From Pyrobaculum ferrireducens (GTDB lineage Archaea; Thermoproteota; Thermoprotei; Thermoproteales; Thermoproteaceae), in NCBI RefSeq assembly GCF_000234805.1, contig NC_016645.1, positions 906,391 to 970,390 of the forward strand: a stretch of DNA of 64,000 nucleotides. Direction: 5' to 3'. A program made the position numbers and the translations under genes. Below the pieces are notes generated by a model that saw only the letters and a list, made by a program, of their open reading frames with translations, was not told where the DNA came from and ran no database searches. Shown here piece by piece: positions 1-64,000 of this stretch (positions are counted from its first letter, which is position 1; each line of letters begins with the position of its first letter).

Positions 1-1
1 C

Positions 2-730
2 TTTCTAAAAGTGTGGTTTATGCCTAGGCTAGACTACTCAAGGCCGGAGGCTGTGGAGTATGCGCGTAGGGTAGTGGAGTTCTGGGCTCCCCATGTCGAC
101 GGTTTTAGGCTTGACGTGGCGCATGGGGTGCCTCCTGGCGTCTGGGAGGAGGTGCTGTCCCCCGCGGAGGGCCGCTACGTGCTGGGGGAGCACGTGGGCA
201 ACCCCGCCCCTTTCTACAAGGCGGTTAGGGGCTTCACGGCGTACGTCCTCTACAACGGGCTTATCAACAGCCTTACAAAAGGCGCCGAGGAGGTGGCCGA
301 CGCGGTGAATAGATACTTGGCCTTGACGCCGCCCTCAGCCCTGCCCTACATGAATACGTTTCTTGAAAACCACGACGTGGACAGGGCGGCAACGCGCCTC
401 GGCGGTCATGCACAGCTCTCCATGGGATACGCCCTGCTCTTCTCCCTCCCGGGAGTGCCCTCGATCTACTCCGGCGGCGAATGCGGCGAAGGCGGCCTAG
501 CGGCTGACCACACCAATAGGCGGCCCCACACGCCCTGTCCAGACTCGCAACTTGCGAAGCTATTGGAGACGCTGTACAGATTAAGATCCCGGGGGCTGGG
601 GAGGGGGCCCCACTGGGCCTCGGCGAAGAGGGGGAGGATAGAGCTTAAGAGCCTTCAGTCAGGCGTAGAGGTTGGGAGTGGCGGGCTTGTGTTTGGTGAT
701 ACCTGGGGAGTGCGGGAGGTTAGGTTTTAA
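2..730 (+). CDS. GH13 alpha-amylase-family glycosidase, C-terminal part (cut by window edge)
   Basis: The frame is open from the left edge, so the N-terminal barrel strands lie outside the window. Three GH13 signature regions are visible: DGFRLDVAH (region II, Asp nucleophile) near 98-124, a Glu in LGEHVG (region III, general acid) near 190-210, and FLENHDVDR (region IV, transition-state Asp) near 359-385. PGVPSIYSGGE after region IV is typical of maltogenic amylase/neopullulanase-like enzymes that cleave alpha-glucans or maltodextrins. The C-terminal domain after the barrel is short. Substrate specificity cannot be judged without the N-terminus. No gene follows closely in the same operon: the next gene has its own TATA box. 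Confidence 0.85.
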   Translation, partial: FLKVWFMPRLDYSRPEAVEYARRVVEFWAPHVDGFRLDVAHGVPPGVWEEVLSPAEGRYVLGEHVGNPAPFYKAVRGFTAYVLYNGLINSLTKGAEEVADAVNRYLALTPPSALPYMNTFLENHDVDRAATRLGGHAQLSMGYALLFSLPGVPSIYSGGECGEGGLAADHTNRRPHTPCPDSQLAKLLETLYRLRSRGLGRGPHWASAKRGRIELKSLQSGVEVGSGGLVFGDTWGVREVRF

Positions 731-751
731 AAAGGTGGCGTTTATCTTGCA

Positions 752-1900
752 ATGTTGCTAGATTTTAGGGGGGTCACCGCCATATATGGAAGGCCTGGCG
801 TGGGGAAGACAAGCCTCGCCATGAGGATGGCCCACGAGAGGGTGGCGAGGGGCGAAAAGGTGCTCTGGGTCTCGCTCTACGAGGATAGGGACGTCTTTAT
901 GAAAAACGCCGCCTCCCTCGGCTATGACCTGCCAAGAGTTGATTTCTGGGATATGATTTTCGTGAAGACCGACGTCATACTCAACCAGATAGTCTCTACC
1001 GTCTCGCAGAGCGACTACAGCCTCGTGGTGGTGGACTCCATCTCGTCTCTCGTGGAGGGGCCCCAGTCCCGGGAGTACTTAATAAACGCGGTGTACAGAG
1101 TCTTTAGACCCGCCAAGATCGACTTCGTGGGAATCGCCGAGGAGGAGTCCGTAACGCCTCTGGACTACATCGCCGACAACTTGCTGAGGCTCGAGCTGCG
1201 GATTGGCAGAAACGTCACGGAAAGACTTATGTACGTTGTCAAGTCCAGGGGGAGGAGGGCGGGCTACACAGTGGAGTTCGACATCCTGGAGGGTCAGGGC
1301 GTTGTATTCCTCGACGATCTCCCCCGCCCCGCCCCCCGGGCCGCGTGGGAGGCGGCAACCGAGGCGCTGCCACAGCCCATGGGGCCTGTGAGGGGGGGCC
1401 GCATATACCTATTCGTGGGATGTGACTTCACCCCACTTCTGGCCAGGGTCGCGGCCGACCTATCCCGCGAGGGGCGCAAGGTATTGTACCGCGTCTTTGG
1501 CCGAGGCGCCTTTTCAGTGGAGAGGCTGATCGAGAAGTACGGCGGGAAGGCGGTGGTGCAGAGGGTGGAACCGAGGCCCCAGAGCCACTTCACCCACATG
1601 AAAAACCTATACGACTCTCTTACCGAGACAGACGCCGATGTTGTAGTGTCCGACGGCGTAGATATGGAGTTCTTTATTTACGGCCGAAAGGCCTTCGAGC
1701 TAAACAAGACTGAGTTCGACGAGCTGAGGCGGCTTGGGATAGCGACATTGGTAAATGCTTGTAGAGACAGGGGCCTTAGAGTAGTGGCCGACGTCACTGC
1801 GCAACTTCACGACGGAGAGGTTCTCCTCACATCGCCGGAGGGTGGCACTAGGTGCCGCTACGAGGTCCAGCCGCTCCCAAGGCTGGCTTGTAATGTCTGA
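752..1900 (+). CDS. KaiC/RecA-superfamily ATPase
   Basis: A 382-aa protein with a Walker A motif GRPGVGKT at residues 13-20 and a Walker B strand ending in VVVDSISSL near residues 90-100, the layout of archaeal KaiC-like/RadA-like single-domain ATPases. The second half (from about residue 215) has no motif I recognise. The ATG at 752 is supported by a TTTTAAAA box at 725-733, the normal leaderless distance. The stop overlaps the start of pyrC by 8 nt, so the two are probably co-transcribed. The cellular role of such proteins is unknown; signalling or DNA-related work has been proposed for the family. Confidence 0.75.
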   Translation: MLLDFRGVTAIYGRPGVGKTSLAMRMAHERVARGEKVLWVSLYEDRDVFMKNAASLGYDLPRVDFWDMIFVKTDVILNQIVSTVSQSDYSLVVVDSISSLVEGPQSREYLINAVYRVFRPAKIDFVGIAEEESVTPLDYIADNLLRLELRIGRNVTERLMYVVKSRGRRAGYTVEFDILEGQGVVFLDDLPRPAPRAAWEAATEALPQPMGPVRGGRIYLFVGCDFTPLLARVAADLSREGRKVLYRVFGRGAFSVERLIEKYGGKAVVQRVEPRPQSHFTHMKNLYDSLTETDADVVVSDGVDMEFFIYGRKAFELNKTEFDELRRLGIATLVNACRDRGLRVVADVTAQLHDGEVLLTSPEGGTRCRYEVQPLPRLACNV

Positions 1901-3056
1901 ATGCATATGGATTGAGGGTCGGGCATACATCGCCGGGGGCTTCCGCCGGGTGAGACTCGGGAGGCGGGGATGCAGGCCTCTCCAGCTCTCAAACAGCTAC
2001 CTAATCCTGCCAGGCTTCGTCGACATCCATGTGCACTTCAGAGACTGGGGGCTTGCGTACAAGGAGACGCTGATGGGTGGCGCCAGGTCGGCGCTGGCGG
2101 GCGGCGTAGTGGCGGTGGGTGACATGCCCAACACCAAGCCCCACATTAGAACAGCTGAGCTGTACAGAAGACGAATGGAGGAGGGGTCGAGGCTCCCCAT
2201 CATCTACCGGCTACACATGGGCGTCCCCGAGGACGTGGGGGAGCTCCATGCCGCGAAGCCGCGCTCAGTCAAGATCTACCCAGAAGACGTTGAGAGATAC
2301 GGATGGGGCCACGTAGAGGCGGTGGGCAGGGCATGCGCGGAGCTGGGGTGCCTCCTCGTCTTCCACTGCGAAGATCCGGCTTATTTCAGAGGCGGCGACA
2401 GGCCGCCGGAGGCGGAGCTGGCTTGTGTAGAGAGGGCTTGGGCCGTCGCGCGGAGGACTGGGACGAGGATACATCTCACCCACGTGACCCTCCCCCAGAC
2501 GGCCGAGCTCTCGCGGGGGTGGGCCACAGTAGACGTCACACCGCATCACCTGTTGCTCGACAGGGAAAACTGCAGACACCGTGGTCTCTGCCACGTAAAC
2601 CCCCGGCTGAGGACGCCGGAGCTCCGCAGAGGCCTTTTGGCCGCCCTCGCCGCTGGGATGATCGACGTATACGCCACGGACCACGCCCCCCATACACTGG
2701 AGGAGAAGAACTCCGGCGACCCCCCGCCTGGGATATGTAGCCTAGACGTGGCTCTCAGCCTGTTGCTGAGCTTGTGGAGGGCGGGGGTCGTCGACTTGGG
2801 CGACGTGGTTAGGCTCTACTCCTGCAGACCCTCGCGCCTATTGGGCGTAGACGTGGGCATAGAGCGGGGCCTCTTCACCGTGGTTAAGCTGGAGGAGTTC
2901 GTAGTGAGAGGCGGCGAATTTGCGGGTAGCTGTCTACACACGCCTTTCGAGGGGTTTAGAGCTTTTGGACGCGTCGTGGCCACCGCCGTGGGCGGGAGGG
3001 TTTACTTCTCCAACGGCGAGGTCTACGACATATCTCCCCATGTCGATAGAGCTTAG
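1893..3056 (+). CDS. pyrC: Dihydroorotase (pyrimidine biosynthesis)
   Basis: Amidohydrolase-superfamily enzyme that cyclises N-carbamoyl-aspartate to dihydroorotate. Metal ligands are visible in HVHFRD (His46, His48), in the HLTHVTLPQ segment, and in YATDHAPHT, which carries the catalytic Asp. Length is 387 aa, normal for the class I type. The frame is open further upstream, but the ATG at 1893 starts the recognisable protein (MSECIW) and overlaps the previous stop by 8 nt. The 3' end overlaps the next gene, an ABC ATPase, by 17 nt. No other pyrimidine gene is in the window. Confidence 0.9.
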   Translation: MSECIWIEGRAYIAGGFRRVRLGRRGCRPLQLSNSYLILPGFVDIHVHFRDWGLAYKETLMGGARSALAGGVVAVGDMPNTKPHIRTAELYRRRMEEGSRLPIIYRLHMGVPEDVGELHAAKPRSVKIYPEDVERYGWGHVEAVGRACAELGCLLVFHCEDPAYFRGGDRPPEAELACVERAWAVARRTGTRIHLTHVTLPQTAELSRGWATVDVTPHHLLLDRENCRHRGLCHVNPRLRTPELRRGLLAALAAGMIDVYATDHAPHTLEEKNSGDPPPGICSLDVALSLLLSLWRAGVVDLGDVVRLYSCRPSRLLGVDVGIERGLFTVVKLEEFVVRGGEFAGSCLHTPFEGFRAFGRVVATAVGGRVYFSNGEVYDISPHVDRA

Positions 3057-3960
3057 GGGGGTTTTGAAAAACTTTGGCGACTTCGCCCTGGGCCCCATAG
3101 ATCTTGCGGTTGCCAGTGGGGAGAGGGTAGCGGTAGTGGGGCCCTCCGGCTCTGGCAAGTCGACCCTTCTCAGGATAGTGGCTGGCTTGACGGCTCCCGA
3201 CGGGGGGAGGGTCTACATAGATGGCGTGGACGTTACGGATGTGGAGCCGTGGAGGCGCGGGGTGGGGATGGTGTTTCAAAGCCCCGCCCTCTTCCCCTCC
3301 ATGACTGTGCTTGAAAACGTGGCTGAGCCCCTCTTGTCGCGTGGGGTGGGTAGGGGGGAGGCCTTCTCTAGGGCTAGGGAGGTTCTGGAGAGGCTGGGAC
3401 TTGCGAGACTCGCCCATAGATACCCAGCCCAGCTCAGCAGGGGCCAGCAACAGAGGGTGTCTATTGCGAGGGCGCTCGCGGCTGAGCCGCGGGTTCTGCT
3501 GTTCGACGAGCCTCTCACGGCTCTGGACATACCGCTGAGAGGGGAGGTTCTGCCCTACATCTACGAGGCGTCGAGGGGGCGCACTGTTCTGTACGTAACG
3601 CACGACTTCGAGGAGGCTACGTACATCGCGGAGAGAGTGGTCGTGCTTATGGAGGGGAGGGTGGCGGCCGACGGCGGCGCGGTGGAGCTTTTCGAAAATC
3701 CGCCGAATCCCAGAGTCGCCGAGTTCCTCGGCTACAGCAACAAACTGCCTAGTGGTTGCGGGGTCTTGTACTTCAGGCCGTGGGACGTGAAGCCCGGCGC
3801 CACTCACAGAGGCGTCGTCTTGGCCGTCTGGTACAGGGCTGGGCGGCATGAGGTGTTGGTAGACGTCGGGGGGAGCCGCGTGAGATTGATATGGCCCGGG
3901 AAGCCGCCCCTCGACGTTGTGGAGTTCGACGTGGTGAAGAGCCGCTGTTTCCCTGGCTAA
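3040..3960 (+). CDS. ABC importer ATP-binding protein (thiamine/iron/spermidine type)
   Basis: A 306-aa ATPase with Walker A GPSGSGKST at residues 34-42, Q-loop GMVFQSPALFP, a signature in the LSRGQQQRV form, Walker B VLLFDEPLTALD and an H-loop YVTHDFEE. After the nucleotide-binding domain there is a small beta-rich C-terminal (TOBE-like) segment, as in PotA/FbpC/ThiQ-like proteins. The upstream open frame is ignored because homology starts at the ATG at 3040. Its stop overlaps the stop of the convergent permease gene by 4 bp. With the permease and binding protein on the other strand it probably forms one importer. Confidence 0.85.
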   Translation: MSIELRGVLKNFGDFALGPIDLAVASGERVAVVGPSGSGKSTLLRIVAGLTAPDGGRVYIDGVDVTDVEPWRRGVGMVFQSPALFPSMTVLENVAEPLLSRGVGRGEAFSRAREVLERLGLARLAHRYPAQLSRGQQQRVSIARALAAEPRVLLFDEPLTALDIPLRGEVLPYIYEASRGRTVLYVTHDFEEATYIAERVVVLMEGRVAADGGAVELFENPPNPRVAEFLGYSNKLPSGCGVLYFRPWDVKPGATHRGVVLAVWYRAGRHEVLVDVGGSRVRLIWPGKPPLDVVEFDVVKSRCFPG

Positions 3961-5372
3961 ATGGTAAAGGGCCTCGTCTTCACCAGTCTAGAAGCCGCTA
4001 GGGTGGCCAGTACTATGGTGGCTAGTAGCGCCGAGTAGAAATGCCCTGTCTCTATGAGGTCGGGTGCCCTAGATGTGAGGAGCCGCACGGCGGCGGCGGA
4101 CAGGGTCTCGGACCCCCCGGTTGTGAGAATAAGGGCAAGAGTTGTCTCGGATAGAGAAGAGGCGAGGGACATGAGCCACGTCTGCAGTACGGTAGGCCCC
4201 AGCATCTCCGTAGCGATTCTAGTCACGCATTTAAACGGCCCGAGGTAGAGGACACAAGCCTCTCTTACGTCCTGCCGTATCTTCTCCCAAGCGGGTTTAA
4301 TGAGAGAGTATGCTAGGGGCGTGATAACTAGCGTGTGCGCCGCGGCTAGTATAAGCGCCGTGCCGTACAGCGGCTGTGCTAGGTGGAAGAACCCCAGAGC
4401 AAAGAGACTCTTCGAGAGAGAGATAGCAACTATATATATAGCCACGGGGTGCCTCTTCCCCGCCGACTCCGCGATCAGGAAGGAGATCGCCGCCATAAGC
4501 GACGAGGTTGCAGAAAGGACCGCCACCAATACGCTTGTGGTCAAAGGCTGGGCGAGCTCCCCCAGCCCCCTCGGCTGTGCAAGGGGCTGGAAGAGGTAGA
4601 AGCTCAAGATGACGTAGTACGCCAACACGGCGGTCGACGCCGCAAGCGCCGCTGCGCCCACCCTCGGGGGCCTGGGGGCCTGTTCTGCAGAGGGCGGGGC
4701 AGGTAGCTTAAAGAATAGAATTGCCAAAGCCAGCGAAACGGCTAGGGTGAGAAGTATTGTTGTGGAGACTAGGTTCGACGACGCGAAGGATGTGGCGTAG
4801 ATGTAGACCAGGAGCTCCAGTGTGGGGTAGCGGCCTCCGAGGAGGAGCGGCGTGGTAAAACTCAGAAAGCTAAATACAAAGACGGTGTAGAAGGAGTAGA
4901 GAACTGCGGGCCTTAGCTCATACATGAAAATCCTCAGCCTGGCGGCGGCCCTCCTTGCGTATATGTCTACGGCGTCGAGGAGATCCGCCGGTATAGACCG
5001 CGCGTTTGCCTCCAGCAACAAGGCGGCGTAGGGGGCGTAGTAAACCCCATGCGCCAGCACCACGCCCCAGGGGCTGTACATAACGTCTCCGTGAAGCCTA
5101 ATCAAGGCGTCTACGGTGGAGAGGGCCGGGGCGAAGAAAGGTATCAGCGCCACGGCCCTCGCCCAGGGCAGGCGTAGGTAGGCGGGTAGCAGGGCAAAGC
5201 CCCCCGCCAGCGACAGCGCCGCCGAGAGAAGCGCCTGCGCCACCGTAAATCCGAATACCCGCAACGTGTAGCTGTCCACGGCGAGGGCAACGCCGTAGTT
5301 GGCGAGTAGAAGGGCGTAGGGCGTCGTGTAGGCAATTAGGAAAAAAAGAGGCGGGAGTAGATACGGCCTCAC
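3957..5372 (-). CDS. ABC transporter permease, fused two-domain (ThiP/FbpB type)
   Basis: Integral membrane protein of about 471 aa with roughly twelve hydrophobic segments, the size of the duplicated ThiP/FbpB permeases in which two BPD_transp_1 halves are fused. The frame opens at 5408, but a GTG at 5372 overlaps the TGA of the binding-protein gene as GTGA. That is the usual coupling in this genome, so I prefer it. It would form the channel for the solute delivered by the product of 5369-6385. The ligand is either thiamine or ferric iron; sequence alone does not decide. Confidence 0.8.
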   Translation of the reverse strand: MRPYLLPPLFFLIAYTTPYALLLANYGVALAVDSYTLRVFGFTVAQALLSAALSLAGGFALLPAYLRLPWARAVALIPFFAPALSTVDALIRLHGDVMYSPWGVVLAHGVYYAPYAALLLEANARSIPADLLDAVDIYARRAAARLRIFMYELRPAVLYSFYTVFVFSFLSFTTPLLLGGRYPTLELLVYIYATSFASSNLVSTTILLTLAVSLALAILFFKLPAPPSAEQAPRPPRVGAAALAASTAVLAYYVILSFYLFQPLAQPRGLGELAQPLTTSVLVAVLSATSSLMAAISFLIAESAGKRHPVAIYIVAISLSKSLFALGFFHLAQPLYGTALILAAAHTLVITPLAYSLIKPAWEKIRQDVREACVLYLGPFKCVTRIATEMLGPTVLQTWLMSLASSLSETTLALILTTGGSETLSAAAVRLLTSRAPDLIETGHFYSALLATIVLATLAASRLVKTRPFTI

Positions 5373-6385
5373 CCAGTGGCGATTTCTCTCTGCCACCTCA
5401 GCCTCCACTCGTCGGCTTTTGAGCCGAGGGCTGGGTTGTACACCACGACCGACTTGGGTTGCGGTAGGCCGATGTTGTTCTTAACTACGGCGTCGGGCCT
5501 GACGGGCAACATGTAGTTATAGGGATCAACCAAGTCCTGCCCCTCTTTACTCAAGGCAAATTTCACAAACTCCACGGCGAGCTCTCTATTCCTCGCGTTT
5601 TTAAGCACAGCCACCCCCTCTCTGTACAAAAAGGCGCTGTACGTCGAGGCCTTCATATGGGGCGTCCCGGGGTCAATGACGTGGCTGAACCACGACAGAG
5701 CCACCAATACGTCGCCCCTCTTCAACGCGTTTCTAAGCGGTGTAAAGCCGCTTGGGTACCCCACCTTAGCTATCTGGCCCGCCAGCTTTTTCAAGTAGGC
5801 CCAGCCCTCATCCTCGCCCTTTACAGACATCACCCACGACAAGACTGCGAGGCCTGTGCCGGACTGCACCGGGTTTGGGTACGTCACGAGGCCTCTGTAC
5901 TCGGGCTTCAGCAAGTCGTCGAGAGTCTCCGGCGGCTTTATCCCCAGCCTCTCCAGCGCCGTGGCGTTGTACACAATCCCTATGTAGGACTTGTCAAGCG
6001 GGTAGACGCAGTGGTGGGGGTCCCAAAACTCCTCCCGGGGCACCCCCTCCACCTTGAGGTCTGGGCAGTACAACACCCCCTTGTCCACCAGCACGGTGTA
6101 GTAGAACTCGGGAACGCCGATCGCCACGTCCCAAGGCGGGTTGTCCCTATTCCTCACCAACTCGTTCACCATCTCCACGGCCCCGCCCAGCGGCACAAAA
6201 GTGGCGTTTACCCCGTACTTCTCGCTAAACTTCTTCGCCAGCGCAACCCCCAGATCTCGGATGCCAGCCGGCCCCACGATGACCAGCTTCTTCGCCGTGG
6301 TCTGCTGAAAGGCGGTGAAGGCCAGGTAGACAGCCACGACGGCGGCGACGACGGCCAAAACCGCCAATATGGCTCTTATAGACAT
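5369..6385 (-). CDS. ABC transporter substrate-binding protein (ThiB/FbpA-like)
   Basis: A 338-aa periplasmic-binding-protein-like protein anchored by an N-terminal hydrophobic helix (about residues 5-28). It has the extracellular type II binding fold: KLVIVGPAGI, then DVAIGVPEFYY, DKSYIGIVYN, and YPNPVQSGTGLAVLSW, the position where thiamine binders have YPDPRTSSPG-like text. No lipobox Cys is present. The ATG at 6385 has a TTTTTTAAAATC box at 6404-6415, giving a leaderless start. It heads an operon with the permease. A thiamine, thiamine-derivative or iron ligand is inferred from family resemblance only. Confidence 0.8.
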   Translation of the reverse strand: MSIRAILAVLAVVAAVVAVYLAFTAFQQTTAKKLVIVGPAGIRDLGVALAKKFSEKYGVNATFVPLGGAVEMVNELVRNRDNPPWDVAIGVPEFYYTVLVDKGVLYCPDLKVEGVPREEFWDPHHCVYPLDKSYIGIVYNATALERLGIKPPETLDDLLKPEYRGLVTYPNPVQSGTGLAVLSWVMSVKGEDEGWAYLKKLAGQIAKVGYPSGFTPLRNALKRGDVLVALSWFSHVIDPGTPHMKASTYSAFLYREGVAVLKNARNRELAVEFVKFALSKEGQDLVDPYNYMLPVRPDAVVKNNIGLPQPKSVVVYNPALGSKADEWRLRWQREIATG

Positions 6386-6898
6386 GCCACTGTAGACTTA
6401 TAGATTTTAAAAAATTACCTCTAAGCAGATTAATGCATATGATGAAACGGCCGTGACTTGAAAAGTGAAGAGGTGTTTCTAAACTGATTAGAAGACTTTT
6501 TTCAGTCATTTCCCGGTGCGCGGGAACTGCGCCGCTACATATCTTTATATATGGGGGTGTTTTCTGGAAGTTTTGGCGGGGTCTATGGATGTGTTGGTTT
6601 TAAAACAGTACCCTCAATTTACAGATATTATCGATATATAGACTAGTTTGTTGGAACTTCTATCTATATATTTTTTCTTTTTGACTGATTTAAAGTGGGT
6701 TGTTTGATGGTTTTTGTTTTTGTATAGGGGGTCTGGTATCTTCGCCGAGGAAGGGTTTAAATGGGTTTAAACCGGCGTCTGCGGGGTGGTTGTTCTTAGA
6801 CCTGGGCTCCCGCCCTTCGCCTTGCTCCACTACAGAGACTTCGACGTGGTGTGTTCGGAGCTGGGCGGGGTTTGTGAGCACCTAGATAGATAACTCTA
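6386..6898. other. Intergenic region holding one C/D box sRNA and remnants
   Basis: AT-rich stretch of about 510 nt between the ABC operon and a decayed PaREP2b-like gene. It contains the sRNA at 6439-6487 and a shared TATA box near 6404-6416. The part at 6770-6893 has a frame reading ALLHYRDFDVVCSELGG and ending at a TAA at 6891. It resembles coding DNA and may be a displaced N-terminal remnant of the downstream family protein. Nothing else convincing is seen at 6490-6770. Confidence 0.5.
6439..6487 (+). ncRNA. C/D box sRNA (2'-O-methylation guide)
   Basis: The four boxes are in order with textbook spacing: C box ATGATGA (6439-6445), 12-nt guide AACGGCCGTGAC, D' box TTGA (6458-6461), 3-nt spacer, C' box GTGAAGA (6465-6471, one mismatch to RTGATGA), 12-nt guide GGTGTTTCTAAA, D box CTGA (6484-6487). 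A TTTTAAAA-type box at 6406-6416 lies about 25 nt upstream and is near-palindromic, so it may serve this RNA and the divergent ABC operon. By the N+5 rule the guides would direct methylation of the C in GUCACGGCCGUU and the G in UUUAGAAACACC. I could not check which rRNA or tRNA carries them. Confidence 0.75.
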
Positions 6899-7594
6899 GT
6901 GAACATCTTTAGAAAGCTGGCGCGAGGCGAATGAGATGCCGAGGCGCGCGGGGAGGCTGGGAGACGCGCCGTGGGTATGCTCCTACACGACGTGCTGGGA
7001 GACGGAACTGTGACGGCGGACAAGGTTGTGCTGTACGTCGGCGGCGGGGAGGAGGATGAAGTGCCGGCTGAGGTCAAGGCCGACCTCTACTATGCACTGC
7101 TGAGGGGATTGGGGTATCAGCCGAAGATGCGCAAAGCCGGAGGCATCGTCCACATAAAGCTGTACGGCGGGGAGGCGAGGAAGTTCGCCCGGGATGCTTT
7201 GCCGTATCTAGTGGGGCTTGAGCGTATGCTTGAGGAGGTGAAGGGCGATGAACAGATTTATTCCAAGGTGGAGAAGATGATCGAGATGGCCAAGGCAGAA
7301 AAAGTGAAGGCACGGGTTGAGGACTTTAAGGAGAGCCGCGAAGTTGCATTAGAAAAGGAGGCGAGTTTCTTCAAAACCAGAGGCGGCGTGATTAAGGGCT
7401 ACGTAAACATACACGCAGGCGCCAAGGGCGGGCCGGAGGCGGACTACATACGCACCGCCGCAGTGCTGAAAGCCCTAGGAGTAGAGAAGTGGGGTAAACA
7501 GAAAAGGCAGATAAGACTCACCGGCGGCGCCCTAGTTGCGTTCATGCGCCTAGAGCCGGTGTGCGCCGCGCTAGGCATATGTCAAAAGGTTTAA
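6899..7594 (+). pseudogene. Degraded PaREP2b-like family protein
   Basis: The long frame (GTG at 6971 to 7594, 207 aa) resembles, from memory, the PaREP2b family repeated in Pyrobaculum genomes: KADLYYALLRGLGYQPKM, then ALPYLVGLERML, and near the end GYVNIHAG and LTGGAL, PVCAALGIC. Reading the same frame upstream gives IFRKLARGE, a TGA at 6932-6934, then DAEARGEAGRRAVG, which looks like a nonsense mutation inside family sequence. The family is normally much longer, so a large middle part also seems deleted. The family call rests on recalled consensus and needs a search. Function of intact members is unknown. Confidence 0.5.
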
Positions 7595-7636
7595 AAACGC
7601 GTACTATATATGCGAACTGCTGGCGCCTCTAATCAA

Positions 7637-9859
7637 CTAGAAGACCTCTACAAAGTCGGTGGGCTTTGGTATCTCCTCCTTCAGCCCCTTCTTCTTTCTA
7701 ATCTGCTTGACGAAGTCGGCGAGCATCGACTCTGGGTAGGGGGCCCAGCGGGCGAACTGCATTGACCAGAAGATCTTACCGGCGGCGGCGGCGCGGAGCT
7801 CGTCGCTGATGGTAAAGGACTCGAGCACCGGCAACTCGGCCCTTAGAAACGCCATGTACTCCTGCTGGGTCATGTCTAGGATTTTGCCTCTGTGTTTGTT
7901 GAGCACAGACGTCACGGCTCCTATGTAGTCAGGCGCCACCTTGATGTCGAGCCTCATCAAAGGCTCTAGCAACGTCGGCCTCGCCGAGAGCACCGCCGCG
8001 AATATGGCGTTTTTGGTGGCTGGCATTATCTGGGCGGGTCCGCGGTGGGCGGGGTCCTCGTGGACCACGGCGTCTACGAGCACCACCTTGACGCCCCTCA
8101 TGGGCTCCTGGGCCAGGGGGCCGGCCTCCACCGCCCACCTAAAGCCCTGGACTATATAATCTCTTATCTCGCGGAGGTACTGGATGCCCGATGTCTTGTC
8201 CACGATGACGTTGAAGTACCTGTCGTCGATTGCCCATATGCCCCTCGCCTCGTCGGTGTCCCAGCCGGCCTTCTCCCTCAAGATCTTGGCCCTCTCCCTG
8301 GGATCCTGTTCCTCCGTAATCTCCCTGGTGGCTATCAGCTCGACAGTGGTCTCGTCGAGGGGCTCCACGTAGAAGTAGAGGCGGTTGTGCTTATTTGGCG
8401 ACTTGCCCTCCCACACCTGGGACCTCTCCCTTACGGTCTCTCTGAAGCGTATGAGCGGCGGCGACACGGTGAACTCGGTCTTCGTCCTCTCCTTGAGGAG
8501 CCACGTGGCGATTTCGAGGTGGAGCGTGCCGACGCCGGAGAGCAGTATCTGGCCAGTCTCCTGGTCGATCTTTAGGTCGAGGGTTGGGTCCTCTATGACT
8601 AGGTCTTTCAACGCCTCAACCAGCCTCGCCAGCTCCGCCGGGTTTTTCGGCTCGATTGCGACGGTCACCACAGGCTCAGAGATGTACCTCATCTTTTCAA
8701 ACGGCGGGATTTCGCTCAGCTTCGGATCCACCAGGGTGTCGCCGGCTCTGGCCTCGTCGACTCCCATCAACGCCACAATGTTGCCCGCCGGCATGTAGGG
8801 CACTATAATCCTCGAGGGGCCCATGTAGATGTAGGTCTGCAGGACCTTCTTCTTCATCTTCCTGCCGATGATGTATATCTCGTCTCCCTCCCTGATTGTG
8901 CCCGAGAAGACGCGGCCGGTTGCAATAAGCCCGGCGTGCGGATCCTTATTAACCTTCGAAACGGCGATGACGGTGGGGCCGTTGGGGTCTGCCTCGAGTA
9001 GGGCCTTGCCCACGTCGCTGTTCAGCTCCCCGCGCCACAGCCTGGGAATTCTGTACTTCTGCGCCACGTTGGGCGGCGGGACGTGTTCAATTATCATGGA
9101 GAGGATTGTCTTGTACAGTGGGAACTCCTCCGCCAGCTTATCCACGTACCCTTTCTCATAGGCATCTACAATATTGCTGAACTTCATCCCGGCTTTCTGC
9201 GCCATTGGTATCGTAATGCCCCACTTGTGGAGGGCGGAGCCCAGCGCCATCTGGCCCTTGCCCGGGTCAATCTTCCACTTGTCTTTAAACTCAGGCGGGG
9301 CGAACATGTCTATCAACGCGTTGAAGTCCTTCACGATTGTGAGGATCCTCTGCTGGATCTCCTGCGGCGACAGCCTCAGCTCCTTTATTAAGCGGTCGAT
9401 TTTGTTTATGAAGAGGACTGGTCTGACGTACTCCTCCAGCGCCTGCCTCACCACAGTCTCCGTCTGCGTCATGACGCCCTCAACGGAGTCCACCACCACG
9501 AGGCCCCCGTCCATAACCCTCAGCGACCTCGTTACGTGCCCCGTGAAGTCCACGTGGCCCGGGGTGTCGACGAAGTTGATTAGGTAGGGCTTCCCCCCGT
9601 GCTCGAAGTACAGCGAAATATTTGCAGCCTTCACAGTCATCTGCCGCAACTGCTCAATTGGGACGTAGTCCATAGCCAGGGCCTTACCCGCCACCTTAGG
9701 CGAGAGTAGGCCGGCACCCATTAGAAGCGAATCCGACGTGGTGGTCTTGCCGTGGTCCACATGAGCCAGAGTACCCGCGTTTCGTATCTGCGCCGGGTTT
9801 TTGGCAATTGCCAGAATTTCGTCAAGTTGCTTCTCCACTACCCTTACCGCCGACGACAT
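7637..9859 (-). CDS. fusA: Archaeal elongation factor 2 (EF-2)
   Basis: A 740-aa translocation GTPase. G1 is AHVDHGKTT (residues 32-40), G3 is DTPGHVDF and G4 is NKID. Domain IV carries PAHRGPAQ with His605, the residue converted to diphthamide in archaea and eukaryotes. Domain V runs to the C-terminus. Length is normal. The ATG at 9859 is preceded by an ATATAAATATG box near 9877-9887, giving a leaderless start. It is a single-gene unit here. Its 3' end faces the PaREP2b remnant across a 42-nt gap. Confidence 0.97.
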   Translation of the reverse strand: MSSAVRVVEKQLDEILAIAKNPAQIRNAGTLAHVDHGKTTTSDSLLMGAGLLSPKVAGKALAMDYVPIEQLRQMTVKAANISLYFEHGGKPYLINFVDTPGHVDFTGHVTRSLRVMDGGLVVVDSVEGVMTQTETVVRQALEEYVRPVLFINKIDRLIKELRLSPQEIQQRILTIVKDFNALIDMFAPPEFKDKWKIDPGKGQMALGSALHKWGITIPMAQKAGMKFSNIVDAYEKGYVDKLAEEFPLYKTILSMIIEHVPPPNVAQKYRIPRLWRGELNSDVGKALLEADPNGPTVIAVSKVNKDPHAGLIATGRVFSGTIREGDEIYIIGRKMKKKVLQTYIYMGPSRIIVPYMPAGNIVALMGVDEARAGDTLVDPKLSEIPPFEKMRYISEPVVTVAIEPKNPAELARLVEALKDLVIEDPTLDLKIDQETGQILLSGVGTLHLEIATWLLKERTKTEFTVSPPLIRFRETVRERSQVWEGKSPNKHNRLYFYVEPLDETTVELIATREITEEQDPRERAKILREKAGWDTDEARGIWAIDDRYFNVIVDKTSGIQYLREIRDYIVQGFRWAVEAGPLAQEPMRGVKVVLVDAVVHEDPAHRGPAQIMPATKNAIFAAVLSARPTLLEPLMRLDIKVAPDYIGAVTSVLNKHRGKILDMTQQEYMAFLRAELPVLESFTISDELRAAAAGKIFWSMQFARWAPYPESMLADFVKQIRKKKGLKEEIPKPTDFVEVF

Positions 9860-9906
9860 CGCCCAGCCTCACTCACATATTTATATTCTTTTCCCCTACG
9901 AAGCCC

Positions 9907-10563
9907 CTAGCGGGATCCGCCGCACTCAGCCTCCGCGAGTCGCGGCTGGTAATCCGCGGAGGGTCCGAGCCACGTAACCACGCCGTTTTCCATCTGGAGG
10001 ACGTAGTGGCAACAGCTAAGAACGTCGCCGTGGTGTGTGGACACCACCACGAGCCTCCCCCTAGACAAGCCGCGGAGGACCTCCATGACCCTCCCCCGCC
10101 AGTCCCCGTGGAGGTTGGAGAGGGGCTCGTCTAGCAGGAGCAGATCGGCCTCGGAGGCCAGCGCCGCCGCTATCACAAGCCTCTGCCTCTGCCCCCCGCT
10201 GAGGGTGGAGATCCTCCTCTTCAGTAGATCTGCCGCCTCCAGCAACTCCGCGTACTCAGCCGCCTTCTCCACGTCTTCCCGGCCCACCGGCCGCCTGCCG
10301 AACCTCGTCCTCCCCGCCAGCACCACGTCTAGGCCTGTGGCCTCCGGCGGCGTGTAGAAATCCCCCACGTACACCCTGGAGGACACGCCCACGTACTCCA
10401 CACGGCCCGAGTCGGGCTTCAAGAGGCCCGCCAGTATTTTCATGAGGGTGGTCTTGCCCGAGCCGTTCGGCCCGACGACGCAGGTCACCCCCTCCTCTAC
10501 GCGGCCCTTGGCGGCTAGCTGGAAGTCCCCCAGCCTCTTCACTACGTTAAACTCCACGTACAT
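9907..10563 (-). CDS. ABC transporter ATPase, BtuD/FepC type
   Basis: A 218-aa ATPase with Walker A GPNGSGKTT (residues 31-39), signature LSGGQRQRL, Walker B LLLLDEPLSNL and H-loop VSTHH. It is the third gene of a binding protein-permease-ATPase operon, and its ATG lies 17 nt inside the end of the permease gene. Together they form an importer of the cobalamin/haem/Fe-siderophore class. Which of these is carried is not shown by the sequence. Confidence 0.85.
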   Translation of the reverse strand: MYVEFNVVKRLGDFQLAAKGRVEEGVTCVVGPNGSGKTTLMKILAGLLKPDSGRVEYVGVSSRVYVGDFYTPPEATGLDVVLAGRTRFGRRPVGREDVEKAAEYAELLEAADLLKRRISTLSGGQRQRLVIAAALASEADLLLLDEPLSNLHGDWRGRVMEVLRGLSRGRLVVVSTHHGDVLSCCHYVLQMENGVVTWLGPSADYQPRLAEAECGGSR

Positions 10564-11470
10564 AACGCCAGAAGAGGGCCACTGCGAAGGGCACGCCCAC
10601 CAGCGACATGACGACGCTGGACGGTACGTCTCTAGGGAGCAGGGCCCTGGTCACGGCGTCGGCTAGAAGCGCCAGCGCGATGCCCGAGGCCACCGCGGGC
10701 GTGACGAGCTTATCAAACCTGTGGCTACCAGCAGACCACCTAGCTATGTGCGGAGCCATTAAGCCGACGAAACCCACGGGCCCGACAGAGGCCACGGCTA
10801 GGCCGGTGGCCGCGGCCGCGAGCGCCGTGATCAGAACATTCACCCTCCTCACCGGGACTCCGAGGCCGGCCGCCGCCTCCTCGCCGTGGGCGTAGGCGGC
10901 GATCCACCTGGAGTACCTCCAGGCAACGGCCACGACAGGCAGGAGCGCCAGCGCCAGCGCGTACCCCACAGCGCCCGGGGGGTAGGCGGCGAAGGAGCCC
11001 TGCATAGCCAAGTAGACGTAGCCCAGCTCCTCCGGCGGCAGAAGCATCAAGAGGAGCTGAAGCACAGCACTCGTGAGAAAAGCCGTCATAACCCCCGCAA
11101 TCAGCACGGCGTATAGAGACGCCCGTGTGGAGAGGGTAAGCAACAACAGCGAGGCGGCGGCCGCGCCGGCCAGCGCGCCTCCGAGGTAGCCCACGTACTG
11201 CATATGGAAAAACCTCCAAGCTAGATACGACAAGAGGGCGGTCAGCGCCGAGGCCCCGCTCACGCCGAGGACGTAGGGATCGGCCAGGGGGTTCCTCAAG
11301 GCGGTCTGGAGCAACAAACCAGCCAGCGAAAGCGCGGCGCCGGCGAGCACCGCGCCGAGGACCCTCGGCACCCTAACCGCCTCGATAACCCCCCAGTCGA
11401 GGCCCGCGGGTCCCCAGAGTAGGTTAAAAAAGAGGAGCAACGCCGCCGATATGTACAGTACAGACCTCAC
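10547..11470 (-). CDS. ABC transporter permease, FecCD/BtuC family
   Basis: About 307 aa, nearly all hydrophobic, with about ten predicted membrane helices. FecCD landmarks are RVPRVLGAVLAGAALSLAG, LRNPLADPYVLGVSGAS, and GPVGFVGLMAPHIAR near the C-terminus. The frame is open from 11530, but the GTG at 11470 forms a GTGA overlap with the stop of the binding-protein gene and starts where FecCD proteins usually start. It works with the neighbouring ATPase and binding protein. Confidence 0.88.
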   Translation of the reverse strand: MRSVLYISAALLLFFNLLWGPAGLDWGVIEAVRVPRVLGAVLAGAALSLAGLLLQTALRNPLADPYVLGVSGASALTALLSYLAWRFFHMQYVGYLGGALAGAAAASLLLLTLSTRASLYAVLIAGVMTAFLTSAVLQLLLMLLPPEELGYVYLAMQGSFAAYPPGAVGYALALALLPVVAVAWRYSRWIAAYAHGEEAAAGLGVPVRRVNVLITALAAAATGLAVASVGPVGFVGLMAPHIARWSAGSHRFDKLVTPAVASGIALALLADAVTRALLPRDVPSSVVMSLVGVPFAVALFWRYVRGV

Positions 11471-12810
11471 CTCAACTGGCGAAAGAGAGTGAAGTTGCCC
11501 GGCGGCGCCACCTCCGGGTGTATAATCCAAATGAGCTCCTCCAGCACCTTCTCCGGGTAGGCGTTTGCCAGCTGGTAGTACGCCGGGCTGTAGGCGTAGA
11601 CTCTGCCTGTGATAACCGGCCTCAGCTCCTTCAGCCTAGGCTCGATTTTCAGGAGGTCCTCCACCCTGTCGACGCCGTAGCCGCTCCACACCAACACATC
11701 TACGTCGTTCTTATGCTTAAGGACCACCTCCATGTCCACCCTGCTGTAGTTGGCGTAGGCGTACCTCCCCCCGGCGAGCCTAATCAAATCCCTCGCGCCG
11801 GGGCCCGCCGGGTAGAGCACGCCTCCGTATATGATAAACCATGCCACCCTCGGCCTGTCGAGATCCGCGACAAGCGACGCGAGGCTCTTCCACCTAGACT
11901 CAACGTCGTTGAAAACCCTCACCCCCACCCAGGTTAGGTTGTAGAACGGCGCGATGAACTTAATCCACTCAGCCCTACCCAGCGCCTCAGCCTCCTGGAA
12001 CTCGTTCACAACGACGTAGGGAATGCCCAGCTGATCCAGCTTCTTAACCACGCTTTCCGTGCCGTAGGGACCGGGGTAGAAGTATACAAACACCACGTCT
12101 GGCCTGAGCTTCGCAATAGCCTCGTAGTTGGGGGAGTAGGCCGGCCCCACGTCTGCGATGGAGCCGTTGTTCAGCATATCAGCTATCTCCTTCAGATGCC
12201 ACGTGTACTCCCTCCCCCACATAATCCCGGCGATGCTCCTCAAAACCCCCACCTCGCCGCTCTCCTTATACAGCCTATAGGCCAAGGCAACCTGTGTCGA
12301 GGACATGTAGACAGCCCTCTCCACCGGGTACCTCACCACCACAGCCGGCTTGTACTTAGCCACGTAGTACGCGGCGAGGTCCTGCTGCATCCCCCTCGGC
12401 ACCAGCAGGATCCTCCGCCCCATGGCGTCTGTGAGGATGTAAACGTCGCCGTCGTAGGCCACGCTGAACAGCCTCGCGTAGCGCACCTCCACACCGCCCA
12501 CTGGCGCCGACGCCACGCGTTGATACATCCTCACCTCCCTCAGCAAGTCGCCCACTGTCTTGTTCAAAGCCGCTATCTCCCTGTCCCTAGCCGCAAGCGA
12601 CGACCTCAGCTGCTCCACCTCGGCCCTCAATGCCTTGAGGCCGTTCCCTATGTCGTCAAGCCTATTCTGGAGATTTGACAATCCAGAATTTACACCCCCC
12701 AGAGAGCTGTTTAAACTGCCCAGAGCTGTGAGAGACGCCGCCAGCGCGGCCGCCGCAAGCGCTATGGCCACCGCCAGCGTTGTGTAAAGTATTTTTTGAG
12801 ACTGGTTCAT
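11467..12810 (-). CDS. ABC transporter substrate-binding protein, BtuF/FepB-like, with coiled-coil stalk
   Basis: A 447-aa protein. Residues about 7-27 are a membrane anchor and residues about 30-95 are a heptad-rich coiled coil (LSNLQNRLDDIGN, LKALRAEVEQLRSSL). The class III binding domain follows, with YEAIAKLRPDVVFVYF and GIPYVVV, a helix-linked fold. The stalk is unusual for this family and would hold the binding domain away from the membrane. An AAATATTTATAAT box at 12829-12841, inside the end of the preceding peptidase gene, gives a leaderless ATG at 12810. The ligand could be cobalamin, haem or an iron chelate. Confidence 0.83.
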   Translation of the reverse strand: MNQSQKILYTTLAVAIALAAAALAASLTALGSLNSSLGGVNSGLSNLQNRLDDIGNGLKALRAEVEQLRSSLAARDREIAALNKTVGDLLREVRMYQRVASAPVGGVEVRYARLFSVAYDGDVYILTDAMGRRILLVPRGMQQDLAAYYVAKYKPAVVVRYPVERAVYMSSTQVALAYRLYKESGEVGVLRSIAGIMWGREYTWHLKEIADMLNNGSIADVGPAYSPNYEAIAKLRPDVVFVYFYPGPYGTESVVKKLDQLGIPYVVVNEFQEAEALGRAEWIKFIAPFYNLTWVGVRVFNDVESRWKSLASLVADLDRPRVAWFIIYGGVLYPAGPGARDLIRLAGGRYAYANYSRVDMEVVLKHKNDVDVLVWSGYGVDRVEDLLKIEPRLKELRPVITGRVYAYSPAYYQLANAYPEKVLEELIWIIHPEVAPPGNFTLFRQLR

Positions 12811-12828
12811 AAGTTGGAGAAAACACCA

Positions 12829-13998
12829 TTATAAATATTTTTCGGGAACGACAGCCGCCTCGGCCTCCCCCAGCACCGCCCCCTCAAGCCACGCCGTCCC
12901 CCGCTCGGCCGCCTTTCTAAACACCTCCTCAATCCGCCTAACGTCGCCCCCCTTGATGTGGTACTCCGCCAGCGTCATCGCCCTGTTGAGAGGACTCCTC
13001 CAGCTCACCCTCCAGAGGTAGTCGAAATACCTCAGCCTGTACGGCGGGGGCTCCCTCGGCTTAAGAGCAGAAGCCACGGCTCTCCGCGCCTCCTCCAGCC
13101 CCCGCGCCGACTCCACCGCCACTAAGAGAAAAGCCACGTCGCCAGCCACGTCGAAATCTACGTAGTAGGAGTAGGCCACCCCGGGGTTCCTCACCACGTT
13201 GAACAGAATGGACTTAGTCCCCGCCTCTAGGTGGAAGGCGGCTCCGTGGAGCAGGGCGTAGGCCTCGGCCTGGCTCTCCACAGCTATACGCAACGCCGAG
13301 GCGTAGTACACGCCGTCCACATCCCTCTCCTCCACAACCCTCACTGGGCCGGCCCCCGCTGTGGGCACGCCGCGCGCGGGCGCCTCTCCCTCAAGCTTTG
13401 AAAACAGCCTCCTCGCCGCCTCCACCGCCTCGCCCCCCACGCCGCCTGACAGCACCACCATCGTGTTGCCCGCCGTCAGCCACCTACGCTTGTGTTCAAG
13501 CAGGTCGGGCAGGGTAAGCGCCTCCACGGTCTCCGGGTAGCCGCCGACGGGGGCGCCCCAGTCGCTGTCGCCGAAAAGCGCCCTAAGCGCCAGCTCCCCC
13601 ACCCTCTCAGAGGGGTCCTCCCTCGTCTGCCTAAGCTCCGACAGCACGGCGGCCCTCTCCCTCTCCAAATCCTCCTCGGCGTACCGCTCGTTTGTGTACA
13701 GCCTATAGGCGAGCTCCACAAGCCCCGCCGCCGACTCCGAAATCCCCTCGAATGTAACCATAAGCGAGTCCCGCTGGGTGTATGCGTTGTTGCCGCCCCC
13801 CAGCTGCTCAACAGCCTCATCCACGTCGAAACCCGGCACTCTAAACAGCATATGCTCCAGGAGGTGCGTCACCCCCCTCTTACCCCCCTCCTCATACAGC
13901 GACCCCACCCCCGCCGCCACAACCACAGCAGCGAGAGGCGACTCGAACCTATCCACAACCAGCACAACGCCGTTCCCCAGCCTCTCCACACTCCGCAT
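12829..13998 (-). CDS. M16-family (insulinase/processing) zinc metallopeptidase
   Basis: A 389-aa protein with the inverted zinc motif HLLEH at residues 45-49 and a downstream acidic helix (ERERAAVLSELRQ) where the third ligand Glu of M16 enzymes is expected. It has the two-domain M16 plus M16_C arrangement, half the size of long insulysins, so it probably works as a dimer. The ATG at 13998 is chosen over the upstream TTG at 14013 because a TATAAAAAG box lies at 14017-14027, 25 nt upstream. It lies 18 nt before the ABC binding-protein gene, which has its own TATA box. Confidence 0.85.
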   Translation of the reverse strand: MRSVERLGNGVVLVVDRFESPLAAVVVAAGVGSLYEEGGKRGVTHLLEHMLFRVPGFDVDEAVEQLGGGNNAYTQRDSLMVTFEGISESAAGLVELAYRLYTNERYAEEDLERERAAVLSELRQTREDPSERVGELALRALFGDSDWGAPVGGYPETVEALTLPDLLEHKRRWLTAGNTMVVLSGGVGGEAVEAARRLFSKLEGEAPARGVPTAGAGPVRVVEERDVDGVYYASALRIAVESQAEAYALLHGAAFHLEAGTKSILFNVVRNPGVAYSYYVDFDVAGDVAFLLVAVESARGLEEARRAVASALKPREPPPYRLRYFDYLWRVSWRSPLNRAMTLAEYHIKGGDVRRIEEVFRKAAERGTAWLEGAVLGEAEAAVVPEKYL

Positions 13999-14338
13999 GC
14001 CCCAACTCAACAAGCCCTATAAAAAGACCCCCTTATGAAGGCAGAACTCACCCAACATCCAGCCCCGCCGCCCTCACCCACACAACCTCCGCGACCTATG
14101 CGCTTAACAGTGGCCCCGTCATTTTCAAATATCTGAAACAAAGTCCCTAAGCCCTCGGGCGCCGCTGGCGAGTTTCTGCAGACGGCGCACCCGGCGTTCG
14201 AGATACATATCGCTCACTCCGTTTTTTTACGTTGTATCTCCGCCGCTATGTGCGGACTTGGAGTATGCAAACCATATATGTCCCGGTATAGCGGCGGGCA
14301 TGGCGCCAAAATCTAAAACCCGGATCAACGGCGCTTGA
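13999..14338. other. Intergenic region without a recognised gene
   Basis: About 340 nt between the M16 peptidase promoter and an orphan frame. I see the leaderless promoter of the peptidase at its left end. Otherwise there is no ORF with coding character, no tRNA fold and no C/D box set. A tRNA-like GTTCGAGAT at 14196-14204 has no matching stem. Confidence 0.5.
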
Positions 14339-14656
14339 GGCAGTGACGGCGGTGTTTACCGAATACAAAAGAGATCAGGTTTCTCAAACCTTACGAAACC
14401 CCAATTAGATGCTGATATTTGTAAGATTAACTGGGTGGGCGCAGTGAATAATCCAAGTTGGAACGAGGATGCTAAGTCTACGTGGATATGGGGATATGAC
14501 TTCCTAGGGTTAGTTAAGCCAAGTGACTTGCAGTTCACAAAACCCGGCGGCACCGCAGACGGTTATGCGTACTTCTGGAAACCTATCTATTGTGGGTTCT
14601 TTATATGTGGCTACGACTGGGACTACGCTTATTACAAGTTAGATAATTATTTTTAG
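14339..14656 (+). pseudogene. Orphan reading frame, possible 3' remnant of a lost gene
   Basis: The frame is open from 14339 to a TAG at 14654-14656. It reads like a folded protein rich in Trp, Tyr and Asp (DADICKINWVGAVNNPSW, later STWIWGYDF, FKPIYCGFF-like aromatic text, DWDYAYYKL). Codons before the first possible start (GTG at 14435) look equally coding, and there is no ATG, GTG or TTG in them. I therefore suspect a truncated gene whose 5' part has gone; a 73-aa protein from 14435 is the alternative. It ends 1 nt before the next gene. No family recognised. Confidence 0.4.
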
Positions 14657-14657
14657 T

Positions 14658-15311
14658 ATGAGGCGGAAATCTTGGCTGATATTAATCGCTGTAGCCATTG
14701 TGATATTGCTTAGTGTTGGACTAACAATGTTTGCCACGTTTGCCAGTGAGAGGATCGATGTAAAGTTGCCGCCAAATTCAACCCACATAGCTGTATGTCC
14801 GCTACAGTTTGTAAATGGTGGGCTAATGTTAGCGGGGAGGTGTGTCTCTGGCAATTTGACTGTGGTTGAGTTCCGTGCGGTGGGCGACGAGCTGGCGCTG
14901 AACTTCACTCTCTACGGCAGGGTGGGGGGGATTTACAAGAGGGGGAGCGAGTGGCCGAGGCTTATGACTCCGCTAGGAAGGGTGCCGGAGTACCGCGAGT
15001 TAGCCGAGAGGCTCCGTGTTAACGCATCGATATACCTAGTGGACAATGGCGTCCAGGGGGCGGGCGGGGGCTCTTCGCTAGGCGGATCTCCATACATGAC
15101 CTCTTCCCTCATGATGGAACACACAGCTCTAGTCGTGGATAACAGGACGATGATTGTAGTGGTTACGTTCAGAGCTTGGAGAGTTAACCAGCAGATACGG
15201 GGAAGCGTAGCTGAGTACGTCGAGCAACACAATCGCCAGATGGGAGAGTCGCTTCACGAGGAGCATTTAAGAGACGTGGAGGAGGCTCTGAAGGCGTTTT
15301 TCAGGAGGTGA
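14658..15311 (+). CDS. Membrane-anchored extracellular protein of unknown function
   Basis: A 217-aa protein with a positively charged N-terminus (MRRK) and one long hydrophobic helix at about residues 5-28, followed by an extracellular domain with several N-x-S/T sites and a Gly-rich loop (GAGGGSSLGG). No domain recognised. Its TGA overlaps the GTG of the next gene (GTGA), and GGAGG lies just upstream of that GTG, so the two products are probably made together and may act as a pair. Confidence 0.6.
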   Translation: MRRKSWLILIAVAIVILLSVGLTMFATFASERIDVKLPPNSTHIAVCPLQFVNGGLMLAGRCVSGNLTVVEFRAVGDELALNFTLYGRVGGIYKRGSEWPRLMTPLGRVPEYRELAERLRVNASIYLVDNGVQGAGGGSSLGGSPYMTSSLMMEHTALVVDNRTMIVVVTFRAWRVNQQIRGSVAEYVEQHNRQMGESLHEEHLRDVEEALKAFFRR

Positions 15312-15937
15312 GCTGTATCGACAACGTTTTTTACCTATGCTTTTTTCTTCAAGTGGGATTTGACTATCTCCGGGATGGCTTTCTCGCGCTTGTGATTAGC
15401 ACACCTGTGCTCTTCTTCGTGGCTCTCGGCGTGCTCTACGCCGCGAGTCTTTCAGGTAAATACGTGGAGCTACCCAACGGCGTGAGATATAACCCGAGCG
15501 CTGCGGCGGGGCTCGCCGCCGTCGCGTCTATAGGCGGCATCGTCTTGACGTACGTCGTGTGGAATCTGTGGCGGGGGTACAGATCTGTGCTGAGAGACAA
15601 GTTGCCTGCCTACGGCCTAGTCTTCTTCCTCATCGGCTACGCCGCCTTCTTCAGCTTCATACCAGCGGCAACGGCAGGAAATATTGAACTTACACTAGCC
15701 ACATTGATAACCGGTGTAGCCCTCATATTCCTAGGCTACGTGTTGGCCTTCATCCTCGCGGCCTACCAGCTATACAAACAGACAGGAGAGGGCCTATTCC
15801 TCGCGGCAACTATCCTCTACGCCCTCTTCTTCATAGGCCTCGTCACTGCTTACATTGGCCACATACTCATGTACCTAGGAGCCGGCCGGGCGGCGGAGCG
15901 CCGAAGTACACCCGCCGCGCCGCCCCCGCCGAGTTAG
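15308..15937 (+). CDS. Multi-pass membrane protein (DUF973-like)
   Basis: A 209-aa protein with about five hydrophobic segments (starting at residues about 22, 65, 103, 130 and 163) and a Pro/Ala-rich C-terminal tail. Its general make-up resembles the crenarchaeal DUF973 membrane proteins, but this is a weak match by eye. Start is the GTG overlapping the upstream stop, with a GGAGG ribosome-binding site. The downstream 44 nt contain a C-run (15950-15961). Confidence 0.55.
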   Translation: MSCIDNVFYLCFFLQVGFDYLRDGFLALVISTPVLFFVALGVLYAASLSGKYVELPNGVRYNPSAAAGLAAVASIGGIVLTYVVWNLWRGYRSVLRDKLPAYGLVFFLIGYAAFFSFIPAATAGNIELTLATLITGVALIFLGYVLAFILAAYQLYKQTGEGLFLAATILYALFFIGLVTAYIGHILMYLGAGRAAERRSTPAAPPPPS

Positions 15938-15981
15938 CCGACTCCAGAGCCCCCCCCCCCCGCGCAGAGTGGCCTTGGTGT

Positions 15982-17530
15982 CTAGCGGATTTCCTCCCGG
16001 GCGTGGCGCCGTATGACGTGGGGGATTTTCTCCAGGAGGTCGGAGGCTGTTATGTGGAAGCCCAGCTCCGACGCCGCCTCCTCCCCAGCCAGCCCGTTGA
16101 CAAAAGCCGCCACAGCCGCCGCCTCCAGGGGGTCGCCGGTCTTTGTGAGGAAGGCGGCGACTAGCCCGGTCAAGACGTCTCCGGTGCCGCCCACTGTCAT
16201 GGCGGGGGTGCCCGTGGTGTTTATCTTCACGCGGGCTCCGTCGGACACCACGTCGTACCTCCCCTTCAGCAGAACCACGCCCCCGATGGCCGCCGCCTGC
16301 TCCTTCACCACGGACACCCGCTCTCTCAGCGTCTGGGGCGCCTCGGCCCCCGTGAGGGCCTTGAACTCGCCGGCGTGAGGCGTGTAGACCACCACGCCGG
16401 CGGCCCTCTCCCCCCTCAGCGCCTTCAACGCATCTGCGTCGACCACCAGCGGCTTCCTCCCGGCAAGCCGCCTAAAGATCTCCCTCACCGCCTCCTGCGT
16501 TTCCTCCTCCACGCCCAGGCCGGGCCCCATGGCCACCACGTCGAACCTCTCCGCCAAAGCAACTACCTTATCCACGTGCCTCGGCGCCAGCCGGGAGCCC
16601 TCCAGCGGCACGGCGATGACGTCTGGGCTCATGGCCTTAGCCGCGTGGGCCGCGGGCTCCGGCGCCGCCAGCACGGCGAGGTCCACGCCAGCCCTCAAGG
16701 CGGCCAGCGCCACGTAGACCGGGGCGCCGGAGTACTCCAGAGAGCCGCCTACAACCAAGACGCGGCCGTGATCGCCCTTCTTCGACTCGGCTCTACGGGA
16801 GAAGTTGAGGTATGCGAAGTCCCCCGGCCCCACCACCAGCTCCGCCTCGGGGGATATCCCAATTGGCTCAACCACCAGCTCCCCCACGTAGCGCCCAGCC
16901 CCGGGGGCCAGGAGGCCCCTCTTGGCCTTGTGGAAAGTCACCGTGAGGGCCGCCCTCACGGCCTTGTCCCTAACCTCCCCCGTGTCGGGGTCGAGGCCGC
17001 TGGGGACGTCGACGGCCACCTTGGGGGCGCCGGCGGCGTTCATGAGCTCGATGGCGGTGGCGTGTGGCTCCCTCAAGGCGCCTCTAATCCCGGTGCCCAG
17101 CACCGCGTCTATAATCACGTCGGCCCAGAGAAACCAGTCTTGTAGAGCCAAGAGCTCCAGGGGGGACTGCGCCACGGCCACCTCCACCCCCCACAGCCTC
17201 CTAACCGCGTGGTAGTTGAGGCGGGCCAGCTCCTCCCTCGGCTCCCCCAGCGCCACCACCCTCACCGCCCTCCCCGCGGCGTGGAGGTGCCTAGCCGCCA
17301 CGTAGCCGTCCCCCCCGTTGTCCCCCCGTGCCGCAAACCGCCAAGATCCTCGACGCCTGGGGGAACCTCTTCAACACGTTACGCGCCACCGCGGCGCCTG
17401 CGTTCTCCATTAAGACGAGCCTCGGAACCCCTAGCCACTCCGCGTTTCTGTCCGCCACATACATCTCAAGAGAGGAAATAGCCTCCACAGAGGCGAAAAA
17501 CCACCCCAATATGAACATTATCAGCACCAC
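15982..17530 (-). pseudogene. nnr: Frameshifted bifunctional NAD(P)HX epimerase/dehydratase
   Basis: The protein should repair hydrated NAD(P)H. The N-terminal YjeF-like epimerase part begins near 17530 (SLEMYVADRN, VLMENAG) and runs into an early stop after CGTGGQ. The rest continues in another frame from DNGGDGYVAARHL at about 17320 to 15982 and ends with the ADP-dependent dehydratase domain (GDHGRVLVVGGS, TVGGTGDVLTG with the catalytic Asp). Removing one G from the six-G run (17322-17327) restores CGTGDNGGDGY. The upstream TATTTAAG box at 17551-17560 suits a start at 17530 or 17518. It is either a real null allele or a homopolymer sequencing error. Confidence 0.85.
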
Positions 17531-17565
17531 CCAGCCGGCTCTCCTCTACAAACTTAAATACAGCC

Positions 17566-18118
17566 GTGGATATACACGTAGCGTCTATCGACATTGCGAC
17601 TGTGCTGAGCGATGTGACTAGCGTGGCGAGCTCCTCCGCGGCGTTAGCCTACTGGCTGGGAAGGGAATCTACAGAGCTCAACGTAAAGATGAGAAAGCTT
17701 GACGCAAGGCTTGAAAACCTTAGCAACGCCTTTATACAGTTCTGAAATTCTCACGTTGACTCTGGAGACGAAGGACATTTTTACGGCAACCGAGGCCCTC
17801 CACTTGAAAAACGTCGTGAGGTCGCTCCTGCCGGCCCCCCGGAGCAGGTACTACACATGGGAGATCTACGAGAAGCCTAAAAACATCCTCGATAAAGATC
17901 TAGAGGAGTACACCATAGCCGATGCAGAGGAGATAAACAGAATGGCCGATCTCATGGAAACGGAGGGGCGGGAGGCCGGGAGGAGGGAGCTTGTGGAGTA
18001 CTCCTGGAAGTTGAGGTTCTTCGCTATGGTGGTTAAAGTGGTCTACATATACCCCAAGCTGGTGCGGAAGCCGCGGGGTCCACAGCCGCGTGGCATGTCT
18101 ACCGCCTCCTCCGGTTGA
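17566..18118 (+). pseudogene. Frameshifted hypothetical helical protein
   Basis: The first frame (GTG 17566 to TGA 17743-17745) encodes 59 aa ending KLDARLENLSNAFIQF, strongly helical. The second frame (to 18118) continues at SEILTLTLETKDIFTATEAL and is also helical and charged, with YYTWEIYEKP and EEYTIADAEEINRMADL. Skipping one T at the TTC-TGA junction joins them into one protein of about 183 aa, which reads more naturally than two overlapping ORFs. Family not recognised. The alternative is two genes, the second starting at TTG 17756. The 3' end overlaps the convergent UPF0248 gene by 20 nt. Confidence 0.55.
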
Positions 18119-18344
18119 GAAGCACCTCGCCAGTCTCCAGCCTTATCTCCACAATTCTGTGGAAGGGGATGTACTTCTCGCCGCCCTCCGTCCTCACCAC
18201 CACGCCGTTGGCCCCCACCTCCACCACCTCGTCTGTAGAGCACACCTCCTCGCCCCCGACGCCGCCCCGGCTTACGTACCAGAAGTAGCCCCTGGCCCCC
18301 GTCCACTTTAACCTGTTGAATATCTGCCTCATCGGATTCCCCAC
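18099..18344 (-). CDS. UPF0248 (DUF504) family protein
   Basis: An 81-aa protein matching the UPF0248 pattern of archaea: start MGNPMRQIFNRLKW, a central YVSRGGVGGEE, and a terminal TEGGEKYIPFHRIVEI followed by an Arg-rich tail. These are small beta-rich proteins suspected to bind nucleic acid; function unproven. Start is the GTG at 18344 with an AATTATTAT box at 18361-18370; ATG 18332 is possible. It is convergent with, and overlaps, the preceding gene. Confidence 0.85.
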   Translation of the reverse strand: MGNPMRQIFNRLKWTGARGYFWYVSRGGVGGEEVCSTDEVVEVGANGVVVRTEGGEKYIPFHRIVEIRLETGEVLLNRRRR

Positions 18345-18407
18345 GTATACGTTTGGGAGTATAATAATTTACACACAGCCCTTTTAAAAAGGGACAAGGG
18401 CTGATAC

Positions 18408-18482
18408 ATGGACCTCACGAAAAACATCTGGGTGAAAATCTTGAGAAGAAAAGAGAAGCCCTACGAGGTGGAGTACTACTAG
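18408..18482 (+). CDS. Candidate 24-aa microprotein upstream of lysJ
   Basis: ATG to TAG, beginning MDLTKNIWVK and ending EVEYY, with a basic middle (RRKEK). The ATG lies 24-25 nt downstream of a near-perfect palindrome CCCTTTTAAAAAGGG (18379-18393), the expected TATA position for a leaderless gene. The peptide ends 72 nt before the lysJ start, which has its own TATA box. It could be a real microprotein or a leader peptide; no family known to me. Confidence 0.45.
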   Translation: MDLTKNIWVKILRRKEKPYEVEYY

Positions 18483-18554
18483 CAGTTCCCTTTTTCGACT
18501 GTTCTGTCTATTTATGGTGGGGGTACCTTTATATAGGTGGATCTCATTTCCCCT

Positions 18555-19712
18555 ATGGCGAGGATTGCCCGCTACTACCGCGAGTATGGGGTGAGGCTTG
18601 TGAGGGGTTTTATGCAGTACGTCTGGGACGACGGGGGTAGGCGCTATGTAGACTGCAACACTAACCACGGCGTGGCGTTCCTCGGCCACGCAAACCCCAA
18701 AATCGTCGAGGCCGTGAAGAGGCAGGTGGAGGAGGTGTGGGCAGTCTCTCTCAACTTCCAGACCCCGGCCCGGGAACGCTTCATCGAGGAGTTCTCTAAA
18801 CTGCTCCCAGCCAAATTCGGCACGGTCTTCCTCCAAAACACCGGCACAGAGGCGGTGGAGGTCGCCATTAAAATAGCCAAGAAGATAACCAGGAGGCCCA
18901 CCATCGTGGCCTTCACCAACAGCTTCCACGGCAGAACCATGGCCTCCCTATCCATCACCTGGAACGAGAAGTATAGAAAGGCATTCGAGCCCCTCTACCC
19001 CCACGTGAGGTTCGGCAAATTCAACGTCGCCGCAGAGGTGGAGAAGTTGGTGGGCGAAGACACTTGTTGCGTCGTGGTGGAGCCCATACAGGGAGAGGGC
19101 GGCGTCAACCCCGCCACCCCCGACTTCCTCAAGGCGCTGAGAGAGGAGACGTCGAGAAAAGGCGCCCTCCTCATAATAGACGAGGTGCAGACGGGCTTCG
19201 GCAGGACGGGCGCCGTCTGGGCCTTCCAGAAGTACGGAGTAGAGCCCGACATATTCACCGCGGGCAAGCCGGTCGCCGGCGGCCTCCCCATAGGCCTGGC
19301 GGTGGCCAGGGAGGAGTACGGAGACGTCTTCGACCCCGGGGAGCACGGCTCCACCTTCGCCGGAAACGCCGTGGTGATGGCCGCGGCGGCCGCCGCCTCC
19401 AAGCTACTCCGCGAAGAGGACGTCCCCGCCAGGGCCGAGAGGGCGGGGGCGGAGCTGGCGAAGGCTCTGTCAGAGACTGGTTCCCGGCTGGCGGTGAGGG
19501 TCAAGGGCATGGGCCTCATGCTTGGCCTCGAGCTGAGGGTAAAGGCGGACCAGTTCCTACAGCCCCTCCTCCAGCGCGGCGTCTTGGCCCTCACCGCGGG
19601 GGTGAACACCCTCCGGTTCCTGCCCCCCTATATGATCACCAGGGAGGACGTGGAGGTGGTGCAGGCCGCGGTGGCGGAGGCGCTGAGGGGGGCTGAGGCG
19701 GCGCAACAGTAG
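18555..19712 (+). CDS. lysJ: LysJ/ArgD-type aminotransferase (LysW-bound lysine/ornithine synthesis)
   Basis: A 385-aa class III PLP aminotransferase that closely follows crenarchaeal LysJ: GDMQYVWDD-like GFMQYVWDDGG, HGVAFLGHANP, NTGTEAVE, FHGRTMASLS, ALLIIDEVQTGFGRTG, and the PLP lysine in FTAGKP. It converts the LysW-carried aminoadipate semialdehyde to LysW-lysine; in crenarchaea the enzyme can also serve arginine synthesis. ATG 18555 is chosen over GTG 18537 because the TTTATATA box (18528-18535) then lies 24 nt upstream. No other lys gene is nearby. Confidence 0.88.
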   Translation: MARIARYYREYGVRLVRGFMQYVWDDGGRRYVDCNTNHGVAFLGHANPKIVEAVKRQVEEVWAVSLNFQTPARERFIEEFSKLLPAKFGTVFLQNTGTEAVEVAIKIAKKITRRPTIVAFTNSFHGRTMASLSITWNEKYRKAFEPLYPHVRFGKFNVAAEVEKLVGEDTCCVVVEPIQGEGGVNPATPDFLKALREETSRKGALLIIDEVQTGFGRTGAVWAFQKYGVEPDIFTAGKPVAGGLPIGLAVAREEYGDVFDPGEHGSTFAGNAVVMAAAAAASKLLREEDVPARAERAGAELAKALSETGSRLAVRVKGMGLMLGLELRVKADQFLQPLLQRGVLALTAGVNTLRFLPPYMITREDVEVVQAAVAEALRGAEAAQQ

Positions 19713-20807
19713 CTACCGCCGCCCCACCAGCTTGTCTAGGGCGGTGAAAAAGAGGTCAAGCGCCTCCCTCAGCTTCTTTTCGTCGGCCCAGCCGAGGCCG
19801 ACCCTCAGGTAGCCCGGCATCTCGAAACACTCGCCAGGGTTCACCAAGACCCCGATCTCGTCGAAGATCTCCTCCGCCAGCTTCATAGTGCCGCCGCCGA
19901 CGTATATATACGCGAAGGCGGCCGACTTCGTATTCCACCACTTGACGTAGCTCCTCCCAGCCACGTAGCTCTGGAAAATGGCAAAGTTCCTACGGACAAT
20001 CTCCCTCGCCCTCCTCACAAAGAAATCCCTCTTCTCCAACACCCCCACCGCCACGCGCTGGTCCAGCACAGGCGGCGAAATAGTGGTGTAGTCCTTCACA
20101 GACCACGCCTTGTCAACCACCTCCCTCGGCCCCACAACCCAGCCAATCCTAAGCCCCGCCAAGCCGTAGACCTTCGACAGAGACCCCGTGACGACCGCCC
20201 TCTCGTACCGCCCAGCGAAGGTGGGGGACTCGGCGCCCTCGTGCTCAAGCCCCCTATACACCTCATCCACCACGAGGTAGGCCCCGGCGTCGCGTGCAAG
20301 GTCAAGCAACGCCCTCCTCTCCTCCTCGGAGAGGTAGTACCCAGTGGGGTTGTTTGGGTTGGTTACGAAAACCGCCCTCACCCCCCGCCTCACCTTCTCC
20401 TTGAGCGCCTCCACGTCGAGGCCGGAGCCGTACTTAATCCACACCTTCTCCACCCGAGCGCCGAGAGCCCGCAGTACGCCGGGGATCTGCATATACGTCG
20501 GCATAACCACCACCGCCACGTCCCCGGGCCCCATAAGCGCGGCGGTGGAGACAAAATTCGCCTCGGCCCCACCTGCCGTCACCATAACCTCCTCGGCGTC
20601 GACGCCGTGGATCCCAGCGATGACCGACCTAAGCTCCGGCAGGCCCTTCGTCATGCCGTACCCCAGCTCAACCCTCTCCGGGAAGCCCACCACCTCTATC
20701 AACTCCCTGAGGGTCAGGGGCTCAACCCCGCTCTCCGAGAGGTTGTACCGCGCCCTCCAGTCCCTAAGAGACTGCCACCTCTCGAGACAGAACTCTGGGA
20801 AAATCAC
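19713..20807 (-). CDS. Class I/II PLP-dependent aminotransferase
   Basis: About 364 aa of the aspartate aminotransferase fold: AGGAEANFV, the conserved NPNNPTG, YLVVDEVYRG, the PLP lysine in GSLSKVYGLAGLRIGW, and a terminal YLRVGLG. Donor and acceptor specificity cannot be read. The frame stays open far upstream, but that part is a shadow of the VKOR gene. The GTG at 20807 overlaps the VKOR stop as GTGA and begins the homologous region (IFPEFCLERW). It is probably translated together with VKOR, although no functional link is obvious. Confidence 0.88.
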   Translation of the reverse strand: MIFPEFCLERWQSLRDWRARYNLSESGVEPLTLRELIEVVGFPERVELGYGMTKGLPELRSVIAGIHGVDAEEVMVTAGGAEANFVSTAALMGPGDVAVVVMPTYMQIPGVLRALGARVEKVWIKYGSGLDVEALKEKVRRGVRAVFVTNPNNPTGYYLSEEERRALLDLARDAGAYLVVDEVYRGLEHEGAESPTFAGRYERAVVTGSLSKVYGLAGLRIGWVVGPREVVDKAWSVKDYTTISPPVLDQRVAVGVLEKRDFFVRRAREIVRRNFAIFQSYVAGRSYVKWWNTKSAAFAYIYVGGGTMKLAEEIFDEIGVLVNPGECFEMPGYLRVGLGWADEKKLREALDLFFTALDKLVGRR

Positions 20808-21256
20808 CTTATTAGCGGAGACACCCTCCTTAAAAATATAGTAATAACCACGAAGTCGGCGACGATGAAAATGTGCATGATGGTGCAGTAGATGCAGACG
20901 GCCTTCAGCACGGCGAACTCCAGATAGAGTAGGTAAGGCAGAAGCGCGAGGCCCAGGAGGCGCCACCAGAAGATGAAGCGCGCCGCCCTCCTCTCCAAGG
21001 TGCGGTACAGCCAGAGCGCCGCGGCTATGTTGACCACAAACCACACAGCCGCCGCAACGTCCAGAGGCACCGGGCCGATGTAGGCGTACTCGCTCTTCAA
21101 CACCCTCAAGCAGTCGGCGGTGACCCCCGGCAGAACCTCGCCCACGTAGCAACCTGGCGGCAACTGCCCAAGGAGGTAGAAGAGGTAGACCACCAGAAGA
21201 GACGCCGCCAGCCCCCCGGCCGAAAACACCACCAGCAGAGGCAACCAGACGTTCAC
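20804..21256 (-). CDS. VKOR-family membrane thiol oxidoreductase
   Basis: A 150-aa protein with four hydrophobic helices and a CIYC redox motif in the third or fourth helix. A conserved Cys precedes it in the loop (GCYVGE, ADCLRVLKSEYA), the arrangement of prokaryotic vitamin K epoxide reductase homologues. These use quinone to drive disulfide formation outside the cell. Disulfide-rich proteins are encoded nearby (the pilin-like cluster at 25-30 kb), and hyperthermophilic crenarchaea use many disulfides. GTG 21256 has a TTTTATAAAC box 25 nt upstream. Confidence 0.85.
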   Translation of the reverse strand: MNVWLPLLVVFSAGGLAASLLVVYLFYLLGQLPPGCYVGEVLPGVTADCLRVLKSEYAYIGPVPLDVAAAVWFVVNIAAALWLYRTLERRAARFIFWWRLLGLALLPYLLYLEFAVLKAVCIYCTIMHIFIVADFVVITIFLRRVSPLIR

Positions 21257-21298
21257 ACAGAATCAGAAACCCAGGTTTATAAAACGTGGGGTACGGTG

Positions 21299-21708
21299 CT
21301 AAAAAGGTCCTAAAGCCGCGAGAAACTCCCCGGATGTGAGCACTCGAATCTTTTTTCTGGCCGCCTTGCTTAACCTTTGTCGTCTGTAACCAGCGTGAGC
21401 CCCCTTGACGCCGCGGTGTAGACATACGACCCGTCGTAGAAGGCGACGCCGAGCTCCCCAGCCAATTTTAATACTTCACTCTCTACTCCTCTCACCGTGA
21501 AGGTGGGAAGTACATCAAAAACCCTAGATAACGCCTTTACGTAGCTATGTGCGGTATCAATGTCGATCCTCCTCAGCAGGTACAGTTCTTTCCACACCGC
21601 ATTAAATGCCTCATATACCGTTAGATCCAGCACGGCGCCTTGGTACAGCGCGCTGGCCCTTCCTCTTTTAAGTATATTTACAACTGCGCTGGCGTCAAAT
21701 AGGTACAT
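21299..21708 (-). pseudogene. vapC: VapC-like PIN-domain toxin with C-terminal frameshift
   Basis: The N-terminal 112 aa form a PIN ribonuclease: YLFDASAVVN (first Asp), LTVYEAFNAVWKE (Glu), VAFYDGSYVYTAA (Asp) and LVTDDKG, then TAA at 21370. In the next frame, directly after the stop, comes RLSKAARKKIRVLTSGEF, which is the normal VapC ending, to a TAG at 21299. Adding one A to the AAA before GG restores TDDKRLSKAA. The last helix and strand are therefore lost, which may inactivate the toxin. Start ATG overlaps the antitoxin stop (TAATG). Confidence 0.85.
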
Positions 21709-21938
21709 TACCGTCTGTCTCTATCCTCCCGTATCAATTCAGCCACCTCCTCGTCTGAGACGACTGAGAGCTTATCCACCAACCCCTTCAACTCCCTCTC
21801 CACCTCTTCTAAAACACGCCTCCTCACCTCAGCCTCCAGCGCCCTCCTAATGACCGGCCCCGGCTTCACCCCGTACCTATCCAAAAGTTCCTTAAGCCTC
21901 CTGGGAATTTTAGCGGAAACAGTAACGTAGTCGCCCAC
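21708..21938 (-). CDS. vapB: VapB-like antitoxin
   Basis: About 76 aa: an N-terminal beta strand plus helices (YVTVSAKIPRRLKELLDRYG) of ribbon-helix-helix type and a highly charged C-terminal helix (EEVERELKGLVDKLSVVSDEEVAE split by loops) that would bind the PIN toxin. GTG 21938 is preferred to the TTG at 21959 because CTTATATTT at 21958-21966 then sits at the leaderless distance. It precedes vapC with a 1-nt overlap; such proteins usually repress their own operon. Confidence 0.8.
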   Translation of the reverse strand: MGDYVTVSAKIPRRLKELLDRYGVKPGPVIRRALEAEVRRRVLEEVERELKGLVDKLSVVSDEEVAELIREDRDRR

Positions 21939-22014
21939 GGATATGTAACAGGTTGACAAATATAAGATTTACCTTCCGGAGATAGACATATTAGCACCTG
22001 GCCAAATTGGGACG

Positions 22015-22464
22015 GTGCCGAATAGGCGGCGCGCCGAGGCGCTGGTGGGCGTCCTGAGGATTTCAACGGCGCAGTGCCACGTAATTGAGGTGAGGCCACG
22101 GCGGGCCGAGGTGGACCTCGCCGCAGTGTGCAGTACCGGTAGGCCCATCAAAGTTGCAGAGCTCACAGCGCGGCGCCGGGCAGAGGTTAGGTTTGTCCCC
22201 ACCTCGGCGAGGGCCGAGGGCGGCGTCAAGGCGGCTGGCACCGTCGCCGTGGTGCTTAGGGGGCCGCGCGTCTACGAGATCCCCATGTACTGCCTCATCG
22301 ACGTGCCCCCGGGCAACTGCGCCAGGCCCATGGTGCTCGTGCCGGGCTTCGACGCCCCGCTGGAGATAGAGCCAGGTACATACGACCTCTACCTAGCCGG
22401 CGGATGCGCGGCAGAGGGGGAGGGCACCGTGGAGATAGCGGTGGAGCTCACAGCCGTGTGCTAG
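22015..22464 (+). CDS. Hypothetical protein, beta-rich
   Basis: A 149-aa protein with Arg-rich N-terminus, no signal peptide, five Cys and predicted beta strands (HVIEVRPRRAEVDL, EGTVEIAVELTAVC). No family recognised. The GTG at 22015 is supported by an ACATATTAGC box 25 nt upstream; GTG 22048 is a shorter option. Its stop overlaps the stop of the convergent nuclease-like gene by 4 nt. Confidence 0.55.
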   Translation: MPNRRRAEALVGVLRISTAQCHVIEVRPRRAEVDLAAVCSTGRPIKVAELTARRRAEVRFVPTSARAEGGVKAAGTVAVVLRGPRVYEIPMYCLIDVPPGNCARPMVLVPGFDAPLEIEPGTYDLYLAGGCAAEGEGTVEIAVELTAVC

Positions 22465-22991
22465 TACACGTAGACTAGGACCCCCTTACCTCTGGCGTAG
22501 GCCTCCACCTCCCGGCCGATGTAGCTCCCAGCCAGCACTGGCACGGCCGGCTTGCCCAGTCTGCGCCCCGCCAACTCGGCCTTAGCCAGCAAAGCCCCCA
22601 CGTCGCCGACCCGGGGCCCAGCCTTGACCTCCACCACGTAAGCCCTCTCCTCGATCTCCACCAGGAGATCCACCTCCACCCCGTCGAAGTCGGCATTCCT
22701 CACGCGCCTCACAACCCGCTCCCCAGACGCCCCGATCACCTCGCCCAGATCCCCCCACACATACCGTGTATACACCGCCTCGGTCAAGGCGCCGAGCCCC
22801 TCCTCAAGCCGCGAAAACCTCCCATTAGCCTCCTCCCAACGAACCTGCCGTTCCTTGACAAATTTATTAAAATCCTCCCTCAGCCTCCTCAACCCCTCCA
22901 ACACCTCCCGCAGACCCAGGTAGCCAGCCACCGCCATTCGGAACTCCTCATCCTCCTCGAGAAGGCGGAGAAACTCCTCCCTCAGCCCCAC
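22461..22991 (-). CDS. DUF3782-like PD-(D/E)XK nuclease-fold protein with coiled coil
   Basis: About 176 aa. The N-terminal half is a charged helix/coiled coil (LREVLEGLRRLREDFNKF, RFSRLEEGLGALTE). The C-terminal half carries FDGVEVDLLVEIEERAYVVEVKAG, in which the Asp and E-x-K match the PD-(D/E)XK nuclease core, followed by a Gly/Val-rich ending. This architecture is common in crenarchaea and of unknown use; restriction-like cleavage or a structural role are both possible. The open frame begins at 23099, but GTG 22991 starts the recognisable part; the exact start is uncertain. Confidence 0.65.
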   Translation of the reverse strand: MGLREEFLRLLEEDEEFRMAVAGYLGLREVLEGLRRLREDFNKFVKERQVRWEEANGRFSRLEEGLGALTEAVYTRYVWGDLGEVIGASGERVVRRVRNADFDGVEVDLLVEIEERAYVVEVKAGPRVGDVGALLAKAELAGRRLGKPAVPVLAGSYIGREVEAYARGKGVLVYVY

Positions 22992-23050
22992 GTCTACTAC
23001 AGAACACCCTTCTAAAACTGAAGAATATAAACTAGAGGGGGGTGGGAGCT

Positions 23051-23863
23051 GTGAAGATATACGAGGTGAGGGTGAGGCGGGCCCTGGCGCCCTCCGCACT
23101 GCCCGAGTACGACTACTCCCTCAACCCGTACCTGGGTTGCCTCCACGGCTGTCTCTACTGCTACGCCATGGACATGACCAGGGGCCCTCCAGGGGCCATG
23201 TGGGGCAGAGTTGTCTACGTCAAGGTCAACCTCCTCGAGGTGCTGAGGCGGGAGGCGGCGAGGCTAAAGCCCGGCGTCGTGGGGATGTCCACCATCACAG
23301 ATCCCTACCAGCCCCCCGAGGCGAGGTACAGACTGGCGAGGGGGGCCCTGGAGATACTGGCCGAGGCCGGCTTCCACATCTCCATCCAGACCAAGTCCGG
23401 CCTGGTGGTCCGCGACCTCGACCTACTCGCGAGGTATAGACACCGCGTCGACGTGGGTGTGACCATAACCACCATGAGAGACAAGGCGAGGATTCTCGAG
23501 CCGCTCGCCGCCCACCCCCTCGCCCGGATCCGCGCCGTCGAGAAGATAGCCGCCGCGGGGGTGAAGACGTGGGTCTTCCTTGGCCCCGTCATACCAGGCT
23601 TCAACGACGACCCCAGCGACCTGCGGGAGGTGGTGGAGGCCGCCCACGCCGCCGGCGCCGAGGTGGTATACGACCGATACCGCCCTAGGCCCCGCGCAGA
23701 CGCAACCCTCGCCTCCACGTGGAGAAAAGTCGAGGCGACGCAGCAGTGGTGGGCACGGACGAAAAAGACTATAGAGCAGATATGCGCCGAGGTAGGCGCC
23801 AGGTGCCTAGACGTAGAAAAGGAGTGGCGAGACACCAAAAAATCGAAGATGGGACACCTCTAG
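23051..23863 (+). CDS. Radical SAM protein, SPL-like (COG1533)
   Basis: A 270-aa protein with the cluster motif CLHGCLYCYA (Cys30, Cys34, Cys37) and the following GPPGAMWGRVVYVK and STITDPYQPPEARY, features of the spore photoproduct lyase-related group found widely in archaea. Substrate unknown; a role in nucleotide or DNA repair is only a guess. GTG 23051 (rather than 23042) is favoured because TATAAAC at 23025-23031 is 23-25 nt upstream. Confidence 0.85.
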   Translation: MKIYEVRVRRALAPSALPEYDYSLNPYLGCLHGCLYCYAMDMTRGPPGAMWGRVVYVKVNLLEVLRREAARLKPGVVGMSTITDPYQPPEARYRLARGALEILAEAGFHISIQTKSGLVVRDLDLLARYRHRVDVGVTITTMRDKARILEPLAAHPLARIRAVEKIAAAGVKTWVFLGPVIPGFNDDPSDLREVVEAAHAAGAEVVYDRYRPRPRADATLASTWRKVEATQQWWARTKKTIEQICAEVGARCLDVEKEWRDTKKSKMGHL

Positions 23864-24095
23864 ACAACGGCGCGTGAAACCCAAAAGGTAGGAAGCAACC
23901 CTAGAAACGAATAGCCAACCCGAGATAGTTAAAGCTCTACAACGTGCCGAAACGTTCCTCACACGTAATCCACATGTTTTTATCAGCTATACGTCCAGTC
24001 CCTACAGCCCCGAGAGACCCCCGCATGATCGCTACCATCAGCTGAGGAGATAATAGGTAAACGGGAAGACCCATAAAAATTTCAATGTTTAAGGA

Positions 24096-24389
24096 CTACT
24101 CGCCGTGCGGGTTGAGTTGTAAGAAATCCTTAACCCACAGGTACTTCGATGTTAGTTTTATCAGCTTTATCCGGGGGCTGGGCTTGTGGACCTCCAACAC
24201 CCCGGCCTTCTCAAGTCTCTCGATATGCCGGTAGAGAGTTTTCGGAGCCACTCCAACCCTCCGGGCTAGCTCCCTCAATGTGAGGCCGTAGTGATCCTGG
24301 GCTAATACCTTCACAATTTTCCAAGGAATGCTGTCGTTGAAGACCTGGTTAATGAGTCGAAGTAAATGCTCGTTATTAAGCTTATCCAT
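24096..24389 (-). CDS. Winged-helix transcriptional regulator (pilus locus)
   Basis: A 97-aa protein. LTLRELARRVGVAPKTLYRHIERLEKAG is a clear helix-turn-helix plus wing, in the ArsR/MarR-like fold, at about residues 35-63. The N-terminal helix may dimerise. It is divergent from another wHTH gene at 24501, and both flank a perfect inverted repeat (24432-24449). That repeat recurs before the pilin-like genes, so this protein is a prime candidate for the local regulator. ATG 24389 has an ACTTAAAATA box at 24407-24417. The near edge of the repeat is 43 nt upstream of its start. Confidence 0.8.
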   Translation of the reverse strand: MDKLNNEHLLRLINQVFNDSIPWKIVKVLAQDHYGLTLRELARRVGVAPKTLYRHIERLEKAGVLEVHKPSPRIKLIKLTSKYLWVKDFLQLNPHGE

Positions 24390-24431
24390 ATACTGCTTTG
24401 AGCAATTATTTTAAGTATTTTATCCAACGAC

Positions 24432-24449
24432 TGTTTCCATAAGGAAACA
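24432..24449. promoter_or_regulatory. Operator a: TGTTTCC-ATAA-GGAAACA, shared by two divergent regulators
   Basis: Perfect 7-bp inverted repeat with a 4-bp spacer in the divergent gap between the two wHTH genes. Edge-to-start distance is 43 nt to ATG 24389 (minus strand) and 52 nt to ATG 24501 (plus strand). It sits just upstream of both TATA boxes. It is the best-conserved member of the family of sites listed below and suits autoregulation. Confidence 0.7.
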
Positions 24450-24500
24450 ACAACGCCACAGCGCACAGCAAAATATTAAAAAGATCACTAACTACCACAC

Positions 24501-24740
24501 ATGGAGTATTCCGATGCATATAAGCGTCTTTCTGAACTCTTTCAAGATGATGTAAAGTGGTGTATCATCAAATACCTCGTAAAACACAGAGAAGCGCCCA
24601 TCAAAGATGTGGCCAAAGCTTGTGGAACCTCCATAGGAGAAATAATTAAGATCCTGAGAGAGATGGAGCAGAAAGGCGTAGTGGAGCTCAGAATCGAAAA
24701 AAGCCGGCAGTACGTCCGCCTCAAAGGTGTTTCCGAGTAG
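24501..24740 (+). CDS. Winged-helix transcriptional regulator (pilus locus)
   Basis: A 79-aa protein built almost entirely of one winged helix: WCIIKYLVKHREAPIKDVAKACGTSIGEIIKILREMEQKGVVELR (split here by loops), with recognition helix SIGEIIKILREME and a wing ending RQYVRLKG. ATG 24501 has an AAATATTAAAA box 24 nt upstream. Its stop lies inside operator b. The gene opens the rightward part of the locus (zinc ribbon, pilin-like genes). Confidence 0.8.
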   Translation: MEYSDAYKRLSELFQDDVKWCIIKYLVKHREAPIKDVAKACGTSIGEIIKILREMEQKGVVELRIEKSRQYVRLKGVSE

Positions 24741-24745
24741 AAACA
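24728..24745. promoter_or_regulatory. Operator b: TGTTTCC-GAGT-AGAAACA
   Basis: Same 7-4-7 layout as operator a with one mismatch in the right arm. It overlaps the last codons of the wHTH gene and is 74 nt before the zinc-ribbon start. A more degenerate copy, CGTTTCC-AGAT-GGGAATT, follows at 24748-24765, 54 nt before that start. Confidence 0.6.
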
Positions 24746-24818
24746 AACGTTTCCAGATGGGAATTGTAACACGCAACCCCCAACTAAACCCTTAAATACA
24801 CCACGCTCCACCCATCCA

Positions 24819-24992
24819 ATGATTTCTAAATTCCAACTACAAATCAAATGCCCAAACTGCGGCAGACACTACATAGTAGAAACCAGAGATGCACAATGCC
24901 CCTACTGCGGTGCCCACTACACCCTTCACATACAGATACAACTCACCCCCAGAAACAGCCGCCACGGTGTTTACACAAAGAAACACTTGTAA
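24819..24992 (+). CDS. 57-aa zinc-ribbon protein
   Basis: A small gene with two CxxC knuckles: CPNCGRHYIV (from Cys11) and CPYCGAHYTL (from Cys27), then a short basic tail. The two halves look like a repeated CPxCGxHY unit. ATG 24819 has a CCTTAAATACA box at 24790-24800, 24 nt upstream. Its 3' end contains operator c for the next gene. The position between the regulator and the first pilin-like gene suggests a regulatory or assembly-control role, which is not proven. Confidence 0.75.
   Translation: MISKFQLQIKCPNCGRHYIVETRDAQCPYCGAHYTLHIQIQLTPRNSRHGVYTKKHL
24968..24985. promoter_or_regulatory. Operator c: TGTTTAC-ACAA-AGAAACA, before the first pilin-like gene
   Basis: 18-bp site inside the 3' end of the zinc-ribbon gene, followed by CTTGT. 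Its right edge is 42 nt before GTG 25027. The TATA-like CATTTAAAAC (24999-25008) lies between the site and the start. Confidence 0.65.
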
Positions 24993-25026
24993 GCCAACAT
25001 TTAAAACAACAGGGGCAAGTTAATCT

Positions 25027-25488
25027 GTGAAGCCATTAGCAACCTTAGCAACAGCACTTATCCTAGCAACCATCGCTACGACGGCCGCCACATGGGCAGA
25101 CCTCCTACCAATAAAACTAAAGGCAAAAACAGGCACCATAGATCTCAACCTACAAAACACATCATACAGTTGCGGAAAACAAAACACAGATGTTTCAATA
25201 TCGTCCACTAAGACAGATAGCTCCTATACAATAACAATAACAGTGGATCCGCCGGGCATGAGTACAGATAGTTGTTCTATAACGCTCACTTTTCAAAACA
25301 CCGGCACCATCCCCATCAAAATCCACACAAGCACATCATATACAGGCGCAGATAGTTGCACGTCAAACCCCACCACCACAGGTAGAGTGGATCCAGGTGG
25401 GACCACCAACATCAACATCTCCGTCTTCAACTGCCAAGGTAGTTGCACCTGCACGGCCACAGCAACCGCCAAGCCTTGGAACCAATAG
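25027..25488 (+). CDS. Secreted TasA/AbpA-like protein, small Cys-rich paralogue (pilin-like 1)
   Basis: A 153-aa protein with an N-terminal hydrophobic signal segment (residues about 4-21) leading to TWADLLPIKLKAKTGTIDL, the counterpart of LWADVLKI...TGxxD in the three larger paralogues. The mature part is Thr/Ser-rich beta structure with seven or eight Cys (SYSCGKQ, DSCSITL, DSCTSN, NCQGSCTC) and ends PWNQ, matching QWNE in the others. The TasA/camelysin and archaeal bundling pilus subunits share this plan: the freed N-terminal strand fills the groove of the next subunit. A GTG start lies 25 nt after CATTTAAAAC. Confidence 0.7.
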   Translation: MKPLATLATALILATIATTAATWADLLPIKLKAKTGTIDLNLQNTSYSCGKQNTDVSISSTKTDSSYTITITVDPPGMSTDSCSITLTFQNTGTIPIKIHTSTSYTGADSCTSNPTTTGRVDPGGTTNINISVFNCQGSCTCTATATAKPWNQ

Positions 25489-25504
25489 TTTCCACAAGTA
25501 AACA
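25487..25504. promoter_or_regulatory. Operator d: AGTTTCC-ACAA-GTAAACA, before pilin-like 2
   Basis: One mismatch per arm to the operator consensus, same 4-bp spacer, followed by GTTGGTGGGC. Right edge is 43 nt before ATG 25547. It begins within the last codon/stop of the preceding pilin-like gene. Confidence 0.65.
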
Positions 25505-25546
25505 GTTGGTGGGCTAGATTTTAGAGCAGACAACCAGGCGGTGCTT

Positions 25547-26239
25547 ATGAAAGTGAAGTACGTGACAGCTGTCTCAGTAACATTCTTGTTACTGGTGGTC
25601 GCCACAGCCTTCGCACTGTGGGCAGACGTCCTAAAAATACACGTAGAGACAAGAACAGGCAACATCGACATACAATTCGACGGAACCCCAAATGCCATTG
25701 AGTACACAGAAGATACCGGTACGATAGGAGAGTACGAGGGTAAAGACGTGGCTAAGTGTGAAGCCGAATTAGTGGAAATGCAGAATGAGGAGACTTTTGC
25801 ATCAGGTGCCGGCTTACTGCCGCCGACTTGGAACCCCTCGTCGGGGAACAACGACTTAGAGCTACACATCGCGGTATCAAACGCGTATCCTGGCTACATA
25901 TGCAAGATTGGCAATATCGCCGTGAAAAACACGGGAAGCGTGCCAGTTAAGGTGCTCGTAAAGATCGTTGATAAGGACGGCAATGTCATTAGGCCGGAGC
26001 GCTACTTTGGAGGATTTATATCATACATAGACACAGACCGCGACGGGTGCACAGAACTGGACCTAGACTTCTCCAGCTTCTTTACCCTAAACGGCACACA
26101 GCTCCACCCAGGCGGCTCGCAACAATTCACAGTGAACCTAAGACTACCCATTGAGAGACAAGAATGCATAAAAGAAAACACCACCTACGAATTCTACATA
26201 ATAATCATTGGCTACCAGTGGAACGAATATCCACACTAA
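25547..26239 (+). CDS. Secreted TasA/AbpA-like pilin protein 2
   Basis: About 230 aa. Residues 1-23 form a signal peptide ending TAFA; then comes LWADVLKIHVETRTGNIDI, the strand expected to be donated to the neighbouring subunit in a donor-strand-exchanged filament. The mature domain is beta-rich with four Cys at positions shared with paralogues 3 and 4 (KCEAELVEM, YICKIGNIAVKNTG, GCTELDLD) and ends YQWNE. ATG 25547 is chosen over the GTG at 25541 because it follows a basic MKVK and an ATTTTAGA box about 28 nt upstream. It would be exported by Sec and trimmed by the signal peptidase encoded at 27608. Confidence 0.78.
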   Translation: MKVKYVTAVSVTFLLLVVATAFALWADVLKIHVETRTGNIDIQFDGTPNAIEYTEDTGTIGEYEGKDVAKCEAELVEMQNEETFASGAGLLPPTWNPSSGNNDLELHIAVSNAYPGYICKIGNIAVKNTGSVPVKVLVKIVDKDGNVIRPERYFGGFISYIDTDRDGCTELDLDFSSFFTLNGTQLHPGGSQQFTVNLRLPIERQECIKENTTYEFYIIIIGYQWNEYPH

Positions 26240-26254
26240 CCCTCAATCCTTTTT

Positions 26255-26272
26255 TGTTTCTTAAATGAAACA
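26255..26272. promoter_or_regulatory. Operator e: TGTTTCT-TAAA-TGAAACA, before pilin-like 3
   Basis: Inverted repeat with perfect 6-bp arms TGTTTC/GAAACA, followed by CTTGTTTAGC. Right edge is 43 nt before ATG 26315. It lies in the short gap after pilin-like gene 2. Confidence 0.7.
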
Positions 26273-26314
26273 CTTGTTTAGCTAAAAATTTTACCTCCAC
26301 ACAGTCTTAAACCT

Positions 26315-27550
26315 ATGAACAAGAAATACGCAACAGCCATAGCCACTGCGATGTTGCTACTAACAGTCGCCACGGCCTTCGCACTGTGGGCAGACGTCCT
26401 AAAAATCAAACTTACAGCCTACACCGGTAGCGTTGATATGGAGTTCGGCGACACCTTTACTATTACTGAGTATGTTGGATTTCCAGACGGCAGTGGAGGT
26501 TGGAACTTCGTACAAGAGGGCAGTGACCCAGAGGCAAAAGACGTGGGCAACTGCCAAGCAGAACTAGTAGAAGTTGAAGACGAGGAAGGTTCTCTTTCGT
26601 CATCCGGCGACAACGATCTTGATTTAAAAATAACGGTAACAAACGCCTATCCTGGGTATAAGTGTAGTGTTACATTTAATGTTGTTAACACCGGCACGAT
26701 ACCCGTCAAGGGGCCGGTCATCGTCATCCCCTCTAGCCCATGGACCGACGGCAACATCCTAGTGGAGCACGACATAACCACCGCGGCGTGTACACAGCTA
26801 CACCCAGGCGACACCCAGCGCTTCCAAGTCAACGTAACGACGCTACAAGCCGCAAGCGAGTCAACGACATACACAGTCCAGATATACCTACGCTACGACC
26901 AGTGGAACGAGGCTGAGTGCCCAGGCGAAGGAGGAGGCGCAGGCGAGCTCAGCCTCAGCAAGTACTTCACCAGGAGTGGGGCTGGCGACCCTCTACCAAC
27001 CGACGATGGATACCCCTACATAGATATCCAGGTTAGAAATGACGGTAGATTTGGCCAAACTAACCCTGACCATGTGATTATGGTTGTTGCTTTGCATAAC
27101 CAGTTGGGGTTCGCCATGGATACATCAGCCACGTCTTTACAAATAGTGGATCAGCTCCCAGACGGCTGGGGGTTACCGACTAGCGGTAGTTGGGATAGTA
27201 AGGTAAAGGTCTGTATATTCAACACGCTACCCTCCAACTTCCCAGACATTGGGTTTGATAATCCATGTAGCGGCGGAACTCAAGTGACCAGCGCAAGTTT
27301 CAGCTACTCAGGAGGCACTTTGACGGTAACCATTAATGAGCCCACCGTCCCGAACAATGGATATGTGGTCGTCGTTATTAAGTCTGTGTTTACAAAAACC
27401 GGCAACCCGGTGCCACCCGGCTACTTTGATCAAACTGACTCTAGTCCTCCGCACACCGGCAATTACCGCCTCTTTACGAATAGTGCGTCAGCGACTTGGG
27501 GCGACTACACAGCGAACGTAGCGGCGAGTTTTAGAGGTTACGAGAAATAG
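26315..27550 (+). CDS. Two-domain TasA/AbpA-like protein (pilin domain plus C-terminal beta domain)
   Basis: A 411-aa protein. Residues 1-23 are a signal peptide ending AFA; 24-205 are a pilin domain like its neighbours (LWADVLKIKL, CQAELVEVED, YKCSVTFNVVNTG, DQWNE). After a Gly-rich linker (GEGGGAG) comes a second, beta-rich domain of about 190 residues (SLSKYFTRSGAG, YIDIQVRNDG, LTVTINEP) not shared with the paralogues. An 81-nt stretch (26439-26519) is identical to 29889-29969 in paralogue 4. The extra domain would suit a tip, anchor or adhesive subunit; this is inferred from architecture only. Confidence 0.75.
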   Translation: MNKKYATAIATAMLLLTVATAFALWADVLKIKLTAYTGSVDMEFGDTFTITEYVGFPDGSGGWNFVQEGSDPEAKDVGNCQAELVEVEDEEGSLSSSGDNDLDLKITVTNAYPGYKCSVTFNVVNTGTIPVKGPVIVIPSSPWTDGNILVEHDITTAACTQLHPGDTQRFQVNVTTLQAASESTTYTVQIYLRYDQWNEAECPGEGGGAGELSLSKYFTRSGAGDPLPTDDGYPYIDIQVRNDGRFGQTNPDHVIMVVALHNQLGFAMDTSATSLQIVDQLPDGWGLPTSGSWDSKVKVCIFNTLPSNFPDIGFDNPCSGGTQVTSASFSYSGGTLTVTINEPTVPNNGYVVVVIKSVFTKTGNPVPPGYFDQTDSSPPHTGNYRLFTNSASATWGDYTANVAASFRGYEK

Positions 27551-27607
27551 TTAAATGCTGAAAAGGTAAATGTTTGTTTTTTAATTATTGGTTTCCTTAT
27601 TCCTAAT

Positions 27608-28750
27608 TTGGTTTTTCTCTTACCTGGCTGGGGGGGCACCGTGGCGGTTTATGGGGGGTGGCTTCTGCTTTTCTTGGCTCTGTCTCGGAGGCTGGGTGGG
27701 GGGGCTGGGGTGGTTTCGCTGTGGGAATCTCTGTGGCTGGGGATGGTCGCGGTGGCGTATCTCACCGTGATGGGCTTTTTCTTCGGCTTCGCCGTGGTTC
27801 CCTCGCTCTTTAAGCCTGACTTCTTTGCTGTGTCTGCGGCTTTGTGGGGGGTTAAGTTGCTTGGGGTGGAGGCTCTGAGATACGCCGTGTTGAGGACTAG
27901 GTGGCCCTATCTCTTGAAACTGGCGGTGTCTATTGGGGTTGGTGTCTTCTACGGCAATACTATATACACTAATGCTAAGGTGCTGTCAGGCCTCGCGGCT
28001 CCTGAGGGGTGGGCTGGGTTCCTTATCTCGTTTATCCCGGCGGTGTTTTACAACGTGTTGCTTGCCTATGTATATATGTGGGGGGGCTTTAGGCAGGGCC
28101 TTCTTCTTGCGGCGGTGGTGTCGGGGTACTGGGAGCTCTCGCCTGTGAGGCTGACTTCTTCACTAGGCGCCGTAGGGTCGGTGCTTCAGCTGGTGCTGTA
28201 CTACGGGCTGTATCTGGCGGTGTCTAGGAGGTTCCAGCCTCTCAGAGAGCTTAAGGAGGAGTTCTTCGCCTCGCGGTGGAGTCGAGTTCTTGAGTACTTC
28301 TTCCTAGTCGTCGCGGTGGCGGCTGCCGGCTCTGTCTTGTCTCTGGCGCTGACGGGCCACGTCCCAGTGGCTGTGGTGAGCGGTAGCATGAGGCCTGTCT
28401 ATGACGTAGGTGACTTGGTGATTTTGAAGAGAACTTCCGACGTGGCTGTGGGTGACGTGGTGGCGTTCGTCGTGGAGGGGCAACTGGTGATGCATAGGAT
28501 CGTTGCCGTGACGCCTGACGGGAAGTTCGTGACAAAGGGCGACGCCGTACCGGTGCCCGACCCGTGGCTGGTGCCTAGGGAGGCGGTGGTGGGTAAGGCT
28601 GTTTATAGAATTCCCCTGTTGGGGTACCCTGTGATGTATATACACACCTCTGGGTTTAACATAATGCCTCTGCTGGCGTCTGGGTTGCTGGGGGGAATTG
28701 TTATAAACGAAGTTTTGAAGGCGAGGCGTGGACGCCGGCTTGCTACGTAA
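27608..28750 (+). CDS. Signal peptidase I, Ser-His (SipW/ER) type, with N-terminal membrane domain
   Basis: A 380-aa protein. The first 210 residues hold about six membrane helices of no recognised family. The C-terminal S26 domain has the catalytic Ser in VVSGSMRP (Ser260) and VMHRIVA (His296), with His where bacterial LepB has Lys: the archaeal/ER/SipW form. It is flanked by TasA/AbpA-like secreted proteins, as SipW is in Bacillus, so it is probably the dedicated processing enzyme. TTG 27608 follows a TTTTTAATTAT box by about 25 nt; GTG 27641 is possible. The downstream gene overlaps its end. Confidence 0.85.
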   Translation: MVFLLPGWGGTVAVYGGWLLLFLALSRRLGGGAGVVSLWESLWLGMVAVAYLTVMGFFFGFAVVPSLFKPDFFAVSAALWGVKLLGVEALRYAVLRTRWPYLLKLAVSIGVGVFYGNTIYTNAKVLSGLAAPEGWAGFLISFIPAVFYNVLLAYVYMWGGFRQGLLLAAVVSGYWELSPVRLTSSLGAVGSVLQLVLYYGLYLAVSRRFQPLRELKEEFFASRWSRVLEYFFLVVAVAAAGSVLSLALTGHVPVAVVSGSMRPVYDVGDLVILKRTSDVAVGDVVAFVVEGQLVMHRIVAVTPDGKFVTKGDAVPVPDPWLVPREAVVGKAVYRIPLLGYPVMYIHTSGFNIMPLLASGLLGGIVINEVLKARRGRRLAT

Positions 28751-29699
28751 AATCGCTAAGTGGCCTCACCTAGGCACAGTTGCCTATTTTGCCGGTTTTC
28801 TACTGCTGAGCCTCGGCGCCATAGCGGCGTTGCTGTCATACACCCAGCCGGCCACGCTGGTTAGGGAGGAGCTGGAGTACTCCTTCACGATCACATCTAA
28901 ATTCGACGGCTACGTAGATCTAGTGCCTAATCCAGTGTTTGGCGAGAGGGTGCGCCTCGGCTCGTTGCCGGTTTACCTATCCGCGGCGCGCAACGTCACA
29001 GTGACCCACAGCTTGTCTTTCTCAGGCGGCGTGTTCCGCGGCGGCGTTAGATACGACGTGTATCTGGTGCACCCAGACGGCTGGAGGCTTCTCTACATGG
29101 CAAACGTCTCTCTGCCCCTCTCGATAAACATAACTGACGCCGCAGTTGCCATCGACGGCGTGGCTAAGATATTCGGCGTCTCGGCCTCCGACTTCTCCAT
29201 CCAGGTGGTGGCCAGGGCCGCCGGCCAGATGGTACGTGGCCCCTACACTGTCGATGTGGAGCTCCAGCACCCCATCTCAATCTCGGTGTCCAAGGGGAGG
29301 AATAGGCTAGAGCTTGTGGGAAACCTCACAGCATCTAAGAACTACAACTCAACCAGGAAGGTGGCGATCCCGGTGTACATCGCTGGGCGCCCCGTTGAGG
29401 AGGTGCGGACCCTCTCCGTAGAGGTGGCCGTGGTCGGCGCCGCTTTGGTGGTGGGCGCCACCGCGCTGTCGGCAAGGCAGAGGAAGCCCGAGGAGGCGGT
29501 TGACGAGAAGCTAGCACCCCTCACGGTGGAGGTGCTCGAGGCCGAGGTGCCGGTGGCCGCCATGTTGCCGGTGGCCAGCCCAGAGGTGTTGGCTAAGCTG
29601 GCTAAGATGCTTGAGCGGCCCATAATTAAGCAGAAGTGGAGGGGCAAGGTGAGGTACATGGTTCTGGACCGCGGCGCGGCTTACTACTACGAGGTTTAA
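28728..29699 (+). CDS. DUF5305-like membrane protein of the pilus locus
   Basis: A 323-aa protein with a first membrane helix at about residues 17-37, an extracellular beta-rich region (TITSKFDGYVDLVPN, VTVTHSLSFSGGVFRGG, NLTASKNYNST) and a second helix near 227-244, then a cytoplasmic tail. The plan and the position after an S26B peptidase match DUF5305 proteins, which occur beside such peptidases in other archaea. It may be a filament anchor or assembly factor. GTG 28728 overlaps the peptidase gene by 23 nt, so the two are translationally linked. Confidence 0.65.
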   Translation: MDAGLLRKIAKWPHLGTVAYFAGFLLLSLGAIAALLSYTQPATLVREELEYSFTITSKFDGYVDLVPNPVFGERVRLGSLPVYLSAARNVTVTHSLSFSGGVFRGGVRYDVYLVHPDGWRLLYMANVSLPLSINITDAAVAIDGVAKIFGVSASDFSIQVVARAAGQMVRGPYTVDVELQHPISISVSKGRNRLELVGNLTASKNYNSTRKVAIPVYIAGRPVEEVRTLSVEVAVVGAALVVGATALSARQRKPEEAVDEKLAPLTVEVLEAEVPVAAMLPVASPEVLAKLAKMLERPIIKQKWRGKVRYMVLDRGAAYYYEV

Positions 29700-29703
29700 C
29701 AAC

Positions 29704-29721
29704 TGTTTCCTCCACACACCA
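29704..29721. promoter_or_regulatory. Operator f (half-conserved): TGTTTCC-TCCA-CACACCA, before pilin-like 4
   Basis: The left arm is perfect and the right arm matches at only three of seven positions, but the CTTGTTGGGC that follows agrees with sites c, d and e. Right edge is 44 nt before ATG 29765. Weaker binding is expected if this is functional. Confidence 0.5.
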
Positions 29722-29764
29722 CTTGTTGGGCAAGACTTAAACCCCTAGCCAACACCCAGTACAC

Positions 29765-30394
29765 ATGAAGAAGTTAACTACAACAGCAATAGCAACACTA
29801 GCAGTACTAATAGCAGTAGGCGTAGCCTTCGCACTGTGGGCAGACGTCCTAAAAATACACGTAGAGGTACAGACAGGCGACGTTGACGTGGAGTTCGGCG
29901 ACACCTTTACTATTACTGAGTATGTTGGATTTCCAGACGGCAGTGGAGGTTGGAACTTCGTACAAGAGGACAGTGACTCAGAGGCAAAAGACGTGGGCGA
30001 CTGCCAAGTACAACTGGTGGAAATTGAGAACGAAGAGGACACTTCACTTGGTACCTCTGCTGGAGACAACGACCTCGATCTAGAAATAACTCTGTCTAAT
30101 GCCTACCCAGGTTACAGATGCGACGTTCAGTTTGAAGTGCAGAACACGGGTAGCATACCAGTTAAGCTATACTTCTACGACAGTGACAACAACAGGATAA
30201 CACTGCCTGCTACAATTAACATTGGAGGCGGGGCTGTGATTTGTGAGTTAAGCGGCACAGACGAGGCACAGGTTCACCCCGACGACTCCGCCACCTATAC
30301 GCTGTCGTGTGTGGTGCAACAGAGCGCCGCAGAAGATAGTACATACTCAACACAGATATATATACAGGCACGTCAGTGGAACGAGCCGCCGTAA
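29765..30394 (+). CDS. Secreted TasA/AbpA-like pilin protein 4
   Basis: A 209-aa protein. Signal peptide 1-23 ends AFA; LWADVLKIHVEVQTGDVDV follows. The mature domain has the shared Cys positions (DCQVQLVEIE, YRCDVQFEVQNTG, VICELSG, LSCVVQ) and ends RQWNEPP. It is the single-domain paralogue closest to protein 3: 81 identical nucleotides span DTFTITEYVGFPDG. It may be the main filament subunit, but expression data are needed. The start has GACTTAAAC as TATA-like element 24-32 nt upstream. Confidence 0.78.
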   Translation: MKKLTTTAIATLAVLIAVGVAFALWADVLKIHVEVQTGDVDVEFGDTFTITEYVGFPDGSGGWNFVQEDSDSEAKDVGDCQVQLVEIENEEDTSLGTSAGDNDLDLEITLSNAYPGYRCDVQFEVQNTGSIPVKLYFYDSDNNRITLPATINIGGGAVICELSGTDEAQVHPDDSATYTLSCVVQQSAAEDSTYSTQIYIQARQWNEPP

Positions 30395-30807
30395 TTTGTA
30401 AAGGAATAATATATAAAATACAATTTTTTCTTTCTCTATTCATTTAAATTTTTTATTGATCTGATATTTCGTATCGTTTAACTTAGGTGAGGACTCGCGG
30501 TGACTTTAAGCTCTGCCCCGCTTATTAGAATCTGGGTAGATAGTGCAACGCCTTCTTGACAATTCGATTACAATACAAGTAAAGCCCTTGGCTTATTGCT
30601 AGAGGATATGGTAGGCACTGATTGCTTATTCGCTTTTTGGAGTATAAGCACGTGGTAAGGGGTTAAATGCAGGTATGAATAGCAGAGGTGTTGAGGTGCC
30701 ATAGCTTCCGTTTCCATTTACATCATTATTTTTGCCAAATGCCGTGGGCTTGATATGTGTGGGTTGGATTCCTCGTACTGCGCCAGCTAGTGTTAAATAG
30801 TTGAGTC
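30395..30807. other. Intergenic region, possibly decayed
   Basis: 413 nt of lower GC after the last pilin-like gene. No ORF with a start signal was found. On the minus strand a frame near 30480-30640 reads short stretches such as EGVALSTQILISGAELK interrupted by stops, which may be a dead gene fragment. A lone half-site CGTTTCC occurs at about 30708. No RNA gene was recognised. Confidence 0.4.
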
Positions 30808-31137
30808 GTGTCGGTGTTTGTGTCGGTTATTAATCCTGGTGATAAGGCGAGGTTTGGTGAGGATTCCACGTTCTTGGTTTTTAAAAACGCCGAGGCGGTG
30901 GCTAGGCGGCTGGGGGTTGAGCTGGTGGTGGGCGGCGACGTGCTTAGGATTGGGGATTTTGAGGCTAGGTGGGCCGGGGGGAGGCTTGTGGTGGGGGATT
31001 TTTCTGCCGAGGTTGATGTGGAGCAGTGGGAGGCCTTTGTGTCTCTTGTGCTTAGCTACTTCGTGGGGGTGGGGCGGCCGCCGGATGGGGCGGCTCTGCG
31101 GGATATTCTCTTCGCCGTCGGCGTCTCGACTGGGTGA
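30808..31137 (+). CDS. Hypothetical protein, 109 aa
   Basis: A beta-alpha mix with no membrane segment or signal: FLVFKNAEAVARRLGVELV, then FEARWAGGRLVVGDF and a helix EQWEAFVSLVLSYF. No family recognised. Three in-frame GTGs (30808, 30814, 30820) can start it; TGTTAAATA at 30790-30798 places a leaderless start best at 30820. Confidence 0.5.
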   Translation: MSVFVSVINPGDKARFGEDSTFLVFKNAEAVARRLGVELVVGGDVLRIGDFEARWAGGRLVVGDFSAEVDVEQWEAFVSLVLSYFVGVGRPPDGAALRDILFAVGVSTG

Positions 31138-31184
31138 GGGGTATTTTGCCTGTTAGGTTTTAATAGCGCCGTCTCTCTTTACCT

Positions 31185-31367
31185 GTGTATTTTGTATATG
31201 TTAATAAGAGAAAGGGGAGGGTGTTGATTACTAGGAAGAGGGTTTTGTGGGGTGGGTGGAGGCTGGCGGCGGCTTATGGCAACGCCGCGGCGGCGATGAG
31301 GCTGGCGCGGTTTATCGCCGATGTGAGGGATTACGTGCTTGAGTGGGATCTCTACGTGTTTGAGTGA
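31185..31367 (+). CDS. Small basic hypothetical protein, 60 aa
   Basis: Starts MYFVYVNKRKGRVLITRK and contains an Ala-rich helix (YGNAAAAMRLARFIADVRDY). The GTG start lies 25 nt after GGTTTTAATAG (31156-31166), good support for a leaderless gene. No family recognised. Confidence 0.5.
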   Translation: MYFVYVNKRKGRVLITRKRVLWGGWRLAAAYGNAAAAMRLARFIADVRDYVLEWDLYVFE

Positions 31368-31428
31368 TTTAGACTTGGCTAAAATGTAATGATAGTTAAT
31401 TAGGCCTCATCCCCACGATTTTTTAGCC

Positions 31429-32574
31429 TTGGAAAAATTTTTTAAGAGGTGTTCGGATCTCTACGTGGGTGTTGTTGGTCCCGCTACTGTGGTTTCTGTT
31501 GCGTATGTAGACCCTGGGAACTTCGGCGCTAATCTAGAGGCTGGTATGAGGTTTGGCCTTGGGCTTCTGTGGGTGGTGTGGGTCAGCGGGTTGCTGGCGG
31601 TGGCTGTGCAGTACGTGGCTGGGGCTGTGGGCATCGCCAGGGGGCGCGGCGTCTTGGAGCTGGTGGGCGGCGGGTGGCGGCCCTTTCTATCGCCGGTTCT
31701 TCTGGCGGTGTTGCTTGCGACTGACATGGCTGAGTACGTGGGGGTCATCGCGGGGCTCCACCTACTCCTGGGCCTGCCCATATCCGCCGCGGCTCTGCTC
31801 GGCTTTGTCGACGTGGCAATCCTGGCGGCTCTGGCCGACAGGAGGGATCTCTTTGCCAAGGTGATAGGGGGCATGGTGGCGGCGATTGGGCTGAGCTTCG
31901 TGGCGGAGCTGTTTCTCATAAGGCCGGACCCCGCCTCGGTGCTGGCGGCCTCTTTTCTGCCGAGTATATCTGGGGACTCGGCGCTGGTGGCGGCGGCTAT
32001 AGTCGGGGCGACTATAATGCCCCACGCCGTGGTGCTCCACAGCCACCTAGCTCCGGGGCAGAGCAGGGGAGAGCACGGCTGGCAGACGCTGGTGAACATG
32101 CTGGGGGCCTCGGCGATAAACGCCTCTATCTTGATAACCTCGGCATACGCCCTCGGCGGTAGCGACGTCACTCTCTTCGAGGTGCCTAGGGTGCTGGAAC
32201 CCCTCTACGGCCCCCTATCGGCGATCCTCTTCTCCCTAGCGCTTCTCCTCTCGGGCGTCGCCTCGTCGGCGGTCTCTGTGGAGTTCGGAGTTGTTGCTGT
32301 TAAGTTCATCACGGGCCGGGGGGTGGAGGCGTGGAGGGTTAGGCTGGGCGCCCGCCTGGCCAACCTGGCCCCGGCTGTGCTGGCGATGGGGGTGGCGGGC
32401 CTCTCGCCTCTTTCAGTCCTTGTCTATACTCAGGCGGTGCTTGCGGCGGCTCTCCCGGTCGTCCTTGTGGTGCTGTGGCGCCTCTCGGGCGGCGTCGTGT
32501 CGAGGTGGCTTAGGCTTGTGGTGGCGGGCGCCGCGGCGTACTCGGCCGCACTGGTGGTCTACTCACTTATATAG
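31429..32574 (+). CDS. mntH: Nramp-family divalent metal ion transporter
   Basis: A 381-aa membrane protein with about eleven helices. The metal site is recognisable: DPGN at residues 28-31 in helix 1 and MPHAVVLHSH in helix 6, where Nramp proteins place the Met ligand. It would import Mn2+ or Fe2+ with protons. The start is the TTG at 31429 (EKFFKRCSDL). A DtxR/MntR-like regulator gene starts 8 nt after the stop, which supports metal-responsive control. Confidence 0.9.
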   Translation: MEKFFKRCSDLYVGVVGPATVVSVAYVDPGNFGANLEAGMRFGLGLLWVVWVSGLLAVAVQYVAGAVGIARGRGVLELVGGGWRPFLSPVLLAVLLATDMAEYVGVIAGLHLLLGLPISAAALLGFVDVAILAALADRRDLFAKVIGGMVAAIGLSFVAELFLIRPDPASVLAASFLPSISGDSALVAAAIVGATIMPHAVVLHSHLAPGQSRGEHGWQTLVNMLGASAINASILITSAYALGGSDVTLFEVPRVLEPLYGPLSAILFSLALLLSGVASSAVSVEFGVVAVKFITGRGVEAWRVRLGARLANLAPAVLAMGVAGLSPLSVLVYTQAVLAAALPVVLVVLWRLSGGVVSRWLRLVVAGAAAYSAALVVYSLI

Positions 32575-32581
32575 GGGATTT

Positions 32582-32983
32582 ATGTGTGCCGTGGGTCACG
32601 AGCTTCTGAGGTACAGGCCTGAGCACTACCTGGAGGCGCTTCACCAGCTTGGGGGCCGCGCGTCTCTTACGGCGCTTGCGAGGGTGGTGGGGGTGAGGCC
32701 CAGCACCGCTAGGAAGATGGTGCTGTACCTCCAGGCGGAGGGGCTGGTGGAGTACCGGGGCCGCGGGGGGGTTCTGCTTACTGAGGCTGGGAGGGCTAGG
32801 GTGGAGCATCTGGACAGGATACACAGCTCCCTCGCCGACTTCTTCAAGGCCATCGGCGTCGAGGAGGAGCTCGCCGAGTCGGAGGCCGAGAAGCTGGAGC
32901 ACGTAATCGATCCGAGGGTGGTGGAGCGCCTCGCCGCCGTGGCACAGCTGTTGAAGAGCCTCAAGGCGCTGTGTGGGCGGTAG
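32582..32983 (+). CDS. DtxR/MntR-like metal-dependent regulator
   Basis: A 133-aa protein with a winged helix (YLEALHQLGGRASLTALARVVGVRPSTARKMVLYLQAEG, given here with loops) and a second helical part rich in Glu and His (ARVEHLDRIHSSLADFF, EEELAESEAEKLEHVI), matching the metal-binding/dimerisation region of DtxR/MntR. It probably represses mntH upstream. The longer open frame upstream is a shadow of mntH; ATG 32582 is the start. Confidence 0.8.
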   Translation: MCAVGHELLRYRPEHYLEALHQLGGRASLTALARVVGVRPSTARKMVLYLQAEGLVEYRGRGGVLLTEAGRARVEHLDRIHSSLADFFKAIGVEEELAESEAEKLEHVIDPRVVERLAAVAQLLKSLKALCGR

Positions 32984-32989
32984 CGCGGC

Positions 32990-33613
32990 TCACCGGCCGA
33001 GGGCTTTGAGGAGGGCTCTGACTTTCTCCATATTCTTCACGCCGGGGGCGTCCTCCACCCCGCTCGCCACGTCCACCATGTAAGGCCTAAGCCTAGCAAC
33101 AAGATGCGCATTTTCTGGAGTTATCCCCCCAGCTATAGCAACTTTGTCCAGATGGGCCACTTCCCCAAGTACCGCTAATGGTATCTTTAAGCCACCTTCG
33201 TAACGTTCTTGGCTTTTTTTGTCAGCGTCAATTAAGATATATTCATATCTCCGCTTAAGTAGGGACTCTACGATCTTTTTTATATTGATTCCCGGTTTGT
33301 ATAGAACAACTGGGGCCAACGTAAGACCTCTCTCTGTGGCGTAGTCATAATCCTCTGGGAGGATAGTGTTGTGATACTGTATCACTTGTATTTCGAATGT
33401 TGCCGCTATCTCAACGGCTTTTTTTAATGACAGAGATGCTGTGACGAGTACAGGTTTGTTTCTTTGTACCATTTCACGGAGTGATTGAAGCTGATCTATA
33501 GACACCGAGCGGGGACTTATAGGCTCAACTATAAATCCTATGTAGTCAACTAACTGATCAAGTATATACACATCTTCCGGTCTTGTTACACCGCATATCT
33601 TTACCAAAACCAC
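32990..33613 (-). CDS. trpF: Phosphoribosylanthranilate isomerase
   Basis: A 207-aa TIM barrel catalysing the Amadori rearrangement in tryptophan synthesis. [12 protein letters not shown] carries the catalytic Cys, ILIDADKK the Asp region, [10 protein letters not shown] and VDVASGVED the phosphate-binding C-terminal loops. Start GTG 33613 or TTG 33607. Base composition in its 5' two-thirds is clearly more AT-rich than its neighbours. It is 29 kb from trpB2-trpD, so the trp genes are dispersed. Confidence 0.92.
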
Positions 33614-33711
33614 ATTTTGCTATGTTAATTTAACTTATATCTTTTCGATGAGGTCTATAACAAATTTTAAATCTATTTATAAATTTATATGTTTAAAAAA
33701 TGTAATTTTCT

Positions 33712-35127
33712 TTATAAATTAATAGGCATTATCAACATTGCAATTGTTAATACTACTGAATAAATTATAAAAAGCACCATGAGATAGCCCATTATCTCTC
33801 TAAACTCTAGACCTGAGACGCCTAGAAGTGGAATCGCCCAAAATGGCTGAATCATGTCTGTAGCCATGTCGCCCCACGCATACGCCATTACTATAGAGGC
33901 ATCGCTAATGCCGTGGGTAAAACCTGCCTTTAGTATATAAGGCGATTCAATAACCCATTTAGAACCACCAGAAGGGACTAGATAATTCAGAATACCTGAA
34001 TACCAGTAGACAATTAATAAATACGTCTGGGGAGTAGATATAGCTATAAAGAAATTTGTCAAGGTCTGGGCTAATGAGGTGTAGTTAATCATGCCGAATA
34101 TACCTGCGTAGAATGGGAATTGGATAATTATCCCCCAAACAAACCTCGCACCCTCGGCTGCGGCTTTTAGGAAGCTAACAGGTCTATAGTGGAATATAAT
34201 ACCAAGCATGAGGAATATGAAATTTACCACATCAAGTGTTAGGCCTGCGAATCCTTTTTTAGCAAAGTTGTCAACTAGCCAAGTAAGGCCCATTAGAAAA
34301 ATTATTATATTCCACCCAGGCCACCAGCTTAGCTTCTCCGCCGTTGTCATAATTTGGGGTCTTTGCGGCGGTTCCCACCTTTTTAATCTTTCTAAAATTT
34401 CGGGAGTCATTTTATACGCCCTCTCGGGTCTTGGAGTCATTGCCGCCATTACTAATGCCGTTAGAATAATAATTACAGAGACTAGTATTAGGTTAAAGGG
34501 AGACAATATAGTTCTGGTGATAGGTATAACCTCTTTGAGAACACCTGTTTGTATTAAGAAGTTGTTTGGTGTAGCTACTAGTAATGGTGCTGATCCCGAG
34601 AGTCCGCTGTGCCATGTCGTTCCCAAGCCTAAATACGCCGTGGCTACCAGTAGTCTGAAGTCTACTTTAGGCTGGTGACGTGCTATATATGTCATAAACA
34701 TGGCACTAGAAGAAATACTCAAACCCCAGTTAATCCACCCAGTAATGTTTGACCATAAGCCCATTAAGAGTATTGACTGCCACGGCTTTTCAGGATTGGG
34801 CTTTCTAGATAGCCAATCCATAAATTTTGCAACTGGTGGAGATACTGCAAGAATATAGCCTAGAAGCATAATGAGAGTCATCTGCATGGCAAATGTCAGC
34901 AGTATCCAAAAACCATTTCCCCACGCTATGATGACGTGGTAGAGTCCGTCAAGTCCCCACCAAGGCTTACCAGGTGGACTTCCCCATATCCATGCGAGGA
35001 GAAGAGTCACTAGTGTTAGCATAACCGCGATGATCCACGCATCAGGGATGTATTTTTCTGTCCACTGAGTCATTCGCCACCCAACTTCTTTTAGTGGCTC
35101 AGTAATATAACGTTCTAAAGTTCCCAT
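33712..35127 (-). CDS. atoE: Short-chain fatty acid transporter, AtoE family
   Basis: A 471-aa membrane protein with about ten or eleven helices. Family landmarks are WSNITGWINWGLSI, HSGLSGSAPLLVATPNNF and the C-terminal NYLVPSGGSKWVIESPYI. AtoE proteins take up acetoacetate, butyrate and related short acids. The gene and its flanks are AT-rich compared with surrounding DNA. ATG 35127 has an ATTTATAAATA box near 35150-35160. It lies next to the acyl-CoA operon, which fits a feeding role. Confidence 0.88.
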   Translation of the reverse strand: MGTLERYITEPLKEVGWRMTQWTEKYIPDAWIIAVMLTLVTLLLAWIWGSPPGKPWWGLDGLYHVIIAWGNGFWILLTFAMQMTLIMLLGYILAVSPPVAKFMDWLSRKPNPEKPWQSILLMGLWSNITGWINWGLSISSSAMFMTYIARHQPKVDFRLLVATAYLGLGTTWHSGLSGSAPLLVATPNNFLIQTGVLKEVIPITRTILSPFNLILVSVIIILTALVMAAMTPRPERAYKMTPEILERLKRWEPPQRPQIMTTAEKLSWWPGWNIIIFLMGLTWLVDNFAKKGFAGLTLDVVNFIFLMLGIIFHYRPVSFLKAAAEGARFVWGIIIQFPFYAGIFGMINYTSLAQTLTNFFIAISTPQTYLLIVYWYSGILNYLVPSGGSKWVIESPYILKAGFTHGISDASIVMAYAWGDMATDMIQPFWAIPLLGVSGLEFREIMGYLMVLFIIYSVVLTIAMLIMPINL

Positions 35128-35250
35128 AGAGTATATTTTAATATGTATTTATAAATTTAATTTATTTATCACCAGCAAAAATGGTTATTAAATACTTATA
35201 TGTTATATTTATTATCGTCCATAAAAATTATATATGAAGAATATAATATA

Positions 35251-36399
35251 CTAATGAAATGATCCTTTTTCTATTAGTTTATAAATGACATATTTCATGA
35301 CTTCGTTAGTACCCTCACCTATCTCTAGGATTTTGGCGTCTCTGTAGAACATCTCCGCTTTGCTTTCTTTGCTGTAGCCGAACCCGCCTTCTATCTGCAC
35401 TGCGCGTCTGGCGACGTCTACGGCGATGCGGGCGCTCTGTAGCTTGGCGACATGGGTCATGAGGACGAAGTGGGGCGACTTGGTGTCGTATAGGTAGGCG
35501 GAGTAGTACGTCAGCGTCCTTGCGGTTTCTATAGCGGCGAGCATCTCCGCTAGCTCGAACTGGGTGTTTTGGAACTCCACCAGCCGCCTGCCGAAGAGCT
35601 CTCTATTCCTCGCCCAGCTCAGCGCTTCTTCATAAGCTCCGCGGGCGACTCCGACCGCCACGGCGGCCACCGCTGTCCTTCCAATGTTTAGGGTGGTGGT
35701 TAGCACCTCCCACCCGCCGTTCACCTTGCCCACGACGTCGTCGTCGCCGGCTCTGCAGTCGCTGAGTTTAAGCTCTGCGGTTCCCGTACCTCTGACCCCC
35801 ATCACCTCTATAGGCGAGGCCTCGATGCATTTACTACGGGGGAGTAGAAACAGCGTAATTGCCCTGTGCCTCGCCTCCCTCGGCCCCGTCCTCGCCGCCA
35901 CTAGGTAGTAGTCTGCGTAGAGCCCGTTGGTTATCCACATCTTGGTGCCGTTGATGACCCACTCCCCGCCCCTCTTCTCGGCTTGTGTTTGGATCGCCGC
36001 GGCATCTGAGCCGCAACAAGGCTCCGAGAGGGCGAAGGCGCCTATCTTCTCGCCGGCCGCAACCTTGGAGAGCACCTCCTCCTTCTGCCTCTTGGTGGCG
36101 AAGTTGTTGAGGGCATCGGCGAATAGTATGCCGTAGGCCTCCACAAGGAGGCTGAAGCCCCCGCTGACGCGGCCCAGCTCCTCAAGCACCACCACCGCAG
36201 TCCTCAAGTCGCCGCCCCCGCCTCCGTACTCGGGCGAGACGGTGGGGGTTAGTAGGCCGAGTTTCCCCGCTTCTCTAATCACCTCGCGTGGGTAGTAGTT
36301 TTCCCGATCCATTTTCCTGGCGACAGGCTCAACGTATTTCTCGGCGAATTCCCTGGCCGTCCGCCTCGCCAGCTCGTGTTCCTGAGTCAGAAGAGTCAT
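35251..36399 (-). CDS. Acyl-CoA dehydrogenase
   Basis: A 382-aa FAD enzyme introducing the alpha-beta double bond in acyl-CoA. FALSEPCCGSDAA and KMWITNGLYADYYLVAART are the FAD-binding parts; the catalytic Glu lies in IGEGTNEVM near the C-terminus. Last gene of a five-gene operon with 4-nt ATGA overlaps (thiolase-like, thiolase-like, DUF35, DUF35, this). It closely resembles the dehydrogenase at 43583, a likely duplication. Confidence 0.92.
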   Translation of the reverse strand: MTLLTQEHELARRTAREFAEKYVEPVARKMDRENYYPREVIREAGKLGLLTPTVSPEYGGGGGDLRTAVVVLEELGRVSGGFSLLVEAYGILFADALNNFATKRQKEEVLSKVAAGEKIGAFALSEPCCGSDAAAIQTQAEKRGGEWVINGTKMWITNGLYADYYLVAARTGPREARHRAITLFLLPRSKCIEASPIEVMGVRGTGTAELKLSDCRAGDDDVVGKVNGGWEVLTTTLNIGRTAVAAVAVGVARGAYEEALSWARNRELFGRRLVEFQNTQFELAEMLAAIETARTLTYYSAYLYDTKSPHFVLMTHVAKLQSARIAVDVARRAVQIEGGFGYSKESKAEMFYRDAKILEIGEGTNEVMKYVIYKLIEKGSFH

Positions 36400-36827
36400 G
36401 CCTCCTCGAAGTACTCAATGTCTGTGACGAGGCCACGCCTATCGGCGCGCCACCTGGGCCTCACCTTCATGCCGACCCTGGGCCTATCCGTCTTTACGTA
36501 GTGTATGAGGCCGCCCTCAACGCCGGGGAATTTTATGAATGCCAGCACCCGGGGCTCTTTAAGCGGCTCTCCGTAGAAGTCTCTGTGGATCACTGTGTAC
36601 GTCTCCACGACGCCGAGCGGCGCCACCTCCCTCAGCTCCGTAACCTCCTGGAAGTCGTGCGGGCAGTACATTTTGGGTGGCATATACAGCCTGCCGCACT
36701 TGGGGCAGTAGGCCGCCGTGAGCCTCCCCGACTCCAACGCCTCGAGCCATTTTGTGCCAACCGGGCCGGCGGTGTATACATACGCCTCTATCTCCATTAC
36801 CTCTGGGAAGTACTTGACGCGCCTCAT
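36396..36827 (-). CDS. DUF35 zinc-ribbon/OB-fold protein
   Basis: A 143-aa protein with a rubredoxin-like ribbon (YCPKCGRLYMPPKMYCPH) and an OB domain (YTVIHRDFYGEPL, LAFIKFPGVEGGLIHYV). DUF35 proteins bind acyl-CoA and scaffold thiolase-fold partners. ATG 36827 overlaps the previous stop (ATGA). Second of two DUF35 genes in tandem, behind two thiolase-like genes. Confidence 0.85.
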   Translation of the reverse strand: MRRVKYFPEVMEIEAYVYTAGPVGTKWLEALESGRLTAAYCPKCGRLYMPPKMYCPHDFQEVTELREVAPLGVVETYTVIHRDFYGEPLKEPRVLAFIKFPGVEGGLIHYVKTDRPRVGMKVRPRWRADRRGLVTDIEYFEEA

Positions 36828-37363
36828 GGCCTCGCCACCTCGAAGCACTCTATGTCTGTTATCGAGCCGGTTCTCTGCTCGGGCGGCTTCCACCTTGCCT
36901 TTACCCTGGCTCCGAATATCTTCATGGACTTCACGTCGTCCTCCGACGCGCCGCAGATGTAGTGCATTAAGCCGGGGAAGAAGTGGTCGTCGAATTGGTA
37001 GCCGGGGACGTCAAGCTTAATAACGCCCACGGCTACCGGCCTCTCAAGCCTCGCCCTTGTGGCCGATATGTAGCTCATCACCGCCGTGTTGACCACGCCT
37101 TCGTCCCGAGCCTCTACCCACCCGTCTACCTCTCTGAAGCAGTAGGAGCAGTACATCCTCGGCGGGACGAACACCCTCCCGCACTTGTTGCAGTACGTGC
37201 CGAGTATCTTCCCCTCTTTGAGGCCGGCTAGGAATCTGCCCAGGGCCTCGCCAGTGGTGTAGTTGTAGCGCGCCTTGCCGACCACTGGAAACTCGAATAC
37301 TGGGAACTCCACGCGGTCGTACTTGGTGCCCCTCGGGTTTATGGGCTTGGTTGGTCCCGTCAT
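36824..37363 (-). CDS. DUF35 zinc-ribbon/OB-fold protein
   Basis: A 179-aa protein. The ribbon is TYCNKCGRVFVPPRMYCSYC; the OB part is VVNTAVMSYISATRARLE and LMHYICGASEDD. It has a longer N-terminal helical arm than its neighbour (GTKYDRVEFPVFEFPVVG). ATG 37363 overlaps the thiolase-like stop. Two different DUF35 subunits beside two different thiolase-fold subunits suggest a hetero-oligomer. Confidence 0.85.
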   Translation of the reverse strand: MTGPTKPINPRGTKYDRVEFPVFEFPVVGKARYNYTTGEALGRFLAGLKEGKILGTYCNKCGRVFVPPRMYCSYCFREVDGWVEARDEGVVNTAVMSYISATRARLERPVAVGVIKLDVPGYQFDDHFFPGLMHYICGASEDDVKSMKIFGARVKARWKPPEQRTGSITDIECFEVARP

Positions 37364-38547
37364 ATCCCCATCACGATGACTGTTCCTGCCTGCATGAGGT
37401 CTCCCCAGGCCTGTGCCAGGCCGGTGTACACCGGCTTCTTTACCTGCCTCGCCCCCGCCTCGCCCCTTATCTGCCAGAATATCTCTGCCACTTTCATAAG
37501 GCCCGCGGCCGCGATGGGGTTCCCCACGCCGAGTAGGCCGCCGGATGGGTTTATGGGGAGGTCGCCGTCTCTCTGCGTCACGCCCTCCCTTGTGAGTACC
37601 GGCGCCTCGCACTTCCTCGCCAGCCCGAGGCCCTCCATGTGGTGTAGCTCTTTGTAGTCGAAGGGGTCGTAGGGCTCCGCCACGTCTATCTGCTTCCGCG
37701 GGTTGTCTATCCCAGCCATGCGGTAGGCCATCTCAGCCGCCCTCCGCACGTATTCGGGGTAGGCCAAGTCGCGGTTTGTCCAGTGCGTCGTGTCGAGAGT
37801 CCACCCAACGCCTTTAATCCACACGGGGGTGTCTGTAATCCTCCTAGCCTCCTCCTCGCTTGCCAACACCAGCGCCACGGCGCCGTCGCTTGTTGGCGAT
37901 ATGTCTAGCAACTGCACCGGCCAGACCAGGACCTCGCTCTTCAACACGTCGTCCACCGTTATGTTTGGCATGCAGAGCTGCGCCGAGGGGTGGCCGCAGG
38001 CGTTGCGCTTGTTCTTAACAGAGACCAGCGCTATGTCCTCCTTCTTCACCCCGCATTTATACATGTAGCGGTGCATCTCCATGGCGAATATCCAGATTAA
38101 GTTGGGGTTGAGGGGCTTCTCGACGATGGGGTCCCATATGTAGCGGAAGACGTACTGCGTATGCGGCTTCGCGGCGTGGCTCATCTTCTCCTCGGCGACG
38201 ACAAGCACCTTTTTGCAGAGTCCAGACGCCACGTGCCACCACGCGGCGATGGGGACAAAGACGCCGGTGGCGCCTCCCACAAATACTCTGATGGTCGGCT
38301 TGTGGATGCCCCCGGCGCCCTCGGCGAGGTACTCCCCCTTCATGTGAACGCCGTCGAAGGCGTCTGGCGCGCTTCCGATGACGACGCAGTCTATATCCTT
38401 GAGGGTCAGGCCGGCCTCGTCCAGCGCCTGCTTAGCCGCGAGCCACGCCAGCTCTTGGGGCGTCTCCAGCATTCTGCTTCTGAACAGCGTCATCCCGGCG
38501 CTCACAACTGCCACTCTGTGCTTGAAGTTGATGTTGCGGCTCGTCAT
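37360..38547 (-). CDS. Thiolase-fold (SCP2/lipid-transfer-type) protein without thiolase catalytic residues
   Basis: A 395-aa thiolase-superfamily protein. Where thiolases have the nucleophilic Cys (VEACAAAG in the gene at 44790) it has VFVGGATG, the C-terminal HPIGATG is NPIAAAG, and the HDAF site is EPYDPF. It therefore cannot be an ordinary thiolase. Related Cys-less partners of DUF35 proteins in actinobacteria (Ltp2/DitF group) are retro-aldolases acting on acyl-CoA side chains, and an aldolase role is a reasonable hypothesis. Overlaps both neighbours by 4 nt. Confidence 0.8.
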   Translation of the reverse strand: MTSRNINFKHRVAVVSAGMTLFRSRMLETPQELAWLAAKQALDEAGLTLKDIDCVVIGSAPDAFDGVHMKGEYLAEGAGGIHKPTIRVFVGGATGVFVPIAAWWHVASGLCKKVLVVAEEKMSHAAKPHTQYVFRYIWDPIVEKPLNPNLIWIFAMEMHRYMYKCGVKKEDIALVSVKNKRNACGHPSAQLCMPNITVDDVLKSEVLVWPVQLLDISPTSDGAVALVLASEEEARRITDTPVWIKGVGWTLDTTHWTNRDLAYPEYVRRAAEMAYRMAGIDNPRKQIDVAEPYDPFDYKELHHMEGLGLARKCEAPVLTREGVTQRDGDLPINPSGGLLGVGNPIAAAGLMKVAEIFWQIRGEAGARQVKKPVYTGLAQAWGDLMQAGTVIVMGI

Positions 38548-39686
38548 AGCCTCAGCACAGCCACGACGCTTGTAGTTGTGGGGACGCCTCTCCAGCTGTG
38601 CACCACCGCCACGTCCCGCCTATCTACCTCCGCCTTGAAGTCGCCTTTCATGACGGCGACGGCGTAGCTCAGCCTCGCCAGTCCGTGCACCTCGAAGGGG
38701 ACGCCCTCGGCCAGAGCCCCCCCGCTGAGATTTACGGGCAGTCTCCCTCCTGGACAGAAGGCGCCGTCGGCGAGCAACTCCTTAGCTTGCCCGCGGGGCG
38801 CCAGCCTGAGGGCCTCGATGTGCTGAAGCTCTTTGAAGCTGTATCGGTTATCCACCTCGGCGAAGCCCACCTCCTTGGCGGGGTCTGCGACTTTGGCCTG
38901 CATATACGCGCCGTCGGCGGCCTCCCTGGCGTGGTGCGGAAAAGCCCAGTCGTGGTACTCCAGAGTGGAGATCTCCGTAGACCACCAAACCCCATCCACC
39001 CAGACGGGGGCGTCGGTGAAGTCCCTAACCACCCTGTCGGAGGCCAGCACCACGACGACGGCGGCGTCCACGAACTTGGCTATGTCAGCCTCTTTCAGGG
39101 GGTCCACCACGGTGGGGGTAGACGCTCTCGATCTGCCCGGCGATGCGTACACGGCGCGGGGGTTTTTGACGCCGGCCTTATGGGCCTTTTCCACCACAGC
39201 CTCCAGGTGCTCCTCCTCGACGCCGTACCTAGCCATGTAGGCCCTGGCCTCCAAGGCCGCTAATGCGTGTACATTTTCCAGCCCCAGAGGCCGCAGTGAT
39301 ACGGGGTCCGTGGCTGTGAACATAACCTCGTTGAGTGTGACGACGTCGGAGGGCTTTCCATGAGACTCAACTACAACGACGTCGAAAAGGCCAGACTTAA
39401 TCATCATATATGCCTGCCCCACGCACTGAAGCCCGTCGCCGGTCACCGTATACACCGCCTTCATCGCACCGCCGACGGGGTCCGGCGCAAATTCATCAGC
39501 AATAGATATCCCCTCCCAGAAGTCCTCCTGGCACGAGATAAACGCGTCTACGTCCCTCCGGGGATCGAGACCGCCTGCGTCCTCATATGCCCTCTGCGCC
39601 GCCTTGAACATCATCTCGCGGAAGGAATAGTCGACCACTTCGGGCTGGAAGCCGAACCAGCCCACACCCGCTATTCCAACTCTCAT
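38544..39686 (-). CDS. Thiolase-fold (SCP2/lipid-transfer-type) protein, divergent
   Basis: A 380-aa thiolase-superfamily protein, first gene of the five-gene operon. The Cys position is Val (TVTGDGLQ), the HPIGATG segment is VPFEVHGLA, and HDAF is replaced by VDNRYSF. It pairs with the next gene, also Cys-less, probably as an alpha/beta complex. ATG 39686 has a TGTTAAATAATC box about 26 nt upstream, the promoter of the operon. Confidence 0.78.
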   Translation of the reverse strand: MRVGIAGVGWFGFQPEVVDYSFREMMFKAAQRAYEDAGGLDPRRDVDAFISCQEDFWEGISIADEFAPDPVGGAMKAVYTVTGDGLQCVGQAYMMIKSGLFDVVVVESHGKPSDVVTLNEVMFTATDPVSLRPLGLENVHALAALEARAYMARYGVEEEHLEAVVEKAHKAGVKNPRAVYASPGRSRASTPTVVDPLKEADIAKFVDAAVVVVLASDRVVRDFTDAPVWVDGVWWSTEISTLEYHDWAFPHHAREAADGAYMQAKVADPAKEVGFAEVDNRYSFKELQHIEALRLAPRGQAKELLADGAFCPGGRLPVNLSGGALAEGVPFEVHGLARLSYAVAVMKGDFKAEVDRRDVAVVHSWRGVPTTTSVVAVLRL

Positions 39687-39734
39687 TAAGTAGGTTTGAA
39701 AGTGGGATTATTTAACAGTTTGTAGTTTATTTAA

Positions 39735-41624
39735 CTAAATTTTGCCAATTGCCTTCTTTATCTCCTCAATAGCCTCTGGATTTTCCAGAGCCGAGAGGTC
39801 GCCGGGGCTACGGCCGAGGTGGATGGCCCTTATGACCCTCCTCATGATTTTAGCATTCCTCGTCTTGGGCAACATCTTGACAAACTTTACGTCCTCCACG
39901 GCGCCGAACGCCTTGCCCAACGCCTCCTCTGTCAGCCTTATCAGCTCAGCCCTCAGCGACTCGCTGGGCTCGTAGCCGGCCTTCAACACGACGAAGCAGA
40001 TAGGCACCTCGCCCTTTACCGAATGGGGGACGCCTATACACGCAGACTCCGCCACGGCTGGGTGCGCGTTGAGGACCGTCTCTATCTCGGCGGGCCCCAG
40101 CCGCTTCCCAGCCACCTTAATTGTGTCGTCGGCACGGCCCAGTATGTAGAAGTACCCCTCTTGATCCACCATGGCGGCGTCCCCATGCGCCCACACCCCA
40201 GGCCACTTGCTCCAGTAGGTCTCTAAATAGCGCTGGGGATCCCTCCAGAAGCCCCTCGTCATGCCCGGCCACACCGAGAGGACCACCAGCTCTCCCTCTA
40301 CCCCAGGAGGCGCGGGCCTGCCGTCTTCTGTAAACACAGTGGCCTTCGTGCCTATGCTGGCGCCGTTGAAGGAGCTGGGCTTTATGGGCTTCACCACGTA
40401 GCAACCCAGAATCCCGCCGGAGATCTCAGTCCCCCCGGAGTAGTTGATAATCGGCACCCTCCCCCTGCCCATTCTGTAGAGCCACAGCCAGCTCTCGAGG
40501 TCGATAGGCTCCCCAGTGTTGCCGAAGGCCTCCAGGTGGTCTAGTTGCCCCGGCTCTGCGGAGGCCCCTATGCTCCTGAGGTGTCTAGTGAGGGTGGCGG
40601 CGAGGCCTAGAGACTTCACCTCAAACCTCTCCGCGAAGCGCCACAGCCTGTCCTTGGGGTAGTCAGGGGCCCCCTCGAAAAAGGCCATGGAGCCTCTAAG
40701 GAGGTATGCGGCGAAGACCATCCAGGGCCCCATCATCCACCCCATGTCAGTCACCCAGCTCAGCGTCTCCCCCCTCTTTATGTCGAAATGGAAGTAGACA
40801 TCCGCGGCGGCCTTTATGGGGAAGCCGTCGTGTGTGTGTACTGTGCCTTTGGGCTTCCCAGTGGTGCCCGATGTGTAGATAATCATCAAGGGGTCTTCAG
40901 ACTCTGTATTCTCCACATAGTCGCCGCCTGTCTTAAAGACGTCGGACAGCGGCGTGTAGCCGCTCTGCCTTCCCGACCTCTCCAGCACCACCACGTGTCT
41001 AACGCTCTGGGTAAGGCCGGCCTTTAGCTCGGAGAACATATCCACCTCCTTGCCTCTGCGGTATGAGACGTCTGCGGCGAAGACGAACTTCGCCTCGCTG
41101 TCCTCCAGCCTAACCCTAATGGCCTCCCTCCCGAAGCCGCTGAAGAGGGGCACTATTATGCCGCCGGCCCTTATGGCGCCCAGCATGACCGGCACTATCT
41201 CGGGCACCATGGGCATGTACACCGCTACGCGGTCGCCCTTCTCCAAGCCGTTTCGCTTAAGCCAGCTGGCCACGGCCCTGGCCTTGTATAGCACCTCCGA
41301 GTAGCTCCAAGACACAGTAGCGCCATCCTCCCCCTCCCACTTCACTAGAGGCTCCGAGGTGTCCTCAAGCTGGTCGGCAATGTTGAGCCGCCCTCCTACA
41401 AACCACCGGGGCCACTGAACCCCCCGCGACAAGTCCAACACCTTGGTGTACGGCTCTCTCCACCTCAGCCTCAACACCTCCCGCTCAAAAGTGGACCAGA
41501 ACTCCTCCGGCTTTTCATAGGTATGGGAGATAAACTGTTCCAGCGTTTCAAAGCCGTGTAGCGACATATATCTAGCTACATTAGACGCCTCCAGATGCTG
41601 TTTTTCAGGTTTCCATATGTCCAT
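39735..41624 (-). CDS. AMP-forming acyl-CoA synthetase (acetyl/propionyl/acetoacetyl-CoA synthetase group)
   Basis: A 629-aa ligase that activates a carboxylic acid via acyl-AMP. An N-terminal ACS cap (EEFWSTFEREVL), the P-loop YTSGTTGKPKGTVHTHDG, the LGCYVVKPIKPSSFNG region, the GRADDTIKVAGKRLGPAEIE hinge and a C-terminal LPKTRNAKIMRR with the catalytic Lys are seen. The group covers short acids; chain preference is not readable. Starts at ATG 41624 about 25 nt after TTAAAATACTT. Confidence 0.9.
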   Translation of the reverse strand: MDIWKPEKQHLEASNVARYMSLHGFETLEQFISHTYEKPEEFWSTFEREVLRLRWREPYTKVLDLSRGVQWPRWFVGGRLNIADQLEDTSEPLVKWEGEDGATVSWSYSEVLYKARAVASWLKRNGLEKGDRVAVYMPMVPEIVPVMLGAIRAGGIIVPLFSGFGREAIRVRLEDSEAKFVFAADVSYRRGKEVDMFSELKAGLTQSVRHVVVLERSGRQSGYTPLSDVFKTGGDYVENTESEDPLMIIYTSGTTGKPKGTVHTHDGFPIKAAADVYFHFDIKRGETLSWVTDMGWMMGPWMVFAAYLLRGSMAFFEGAPDYPKDRLWRFAERFEVKSLGLAATLTRHLRSIGASAEPGQLDHLEAFGNTGEPIDLESWLWLYRMGRGRVPIINYSGGTEISGGILGCYVVKPIKPSSFNGASIGTKATVFTEDGRPAPPGVEGELVVLSVWPGMTRGFWRDPQRYLETYWSKWPGVWAHGDAAMVDQEGYFYILGRADDTIKVAGKRLGPAEIETVLNAHPAVAESACIGVPHSVKGEVPICFVVLKAGYEPSESLRAELIRLTEEALGKAFGAVEDVKFVKMLPKTRNAKIMRRVIRAIHLGRSPGDLSALENPEAIEEIKKAIGKI

Positions 41625-41753
41625 TAAATTTTTTACTATTATTAAGTATTTTAAAATTTATCATCACAACTCTAGCCACTTATTTTATAAATATTTCCAG
41701 CCTCTACAAAAAGTCGCTCCGGCTCGCCCTAGTATTAGAAGTCGGTAATCATC

Positions 41754-42653
41754 TCATTTTTCAAAGTTTACTTTTAAAAACGCAGATATTAACTTATCTA
41801 GATCTACTCTCTTGGCAACCTCTTCTAAAGACAAGACAGGTGCAAGGGGTACATCAAGCTCTGCCGCTCTATTTAACAACTCCCCACACTTTATTCTACT
41901 AGTTTCTTTCTCAACCTCGGTGACTGCTCCGGGATCTAGTATCCTATTTATGAGATCCGGCCTCCCTATCAACATGCAGAACCTCTCCCAAAACTTCGGC
42001 TCCACAGCCCCCAGAGCCACTTTCCCATCAGCACATCTGTAGATGTTGTAGAAGGGGTAGCTCCCGGTGAGTCTCGGCTCTCCGACATCTCCAATATTGG
42101 CGAAGTTTAACAAATTGAGGAGAAGGGCGACGCGTTCCATCGGCACCTCGAAATACCCAGCGCGGCCGAGGGCCACGGAGGCGGCTACGGCAAAGGCCGC
42201 AACGAGGCCAGTTGCCACATCTATGCTCTGCGGCGTCGGCACCGAGTCTCTTATATGGCCTGCAACTGCGGCGAAGTTTATGTCGTGGCCGGGGGCGTTA
42301 GACGACTCGTAGCCAGTAATGGCGACATAGATAATGGAGGGATTAACCGCGCTTAAGACCCTATAAGATACGCCGAGCCTCTCGGCGGCTTGAGGTCTGA
42401 AGCTTGTGATAACGGCGTCTGCGCCCCTCACCATGTCGTACAGAATGCGTCTGCCCTCCTCACTCTTTAGATCAACTACAACCCTCCTCTTCCCCTCGTT
42501 TAGCAAACGGTAGAGAAGTGGACTAAAAGACTTCATAGGATCGCCACCTGGAGGCTCTACTTTTACAACCTCGAACCCCCACCCGGCGAGCAACCTACCT
42601 GCTAGGGGGCCTGGGTACAGCGTCGCCAGCTCGACAACTCTCCCGCCCGCCAT
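41754..42653 (-). CDS. CaiB/BaiF family CoA transferase or alpha-methylacyl-CoA racemase
   Basis: A 299-aa class III CoA-transferase-family protein: LYPGPLAGRLLAGWG, VVKVEPPGGDP, KRRVVVDLKSEEG and GHDINFAAVAG, the Asp being the catalytic residue. The GHDIN form is typical of alpha-methylacyl-CoA racemase, which would fit degradation of methyl-branched acids. The protein is somewhat short for the family. A GGGGAG sequence precedes ATG 42653. Confidence 0.85.
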   Translation of the reverse strand: MAGGRVVELATLYPGPLAGRLLAGWGFEVVKVEPPGGDPMKSFSPLLYRLLNEGKRRVVVDLKSEEGRRILYDMVRGADAVITSFRPQAAERLGVSYRVLSAVNPSIIYVAITGYESSNAPGHDINFAAVAGHIRDSVPTPQSIDVATGLVAAFAVAASVALGRAGYFEVPMERVALLLNLLNFANIGDVGEPRLTGSYPFYNIYRCADGKVALGAVEPKFWERFCMLIGRPDLINRILDPGAVTEVEKETSRIKCGELLNRAAELDVPLAPVLSLEEVAKRVDLDKLISAFLKVNFEK

Positions 42654-42666
42654 ATCTCCCCTATGC

Positions 42667-43137
42667 TTAGCCCCCCTTTGAGGTTTCTAGTTGCCGTAGG
42701 ATCTTCTCGACGTACTCCAATACCTGTCTTACGTCAGAGGCCACCTCCTCTAGATCTGAGTAGTCCACGAAGTTTGTATCGAAGCCGTTGTAAGCAAATC
42801 TATGTAACATCAACGCAGTTTTTACCACTGGCTCAACCCCGGCGACGCCCAGCGCCTCCAGGTCTTTTGCTATTCTAATCAAGCCGGTGGTGGGGGCCGC
42901 GTAGCCGACTTTAAGATACCACTCCCCCCTCTTGGCGTCCCGCGTCAAGAGGTCAAGCCTCAACACCACCAAAGCTCTTAGCAGGGCTCTAAGCGCCATG
43001 AATGCCTTGTTTGCCGCGTTTTGGTAGAGCTCTCTTTTCAAAATCTCCTCGGCTAACTTTGCCTCTGCCTTCGCCTCCTCGATCCTCGCCTCGACGAATT
43101 CTCTAGGCCTATTCCTAAGATCTAGATATCCCTCCAC
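42667..43137 (-). CDS. PaREP1-family (HEPN-like) protein
   Basis: A 156-aa all-helical protein of the PaREP1 family, repeated in Pyrobaculum genomes: REFVEARIEEAKAEAKLAEE, NKAFMALRALLRALV, ALMLHRFAYNGFD and a last helix DVRQVLEYVEKIL. These are relatives of HEPN proteins, some of which are RNases or antitoxins. GTG 43137 has an AGGTTTATATC box 24 nt upstream, so the longer frame from 43269 is not used. It sits within an acyl-CoA gene run without a clear functional link. Confidence 0.72.
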   Translation of the reverse strand: MEGYLDLRNRPREFVEARIEEAKAEAKLAEEILKRELYQNAANKAFMALRALLRALVVLRLDLLTRDAKRGEWYLKVGYAAPTTGLIRIAKDLEALGVAGVEPVVKTALMLHRFAYNGFDTNFVDYSDLEEVASDVRQVLEYVEKILRQLETSKGG

Positions 43138-43187
43138 GCGGAGGCCCCGGTGCGGAGATATAAACCTTGCCGGCGGACCGTGTGCAA

Positions 43188-43583
43188 CTACTCGACACTC
43201 ATCCACGCCTCTATGAGCTCCTGGGGGCACCTTGCCGATCTCAGCCTTCCACCCTCGTTTTCTACACATACCGCCACTATGTAGCCGGAGGCCGAGAGGA
43301 GCCCCGTCGTCTCGTTAAATATCTCAAAGCCGAACTTAACCGCCTTTTCCCTAAGCTCCAAAGGCCTCAATACCACGCGCGCGACGTCGCCGCGTTTCAG
43401 GGGGGACTTAAACACTGCGTGGGCCTCGACCCGAGGCATCAGGCTGTGCACATCTAGGAGACCTCTTGACCTGTAGAACTCCTCCTCTGCGTGTTCCACC
43501 AGCGTGAAAAACTCGGAAAAGTGCACGATGCCAGCCGCGTCTGTCTGTGACCAGTATATGTAAAACCTCGCCTCAAAAGGCAT
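43188..43583 (-). CDS. Hotdog-fold acyl-CoA thioesterase (4-hydroxybenzoyl-CoA thioesterase/YbgC type)
   Basis: A 131-aa single hotdog domain: YWSQTDAAGIVHFSEFF carries the catalytic Asp region, followed by HAEEEFYRSRG and a Lys/Arg-rich beta sheet. It would hydrolyse an acyl-CoA formed in the neighbouring pathway. ATG overlaps the dehydrogenase stop by 1 nt (TAATG), so it is translated with that enzyme. Confidence 0.85.
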   Translation of the reverse strand: MPFEARFYIYWSQTDAAGIVHFSEFFTLVEHAEEEFYRSRGLLDVHSLMPRVEAHAVFKSPLKRGDVARVVLRPLELREKAVKFGFEIFNETTGLLSASGYIVAVCVENEGGRLRSARCPQELIEAWMSVE

Positions 43584-44716
43584 TACCCGACCTCCCTATC
43601 TAGGAATTTGAAGAGGGTGTTTAGGATGATTTCGTTGGTGCCTTCGTAGATTTCCGTCACCTTTGCGTCTCTGTACAGCATCTCTACATGGGCGTCTTTT
43701 GAGTAGCCGAAGCCGCCCATTATCTGGACGGCCAGTCTGCTGTTCTCCACCGCGGCTCTTGAACCCAGCACCTTCGCCGCCTGGGCGTAGAGGACGAACT
43801 GGGGATCCCCGCCGTCTCTCATCTTCGCGGCTGTGTAGACGACGCTCCTCGCCGCCTCGGCCTTGATGTACATCTCCGCCAGGTAGTGCTGGATAATTTG
43901 AAACTCGGATATGGGCCTCCCAAATGCCACTCTCTTCTTTGCATATTTAAAAGCCTGTATAAAGGACTCCTCTGCAATTCCCAGGCCCAGGGCCCCCACG
44001 TTCAGCCGGCCTAGATTTATGCCGTTCATGGCCACTCTCCACCCGCCGTTCACCTCCCCCACCACGTCGTCGTCGCCAGCTCTGCAGTTGTTAAACTTCA
44101 CCTCGGCGGTGCCAGATCCGTGCATCCCCATAACCTCTATGGGCGTCGCCTCGATACAGGAGCTTCTTGGTATGAGAAATGAGGTTATTGCCCTGTGCCT
44201 AGCCTCACGCGGCCCGGTTCGGGCGAAGACTAGGTAGTAGTCGGCGTGTAGGCCGCTGGTTATCCACATCTTAGTGCCGTTTAGAACCCACTCCCTGCCC
44301 ACCTTCTCAGCCCTTGTTTCTATGGCCGCGGCGTCTGAGCCGCAACAAGGCTCCGAGAGGGCGAAGGCGGCTACGTAGTCTCCGGCGGCTATTTTGGGCA
44401 GAATCTCCTCTTTCTGCCTCTTGTTACCGAGTTCGTAGATGTTGTGAGCAATCATGGAGCCCTGTATCTCCGCAATTGTGGCGAGGGCCGGCGACGCCCT
44501 GGCCAGCTCTTCTATAATCACCACCTGGGTTAGCGTGTCGGCGGACCCCCCGCCGTACTCAGCCGGCACCAGGGGGGCCAGGAGGCCGAGTTCCCCGAGC
44601 TTCTTGACTAGGTCCCGTGGGTACTCGCCGGCCTCCATCTTCTTAATCTGGGGGAGGACCGCCGAGTCTACAAATTCCCTAACGGTCTTTCTAATAAGTT
44701 GTATTTCCGCAGACAT
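43583..44716 (-). CDS. Acyl-CoA dehydrogenase
   Basis: A 377-aa FAD enzyme, paralogue of the one at 35251: FALSEPCCGSDAA, KMWITSGLHADYYLVFART, catalytic Glu in IYEGTNEIIL. The identical start of the FAD segment in both suggests a recent duplication. ATG 44716 has GCTTAATTATC 26 nt upstream. Followed by a thioesterase gene with a 1-nt overlap; divergent from the thiolase operon at 44790. Confidence 0.93.
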   Translation of the reverse strand: MSAEIQLIRKTVREFVDSAVLPQIKKMEAGEYPRDLVKKLGELGLLAPLVPAEYGGGSADTLTQVVIIEELARASPALATIAEIQGSMIAHNIYELGNKRQKEEILPKIAAGDYVAAFALSEPCCGSDAAAIETRAEKVGREWVLNGTKMWITSGLHADYYLVFARTGPREARHRAITSFLIPRSSCIEATPIEVMGMHGSGTAEVKFNNCRAGDDDVVGEVNGGWRVAMNGINLGRLNVGALGLGIAEESFIQAFKYAKKRVAFGRPISEFQIIQHYLAEMYIKAEAARSVVYTAAKMRDGGDPQFVLYAQAAKVLGSRAAVENSRLAVQIMGGFGYSKDAHVEMLYRDAKVTEIYEGTNEIILNTLFKFLDREVG

Positions 44717-44789
44717 GGTACATATTTGAAGTTGATAATTAAGCTTTTTGGATTCGTGAATACTTAAATATCTAGATATGTCTGGCTAC

Positions 44790-45929
44790 ATGGTCGTTTT
44801 TCTCGCCGGGGTTGGGATGTCGCGTATCGGCAAGAGGGCGGAGGCTGGGTGGGAACTCGTCGCCGAGGCTTTCAACGAGCTGTTGGAGATGGGCATCCCG
44901 CCGGAGATAATCGACGCCTTGTATGTAGGCGTCCAGTCGGAGACATATGAACACCAAATCATGTACGGCACCTTAGTCGCGGAGAGGCTGGGCCTCCTCC
45001 CCAAGGAGGCTTACAGAGTGGAGGCATGCGCCGCGGCTGGGGCGCTTGCCCTCCACACGGCGTATCTCGCCGTTAAGTCTGGCCACGTAGACGCGGCGCT
45101 GGCCGTGGGGGTGGAGAAGATGACTGCCAGATCCACTGAAGAGGTCACCGACGCGCTTATGGCGGCCAGCGACTACATAGACCAGATGAGCGGCGTCACC
45201 ATACCAGCCCACTACGCTATGATAGCTAGGCGCTATATGTATCAATACGGGGCCACCGAGGAGGATTTGTGTATGGTTGCTGTTAAAAACCACGAACACG
45301 CCGCGGCTAATCCCAAGGCGCATTTCCAGAGGAAGATAACTCTAGAGGAGTGTCTCAAGAGCAGGCCCATAGCGACGCCGCTTAAGCTCTACGACGCGGC
45401 GCCTATAAGCGACGGGGCGGCCCTCGCGCTCGTAGTCTCTGAAAAAATAGCCAAGAAGTTACCCACGCCTCTTGTGGAAATAGCCGCCTCCGAGGTGGCT
45501 ACAGACACCTTAAGCATATCCCAGAGGCCCGACTTGACCTACCCGAGGGCTGTGGCTGAGGCGGCGAGGAGGGCCTACGAAAAGGCAGGCGTTACGCCCA
45601 AGGATATAGAGGTTGCTGAGGTGCACGACGCCTTTACCATAAACGAGGTGTTGATATACGAGGCGGTGGGCTTCGCCGAGAGGGGTGGTGGATATAGACT
45701 GATACGGGAGGGAGCGACGAAAATTGGAGGCCGCATCCCGGTCAACCCCAGCGGGGGGCTGAAGGCAAGGGGCCATCCCATCGGCGCCACGGGCCTCGCC
45801 CAGGTTTATGAGCTTTATCTACAGCTCGCCGGCTGGGCCCACGGCAGAAATACCGGCGCCCGCGTGGCTCTTGCAGTGAACGAGGGGGGTGTAAACTCCG
45901 CCGCAGTGGTCCATATGATGAGGATATGA
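44790..45929 (+). CDS. Thiolase (acetyl-CoA C-acetyltransferase type)
   Basis: About 379 aa with all catalytic parts: nucleophilic Cys in VEACAAAGALAL, His in VHDAFTINE, and GHPIGATGLAQ near the C-terminus. It cleaves or forms acetoacyl-CoA. Two ATGs (44778, 44790) are possible; the CTTAAATAT box at 44762-44770 sits at the leaderless distance from 44790. First of five genes joined by ATGA overlaps (DUF35, synthetase, Mo hydroxylase, FAD/FeS subunit). Confidence 0.9.
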   Translation: MVVFLAGVGMSRIGKRAEAGWELVAEAFNELLEMGIPPEIIDALYVGVQSETYEHQIMYGTLVAERLGLLPKEAYRVEACAAAGALALHTAYLAVKSGHVDAALAVGVEKMTARSTEEVTDALMAASDYIDQMSGVTIPAHYAMIARRYMYQYGATEEDLCMVAVKNHEHAAANPKAHFQRKITLEECLKSRPIATPLKLYDAAPISDGAALALVVSEKIAKKLPTPLVEIAASEVATDTLSISQRPDLTYPRAVAEAARRAYEKAGVTPKDIEVAEVHDAFTINEVLIYEAVGFAERGGGYRLIREGATKIGGRIPVNPSGGLKARGHPIGATGLAQVYELYLQLAGWAHGRNTGARVALAVNEGGVNSAAVVHMMRI

Positions 45930-46264
45930 GCCTCAGGAGGTACCTGGCTGAGGGGAGGCTTGTGGGGTCTCGTTGTAGGCGGTGCGGCTACGGCTACTTC
46001 CCCCCGGCGCCGAGGTGTCCCAACTGCCGGGGCCCCGTGGATCTTGTAGACATCCCCAAGAGGGGGGTTGTGTTGACATACAGCACTGTTTACGTATCGA
46101 ATGGGAGGTTTAAGACGCCGTATACGGTGGCGATCGCCAAGTTTGGCGACTTCCAGCTACCTGGATATGTGGAGGCCGAGAAAATTGAGATAGGAGACGA
46201 GGTGGTTTGGGAAGTGGGGCAAACAGGTTCTGGAGAAACGTGGTACGTGTTTAAGAGGGTATGA
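45926..46264 (+). CDS. DUF35 zinc-ribbon/OB-fold protein (thiolase partner)
   Basis: A 112-aa protein: ribbon CRRCGYGYFPPAPRCPNC then an OB fold (VLTYSTVYVSNGRFKTPYTVAI). Genes of this type follow thiolase genes in archaea, where the protein bridges thiolase and HMG-CoA synthase or acts as its acyl-CoA-binding subunit. It starts inside the thiolase stop and ends inside the next start (ATGA overlaps). Confidence 0.88.
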   Translation: MSLRRYLAEGRLVGSRCRRCGYGYFPPAPRCPNCRGPVDLVDIPKRGVVLTYSTVYVSNGRFKTPYTVAIAKFGDFQLPGYVEAEKIEIGDEVVWEVGQTGSGETWYVFKRV

Positions 46265-47544
46265 TTGACTTCTGGGCCAGGTCCCAGCCAGACAAGACCG
46301 CGGTTGACGACGGGGTGGAGAGGCATAGCTACGGCGAGTTGCTGAGGAGATCTCTTAGAAACAGGACGGGGGGCCGGGTTTTCTTCATAGCTAGGAATTC
46401 GTCGGCGGCTTTAGCTTCGCTGGTTGGGCTTCTGTCCTCTCCGTCAACAACCGCTCTTGTTGACCCCTTGACTGTATCTGAGGACTTAGAGTTCCAGCTG
46501 GAGGACTTCCGGCCAGATATCTTGTTGACTGACGAGGAAGTGTACGGACGCAACGCCGACGTATTTAAAAAGTGGAAGGCGGTGAAGATAGGGGAGTGGG
46601 GCTCTGAGGGTGGCGGGGGGCTTGGGGAGGTTGTGATGTACTACGCGGGGGTTGCCGGGAGGACTATGCAAGTGGTGCACGCCGCTGAGGGGTTCTGGAG
46701 GTGTGCCCACAGCCTCGCCACTGCGATGCAGTTGACGCCGAGCGACGTGGTGCTCGTGACGCCGCCCCTCACCCATGTCCTGGGCCTCCTGACCGCCATG
46801 GCCGCGCTTATGTCGGGCGCCACGGTGTTGTTAATGAGGCGTTTTGATGTTGACGCGGCGGTTAAACTCGCTGAGAAAAGCACGGTGATTGTGGGGGTGC
46901 CGACGGTGTATGCCGAGCTGAACAAGGCGGGGGTGGGGAGGCTGGGGGCTAGGTACGCCGTGTCTGGGGGGGCCTATCTACCTCCCGACGTCCAGCGGAG
47001 GTTTGAGGAGGCCTCGGGTGTGCCTATTCTCCAGATCTACGGGCTAACCGAAGCCCTTGTGCTGACCTTCCAGCCACCCCAGCTAAAAGACGCAAAGGGA
47101 ACGATAGGCATACCGTTGCCTTGGGTTGAGGTGAAGCTTGCCGAGGACGGGGAGTTGCTTGTAAAGTCGCCGTGGAATATGAAGAGGTACGGCGACCCGG
47201 CGGAGACGGAGAAGGTGTTTCAAGACGGCTATTTGAAAACGGGAGATATTGTCTCGATGGATGAGAGGGGGCTTCTCTACTTCCGGGGGGTGAAGAAGCG
47301 TATGATTAAGTACAAGGGGTACCCAGTCTTCCCAAGGGATTTAGAGCTTATTCTACTTAAACACCCCGCGGTTAAGGAGGCGTTGGTGAAGGGAGAGCCC
47401 GATCCCGAGGTGGGCGAGTTGCCTGTTGCCTACGTCGTGCTGAGGGGGCAGGCCTCTGAAAGAGAGCTGCTCGACTTTGTAAATTCGAGAGTTGCCTTCT
47501 ACAAGAAGTTGAGGAAGATATACATAGTGGATAAGTTGCCATGA
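46261..47544 (+). CDS. AMP-forming acyl-CoA synthetase, short form
   Basis: A 427-aa adenylate-forming enzyme, shorter than the usual 500-650 aa because the N-terminal region is compact. DVVLVTPPLTHVLGLL, LQIYGLTEALVL, YLKTGDIVSMDERGLLYFRG and a hinge KKRMIKYKGYPV are visible. The C-terminus VAFYKKLRKIYIVDKLP ends just where the catalytic Lys segment normally follows, so the last stretch may be missing and activity is uncertain. In the P-loop position it has VVMYYAGVAGRTMQV rather than TSGTTG, also atypical. Confidence 0.78.
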   Translation: MIDFWARSQPDKTAVDDGVERHSYGELLRRSLRNRTGGRVFFIARNSSAALASLVGLLSSPSTTALVDPLTVSEDLEFQLEDFRPDILLTDEEVYGRNADVFKKWKAVKIGEWGSEGGGGLGEVVMYYAGVAGRTMQVVHAAEGFWRCAHSLATAMQLTPSDVVLVTPPLTHVLGLLTAMAALMSGATVLLMRRFDVDAAVKLAEKSTVIVGVPTVYAELNKAGVGRLGARYAVSGGAYLPPDVQRRFEEASGVPILQIYGLTEALVLTFQPPQLKDAKGTIGIPLPWVEVKLAEDGELLVKSPWNMKRYGDPAETEKVFQDGYLKTGDIVSMDERGLLYFRGVKKRMIKYKGYPVFPRDLELILLKHPAVKEALVKGEPDPEVGELPVAYVVLRGQASERELLDFVNSRVAFYKKLRKIYIVDKLP

Positions 47545-49859
47545 CTTACCGGGAGGGCCTTAGGGCTGTCACCGGCAACGGCGAGTATATAGACGATCTG
47601 CCGTCTCCGCCGGGGACGCTCCACATGGCTATTCTGAGGTCTCCGTATCCCCACGCAGTGGTTAGGAAAATAGACGTGTCGGAAGTGCGGCGGCGGGGCG
47701 GCGTGGCCTACACGTCTGAAGATCTCCTAAGGGTTGTCAAGGCCCCGTTTCCAAACGCCCTCGGACTGCCTATCGACTACTATCCATTTGCCGTGGGGAA
47801 GGCCCGCTACTTCGGAGAGCCCCTCGCCGTGGTGCTCGCAGACGACGTCTACAAAGCAGTGGATCTCCTGGACTATGTAGAAGTTGATCTAGAGCCTCTG
47901 GAGCCTGTTGTGACAATAGACGACGCGTTGCGGGGGAGGGCGCTGGTCCACGAGAAGCTGGGGAGCAACGTTGCTATGAGGAAAAATATGAAGTTCGGCG
48001 ATGTGGAGGGCTTCTTCAAGGCGGCTGACGACGTGGTGCGTCTGGAGTTTAAATTCCCCAAGCACACCGCCATGCCTCTGGAGCCGTACGGCGTCTTGGC
48101 GTCGTGGCGCGGCGATGAGCTGTACCTCACTGCAAATTTCCAAGGCCCCATGCTCTACGTCTACTTCATAGCCAGGGCCCTCGGCTTGTCCACGGCGCAA
48201 CTACACATCAAGACGCCTAGGGACATCGGGGGAAGCTTCGGTATTAAATACTCCATCTACCCATACGCCGTCCTGGCCGCCGCCTCCTCTAGGCTCGCCG
48301 GGAGGCCGGTGAAGTGGGTCGAGACAAGGCAGGAGAATTTGGTAGCCAGCAGCTCCAACGGAGAGAGAAGGGGCTACGTGGAGCTGGCCCTGAGGAGAGA
48401 CGGGAGGATAACCGCAGTCCGCTACCACTTTATTGAAGACGTGGGGGCCTACCTAAGGCCGCCTGAGCCGGGGGCTCTGTTTAGAATACACGGCAATTTA
48501 AACGGGGCCTACGACATAAAAGCAATTGAGGCCGACTACACAGTCGTATTCACTAACAAGTCCCCCACGGGGCTGAACCGCGGCTACGGCGGCCCCCAGT
48601 TCTACTTCGCACTTGAGAGGGCGGTGGAGGAGGCCGCAAGGAGGCTGGGGCTAGACCCGCTTGAGTTTAGAATTAGAAACTTGGTGAGGGAGTTCCCAGT
48701 GACGGTAGGCAGCCAGAAGTTCTACGAAACCCCCACCGGCGGTCTATACCCGGCCCAGGACTACGTCACGGTTGTAAAGGCTCTAGAGCCCGAGTATAGA
48801 CGCTGGCAGGAGGAGAAGAGGAGGGGGAGGAGGGTGGGCGTCGGCATCGCCGTGGTGGTGGAGCCAAGCGGCACCAACCTCGGCTACGTCGACGTGGCCC
48901 TGGACGCCGAGAAGAGGAAGTATCCACACTCAGGGGCTGGGGAATACGTGACCGTAAGCGTAGATCCAAACGGGGTTGTCGAGGTTTTTGTAAACGCCAC
49001 AAACGAGGGTCTCGGCCACGAAACCGCGCTCGCCGAGGTGGTGGCCAGGGAGCTGGGGGTTAAGCCTGAGGATGTGAAGGTGGTCTTCCAGACAGATACC
49101 GACAAGCTTTGGGCGCTGTCTAGCGGTAGCTACTCCAGCAGATTCGCCCCCGTGGTGATCAGCGCCGCGATTGAGGCGTGTAGAAGGCTGAAGGAAAAAG
49201 TAATGCTACTAGGGGCGCACTACCTAAAGGCAAGGAGAGTTGCCTACTCAGATGGGTACGTAGTTGACCTAGATAGACCTGAGAGGCGTATAGATCTGAA
49301 GCGCATTGCCTCCGCCGTGCACTGGGACCCGGGCGGGTTGCCGGAGGGAATGGAGGGCGGCCTCGTGGCTACCGCCTACTTCCAGCCCCCCACGGTGAGG
49401 GCGCCGGTTGGCGATCGCGTAAACTCCTCGGCGGCATACGCCATACAGGCCCACCTCGCCGTGGTTGAGCTCGGCGACGAGGGCATAAAGCTCGTGAGGT
49501 ACGTAGTGGCCCACGACGCTGGGAGGATAATAAAGAGGGAGTTGCTTGACGGGCAACTCCACGGGGGGATACACCACGGGGTTGCCATGGCCCTCTACGA
49601 GGAGCTTAGATACGGCCCGGACGGCACCCCCAAGTCGCTGTTGCTAGATACCTACGGCACGCCGACGCTGGCGGAGTTTGTAGACGTGGATGTGGGGCTT
49701 ATCCATTTCGAGACGCCTGCGGTGTATCTGCCCTCCGGCGCATACGGCGCCGGGGAGGGCCCCGTCATGGGGGCGCCGGCGGCTGTTGCAAACGCCGTCT
49801 CCGACCTACTGGGGGTTCCCATCAACGAGCTGCCAGTTAGGCTTGAGGCGTTGATATGA
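47541..49859 (+). CDS. Xanthine oxidase-family molybdenum hydroxylase, large subunit
   Basis: A 772-aa protein of the CoxL/XdhB-C type that binds molybdopterin. Landmarks: GNGEYIDDL start, YFGEPLAVVLADD, DIGGSFGIKYSIYPY, PTGLNRGYGGPQ, and GAYGAGEGPVMGAP with the conserved catalytic Glu. The CO dehydrogenase active-site loop AYxCSFR is absent, so a CO role is unlikely. Placement after thiolase, DUF35 and an acyl-CoA synthetase suggests an aldehyde, aromatic or cyclic acyl-CoA substrate. Overlaps both neighbours by ATGA. Confidence 0.88.
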   Translation: MTYREGLRAVTGNGEYIDDLPSPPGTLHMAILRSPYPHAVVRKIDVSEVRRRGGVAYTSEDLLRVVKAPFPNALGLPIDYYPFAVGKARYFGEPLAVVLADDVYKAVDLLDYVEVDLEPLEPVVTIDDALRGRALVHEKLGSNVAMRKNMKFGDVEGFFKAADDVVRLEFKFPKHTAMPLEPYGVLASWRGDELYLTANFQGPMLYVYFIARALGLSTAQLHIKTPRDIGGSFGIKYSIYPYAVLAAASSRLAGRPVKWVETRQENLVASSSNGERRGYVELALRRDGRITAVRYHFIEDVGAYLRPPEPGALFRIHGNLNGAYDIKAIEADYTVVFTNKSPTGLNRGYGGPQFYFALERAVEEAARRLGLDPLEFRIRNLVREFPVTVGSQKFYETPTGGLYPAQDYVTVVKALEPEYRRWQEEKRRGRRVGVGIAVVVEPSGTNLGYVDVALDAEKRKYPHSGAGEYVTVSVDPNGVVEVFVNATNEGLGHETALAEVVARELGVKPEDVKVVFQTDTDKLWALSSGSYSSRFAPVVISAAIEACRRLKEKVMLLGAHYLKARRVAYSDGYVVDLDRPERRIDLKRIASAVHWDPGGLPEGMEGGLVATAYFQPPTVRAPVGDRVNSSAAYAIQAHLAVVELGDEGIKLVRYVVAHDAGRIIKRELLDGQLHGGIHHGVAMALYEELRYGPDGTPKSLLLDTYGTPTLAEFVDVDVGLIHFETPAVYLPSGAYGAGEGPVMGAPAAVANAVSDLLGVPINELPVRLEALI

Positions 49860-51202
49860 GGCCTGCATATCCCCCCCAGTTTAGGTACATCAAAGCCACC
49901 TCGCTGGCAGAGGCGCTTGAAGCCGTGAGAGAGGGGGCGACGCCTCTCGCCGGCGGCCAGTCACTGTCGACGCTTCTCAAGCTCAGACTCCTCTCGGTGG
50001 AGGCTTTGGTGGATATTTTTGAGCTTGACGAGTTGAGGTACGTAGAGAGGAGGGGGGATAGACTCGCCCTCGGCGCCTTGCTTGTGCACAACGACGTGGC
50101 TATGCACAGGGAGGTGGTGTCTTGGGCCCCGGCGCTTAGCGAAGCCGCGTGGCGGATAGCAGACATACAGGTTAGGAACAGGGGGACGCTCGGCGGGTCG
50201 CTGGCGCACGCCGACCCAGCCGCGAACTACCTGCCGCCTCTCATGGCTCTAGACGCCGAGGTGGTCCTGCGAGGACGGGGAGGGGAGAGAGTGGTGAGGG
50301 CTGAGGAATTTGTCAAGGGGCCCTACTACACAGTGATAGATAGAGAGTTGGTAGCCGAGGTGCGGGTACCCAGGTGGGAGAGGCAGGCCACCGTCGTGTT
50401 TAAGATAGGCGGCGCCTCCTACCCCAGTCTTGTGGTAGCCGCGGCTGTGAAGGTTTCAGAAGGCGTAGTTACAAAATCCCGCGTGGCGGTCGGCGGATAC
50501 TACACGCGTCCCGTGGCTGTGGATAAGGCTCTAGACGGCGCTGGGCTTAAGGGCCTTGACTCACACGCAGAGAAGATACTGGATCTACTGCCGCAGGACG
50601 AGCCCTACGAAGACCCGCACCTAAGTTTTGAAAAGAAGCGTAGACTCCTGCCTCAACTCCTCGCCCAGGCCCTACGCAGAGTGGCCGACGGCGCCGAGTG
50701 GCGCCTCCCCACCAGAGACGCCATAACTAAGTGGAGGGGAAATGGGGGCGGCCAGTTGCTCCTCAACGGCCGGCCGGTGGAAGTCGACGTAGAGCCGCGC
50801 GTCTTGCTAATTGACTTTCTCAGGAGGGCCGGCGCCACGGAGGTGAAGAGGGGGTGCGACGAGGGGCGTTGCGGGGCGTGCACGGTGTTGATAGACGGCA
50901 AGGCTGTCAAGTCTTGTACAATATTCGCCGTGCAGGCCAAGGGACATGAAGTAACAACCGTCAAGGGGCTGTCGCAAGACGGGCTAAACCCGGTCCAGAA
51001 AGCCTTTCTAGAGGAGTACGCCTCTCAATGCGGCTACTGCACCCACGGATTTATCCTAGCAGTATATCACTATCTTAAAGACGTCGACCCAGAGGCAGAT
51101 CCCGGAGTTTTGAAAATGTCAATTAGAAACATATGCAGGTGTACTGGTTATGTAAATATACTTAGAGCTATTAAGAAGGCGAGTTCCTACCTGAGGAGGT
51201 AG
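49856..51202 (+). CDS. Molybdenum hydroxylase FAD plus [2Fe-2S] subunit fusion
   Basis: A 448-aa protein joining two subunits that are usually separate. Residues 1-285 are the FAD domain (ATPLAGGQSLSTLLKL, RNRGTLGGSLAHADPAA). From about residue 300 comes a ferredoxin plus helical [2Fe-2S] domain (CDEGRCGACTVLIDG, SQCGYCTHGF, NICRCTGY). The order FAD then FeS is the reverse of xanthine dehydrogenase. The FAD part has no Cys, so the extra [4Fe-4S] insert of 4-hydroxybenzoyl-CoA reductase is absent. Its end overlaps the convergent synthetase by 16 nt. Confidence 0.88.
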   Translation: MRPAYPPQFRYIKATSLAEALEAVREGATPLAGGQSLSTLLKLRLLSVEALVDIFELDELRYVERRGDRLALGALLVHNDVAMHREVVSWAPALSEAAWRIADIQVRNRGTLGGSLAHADPAANYLPPLMALDAEVVLRGRGGERVVRAEEFVKGPYYTVIDRELVAEVRVPRWERQATVVFKIGGASYPSLVVAAAVKVSEGVVTKSRVAVGGYYTRPVAVDKALDGAGLKGLDSHAEKILDLLPQDEPYEDPHLSFEKKRRLLPQLLAQALRRVADGAEWRLPTRDAITKWRGNGGGQLLLNGRPVEVDVEPRVLLIDFLRRAGATEVKRGCDEGRCGACTVLIDGKAVKSCTIFAVQAKGHEVTTVKGLSQDGLNPVQKAFLEEYASQCGYCTHGFILAVYHYLKDVDPEADPGVLKMSIRNICRCTGYVNILRAIKKASSYLRR

Positions 51203-53019
51203 CGCAACTCCTCTACAGCCTTCTTCACCTCCTCTACCGAGGCCTCGTCTTCCAGCGTGGACAGGTCGCCAAGCCCCTCGCCGGCGGCCACGGCCCTGAG
51301 CACACGCCTCATAATCTTACCCGTCCTGGTCTTAGGTAACTTATTCACGACATACACCCTAGACACGACAGCCACCGGGCCCATCTCTCTTCTCAAAACG
51401 GCGGCGACGTCCTCCGGCTTGACAGAGGCGCCTTCCCTAGGCACCACAAACACGGCAAGGACGGCGCCTCTCAGCTCGTCGGGGATCGCCACAGCCGCCG
51501 CCTCCACAACGTCTGGGTGGGTCATGGCCACGTTCTCCACCTCGGCCGGCGCTAATCTATGCCCCGCCACCTTAATCACGTCGTCGCCCCTCCCCAGGAT
51601 GTAGATATAGCCATCCTCGTCGTAGTAGCCCACGTCGCCTGTGTAGTAAAGCCCAGGAAACCCAGACCAGTACGTCTCCACCCACCTCTTTGGATTCCCC
51701 CAGACCCCCAGCGCAAATGCCGGAGGCGTCGGCGGACGCACCACCACGTGGCCCTTCTGCCTAGGCGGCACCTCTCTCCCGGAGTCATCCACCACAGTTA
51801 TCCTCAGGCCGGGGTATGGGAGGCCCACGGAGCCAAGCCTATACCTTATTCCGCCGACGCCGAAGCCCCCCGGCGCGGCTATGAAGCCGGAGTTCTCGGT
51901 CTGGCCCCAGGTCTCTATCACGTGGCACTCCCCGCGTTCTCTACACACATTTTTCCATAACCACCTCCAGGGCTCGACGCCGAGGATCTCCCCGGCGCTT
52001 ACCACAAGCCTAAGCGACTTCATCTCATACCTCCGGGGCCACTCATCGCCATACTTCATTAAAAGCCTCACAGCGGTGGGAGCCAGCCATATAAAAGACG
52101 CGCCGGTCTTCTCAATCAACTCCCACCAGACACCGGGGTGCGGGTAGTCAGGCGCGTCTTCGTACCACACCACCACGGCGCCGTTCAGCAGAGGGCCGTA
52201 GGTCCCGTATGTATGGCCGTTAATCCACCCAACATCAGCCGTGGAGAATAAAACATCCCCCTCCCTGAAGCCGAATAGCCACTTGGTGTGGGCATATGCC
52301 CACACCATGTACTGCCCATGTCCGTGGTACAACCCCTTAGGCCTGCCCGTGGTGCCCGATGTGTATAGAATAAACAGAGGCTCCCCCGCCTCAACCCACT
52401 CAATTGCGTCGCCGCAACCCCCGGAGCCGCCTTCGAAAGCCCTCCTAGACCGGTCGTATATCAAGATGTCTACAGATCCCACCCTCTTGGCGGCCTCCTC
52501 GGCGTTCGGCAGTAGCTCAATCCTCCTCCCCCTCCTCTCCATGTAGTCCGCCGAGATTAGCAACTTAGAGCCGGAGTCCGCCAGCCTGTCTGCCAGTGCT
52601 TGTGCGCCGAAACCTGAAAACACCACGTTGTGCACGGCGCCTATTCTGGCGACAGCCAGTAGTAGAAATAGAGTTTCAGGTACCATCGGCATGTAGATGG
52701 TCACTCTGTCGCCCCTCCCCACGCCCCGGCTTCTCAACACACAGGCTATTTCTGCGACCTTCTTCCTCACGTCGCCGTATGTGTACCGCTCTATTGAACC
52801 TGAGGAGGAGGCCCAGATAAACGCCGGCCTGTTCTCCTGCCAGCGATCCAGTGCGTTGTACGAGATGTTGGTATCCCCACCGACAAACCATCTGTAGAAA
52901 GGTGGGTTGGAGTCGTCAAGCGTCTGCGTCCAGCGTTTACGCCAGTAGAGCTCACCAGCTACTTCGCTCCAGAACTCCTCAGGTCTTTCTAAAGACCTTC
53001 GATAAAGATCTCGAAACAT
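51187..53019 (-). CDS. AMP-forming acetyl/propionyl-CoA synthetase-like enzyme
   Basis: About 610 aa, ACS type: FYRWFVGGDTNISYNALDRW, P-loop LYTSGTTGRPKGLYHGHG, WGQTENSGF, YTGDVGYYDEDGYIYILGRGDDVIKVAGHRL and LPKTRTGKIMRR with the catalytic Lys. Acetate, propionate or another short acid is likely. Two starts are possible, ATG 53025 and ATG 53019; the AGTTAAATAGG box at 53038-53048 fits the second. Confidence 0.92.
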   Translation of the reverse strand: MFRDLYRRSLERPEEFWSEVAGELYWRKRWTQTLDDSNPPFYRWFVGGDTNISYNALDRWQENRPAFIWASSSGSIERYTYGDVRKKVAEIACVLRSRGVGRGDRVTIYMPMVPETLFLLLAVARIGAVHNVVFSGFGAQALADRLADSGSKLLISADYMERRGRRIELLPNAEEAAKRVGSVDILIYDRSRRAFEGGSGGCGDAIEWVEAGEPLFILYTSGTTGRPKGLYHGHGQYMVWAYAHTKWLFGFREGDVLFSTADVGWINGHTYGTYGPLLNGAVVVWYEDAPDYPHPGVWWELIEKTGASFIWLAPTAVRLLMKYGDEWPRRYEMKSLRLVVSAGEILGVEPWRWLWKNVCRERGECHVIETWGQTENSGFIAAPGGFGVGGIRYRLGSVGLPYPGLRITVVDDSGREVPPRQKGHVVVRPPTPPAFALGVWGNPKRWVETYWSGFPGLYYTGDVGYYDEDGYIYILGRGDDVIKVAGHRLAPAEVENVAMTHPDVVEAAAVAIPDELRGAVLAVFVVPREGASVKPEDVAAVLRREMGPVAVVSRVYVVNKLPKTRTGKIMRRVLRAVAAGEGLGDLSTLEDEASVEEVKKAVEELRYLLR

Positions 53020-53070
53020 GTACATGAAAGGTTGACCCTATTTAACTTTATTTTACTATTATATATAATT

Positions 53071-53820
53071 CTAGTTTCCAGTATAGCGTGGCTTGCGTTT
53101 TTCTTTAAACGCCTTTATCCCCTCGGCAAAGTCGTTGCTGTATCTCAAGAGGCCGAACAACGACCTCTCGACTAGGTAGCCAACCTCTACAGAGCTCTCC
53201 AGCGCCGCTCTGACAGACGCCTTCAAAGCCCTCACAGCCAGCGGCGGCAACTCCGCAAGCTCCTTCGCCAGCTCCTCCCCCCTCCGCTCCAAATCCCCCG
53301 GCGCAACCACCTCGTCCACCAGACCCAGTCTATGGGCTTCCTCCGCCGACATCCTCTTGCCAAGCAGTAGGTAGTAGAGTGCTCTGGGGCCTAGGAATTT
53401 CACTAGCTTAGTCAAGCCGCCGCTCGCTGGGATCATGCCCAGCCGCACCTCCGGCAGTCCCAGCACCGCGTCTGAGGCTACGATTCTGACGTCACAAGCC
53501 AGGGCTATCTCAAAACCCGCCCCCAGGGCGTAACCCCTTATCAATGCAATTGTGGGGATTGGCAGATTTGATATAGATTCTATAGTCCTCCCCCACTCCA
53601 GTAGATCCATCTGAGATGTGTGGAGAAACTCCGTCACGTCGCCACCCGCGCTGAAGGCCTTGTCTCCCGTCGACCTCACTACTAAAACCTTTGCGCCGCT
53701 TTCGGCCACCTCCTCCACAGCCTCGCCAAGCCTTTTCCGCATCTCAAGAGTTATGAGATTCAGCGGGGGGTTGTCAATGGTGATGTAGGCGATGTCGCCC
53801 CTAGTCTCTAGGCGTATCAT
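53071..53820 (-). CDS. Enoyl-CoA hydratase/isomerase (crotonase fold)
   Basis: A 249-aa crotonase: AGGDVTEFL and the oxyanion-hole segment ALGAGFEIALACDVRI, then LPEVRLGMIPASGG, where the catalytic Glu of hydratases sits. It would hydrate the enoyl-CoA made by the dehydrogenases encoded here. ATG overlaps the stop of the aldehyde dehydrogenase (ATGA). Confidence 0.9.
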   Translation of the reverse strand: MIRLETRGDIAYITIDNPPLNLITLEMRKRLGEAVEEVAESGAKVLVVRSTGDKAFSAGGDVTEFLHTSQMDLLEWGRTIESISNLPIPTIALIRGYALGAGFEIALACDVRIVASDAVLGLPEVRLGMIPASGGLTKLVKFLGPRALYYLLLGKRMSAEEAHRLGLVDEVVAPGDLERRGEELAKELAELPPLAVRALKASVRAALESSVEVGYLVERSLFGLLRYSNDFAEGIKAFKEKRKPRYTGN

Positions 53821-55274
53821 TTAAGGGCTGAGGGTATGGGGAAGCGGCGTGTCCTTAGCGTCACTGTGACCCAGCGGTCGTAAGTTGTCTCGTGGAAGCT
53901 CCACTCGCCGCCCTCCCTCCCCACGCCGCTGGCCTTTATCCCGCCGAAAGGAACGTGGGACTCCTCTAGGAACGTGACGTCGTTTATGTGGAACATCCCG
54001 CTCTCCACAGCCTCAGCTATTCGAAACGCCCTGTTGACGTTGTTCGTCAAGACGGCGCCGCTGAGGCCGTAGTCTGTGTCGTTAGCCACCTCCACCGCCT
54101 GGTCGTCGTTTTCCACAACTACAATAGGCCTCACCGGGCCGAACACCTCCTCCCTCATAATTCTAAAGTTTCTATCCACATCTACGAAAATGGCAGGCTC
54201 GAAGAAGTTGCCCCAGCTCCGTCCTCCAATTAATAAACGGCCGCCTCTAGACACTGCGTCATCGACGAACTCCTTCATCAAGGCGACCTGCCTCTCGTTG
54301 ATGAGAGGCCCTAGATCCACTTTTTCGTCCTTCCTAGGGTCGTCTATTCTCAACATCTTCACATAGTGGACATAGCGCTCGATGAATTTATCAGCCACAG
54401 CCTTGTGCACTATGATCCGCTTGGCGGAGGTACATATCTGCCCCTGGTGGAACAGCGAGGCGAACACCGCCAGCCTCGCGGCGTAGTCCACATCCACATC
54501 GTCTAGAATAATCAGGGGATCGCTACCCCCCAGCTCCAGCGTCACCGTCTTTAACGTCCCCGCGGCCTTCGCGGCGATTTCCCTACCGGTCGAGCTCTCC
54601 CCCGTAAACGTCACGTGGGCCACTCTCTTATGCGTAACAATCTCCTCCCCCACCACCGGGCCCGGCCCAATGACGAGGTTGAAGACCCCCTTGGGCAGGC
54701 CCGCCTTAGCCACCATCTGCGCAATTAGCCAGCCGGTGACGGGGGTGTCGGAGGCGGGCTTGTACACCACGGTGTTGCCCACGGCTAGTGTATGTGCAAT
54801 TTTTTTCATAGAGATAGACAGCGGATAGTTCCAGGGCGTTATGACCCCCACGACCCCCTTACTCCTCTTAAACACGACAGATATGGTGGACTCGCTGTCT
54901 GACTGCAACACCCTGCCTTGGTAGTGCCTGGCGAGCTCGGCCGCGTTCTGTATAAGCCTTTCTGTAAACACAACCTCGCCCCAGACTTTCCTGTACGTGC
55001 CACCTCCCTCGACTGTTAGGATTTTCATAAAATCCTCTTTCATCTGGCGGAAAACCTCCAGCATCTTGTACAGATACTCAGCCCTTCTTATCGCCGGGAT
55101 GTTGGCCCACGCCTTGAGCGCCTCGAATGCTGAGTCTATAGCTTCTCTAGCGTCCTCCCTACCGCTTCTCGGCACCTCTGCGATCTTACTGCCGTCTACA
55201 GGCGAGGTTTTTACCTGAAAAGCCCCCGTACTTGGCTCTTTAAACTCCCCATTTATGTAATTGGCCACCTTCAT
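53817..55274 (-). CDS. NAD(P)-dependent aldehyde dehydrogenase
   Basis: About 485 aa: PWNYPLSISMKKIAHTLAVGN, VTLELGGSDPLII with the Glu, FHQGQICTSAKR with the catalytic Cys, and EEVFGPVRPIVVV. It oxidises an aldehyde to the acid, which a neighbouring synthetase could activate. The frame opens at ATG 55292, but the TTTTTAAATACTT box near 55295-55305 is 27 nt before ATG 55274, so the shorter start is preferred. Confidence 0.92.
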   Translation of the reverse strand: MKVANYINGEFKEPSTGAFQVKTSPVDGSKIAEVPRSGREDAREAIDSAFEALKAWANIPAIRRAEYLYKMLEVFRQMKEDFMKILTVEGGGTYRKVWGEVVFTERLIQNAAELARHYQGRVLQSDSESTISVVFKRSKGVVGVITPWNYPLSISMKKIAHTLAVGNTVVYKPASDTPVTGWLIAQMVAKAGLPKGVFNLVIGPGPVVGEEIVTHKRVAHVTFTGESSTGREIAAKAAGTLKTVTLELGGSDPLIILDDVDVDYAARLAVFASLFHQGQICTSAKRIIVHKAVADKFIERYVHYVKMLRIDDPRKDEKVDLGPLINERQVALMKEFVDDAVSRGGRLLIGGRSWGNFFEPAIFVDVDRNFRIMREEVFGPVRPIVVVENDDQAVEVANDTDYGLSGAVLTNNVNRAFRIAEAVESGMFHINDVTFLEESHVPFGGIKASGVGREGGEWSFHETTYDRWVTVTLRTRRFPIPSALK

Positions 55275-55508
55275 GATATTCAGGTCTATCATTAAGTATT
55301 TAAAAATTTCTCTACAAAGAGGTTATGGAAATTGAAATTATTAATAATTTTAAATGTTATACAAGCGTCAGCTTTATTTTTAAACATACGTATTAGAGAA
55401 AAGTAAAAGAAATTATATTAGAAAACTATAAGTTTATTTATGAATTTTCTAGAATGTTTTAAAGAATGTAAAAGTACAATACTTAAATACAAATTAGAAA
55501 TTTTCCTT

Positions 55509-56876
55509 ATGCAAATGGGAAAGATTGTAATTCCTATCATAATTGTAATAATCGTAGCCGCTTTGGTAGCTTATTTATCACAACAGGGGGCCCAAGCCCC
55601 AAAGACTGGTCCCACGGCAACATCCTCCCCAACCGCCTCGCCCCCAGCCTCAGCCACCACAACAACTCAACAGACCTCCCCCAGCCCCTCGCAGACCCAA
55701 AGGGTGTTGAAAATTGGATGTCTTTTTGACTTAACAGGAGGGACTGCAGATGTTGGTGTACCCTGGTCATACGGCGCGAAAAGCGCCATCGATGCTATAA
55801 ACAATGGTGAATTGACTGAGCTGAAGAAGTTAGGTATTACCTTGCAGTGTGTCGAGCGGGATTATGGATACAAGATTCCAGAGGCGCAGGCCGCCTACGA
55901 GTACTTCAAGCAACAAGGTGTAGTTGCAATAATTGGGTGGGGCACCGGTGACACTCTGGCTCTTGCTCCTCAGATAAATAAAGATGGAATTCCCTACTTC
56001 TCCGGTAGCTACACTCTCTCGCTTGTGAAAAACCCCTACAACTTCTATACCATGGCGAGCTACCACGAGGCCGCGGCCGCGGGTGTGGTTTTCGTAAAGC
56101 AGTATTTTGAAAAGGCGGGCGCATCGCCTAAGATGGCTCTGCTGTATCCCAACGTGCCCTACGGCCTTGAGCCTCTCCCGGCAATTAGAGAGGAGGCGAA
56201 GAGACAAGGCGTGGCGATATGCGCGGAGGAGGTCGTGGAGTTGACAGCTGTGTCGGCTGATGAGCAGGTCGCCAGGGTGAGGGATAAGTGCGGCGACGCC
56301 GTGGCCATTTGGTACGGCGGCACCGTCTCTGCCGGGTCTGTCATTATCAAGTCTGCGTATAAGCTAGGGCTGAGTAAGGCTATATTCATATACAATATAT
56401 GGGGGGCTAACGAGGCTACCAGCAAGCTCCTAGGCCCCGATATTACCAAGTGGGTCGGAGGCAGGTTGTTTAGAGTCACAAGCGCGTTGATGATTGACGA
56501 CGTGAAGAAGCTGGCACAGTCTGGCGATAGAGAGGCTAGCTTAATGGTTGGCTACATCAACAAGATCGGCACGGTGACTGAGCCGTTTATAAGGGGCTGG
56601 CACGCGGCATACATCCTGGCGAAGGGCATAGAATACGCCGTAAAGAACGGGAAGGAGCCCACTAGTGAGAATATTAAGTGGGCTCTTGAAAATATGCCAG
56701 AGGTGAAGACGAGCTACGCCGCGCCGGTGAAGTACATGGCTGGCGACCACAGGCCAACCACCACTGTTTATATCTACCAGATGAATAGCGACGGCACATG
56801 GCAGAAGGTGACGGAGATTACGCTACCGCGTGGAAATTTAGCCGATGACTTAGCTAGATATGGTGTCAAGCAATGA
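55509..56876 (+). CDS. livK: Liv-type ABC transporter substrate-binding protein
   Basis: A 455-aa type I periplasmic binding protein. It has a membrane anchor at about residues 6-22, a Pro/Ser/Thr-rich linker (about 28-65) as is usual in archaea, then the binding domain beginning LKIGCLFDLTGGTADVG. ATG 55509 is 24 nt after ACTTAAATA (55481-55489), so the upstream part of the frame is not used. It starts a six-gene operon (K-F-G-ligase-H-M). The ligand may be a fatty, branched or aromatic acid rather than an amino acid, given the ligase. Confidence 0.85.
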   Translation: MQMGKIVIPIIIVIIVAALVAYLSQQGAQAPKTGPTATSSPTASPPASATTTTQQTSPSPSQTQRVLKIGCLFDLTGGTADVGVPWSYGAKSAIDAINNGELTELKKLGITLQCVERDYGYKIPEAQAAYEYFKQQGVVAIIGWGTGDTLALAPQINKDGIPYFSGSYTLSLVKNPYNFYTMASYHEAAAAGVVFVKQYFEKAGASPKMALLYPNVPYGLEPLPAIREEAKRQGVAICAEEVVELTAVSADEQVARVRDKCGDAVAIWYGGTVSAGSVIIKSAYKLGLSKAIFIYNIWGANEATSKLLGPDITKWVGGRLFRVTSALMIDDVKKLAQSGDREASLMVGYINKIGTVTEPFIRGWHAAYILAKGIEYAVKNGKEPTSENIKWALENMPEVKTSYAAPVKYMAGDHRPTTTVYIYQMNSDGTWQKVTEITLPRGNLADDLARYGVKQ

Positions 56877-57652
56877 GTTTGGTTGTGGACAGAATTCAAG
56901 TGGTTTATAATAAGTATATCTTGGGCGTCAAGAATGTTTCTCTAAAGGCGGAGGAGGGCAAAATTACTGCGTTGATGGGGCCTAACGGCGCGGGCAAGTC
57001 CACCACTCTGAAGGCTATTAGCGGCGTGGCGAAGCTTGAGCGGGGAGAGGTGACTATGGGGAAGGTCATATTTGAAGGCACAGATATTACGAACAAGCAC
57101 CCCGAGGAGGTGCTGAAGCTAGGCTTGTTACAAGTCCTAGAGGGTAGGCGCGTATTTGAGGAGTTAACTGTTGAAGATCACTTAAAGGTGGCTGAGAGAA
57201 CCGCCAGGCGCCTGGGCAGGCGGCCGGACAGAGAGGTGGTTTTTCAATACTTCCCTAGGCTGAGGGAGTTGATGAGTAGGAGGGCTGGTTATCTCTCTGG
57301 TGGGGAGCAGCAGATGCTTGTCATAGGTATGGCACTTGCTATTAGACCGAGGGTAATACTACTAGACGAGCCTTCTCTGGGCTTATCTCCAAAGGCGGTG
57401 GACGACTTGTTCCAGGTGTTGAAACAGATCAATAGGAACGAGGGTATTACTATTCTGCTCGCTGAGCAGAACGTGGCGGCTTCGCTCGAAATTGCTCACT
57501 ACGGCTACATCTTGGAGAATGGTAGAGTTGTCCTCGACGGCCCGGCGACGTCTCTACGGGATAACCCCGATGTGAAGGAGTTCTACATGGGGCTCAAGGC
57601 GGAGGGCTATAAAAATGTAAAGTACTGGAAGAGGAAGAAGCGGTATCTATGA
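56873..57652 (+). CDS. livF: Liv-type ABC transporter ATPase LivF
   Basis: A 259-aa ATPase: Walker A GPNGAGKST (36-44), LLQVLEGRRVFEELTV, signature YLSGGEQQML, Walker B VILLDEPSLGLSP, LAEQN H-loop region. The C-terminal YKNVKYWKRKKRYL is a basic extension. ATGA overlaps on both sides. Confidence 0.9.
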   Translation: MSLVVDRIQVVYNKYILGVKNVSLKAEEGKITALMGPNGAGKSTTLKAISGVAKLERGEVTMGKVIFEGTDITNKHPEEVLKLGLLQVLEGRRVFEELTVEDHLKVAERTARRLGRRPDREVVFQYFPRLRELMSRRAGYLSGGEQQMLVIGMALAIRPRVILLDEPSLGLSPKAVDDLFQVLKQINRNEGITILLAEQNVAASLEIAHYGYILENGRVVLDGPATSLRDNPDVKEFYMGLKAEGYKNVKYWKRKKRYL

Positions 57653-58425
57653 TTGATGTCAAGAACGTGTCTGTACAGTTCGGCGGCGTGAGCGCCTTGG
57701 AAAATGTAAACTTCGGGATAGGGAAGGGGGAGGTGGTCGGCCTCGTCGGGCCCAACGGCGCAGGGAAGACTTCGCTTCTAAATGTTATTTCTGGTTTCTA
57801 CAAGCCAAGGAGCGGCCGCGTTTACCTCGAGGGGAGGGATATAACTGATGTGCCGCCTTATAAAAGGGCGAAGATGGGGATCGGCCGCACCTTCCAGAAG
57901 ACAAGCGAGACATTTCGCCACATGACTGTGTTGGAGAACATTATGGTTGGCGCCATAGCGAGCCACCGCGAGAGTCTTCTGGATTACTTCTCCGCAATGC
58001 TGTGGCTTAAGTGGGTCCGGAGGGAGGTTGAGATTTTGAAGTGGGCTGAGGAGGTTATAGACTTTTTCGAGCTTTACGCCTACAGGAACAGGCCCGTTGG
58101 GTCGCTTCCATATGGGTTACAGAAAAAGGTGGATGTGGCGAGGGCCTTCGCGGGGAGGCCAAAGGTGTTGTTAATGGATGAGCCCATGGCGGGGCTGACG
58201 AGAGAGGAGAGGGAGGACATGGCCCGCTACATTATAGAGATGAGGCATGTATACGGGGTCACGATCTGCCTTGTGGAGCACGACTTAGGCGCCGTGGCGG
58301 ATTTATCGGACAGGGTCGTGGTAATGGCGGCTGGGCGCGTGGTCGCCGAGGGGAGGCCGCAGGAGGTGCTGAGAGATCCAAGAGTTTTGGAGCTGTACAT
58401 GGGGAAGACTCGGGCGGTGGCATGA
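57649..58425 (+). CDS. livG: Liv-type ABC transporter ATPase LivG
   Basis: A 258-aa ATPase: Walker A GPNGAGKTS (34-42), GIGRTFQKTSETFRHMTVLEN, the LivG-type signature LPYGLQKKVDVARA, Walker B VLLMDEPMAGLT and VEHDLG. It pairs with LivF as heterodimer. ATGA overlaps on both sides. Confidence 0.9.
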   Translation: MIDVKNVSVQFGGVSALENVNFGIGKGEVVGLVGPNGAGKTSLLNVISGFYKPRSGRVYLEGRDITDVPPYKRAKMGIGRTFQKTSETFRHMTVLENIMVGAIASHRESLLDYFSAMLWLKWVRREVEILKWAEEVIDFFELYAYRNRPVGSLPYGLQKKVDVARAFAGRPKVLLMDEPMAGLTREEREDMARYIIEMRHVYGVTICLVEHDLGAVADLSDRVVVMAAGRVVAEGRPQEVLRDPRVLELYMGKTRAVA

Positions 58426-60347
58426 GAGGGAGGAGGCCCTGGGAGGGCTTAAGGGGGGAAACTTTTCCAAAAATTCTGCTGGAGCGTGGAGAGGCCCAAG
58501 ACGCCGTTGCCATTAGGGAGAAGTCTCTAGGCGTCTGGAGGCCCTATACGTGGGGCGAGTATCTTGACAAAGTCAGGGAGTTTGCATACGGCCTTCTGGC
58601 GCTGGGGTTTAGGCCAGGTGAGCACCTCGCAGTGGTGGGGTTTAACAGGCCGTTTCTACTCTTTGCCGAGGTTGCGGCTATGGCGCTCCACGGCAAGGGG
58701 GTGGGGGTCTACCCAGATCTCCTCCCGGAGGAGAGGGCCTACTGGCTTGACTATACCGACTCCGTCGTCGTGGTGGCTGAGGACCAGGAGCAGGTAGATA
58801 AGATCCTGGCCGTGGCTAGGGAGTTGCCTAAGCTAAGGGCTATTGTGTATTGGGATGATAGAATGATGTGGAGGTATGAAAAGCGGATAGGAGATGTGGC
58901 TCTGCTGAGCTGGGACGAGGTGGTGAAGATGGGGCGCGAGGCGGCGTCCACAGAGCCGGGGCTGTTTGAAAAAATGGCCGAGTCCACCTCTCCCGACGAT
59001 GTGTGTCTTCTCCTGTCTACATCTGGGACCACAGGCAAGCCGAAGGCTGTCATGTTAACCTACAGCTCCATGCTGTCTATGGCTAAAAATCTCTGGGAGG
59101 TGGACCCCATATGGGAGGATTTTGAATATGTGTCTTACCTTCCCTTTGCCTGGGTCGGCGAGCAGATGATGTCGCTGGCTATGCACATGCTTGTCGGGTT
59201 TAGGCTAAATTTCGTAGAGGAGCCTGACACTCTTTGGAGAGACTTTAGAGAGATTGCTCCACACTTTATGTTTGGTCCCGCCAGGGTATACGAGATGTTC
59301 TATAGCAAGATTTATGAACATATTGAAGACGCGACGCCTCTAGGCAAGGCTGTGTTTAAGTGGGCTATCAACGTCGCTGAAAAGAGGGCTGAGATGGAGC
59401 TGAAGAAGGCTCGGATACCCCCCGCCCTTAGACTTCAGTGGTGGGTTGCGTATTGGCTGGTGTATAGATCCCTCTTGGATAAGCTGGGTTTGAAGAGGAT
59501 TAGGTATGCGTACGTGGGGGGCTCCTTCCTGGGTCCTGACTACTTGAAATTTTTCAGAGGCATCGGCGTCAACCTGAAAAGGATTTGGGGTATGACTGAG
59601 GTGTCAGGCATAGCAACTGTACATAGGAATGACGACGTGAGACTCGACACCGTCGGCGCTCCGATCGCCAATACTGAGATAAAAATCGCCGAGGACGGGG
59701 AGATATTAGTAAGGACGCCGGCAGTCATGGCTGGGTACTACAAGAGAGAGGACGCCACTGCCGAGGTGTTGAGGGATGGATGGCTGTACACAGGCGATGT
59801 GGGCATGTTAACCGAGGACGGCCACTTGATATATCTAGGCCGTAAGGAAGATGTCCAGAGGCTGGCGGACGGCACGGTTTTCAGCGCCTTGTTTATTGAG
59901 AACATGCTGAAGTACAGTCCCTATGTAAAGGAGGCCTTGGTCTACGGCGAGGGGAGGCCCTACGTCGTGGCTATCCTAAACATTAACTTCGAGACTGTGT
60001 CTAAGTGGGCTGAGCAGAGGGGAATTGCGTACACCTCCTACCAAGATCTTAGCCAGAAGGACGCTGTGTATGAGCTGTTGAGAGGAGTCGTCGCCAGGGT
60101 TAATAGCAACCTGCCTGAGAAGTTGCGGATTCGTAAATTTACAAGTCTCTTCAAGGAGTTCCACCCAGACGACGGGGAGATGACTAGGACGCGTAAACTC
60201 CGCCGGGTCTTTATACACCAGAGATATAGCAACTTACTGGAGGCCATGTATAAAGGCGACGAGATGGTTGAGCTGACCGTGCCAGTTAAGTACGAAGACG
60301 GCACGGTGCGGGATGTCACCATGGCTGTGAAGATCGTGACCCTATGA
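58422..60347 (+). CDS. Long-chain-type AMP-forming acyl-CoA ligase inside the Liv operon
   Basis: A 641-aa FadD/ACSL-like enzyme: LLLSTSGTTGKPKAVMLTY P-loop, RIWGMTEVSGIATV, LYTGDVGMLTEDGHLIYLGRKED and a C-terminal MTRTRKLRR with the catalytic Lys area. It lies between the ATPase and permease genes of the transporter and shares ATGA overlaps with both, so it is made in step with them. That position suggests the transported solute is a carboxylic acid trapped at once as its CoA ester. Confidence 0.9.
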   Translation: MRGRRPWEGLRGETFPKILLERGEAQDAVAIREKSLGVWRPYTWGEYLDKVREFAYGLLALGFRPGEHLAVVGFNRPFLLFAEVAAMALHGKGVGVYPDLLPEERAYWLDYTDSVVVVAEDQEQVDKILAVARELPKLRAIVYWDDRMMWRYEKRIGDVALLSWDEVVKMGREAASTEPGLFEKMAESTSPDDVCLLLSTSGTTGKPKAVMLTYSSMLSMAKNLWEVDPIWEDFEYVSYLPFAWVGEQMMSLAMHMLVGFRLNFVEEPDTLWRDFREIAPHFMFGPARVYEMFYSKIYEHIEDATPLGKAVFKWAINVAEKRAEMELKKARIPPALRLQWWVAYWLVYRSLLDKLGLKRIRYAYVGGSFLGPDYLKFFRGIGVNLKRIWGMTEVSGIATVHRNDDVRLDTVGAPIANTEIKIAEDGEILVRTPAVMAGYYKREDATAEVLRDGWLYTGDVGMLTEDGHLIYLGRKEDVQRLADGTVFSALFIENMLKYSPYVKEALVYGEGRPYVVAILNINFETVSKWAEQRGIAYTSYQDLSQKDAVYELLRGVVARVNSNLPEKLRIRKFTSLFKEFHPDDGEMTRTRKLRRVFIHQRYSNLLEAMYKGDEMVELTVPVKYEDGTVRDVTMAVKIVTL

Positions 60348-61240
60348 TAGACATATTGATCGACGGAGTTTTAAGGGGCGGGGTATACGCCATAGCGGCG
60401 CTCGGCTATGTTCTCGTCTATAGGGCTAGTAAGGTGGTTAATCTAGCCCACGGCACATTTGCGCTTACCTCAGCCTACCTATTCTGGGCCCTGTCGCCTG
60501 ACCTCGGCCCCGTCGGCGCCCTAATCGCCATAATTCCTCTTTCCTTTATTCTAGCGGCTGTAGTTGAGAGGGCGGTGGTGAGGCCAATGCTTGGGGAGCC
60601 TGTGATTCAGATAATCGCGGCGACCATAGGAGTGAGCTATCTCTTAAAGGGCTTGTTGCTGGCGTGGCTCCAAGTTAGATACGCCCTTCCCGGGTGGTTG
60701 CTCGTGCCTTTCGAACACTCGCTGTTCCCTAGAGGCTTTCTGGAAGTCGCCGGCCTGAGGCTGGACTTCAACTTCGCCGGGAGTTTCCTAGCCTCCCTTG
60801 CGTCCTTCGGCTTTTTCTACTGGTTTTACAAAAATACATCTCTGGGCGTGGCTATGAGGGCTATGTCTAACGACCGTGTGTCGGCTGTGGCATTTGGTAT
60901 AAAATCCTCCGAGTCCATAGCGATCGCGTGGGCTCTCTCTGGGATATTAGCGGCGTTGGCAGGTGTATTTTATGCATCTATATACGGAGGCGCCTCTGGG
61001 CAGGTGGAGTACATCGGCATCAAGGCGCTTCCAGTTATTATACTAGGGGGACTTGATTCCGTGGGCGGCGCGCTGGTAGCAGGCGTGGCGATCGGCGTGT
61101 TGGAGGTTTTGGGGAAGCTGTATCTGGAGCCTCTCTTCGGCGGCGGCTTCGGCGAGGTGTTTCCCTTACTATTTATGATCGCCGTGTTACTGGTAAGGCC
61201 ATATGGACTCTTCGGAACTGAGCGTATAGAGAGGGTGTAG
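60344..61240 (+). CDS. livH: Liv-type ABC transporter permease LivH
   Basis: A 298-aa protein with about eight membrane helices: GVLRGGVYAIAALGYVLVYR, KVVNLAHGTFAL, AMSNDRVSAVAFGI, and IILGGLDSVGGALVAGVAIG, all typical of LivH. Stop is 1 nt before the LivM start. Confidence 0.92.
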   Translation: MIDILIDGVLRGGVYAIAALGYVLVYRASKVVNLAHGTFALTSAYLFWALSPDLGPVGALIAIIPLSFILAAVVERAVVRPMLGEPVIQIIAATIGVSYLLKGLLLAWLQVRYALPGWLLVPFEHSLFPRGFLEVAGLRLDFNFAGSFLASLASFGFFYWFYKNTSLGVAMRAMSNDRVSAVAFGIKSSESIAIAWALSGILAALAGVFYASIYGGASGQVEYIGIKALPVIILGGLDSVGGALVAGVAIGVLEVLGKLYLEPLFGGGFGEVFPLLFMIAVLLVRPYGLFGTERIERV

Positions 61241-61241
61241 T

Positions 61242-62285
61242 ATGCCAGCAGGCGTGTTTTTTGAGCGGTATGAGAAAGTGCTGGCGTTTATAAAATGGCC
61301 CATTCACAAGATAGGCCTAGCCGCGGGCCTGCTTTTAATATACGCCCTGCCTCTAGTAGCCCCCAGCGAGTATCTAGTGCGTGTAGTCATATGGATAGCG
61401 GCCTGGGCCCTGGCCGCCGCCGGTCTAAATCTCTTGTTCGGCTTAGCTGGCCAGATATCGCTGGCACAGGGAGCATTCATGGCGCTCGGCGCCTTCACCT
61501 CTATATACCTTGCAAAACTCGGCATACCGCCTCTACTAGCCATGCCGCTGGCTGGGGTATTGGTCTCACTAGCCGGGCTGGTCTTCGGCCTACCGAGCCT
61601 CCGACTAAAGGAGCTCTATCTGCTAATCACCACTCTAGGCGCCCAGTTTTTCTTCGACTGGCTACTGAGAACCGAAAAGATGGCTTGGTTCTCCGGGGGC
61701 GCCTACGCCGTCTACGCCCCTCCACTATCCCTCGGCCCTCTCGACCTCTCGTCGGGATATCCCCTATACGCCGCCGTCATCACCATCACCATCCTACACC
61801 TAGCCGCGCTGGCGAATCTGGGGAGGTCCTACATCGGCAGGGCCTTCAAAGCTATACGCGACAGAGACGTCGCCGCGGAGATAATAGGCGTCAACGTCTT
61901 CAAGTATAAACTACTGGCCTTCGTCGCCAGCGCCTATCTAGCCGCCGTAGGCGGGGCGTTGTGGGCCTTCGCCGTGAGATCCGTGTCAGTGGAGAGCTTC
62001 ACGTTCCTCACCTCCCTAGAGGTGTTCGCGGCGGTCTTGATAGGAGGGCTAGGTAGAGTTGTCTGGGGCTCTGTGCTTGGCGCCGCGTTTGTAGTAGGCG
62101 TCCCTGAGGCTATAAAAATTGTGCTGGCAGGCGTCGGCATCCGCGGCCTTGAGATAGCTCTTAGAGATGTGATATTCGGCGCCATTATACTAGCCTTCCT
62201 ACTTACAGAGCCGCTGGGGATAGTTGAGCTAATGAAAAAAGTAAAGGAGAGGCTTAGGCTATTCCCATTTAGATACTTTAGCTAA
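61242..62285 (+). CDS. livM: Liv-type ABC transporter permease LivM
   Basis: A 347-aa protein with about ten membrane helices: GLNLLFGLAGQISLAQGAFM, GRAFKAIRDRDVAAEIIGVN, and EVFAAVLIGGLGRVVWGSVLG are LivM landmarks. It ends the transporter operon; an 84-nt gap separates it from trpB2. Confidence 0.92.
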   Translation: MPAGVFFERYEKVLAFIKWPIHKIGLAAGLLLIYALPLVAPSEYLVRVVIWIAAWALAAAGLNLLFGLAGQISLAQGAFMALGAFTSIYLAKLGIPPLLAMPLAGVLVSLAGLVFGLPSLRLKELYLLITTLGAQFFFDWLLRTEKMAWFSGGAYAVYAPPLSLGPLDLSSGYPLYAAVITITILHLAALANLGRSYIGRAFKAIRDRDVAAEIIGVNVFKYKLLAFVASAYLAAVGGALWAFAVRSVSVESFTFLTSLEVFAAVLIGGLGRVVWGSVLGAAFVVGVPEAIKIVLAGVGIRGLEIALRDVIFGAIILAFLLTEPLGIVELMKKVKERLRLFPFRYFS

Positions 62286-62369
62286 TTCCAGGCCGCGGGT
62301 CATTAAGGTGGCCGGCGCAATTTTTCAGTTTTCAACTATCCGTTTAGTGTCGGCGAGCTTAGTGGCGCC

Positions 62370-63650
62370 GTGGGGGTTAAAGTTTTTAAGCAACTCCTAT
62401 CTGGGGCTTATGTCGGGGTGGTGAGCCGTTGGTATAACATCGCCGCGGATCTGCCGATTGCCCTCTCGCCGCCGAGGGATCCCGACGAGGGTGAGAGCAG
62501 GATTGGCCTCCTCAGCAAGATCCTGCCCTCTGCTTTAATCGACCAGGAGTTCACCGCGGAGCGGTGGGTATCTATCCCGGAGGAGGTGCGGGATGTCTAC
62601 AGACGGGTGGGGCGGCCGACGCCCCTTTTCAGAGCCGAGGGGCTGGAGAGGGCCCTCGGGGTGAAGACGAGGATCTACTACAAGTTTGAGGGAGTGCTGC
62701 CGGTGGGTAGCCACAAGCTCAACACAGCGGTGGCGCAGGCGTACTACGCAAAGGCTGACGGCGCCGTGGAGGTGGCCACGGAGACCGGGGCGGGGCAGTG
62801 GGGGATGGCCGTGTCGCTGGCGGCGGCGCTCTTCGGGCTGAAGGCCGTTGTGTTTATGACGAGGTCCTCCTACAACTCCAAGAGGCAGAGGCTGACCTTC
62901 ATGCGTACATACGGCGCCGTGGTGTACCCCAGCCCCAGCGAGGTGACCGAGGCCGGGAGGAGGCACTACAGGCCCGACCACCCGGGCTCTCTGGGCATAG
63001 CCATATCCGAGGCTGTGGAGTACGTGCTGTCTGGCGAGAGGAGGAGGTACCTGCCTGGGAGCGTCATGGAGTTTGTCTTGATGCATCAAACAGTCATCGG
63101 GCTGGAGGCCGTGGAGCAACTGCCGGAGGAGCCAGACGTCGCCGTGGCGTGTGTGGGGGGCGGCTCTAACTTCGCCGGCTTCACATACCCAATGATTGGG
63201 ATGAGGCTGAGGGGGGAGGGGTTTGAAAAGACGCGGTTCGTCGCCGTGGAGTCGGAGGCGGCTCCCAAACTCACGAGGGGGGAGTATAAATACGACTTTC
63301 CAGATGCCGTGGGGGTGCTCCCCATGTTGAAGATGTACACCCTCGGCCACGACTACGTGCCGCCCGCCATCCACGCCGCGGGGCTCCGCTACCACGGCGC
63401 GGCGCCCAGCCTCTCGCTACTGAAGAGGCTAGGCATCGTGGAACCCCTCGCCTATCCCCAAGAGGAGGTGATGAAGGCGGCCGTCCTATTCGCCAGGTCA
63501 GAGGGCGTCGTCCCGGCGCCTGAGTCGGCCCACGCCATCAGGGCGGTTATCGACCTGGCGAAGAAGTTGCCGGATGGCTCTGTAATCGCCTTCAACCTAT
63601 CGGGCCACGGCCTTCTCGACGCCGACGCGTACGAAAAGTTTCTAGCATAA
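62370..63650 (+). CDS. trpB2: Tryptophan synthase beta chain, TrpB2 type
   Basis: A 426-aa PLP enzyme. GSHKLNTA carries the PLP Lys (Lys116), TETGAGQWG the catalytic Glu, and CVGGGSN the phosphate loop. The N-terminal extension and the SRWYNIAADLP start identify the TrpB2 form found in archaea, which does not need a standard TrpA contact and may condense indole with serine or phosphoserine. GTG 62370 is about 24 nt after CGTTTAGTG. Followed by trpD after 40 nt. Confidence 0.93.
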   Translation: MGVKVFKQLLSGAYVGVVSRWYNIAADLPIALSPPRDPDEGESRIGLLSKILPSALIDQEFTAERWVSIPEEVRDVYRRVGRPTPLFRAEGLERALGVKTRIYYKFEGVLPVGSHKLNTAVAQAYYAKADGAVEVATETGAGQWGMAVSLAAALFGLKAVVFMTRSSYNSKRQRLTFMRTYGAVVYPSPSEVTEAGRRHYRPDHPGSLGIAISEAVEYVLSGERRRYLPGSVMEFVLMHQTVIGLEAVEQLPEEPDVAVACVGGGSNFAGFTYPMIGMRLRGEGFEKTRFVAVESEAAPKLTRGEYKYDFPDAVGVLPMLKMYTLGHDYVPPAIHAAGLRYHGAAPSLSLLKRLGIVEPLAYPQEEVMKAAVLFARSEGVVPAPESAHAIRAVIDLAKKLPDGSVIAFNLSGHGLLDADAYEKFLA

Positions 63651-63690
63651 TATTTATATATAGGGCTTTTATGGCCTTTATGCATTCGGG

Positions 63691-64000
63691 GTGGATCTAA
63701 AGACACTCCTTAGAAAACTGGGCAACGGCCAGACGCTCACCTCCGAAGAGGCCTACGCTCTGGGCAAGTTCATTCTCTCCGGCTCTATGAGCGACGTCGA
63801 GGTGGCGGCCTCCCTCACCGCCATGAGGGTTAGGGGCGAGTCCGCAGAGGAGGTGGCCGGCTTTGTGAAAATGGCGAGGGAATTCGCCGTGAGGGTCCCC
63901 CTAAGGTTGGACGCTATTGACACTGCGGGAACTGGCGGGGACGGCGCCGGGACGATTAACCTCTCCACAGCGGCTGCGATCGTGGCCGCTGCGTCTGGGG
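63691..64000 (+). CDS. trpD: Anthranilate phosphoribosyltransferase, N-terminal part (cut by window edge)
   Basis: The first 103 residues are seen from GTG 63691: helical start (LKTLLRKLGNGQTLTSEEA), MRVRGESAEEVAGFV, then DTAGTGGDGAGTINLST, the glycine-rich PRPP-binding loop of TrpD. TATTTATATATAGGG at 63650-63664 is the probable promoter, somewhat far from the GTG. The rest lies outside the window. Confidence 0.9.
   Translation, partial: MDLKTLLRKLGNGQTLTSEEAYALGKFILSGSMSDVEVAASLTAMRVRGESAEEVAGFVKMAREFAVRVPLRLDAIDTAGTGGDGAGTINLSTAAAIVAAASG

Follow-up and report, generated by a model that had tools for sequence, protein, structure and literature searches.

TasA-type donor-strand fibres connect bacterial and archaeal biofilms. 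The closest solved structure for the present case is AbpX of Pyrodictium abyssi, which forms a donor-strand fibre (PMC11952670). On the bacterial side the Ser-Lys peptidase LepB is slow on substrates with an aromatic residue at P2', and the Ser-His enzyme SipW carries out the processing of TasA, whose P2' residue is Phe (PMC10269814). The AbpA pili of Pyrobaculum calidifontis are from the same genus as the DNA considered here and share the assembly principle proposed for it.

The window, by which is meant the whole stretch of 64,000 nucleotides analysed, comes from a 2.47 Mb single-contig genome (G000) and carries nine genes at 24096-30394. First come two winged-helix genes (the first divergent) and a zinc ribbon; three TasA-like genes are next, then genes for a SipW-type peptidase and for a DUF5305-like protein, and a fourth TasA-like gene closes the set. 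Judged by sequence and gene context they very probably constitute a complete dedicated cassette for a surface filament of the AbpX/TasA donor-strand type. An earlier note on this DNA had described a self-contained locus, a fair description: all the genes it named were found at their places, and the winged-helix pair and the 57-aa zinc ribbon are real, with matches to HTH_24 and Zn_ribbon_3. Given its homologies and a gene order conserved in dozens of genomes, the locus is not a product of chance. Its features are as follows.

24096-24389, minus strand: HTH1, winged-helix regulator, candidate controller of the cassette (HTH_24, E 1.6e-10)
24433-24448, no strand: perfect palindrome GTTTCCATAAGGAAAC, candidate operator, between the divergent HTH1 and HTH2 (0 mismatches)
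24501-24740, plus strand: HTH2, winged-helix regulator (HTH_24, E 4.9e-6; TrmB, E 1.1e-5)
24729-24744, no strand: palindrome copy, 1 mismatch
24749-24764, no strand: palindrome copy, 2 mismatches, 54 nt 5' of the zinc-ribbon start
24819-24992, plus strand: 57-aa zinc ribbon, CxxC..CxxC (translation; Zn_ribbon_3, E 1.2e-5)
24945-30819, no strand: replaced block, no counterpart in sister genome G003 by blastn, between flanks of 93-97% identity
24969-24984, no strand: palindrome copy, 2 mismatches, 42 nt 5' of subunit 1
25027-25488, plus strand: TasA/AbpX-like subunit 1, 153 aa, C-terminus PWNQ (phmmer to AbpX 9sj2, E 4.7e-4; family profile, E 3e-36)
25488-25503, no strand: palindrome copy, 1 mismatch, 43 nt 5' of ATG 25547
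25547-26239, plus strand: TasA/AbpX-like subunit 2, C-terminus QWNEYPH (family profile, E 3.8e-74; G011 relative, E 2.6e-66)
26256-26271, no strand: palindrome copy, 2 mismatches, 43 nt 5' of subunit 3
26315-27550, plus strand: two-domain subunit 3, 411 aa (phmmer to AbpX 9rhp, E 1.1e-5; AF2 model with two beta domains)
26439-26519, plus strand: 81 bp found again without change at 29889-29969 in subunit 4, gene-conversion tract
27608-28750, plus strand: SipW-type (Ser-His) signal peptidase with a membrane N-terminal extension of ~230 aa (TIGR02228, E 5.5e-23; S258-G-S-M and downstream H; tree)
28728-29699, plus strand: DUF5305-like membrane protein, overlapping the end of sipW (PF17231, E 1.3e-4; G011 homologue, E 2e-23)
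29705-29720, no strand: degenerate palindrome, 4 mismatches, 44 nt 5' of subunit 4 (weak sequence, fitting spacing)
29765-30394, plus strand: TasA/AbpX-like subunit 4, 209 aa, C-terminus QWNEPP (phmmer to AbpX, E 2.4e-4; 57% identical to subunit 3)

The subunit family and its donor strand

That the four secreted proteins are paralogues is borne out by phmmer comparison among themselves (E 3e-67 to 1e-6), as is their sharing of strand motifs. In all four a signal peptide is followed by W-A-D-x-L and TG-x-[IV]-D, with W25, T37 and D41 invariant among 13 family members, and all four have the terminal QWNE/PWNQ strand, which in the two-domain subunit closes domain 1 (~residues 196-199). A search of the source genome found no TasA-like gene beyond the four. 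Three of them match AbpX singly (E 1e-5 to 5e-4); subunit 2 has no AbpX match in a single-sequence search and is tied to the family via the other subunits. The 13-member profile reaches AbpX 9sj2 at E 5e-16, with no other PDB chain below E 0.1. The closest relative of solved structure is AbpX, where the earlier note had pointed to AbpA: in the PDB chains searched no match to P. calidifontis AbpA came up by sequence, nor any family match in genome G010. A search for AbpA in P. calidifontis by locus number found nothing.

In PDB chain 9rhp the strand WSETLSLSATISTG stands C-terminal, after GGGG, instead of N-terminal, the layout that would be expected of a donor-strand-complemented construct. 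This AbpX strand aligns with the window strand WADVLKIHVETRTG, the WADxLK..TG strand remarked on earlier. In the solved chain 9sj2 the W is residue 2, from which follows cleavage at AxA/xW (the slash marking the cut), the AbpX precursor reading LTYA/QWSE and the window subunits AFA/LWADV. After its signal peptide each window subunit has an aromatic as second mature residue, then a beta strand; the W is kept there in 76 of 79 relatives across the phylum (the WN motif in 55 of the 79), and mature TasA has Phe at the matching place (TasA sequence 100% identical to PDB 8aur). A conserved proline box, NAYPG..NxGTIPVK, of the kind that lies at the protomer interface in TasA-type fibres, is present in the subunits, with the variant DPPGM in subunit 1, and the TasA box NLKPGD..NNGSLAIK aligns with NAYPGY..NTGSIPVK (pairwise hhalign E 0.0036). 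The class call made earlier, a TasA/bundling-pilus type with donor-strand assembly and SipW-type processing, is upheld by the AbpX profile match, the TasA proline box and the locus context.

It is to sequence and context, not to fold models, that the assignment of the subunits should be credited. AF2, run on shallow alignments of 5 rows, served to look for the jelly-roll or Ig-like beta-sandwich of such subunits. The subunit 4 model is all-beta with pLDDT 74, the donor strand (27-36) lying below 50 in the monomer; at that pLDDT and alignment depth Foldseek found no significant fold in the PDB, with a TasA fibre at rank 29 (E 0.14). Subunit 3 divides into a TasA/AbpX-like domain (1-200) and a second beta-rich one (206-411), and the best Foldseek matches of its model are SdrD/ClfB-type adhesins (E 2e-7), a likeness that with a TM-score of 0.28 and pLDDT 60 is a hint only. 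The second domain has no significant sequence relative, the C-terminal domains from loci L115, L118 and L126 coming at E 0.03. Subunit 3 is a candidate tip protein or adhesin, or a minor subunit.

At the DNA level the paralogues are mosaic. Besides the 81 identical bases of subunits 3 and 4 (from 26439 and 29889), subunits 2, 3 and 4 have a 32-bp donor-strand block in common without a single difference, and 2 and 4 agree fully over 43 bp; outside the shared blocks identity is mostly 25-75% in 15-codon windows, and subunit 1 is the most divergent of the four. Identical codons within the blocks point to gene conversion and, as the donor strand lies within the shared block, it is reasonable to infer that strands are interchangeable and filaments mixed.

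Peptidase, DUF5305 and a candidate operator

The peptidase is of the Ser-His kind, as had been claimed, with the dyad of the S26B family in S-G-S-M (S258) and M-H-R-I(V), and also TKGDA. It scores over the cut-off for archaeal signal peptidase I (TIGR02228, E 5.5e-23) and matches SipW at E 9e-13. As another TIGR02228 peptidase is present in all Pyrobaculum-group genomes searched, save one that is 74% complete, the cassette copy is a dedicated second peptidase. The membrane protein that overlaps it, with two TM segments and a large external domain, was earlier called DUF5305-like. Its own score of 22 bits misses the PF17231 gathering cut-off of 29, yet its G011 relative (29% identity, E 2e-23) passes at 47 bits, and for this reason we keep the ‘-like’. 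In ~20 loci SipW and DUF5305 genes overlap or lie within ~25 bp on the same strand, and the genomes L039 and L040, both from a single genus, encode the two as one polypeptide, with an S26/S24 domain near residues 31-117 and DUF5305 extending up to residue 509. Conserved overlap and gene fusion suggest that DUF5305 physically partners the peptidase. Haloarchaeal plasmids have SipW-type peptidases adjoining varied ‘SipW-dependent’ secreted proteins; a Pfam search found no DUF5305 beside those SipW genes.

Is the set peculiar to this genome? The earlier note thought it a more elaborate system than one pilin plus peptidase. The full set is indeed here, and it is not a peculiarity of this genome: two or three TasA-like subunits, a SipW of ~400 aa and DUF5305 form a common cluster in many families of Thermoproteota, of which the window set is a local version. 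DUF5305 is over the cut-off in 36 of 398 Thermoproteota genomes; a SipW-like gene accompanies it in 22 of the 32 regions fetched and TasA-like genes in 19, several of the remaining regions ending at contig ends. In L115 and L129 a small subunit comes first, followed by a further subunit, the large subunit, SipW and DUF5305. L118 and L126 go straight from the small to the large subunit ahead of SipW and DUF5305, and L125 and L133 are without the large subunit. The large subunit, the one before SipW, often has adhesin-like C-terminal domains (SdrD_B and SpaA in L115, L118 and L126). This extra domain varies by lineage, being a CTPGYWKNH-type stretch (read by eye) in G011 and a beta domain without assignment in the window, and such variation would fit an exposed adhesive domain. 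A scan of genome contigs for window-type subunits gave one MAG contig only. Compared with the literature searched, in which no paper names DUF5305 and to which the 2022 AbpA paper does not belong, three things may be new: the pairing of DUF5305 with SipW and their fusion, the candidate operator, and the exchange of cassettes. The neighbourhood may be partly described already.

A palindrome, GTTTCC-N4-GGAAAC, recurs through the locus. All three sites in the genome with at most one mismatch are here, and the copy at 24433, the sole site without mismatch, has the start of HTH1 43 nt away on one side and that of HTH2 52 nt away on the other. With up to two mismatches allowed, 35 places are found genome-wide, six of them within 1.84 kb here against ~0.03 expected at the genome rate, a count from which the seed site is to be discounted since the palindrome was first noticed by eye at this locus. 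As a genome-wide motif it was rejected, the 35 places comparing with 46 for the reversed control. Independent support for the pattern comes from its spacing, which from site to start is 42, 43, 43 and 44 nt for subunits 1-4, that of subunit 2 being counted from the in-frame ATG 25547, where its start is better placed than at the GTG 25541 that opens the ORF. In both G002 and G003 the two subunit genes have 43 and 44 nt; the two G003 subunit sites, like that of window subunit 4, have 4 mismatches each. Palindromes also stand 42 nt before a 137-aa gene and 53 nt before the zinc ribbon in G002, and precede HTH1, HTH2 and the zinc ribbon in G003; the G009 cassette has none at usable strength. For a leaderless archaeal gene this position is just upstream of the expected BRE/TATA. 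The palindrome-bearing genes are on that account likely a co-regulated set. The sipW and DUF5305 genes have no palindrome upstream and so are presumably transcribed from further upstream.

How might the parts act together? HTH1, HTH2 or both would bind the palindromes before the subunit genes and switch the subunits jointly. Sec would export the four subunits, and the SipW-type peptidase would cut after A-x-A to leave x-W as the new N-terminus, as for AbpX. The freed strand, LWADVLKI..TG, would then enter the next subunit, polymerisation proceeding without chaperone-usher in the manner of AbpX, AbpA and TasA, while the DUF5305-like protein, acting together with the peptidase, may serve as anchor or assembly platform. 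The C-terminal domain of the two-domain subunit would lie outside the fibre, probably for adhesion, or mark a tip or minor subunit. On this reading an AbpX-like cassette of another kind occupied the chromosomal site until the present one replaced it, the neighbouring regulators and operator type having stayed.

Alternative readings and probable cassette exchange

Could the four proteins instead be SipW-processed monomers, at the cell surface or associated with the S-layer, that form no filaments? The varied neighbours of the haloarchaeal plasmid peptidases would accord with this, as would a fold search without significant TasA/AbpX match. It is nevertheless quite improbable, for donor strand and proline box are conserved across the phylum, AbpX, from the same type of locus, is a solved donor-strand fibre (PMC11952670), and a monomer model leaves the donor strand at low pLDDT. 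A different proposal, which refines the filament reading and to which we give an even chance, is that one subunit makes the fibre and the others supply a TapA-like initiator or cap, an anchor and an adhesin. B. subtilis has TapA with TasA, and B. cereus two camelysins (PMC10151520); here the greatest divergence is that of subunit 1, and subunit 3 has an extra domain, and in other genomes the pre-SipW subunit has SdrD_B/SpaA adhesin-type domains. Against a division of labour, the donor-strand blocks of subunits 2, 3 and 4 are identical in DNA, as for one mixed polymer.

As to history, the difference between the window and its nearest relative, G003, might be ordinary divergence of one ancestral cassette, both cassettes being AbpX-related with regulators and operator type in common. 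By blastn the two genomes are 97.4% identical over 18555-23831, 92.7% over 30820-33229 and 68% over the regulator/zinc-ribbon stretch 24131-24944, yet there is no match across the 5.9 kb at 24945-30819. G003 fills that gap with genes for a pair of AbpX-like subunits, a membrane protein of 275 aa, a SipW and a protein of 141 aa, so that order and content differ, with DUF5305 in the one and the 275-aa TM protein in the other. In the SipW tree, which has 31 rows and some long branches, the window groups with G011 (97/94) within DUF5305-type loci from other families (98/99); G002, G003 and G009, all with the same kind of cassette, form their own clade (100/100), and a topology with all Pyrobaculum sequences in one clade fails the AU test (p 0.016). 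Ordinary divergence is accordingly very unlikely. At this site the window cassette took over from an AbpX-like cassette of another kind, with regulators and operator type kept. HTH1 homologues adjoin the pilus cassettes of G002, G003 and G009, HTH2 has a 44% identical homologue at the same position in G003, and zinc-ribbon homologues are in the G002 and G003 cassettes; similar HTH ORFs, read by eye, flank TasA-like genes on G011 contigs C5 and C95. In G004, G006, G008 and G010 the flank genes are present, with no cassette and no HTH1, HTH2 or zinc ribbon by the radical-SAM gene. The replacement suggests that these archaea exchange their surface fibres as a block.

A wider synthesis is offered tentatively, as possible but somewhat less than probable: that archaeal SipW has in DUF5305 its missing partner for assembly or anchoring throughout the phylum, that Pyrobaculum species swap whole cassettes at a single site while regulators and operator code are retained, and that gene conversion lets co-expressed subunits keep interchangeable donor strands. 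If true, cassette exchange would be comparable to serotype switching.

Comparison with described fibre systems

This type of locus offers a full parts list for archaeal processing, anchoring and regulation, and the present one adds a candidate operator and a probable block exchange of surface fibres between close relatives. Among Thermoproteota clusters (L115, L118, L125, L126, L129, L133, L174 and others) the parts are the same and mostly in the same order, with the difference that in the window DUF5305 is followed by one more subunit gene and the large subunit is without an SdrD_B domain. B. subtilis TasA/SipW/TapA is like the window in N-terminal donor strand, P2' aromatic, proline box, QWN strand and a Ser-His peptidase in the operon; TasA is distant in sequence, at the hhalign value given above, bacterial SipW (model length 189) is without the long membrane N-terminus, and no DUF5305-like partner is described in the TasA literature searched. 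With the AbpX locus of P. abyssi (9sj2, 9rhp) the window has in common the subunit family, the donor strand, the W as second mature residue and a SipW-like neighbour, which there is ~380 aa long (E 4e-57), the AbpX gene (100% match, L165) standing 0.2 kb before it. That locus has one subunit and no adjoining DUF5305 gene, whereas the window has four subunits, a DUF5305-like protein, regulators and candidate operators.

Signal peptidases of the source genome and the cassette flanks

The source genome has its other gene for signal peptidase I, the housekeeping one, outside the window (L185, G000:C1:875529-876006); this gene spans two reading frames, with the break near a run of C's, whereas its counterpart in the nearest relative, G003, is intact. 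The split may be a real frameshift or a sequencing error; were it real, the only intact signal peptidase I copy would be the SipW of the cassette. As to the surroundings of the latter, reading of the sequence alone gives the following neighbours:

window 21370-21959, left of the cassette: VapBC-like toxin-antitoxin pair, a PIN-domain protein with a small partner
window 31429-32983, directly to its right: NRAMP-like metal transporter gene, then a DtxR/MntR-like regulator

Subunits in other genomes

TasA-like subunits of G011 carry a CTPGYWKNH-type C-terminal stretch (L035:8514-9543 and L037:15149-15916), and the gene of L035 is split into two frames. The alternative AbpX-like cassette encodes a protein of 127-141 aa whose start, ADKAAVSVVATTGSWSYEI, is donor-strand-like, and which is a candidate initiator or cap subunit:

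L033:11098-11523, 127-141 aa protein
L032:5547-5960, the same
L034:11743-12126, the same

Possible partners of SipW

Two genomes, both from a single genus within the order, encode a SipW-like peptidase fused to DUF5305 (L039:7138-8691 and L040:6913-8499). On haloarchaeal plasmids (L153-L156), SipW-type peptidase genes adjoin genes for SipW-dependent secreted proteins and for unnamed ones; most of these neighbours match no Pfam family, and they are possibly functional counterparts of DUF5305.

Follow-up and report, generated by a model that had tools for sequence, protein, structure and literature searches.

Does the gene cluster at positions 24096-30394 of the Pyrobaculum ferrireducens window (a 64,000-nt stretch covering 906391-970390 of the single 2.47-Mb contig) encode a self-contained surface filament, and if so, to which family does it belong, how might it be controlled and how did it come to occupy this site? 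An initial annotation, made from the sequence alone, had described four paralogous secreted subunits of the TasA/archaeal bundling pilus kind together with a Ser-His signal peptidase, a DUF5305-like membrane protein, two winged-helix regulators and a zinc ribbon. Our analysis points, with a probability of about 0.83, to a complete AbpX-type donor-strand filament operon with a dedicated peptidase, a DUF5305-like partner and regulators, brought in as a block that replaced an operon of another type, here called type A. Systems of the AbpX type are known as such; new are the adhesin-like domain, the putative operator control and the cassette exchange, of none of which we found a description in the literature searched. 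The initial annotation mentions none of these, nor the gene conversion between the third and fourth subunits. All the genes named were found as ORFs, and the locus is composed as follows:

24096-24389, minus strand: wHTH1, winged-helix regulator (Pfam HTH_24, E = 1.6e-10; synteny)
24433-24448: perfect palindrome GTTTCC-ATAA-GGAAAC, candidate operator, 43 bp to the wHTH1 start and 52 bp to the wHTH2 start
24501-24740, plus strand: wHTH2, second winged-helix regulator (Pfam HTH_24, E = 4.9e-6)
24729-24764: two candidate operator copies before the zinc-ribbon gene, at 24729 (one mismatch) and 24749 (two mismatches)
24819-24992, plus strand: zinc-ribbon protein of 57 aa (CPNC...CPYC; weak zinc-ribbon matches)
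24969-24984: candidate operator before S1, 42 bp to the start
25027-25488, plus strand: S1, divergent AbpX-like subunit with a PWNQ end (phmmer to AbpX, E = 4.7e-4; tree)
25488-25503: candidate operator before S2, 37 bp to the start
25541-26239, plus strand: S2, predicted filament subunit (52% identity to a subunit of genome G011; tree)
26256-26271: candidate operator before S3, 43 bp to the start
26315-27550, plus strand: S3, two-domain subunit, whole gene
26315-26929, plus strand: N-terminal part of S3, with signal peptide, putative donor strand (aa 24-41), beta-rich filament domain and QWNE end (AbpX, E = 1e-5; AF2 model)
26930-27547, plus strand: C-terminal part of S3, in which aa 232-411 are modelled as MSCRAMM-like (N3/A3 of SdrD/UafA)
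27608-28750, plus strand: Ser-His signal peptidase of the ER/archaeal type, with a long membrane domain at its N-terminus (NCBIfam sigpep_I_arch; alignment)
28728-29699, plus strand: DUF5305-like protein (AF2 pLDDT 91.0; homologue profile)
29705-29730, plus strand: degenerate half-sites GTTTCC...TGTTGGG before S4 (matrix score 9.7)
29765-30394, plus strand: S4, predicted filament subunit (57% identity to the S3 N-domain)

The four secreted proteins each carry the elements on which the initial annotation had built its case, namely a signal peptide, a WADxL...TG strand and a terminal QWNE/PWNQ strand, and a whole-genome search found no subunit genes outside the locus, which bears out its description as self-contained. 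S2 is 45% identical to S4, and S4 as a query retrieved S3 at E = 9e-67 and S2 at E = 9e-30; S3 runs some 200 residues beyond its QWNE motif. As single queries, S1, S3 and S4 matched AbpX ('Archaeal bundling protein X', PDB 9sj2 and 9rhp) at E values of 1e-5 to 5e-4, S2 gave no AbpX match, and subunit profiles of 16 sequences (S1 included) and of 37 sequences reached E = 4.8e-18 and 6.4e-23, respectively. The kinship proposed in the initial annotation is therefore supported by way of AbpX and not by way of TasA, which the subunit profile matched only marginally (E = 0.7). The TasA/camelysin family (Pfam PF12389) scored 14.2 bits against a cut-off of 22.5, a scan of the genus with the TasA Pfam model gave nothing above cut-off, and no AbpA entry was matched by the subunit profiles at E ≤ 10, in a library that may not contain AbpA. 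Taken by homology, these results support the classification of the subunits as AbpX-type archaeal bundling filament proteins. The homology to AbpX, listed with TasA and ABP among the donor-strand-exchanged bundling fibres and known as ABPx from Pyrodictium abyssi (PMC11952670), extends over most of the domain and includes a W-x-x-x-L...TG donor-strand segment as well as a Trp as the second residue of chain 9sj2 as deposited; the comparison was made at the level of the subunits, and identity is only about 30%. Unlike AbpX, the present locus has four subunits, one of them with an extra adhesin-like domain. The archaeal bundling pili of Pyrobaculum calidifontis, made of AbpA, are summarised as a TasA-like donor-strand filament (PMC9905601, PMC9674648, PMC9715654), the same architecture as proposed here.

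S1 stands apart from its paralogues: in the tree it sits on a long branch together with AbpX and the type-A subunits of Pyrobaculum, and it may be a relict of the displaced operon. It (25027-25488) is also cysteine-rich. A relation of the subunits to type IV pili or flagellins was considered and rejected: the similarity of the subunit profile to PDB 8fk7 and 8q30 (deposited as a flagellin and a DUF4352 protein) is marginal (E of about 0.03) and lies around N-x-G-x-x-P-V-K, which may be a strand motif in common.

At the signal peptide and behind it, all four proteins have A-x-A or A-A followed by x-W-A-D-x-L...TG. In PDB entry 9rhp, chain A carries at its C-terminus, after GGGG, the strand WSETLSLSATISTG, which aligns with WADVLKIHVEVQTG of the present subunits; the chain end, GGGG-QWSETLSLSATISTG, duplicates AbpX's own N-terminal strand, so that 9rhp is apparently a donor-strand-complemented monomer construct. 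From this alignment, WADVLKIHVEVQTG can be read as the counterpart of the donor strand. The AF2 model of S3 fits such a role, in that its N-domain is all-beta (core blocks with pLDDT 85-94) and predicts aa 24-41, between signal peptide and first strand, to be unpaired, as would be expected for a donor strand. All of 37 subunit homologues have a Trp two residues past the predicted cut, and the Ala ahead of it is at least 90% conserved.

The assignment of the peptidase proved correct: its catalytic Ser (S260, SGSM) and His (H296, MHRI) are both invariant in the alignment, and the protein scores 81.6 bits with NCBIfam sigpep_I_arch (cut-off 51.85). With the SipW equivalog NF046067 it reaches 48.2 bits against a cut-off of 190; by score it is not a SipW, although it may work in a SipW-like manner. 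Peptidase and subunits occur in the same 4 of 11 genomes of the genus. In TasA, P2' is Phe; with an aromatic residue there, cleavage by LepB is inefficient, and SipW, an enzyme of the ER type, does the processing (PMC10269814). From the sequences, the simplest reading would be a peptidase dedicated to signal peptides of the x-W-A-D type. The TasA-TapA-SipW system of Bacillus subtilis resembles the present one in its Ser-His peptidase, aromatic P2', donor-strand logic and possible minor starter subunit, whereas the tasA operon has neither DUF5305 nor the present regulators and zinc ribbon.

It is conceivable that the four proteins are secreted, peptidase-matured beta-sandwich proteins of the camelysin/M73 kind, monomeric or associated with the S-layer, which do not polymerise, and their weak resemblance to M73 would fit this. 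We consider it unlikely, since that resemblance (E = 0.039, short of the cut-off) is far surpassed by the profile match to the filament protein AbpX, and since the post-signal strand is conserved and, in the model of the monomer, left unpaired.

A membrane partner of the filament may be encoded by the DUF5305-like gene, the first 23 bp of which are shared with the peptidase gene. The name is kept with the suffix because the window protein scores 22.0 bits with DUF5305 (Pfam PF17231; cut-off 29), yet homologues in other genera match the family at up to E = 3.7e-12; the label given in the initial annotation is thus backed by the relatives and not by the protein's own score. Its AF2 model has two transmembrane segments (15-38 and 223-250) around an extracellular Ig-like beta domain (43-215), followed by a cytoplasmic alpha/beta domain (254-322). 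Fold searches gave no informative match, only generic Ig-like domains (best Z of about 7). A profile of this protein found homologues in 47 of 397 Thermoproteota genomes and in 30 of 170 genera. Of the 19 well-flanked loci, those with at least 5 kb on either side, 18 have a Ser-His peptidase gene in the same orientation no more than 1.6 kb away, frequently next to the DUF5305 gene or overlapping it, and 15 have AbpX-type subunits within 6 kb. Gene order across Thermoproteota thus reveals a recurrent set of two to five subunits, often including a two-domain one, plus peptidase and DUF5305. As an inventory, the locus does go beyond a single pilin with its peptidase, as the initial annotation held; the set itself is not unusual, as the frequencies of 18 and 15 among 19 loci identify it as a conserved operon of the phylum.

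Judging from gene order, the DUF5305-like two-transmembrane protein is probably a membrane anchor or assembly partner of the filament. Its main rival role is that of a partner of the peptidase: DUF5305 might be a subunit that regulates the enzyme or sets its specificity, or a sensor of secretion stress that signals inward through its cytoplasmic domain. The near-constant adjacency or overlap with the peptidase gene, even at three loci with DUF5305 and Ser-His peptidase pairs but no recognised subunits nearby (L118, L131 and L142, which may act on other substrates or on strongly diverged filaments), speaks for this role, as does the conservation of the cytoplasmic alpha/beta domain. However, most well-flanked loci also hold subunits, an Ig-like domain outside the cell is suited to contacts with pilins, and type-A loci within the genus have, immediately ahead of the peptidase, an unrelated membrane protein made up of a signal peptide, an ectodomain and a C-terminal transmembrane segment. 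Homology of that protein to DUF5305 was rejected, as hhalign aligned only the transmembrane segment (E = 0.065). We regard the peptidase-partner role as possible and do not favour it; the anchor or assembly role is retained below. The literature searched contained no paper on DUF5305.

The C-terminal part of S3 sets this subunit apart. In the model, aa 232-411 superimpose on SdrD with a VIA-align Z of 11.0 (rmsd 3.0 over 146 residues), and the best Foldseek hit has E = 2.5e-6; neighbours comprise the N3/A3 domains of SdrD, UafA and ClfA as well as Gram-positive pilins, with 108 chains at Z of at least 8. Among the structural neighbours listed for the whole-S3 model, a list filled by this domain, AbpX and TasA were absent. 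Model confidence is modest here (block pLDDT of about 42-82), and the domain is predicted to adopt an MSCRAMM N3-like adhesin fold, from which a role in adhesion may follow. The likeness to MSCRAMMs is one of modelled fold only: the S3 domain has no LPXTG anchor and is carried on a filament subunit. Long two-domain subunits of 418-502 aa occur elsewhere (L129, L130, L137 and L138), two of them in the S3/S4 clade. Homology of the S3 C-domain to the C-termini of long subunits in other genera had a plausible register and was rejected as not significant (E = 0.073). Within the filament domains, a block of 156 nt has 92% DNA identity between S3 and S4, and the third codon positions of the two genes are identical over aa 46-75 and only 13-53% identical beyond aa 91, which indicates recent gene conversion between them.

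A shared regulatory element suggests how the set might be controlled. The consensus GTTTCC-N4-GGAAAC occurs at six sites in the locus with at most two mismatches, 37-74 bp ahead of start codons, and is extended by TGTTGG immediately ahead of a TATA-like stretch. The site at 24433 is the only one without mismatch in the 2.47-Mb genome, all three genome-wide sites with zero or one mismatch lie in the locus, and so do 6 of the 35 with up to two, against about 0.1 expected by length. The palindrome was first noticed by eye within the locus, a bias which the genome-wide count and a matrix trained solely on promoters of other genomes offset in part; with that matrix, sites of the locus rank 1-4 and account for seven of the eight top matches (both strands of the window counted). 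The element also precedes genes of the corresponding loci in G002 and G003 and lies at the subunit and wHTH promoters of G011, and it was not seen at loci outside the family. Homologues of wHTH1 accompany related loci in G002, G003, G009 and G011, wHTH2 has a 45% identical homologue in G003, and the zinc ribbon is 67% identical in G003 and 38% in G002. The wHTH proteins encoded next to the putative operator are its likely binders. In G011, one subunit gene (L058:6964-7993) is split over two overlapping frames, reflecting a frameshift, decay or an assembly error; the operators are intact at both 6750(-) and 6885(+).

The flanks indicate how the operon came to this site. Compared with congener G003, they are 97.4% (5.3 kb) and 92.7% (2.4 kb) identical, and between them G003 holds a different, type-A pilus operon, unalignable with the present locus except for the regulators and ribbon (68%). 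G002, with flanks about 65-75% identical, likewise has type A at the site. Different operon types between near-identical flanks imply that a cassette was exchanged beneath conserved regulators. In trees, the window peptidase and DUF5305-like protein group with those of G011, G411, G306 and G187, which belong to another genus and other families (support 100/100 and 100/99), and S2, S3 and S4 follow the same grouping, while the type-A peptidases of the genus form a separate clade (100/100). The pattern of flanks, locus and trees suggests that type A was probably the older occupant and the present, type-B block the newcomer. GC content was dismissed as a sign of foreign origin and is uninformative here: the subunit genes (0.48-0.51 versus 0.57 for the window) are AT-rich, but so are the type-A subunits of G003.

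The difference from G003 might instead reflect old divergence of one inherited operon, given that both types comprise regulators, ribbon, subunits and peptidase and that wHTH1, wHTH2 and ribbon are homologous to those of G003 at the DNA level. Such a course appears improbable, as a locus body that cannot be aligned sits between flanks 93-97% identical, the families of the membrane partner differ between the types, and in the trees of the peptidase and DUF5305 the window proteins fall among those of other genera and families. Exchange thus remains our preferred explanation. A conserved, uncharacterised flanking ORF (window 30808-31137, INPGDKARFGEDS...) adjoins the pilus site of G000, G002 and G003 and may mark where the exchange took place. 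Type-A loci of congeners (L054:6547-6960, L055:10098-10523, L056:10743-11126) encode small secreted proteins whose post-signal strand, V-x-x-x-TGSW, resembles that of the subunits; one of them is matched by the subunit profile at E = 4e-7, and they are possibly cap or starter subunits.

Based on these data, we propose the following hypothetical scheme, in which (i) the dedicated peptidase would remove signal peptides just ahead of x-W-A-D, with its aromatic P2'; (ii) the freed N-terminal strand, WADxLKxxxxxxTG, would complete the beta-sandwich of the following subunit by inserting into it; (iii) S4 and/or S2 would form the shaft, S3 would contribute its MSCRAMM-like adhesin domain at the tip or side, and S1 would be a minor or relict subunit; (iv) the DUF5305-like two-transmembrane protein would anchor the filament in the membrane or assist its assembly; and (v) one or both wHTH proteins would recognise the GTTTCC-N4-GGAAAC elements of the promoters and turn the whole set on or off together. 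The subunit-peptidase-DUF5305 block would have displaced a type-A pilus operon beneath the conserved regulators.

In summary, our study ties DUF5305 to donor-strand filament operons across Thermoproteota and puts forward candidates: the DUF5305-like protein as anchor or assembly partner of archaeal bundling pili, regulator and operator as the means of transcription control, and S3 as an adhesin-bearing filament subunit. More speculatively, the bundling-pilus operons of the family may be exchangeable surface-antigen cassettes, with one site and one regulator-operator system, subunits and membrane partners that come as interchangeable sets out of other genera, and gene conversion between paralogous subunits adding variation. 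Filaments might then switch in a serotype-like manner, driven perhaps by viruses or by kin recognition, and DUF5305 would be an assembly component not named before; we put this forward as a tentative idea. The presence of different pilus cassettes within near-identical flanks makes filament turnover in Archaea directly testable.
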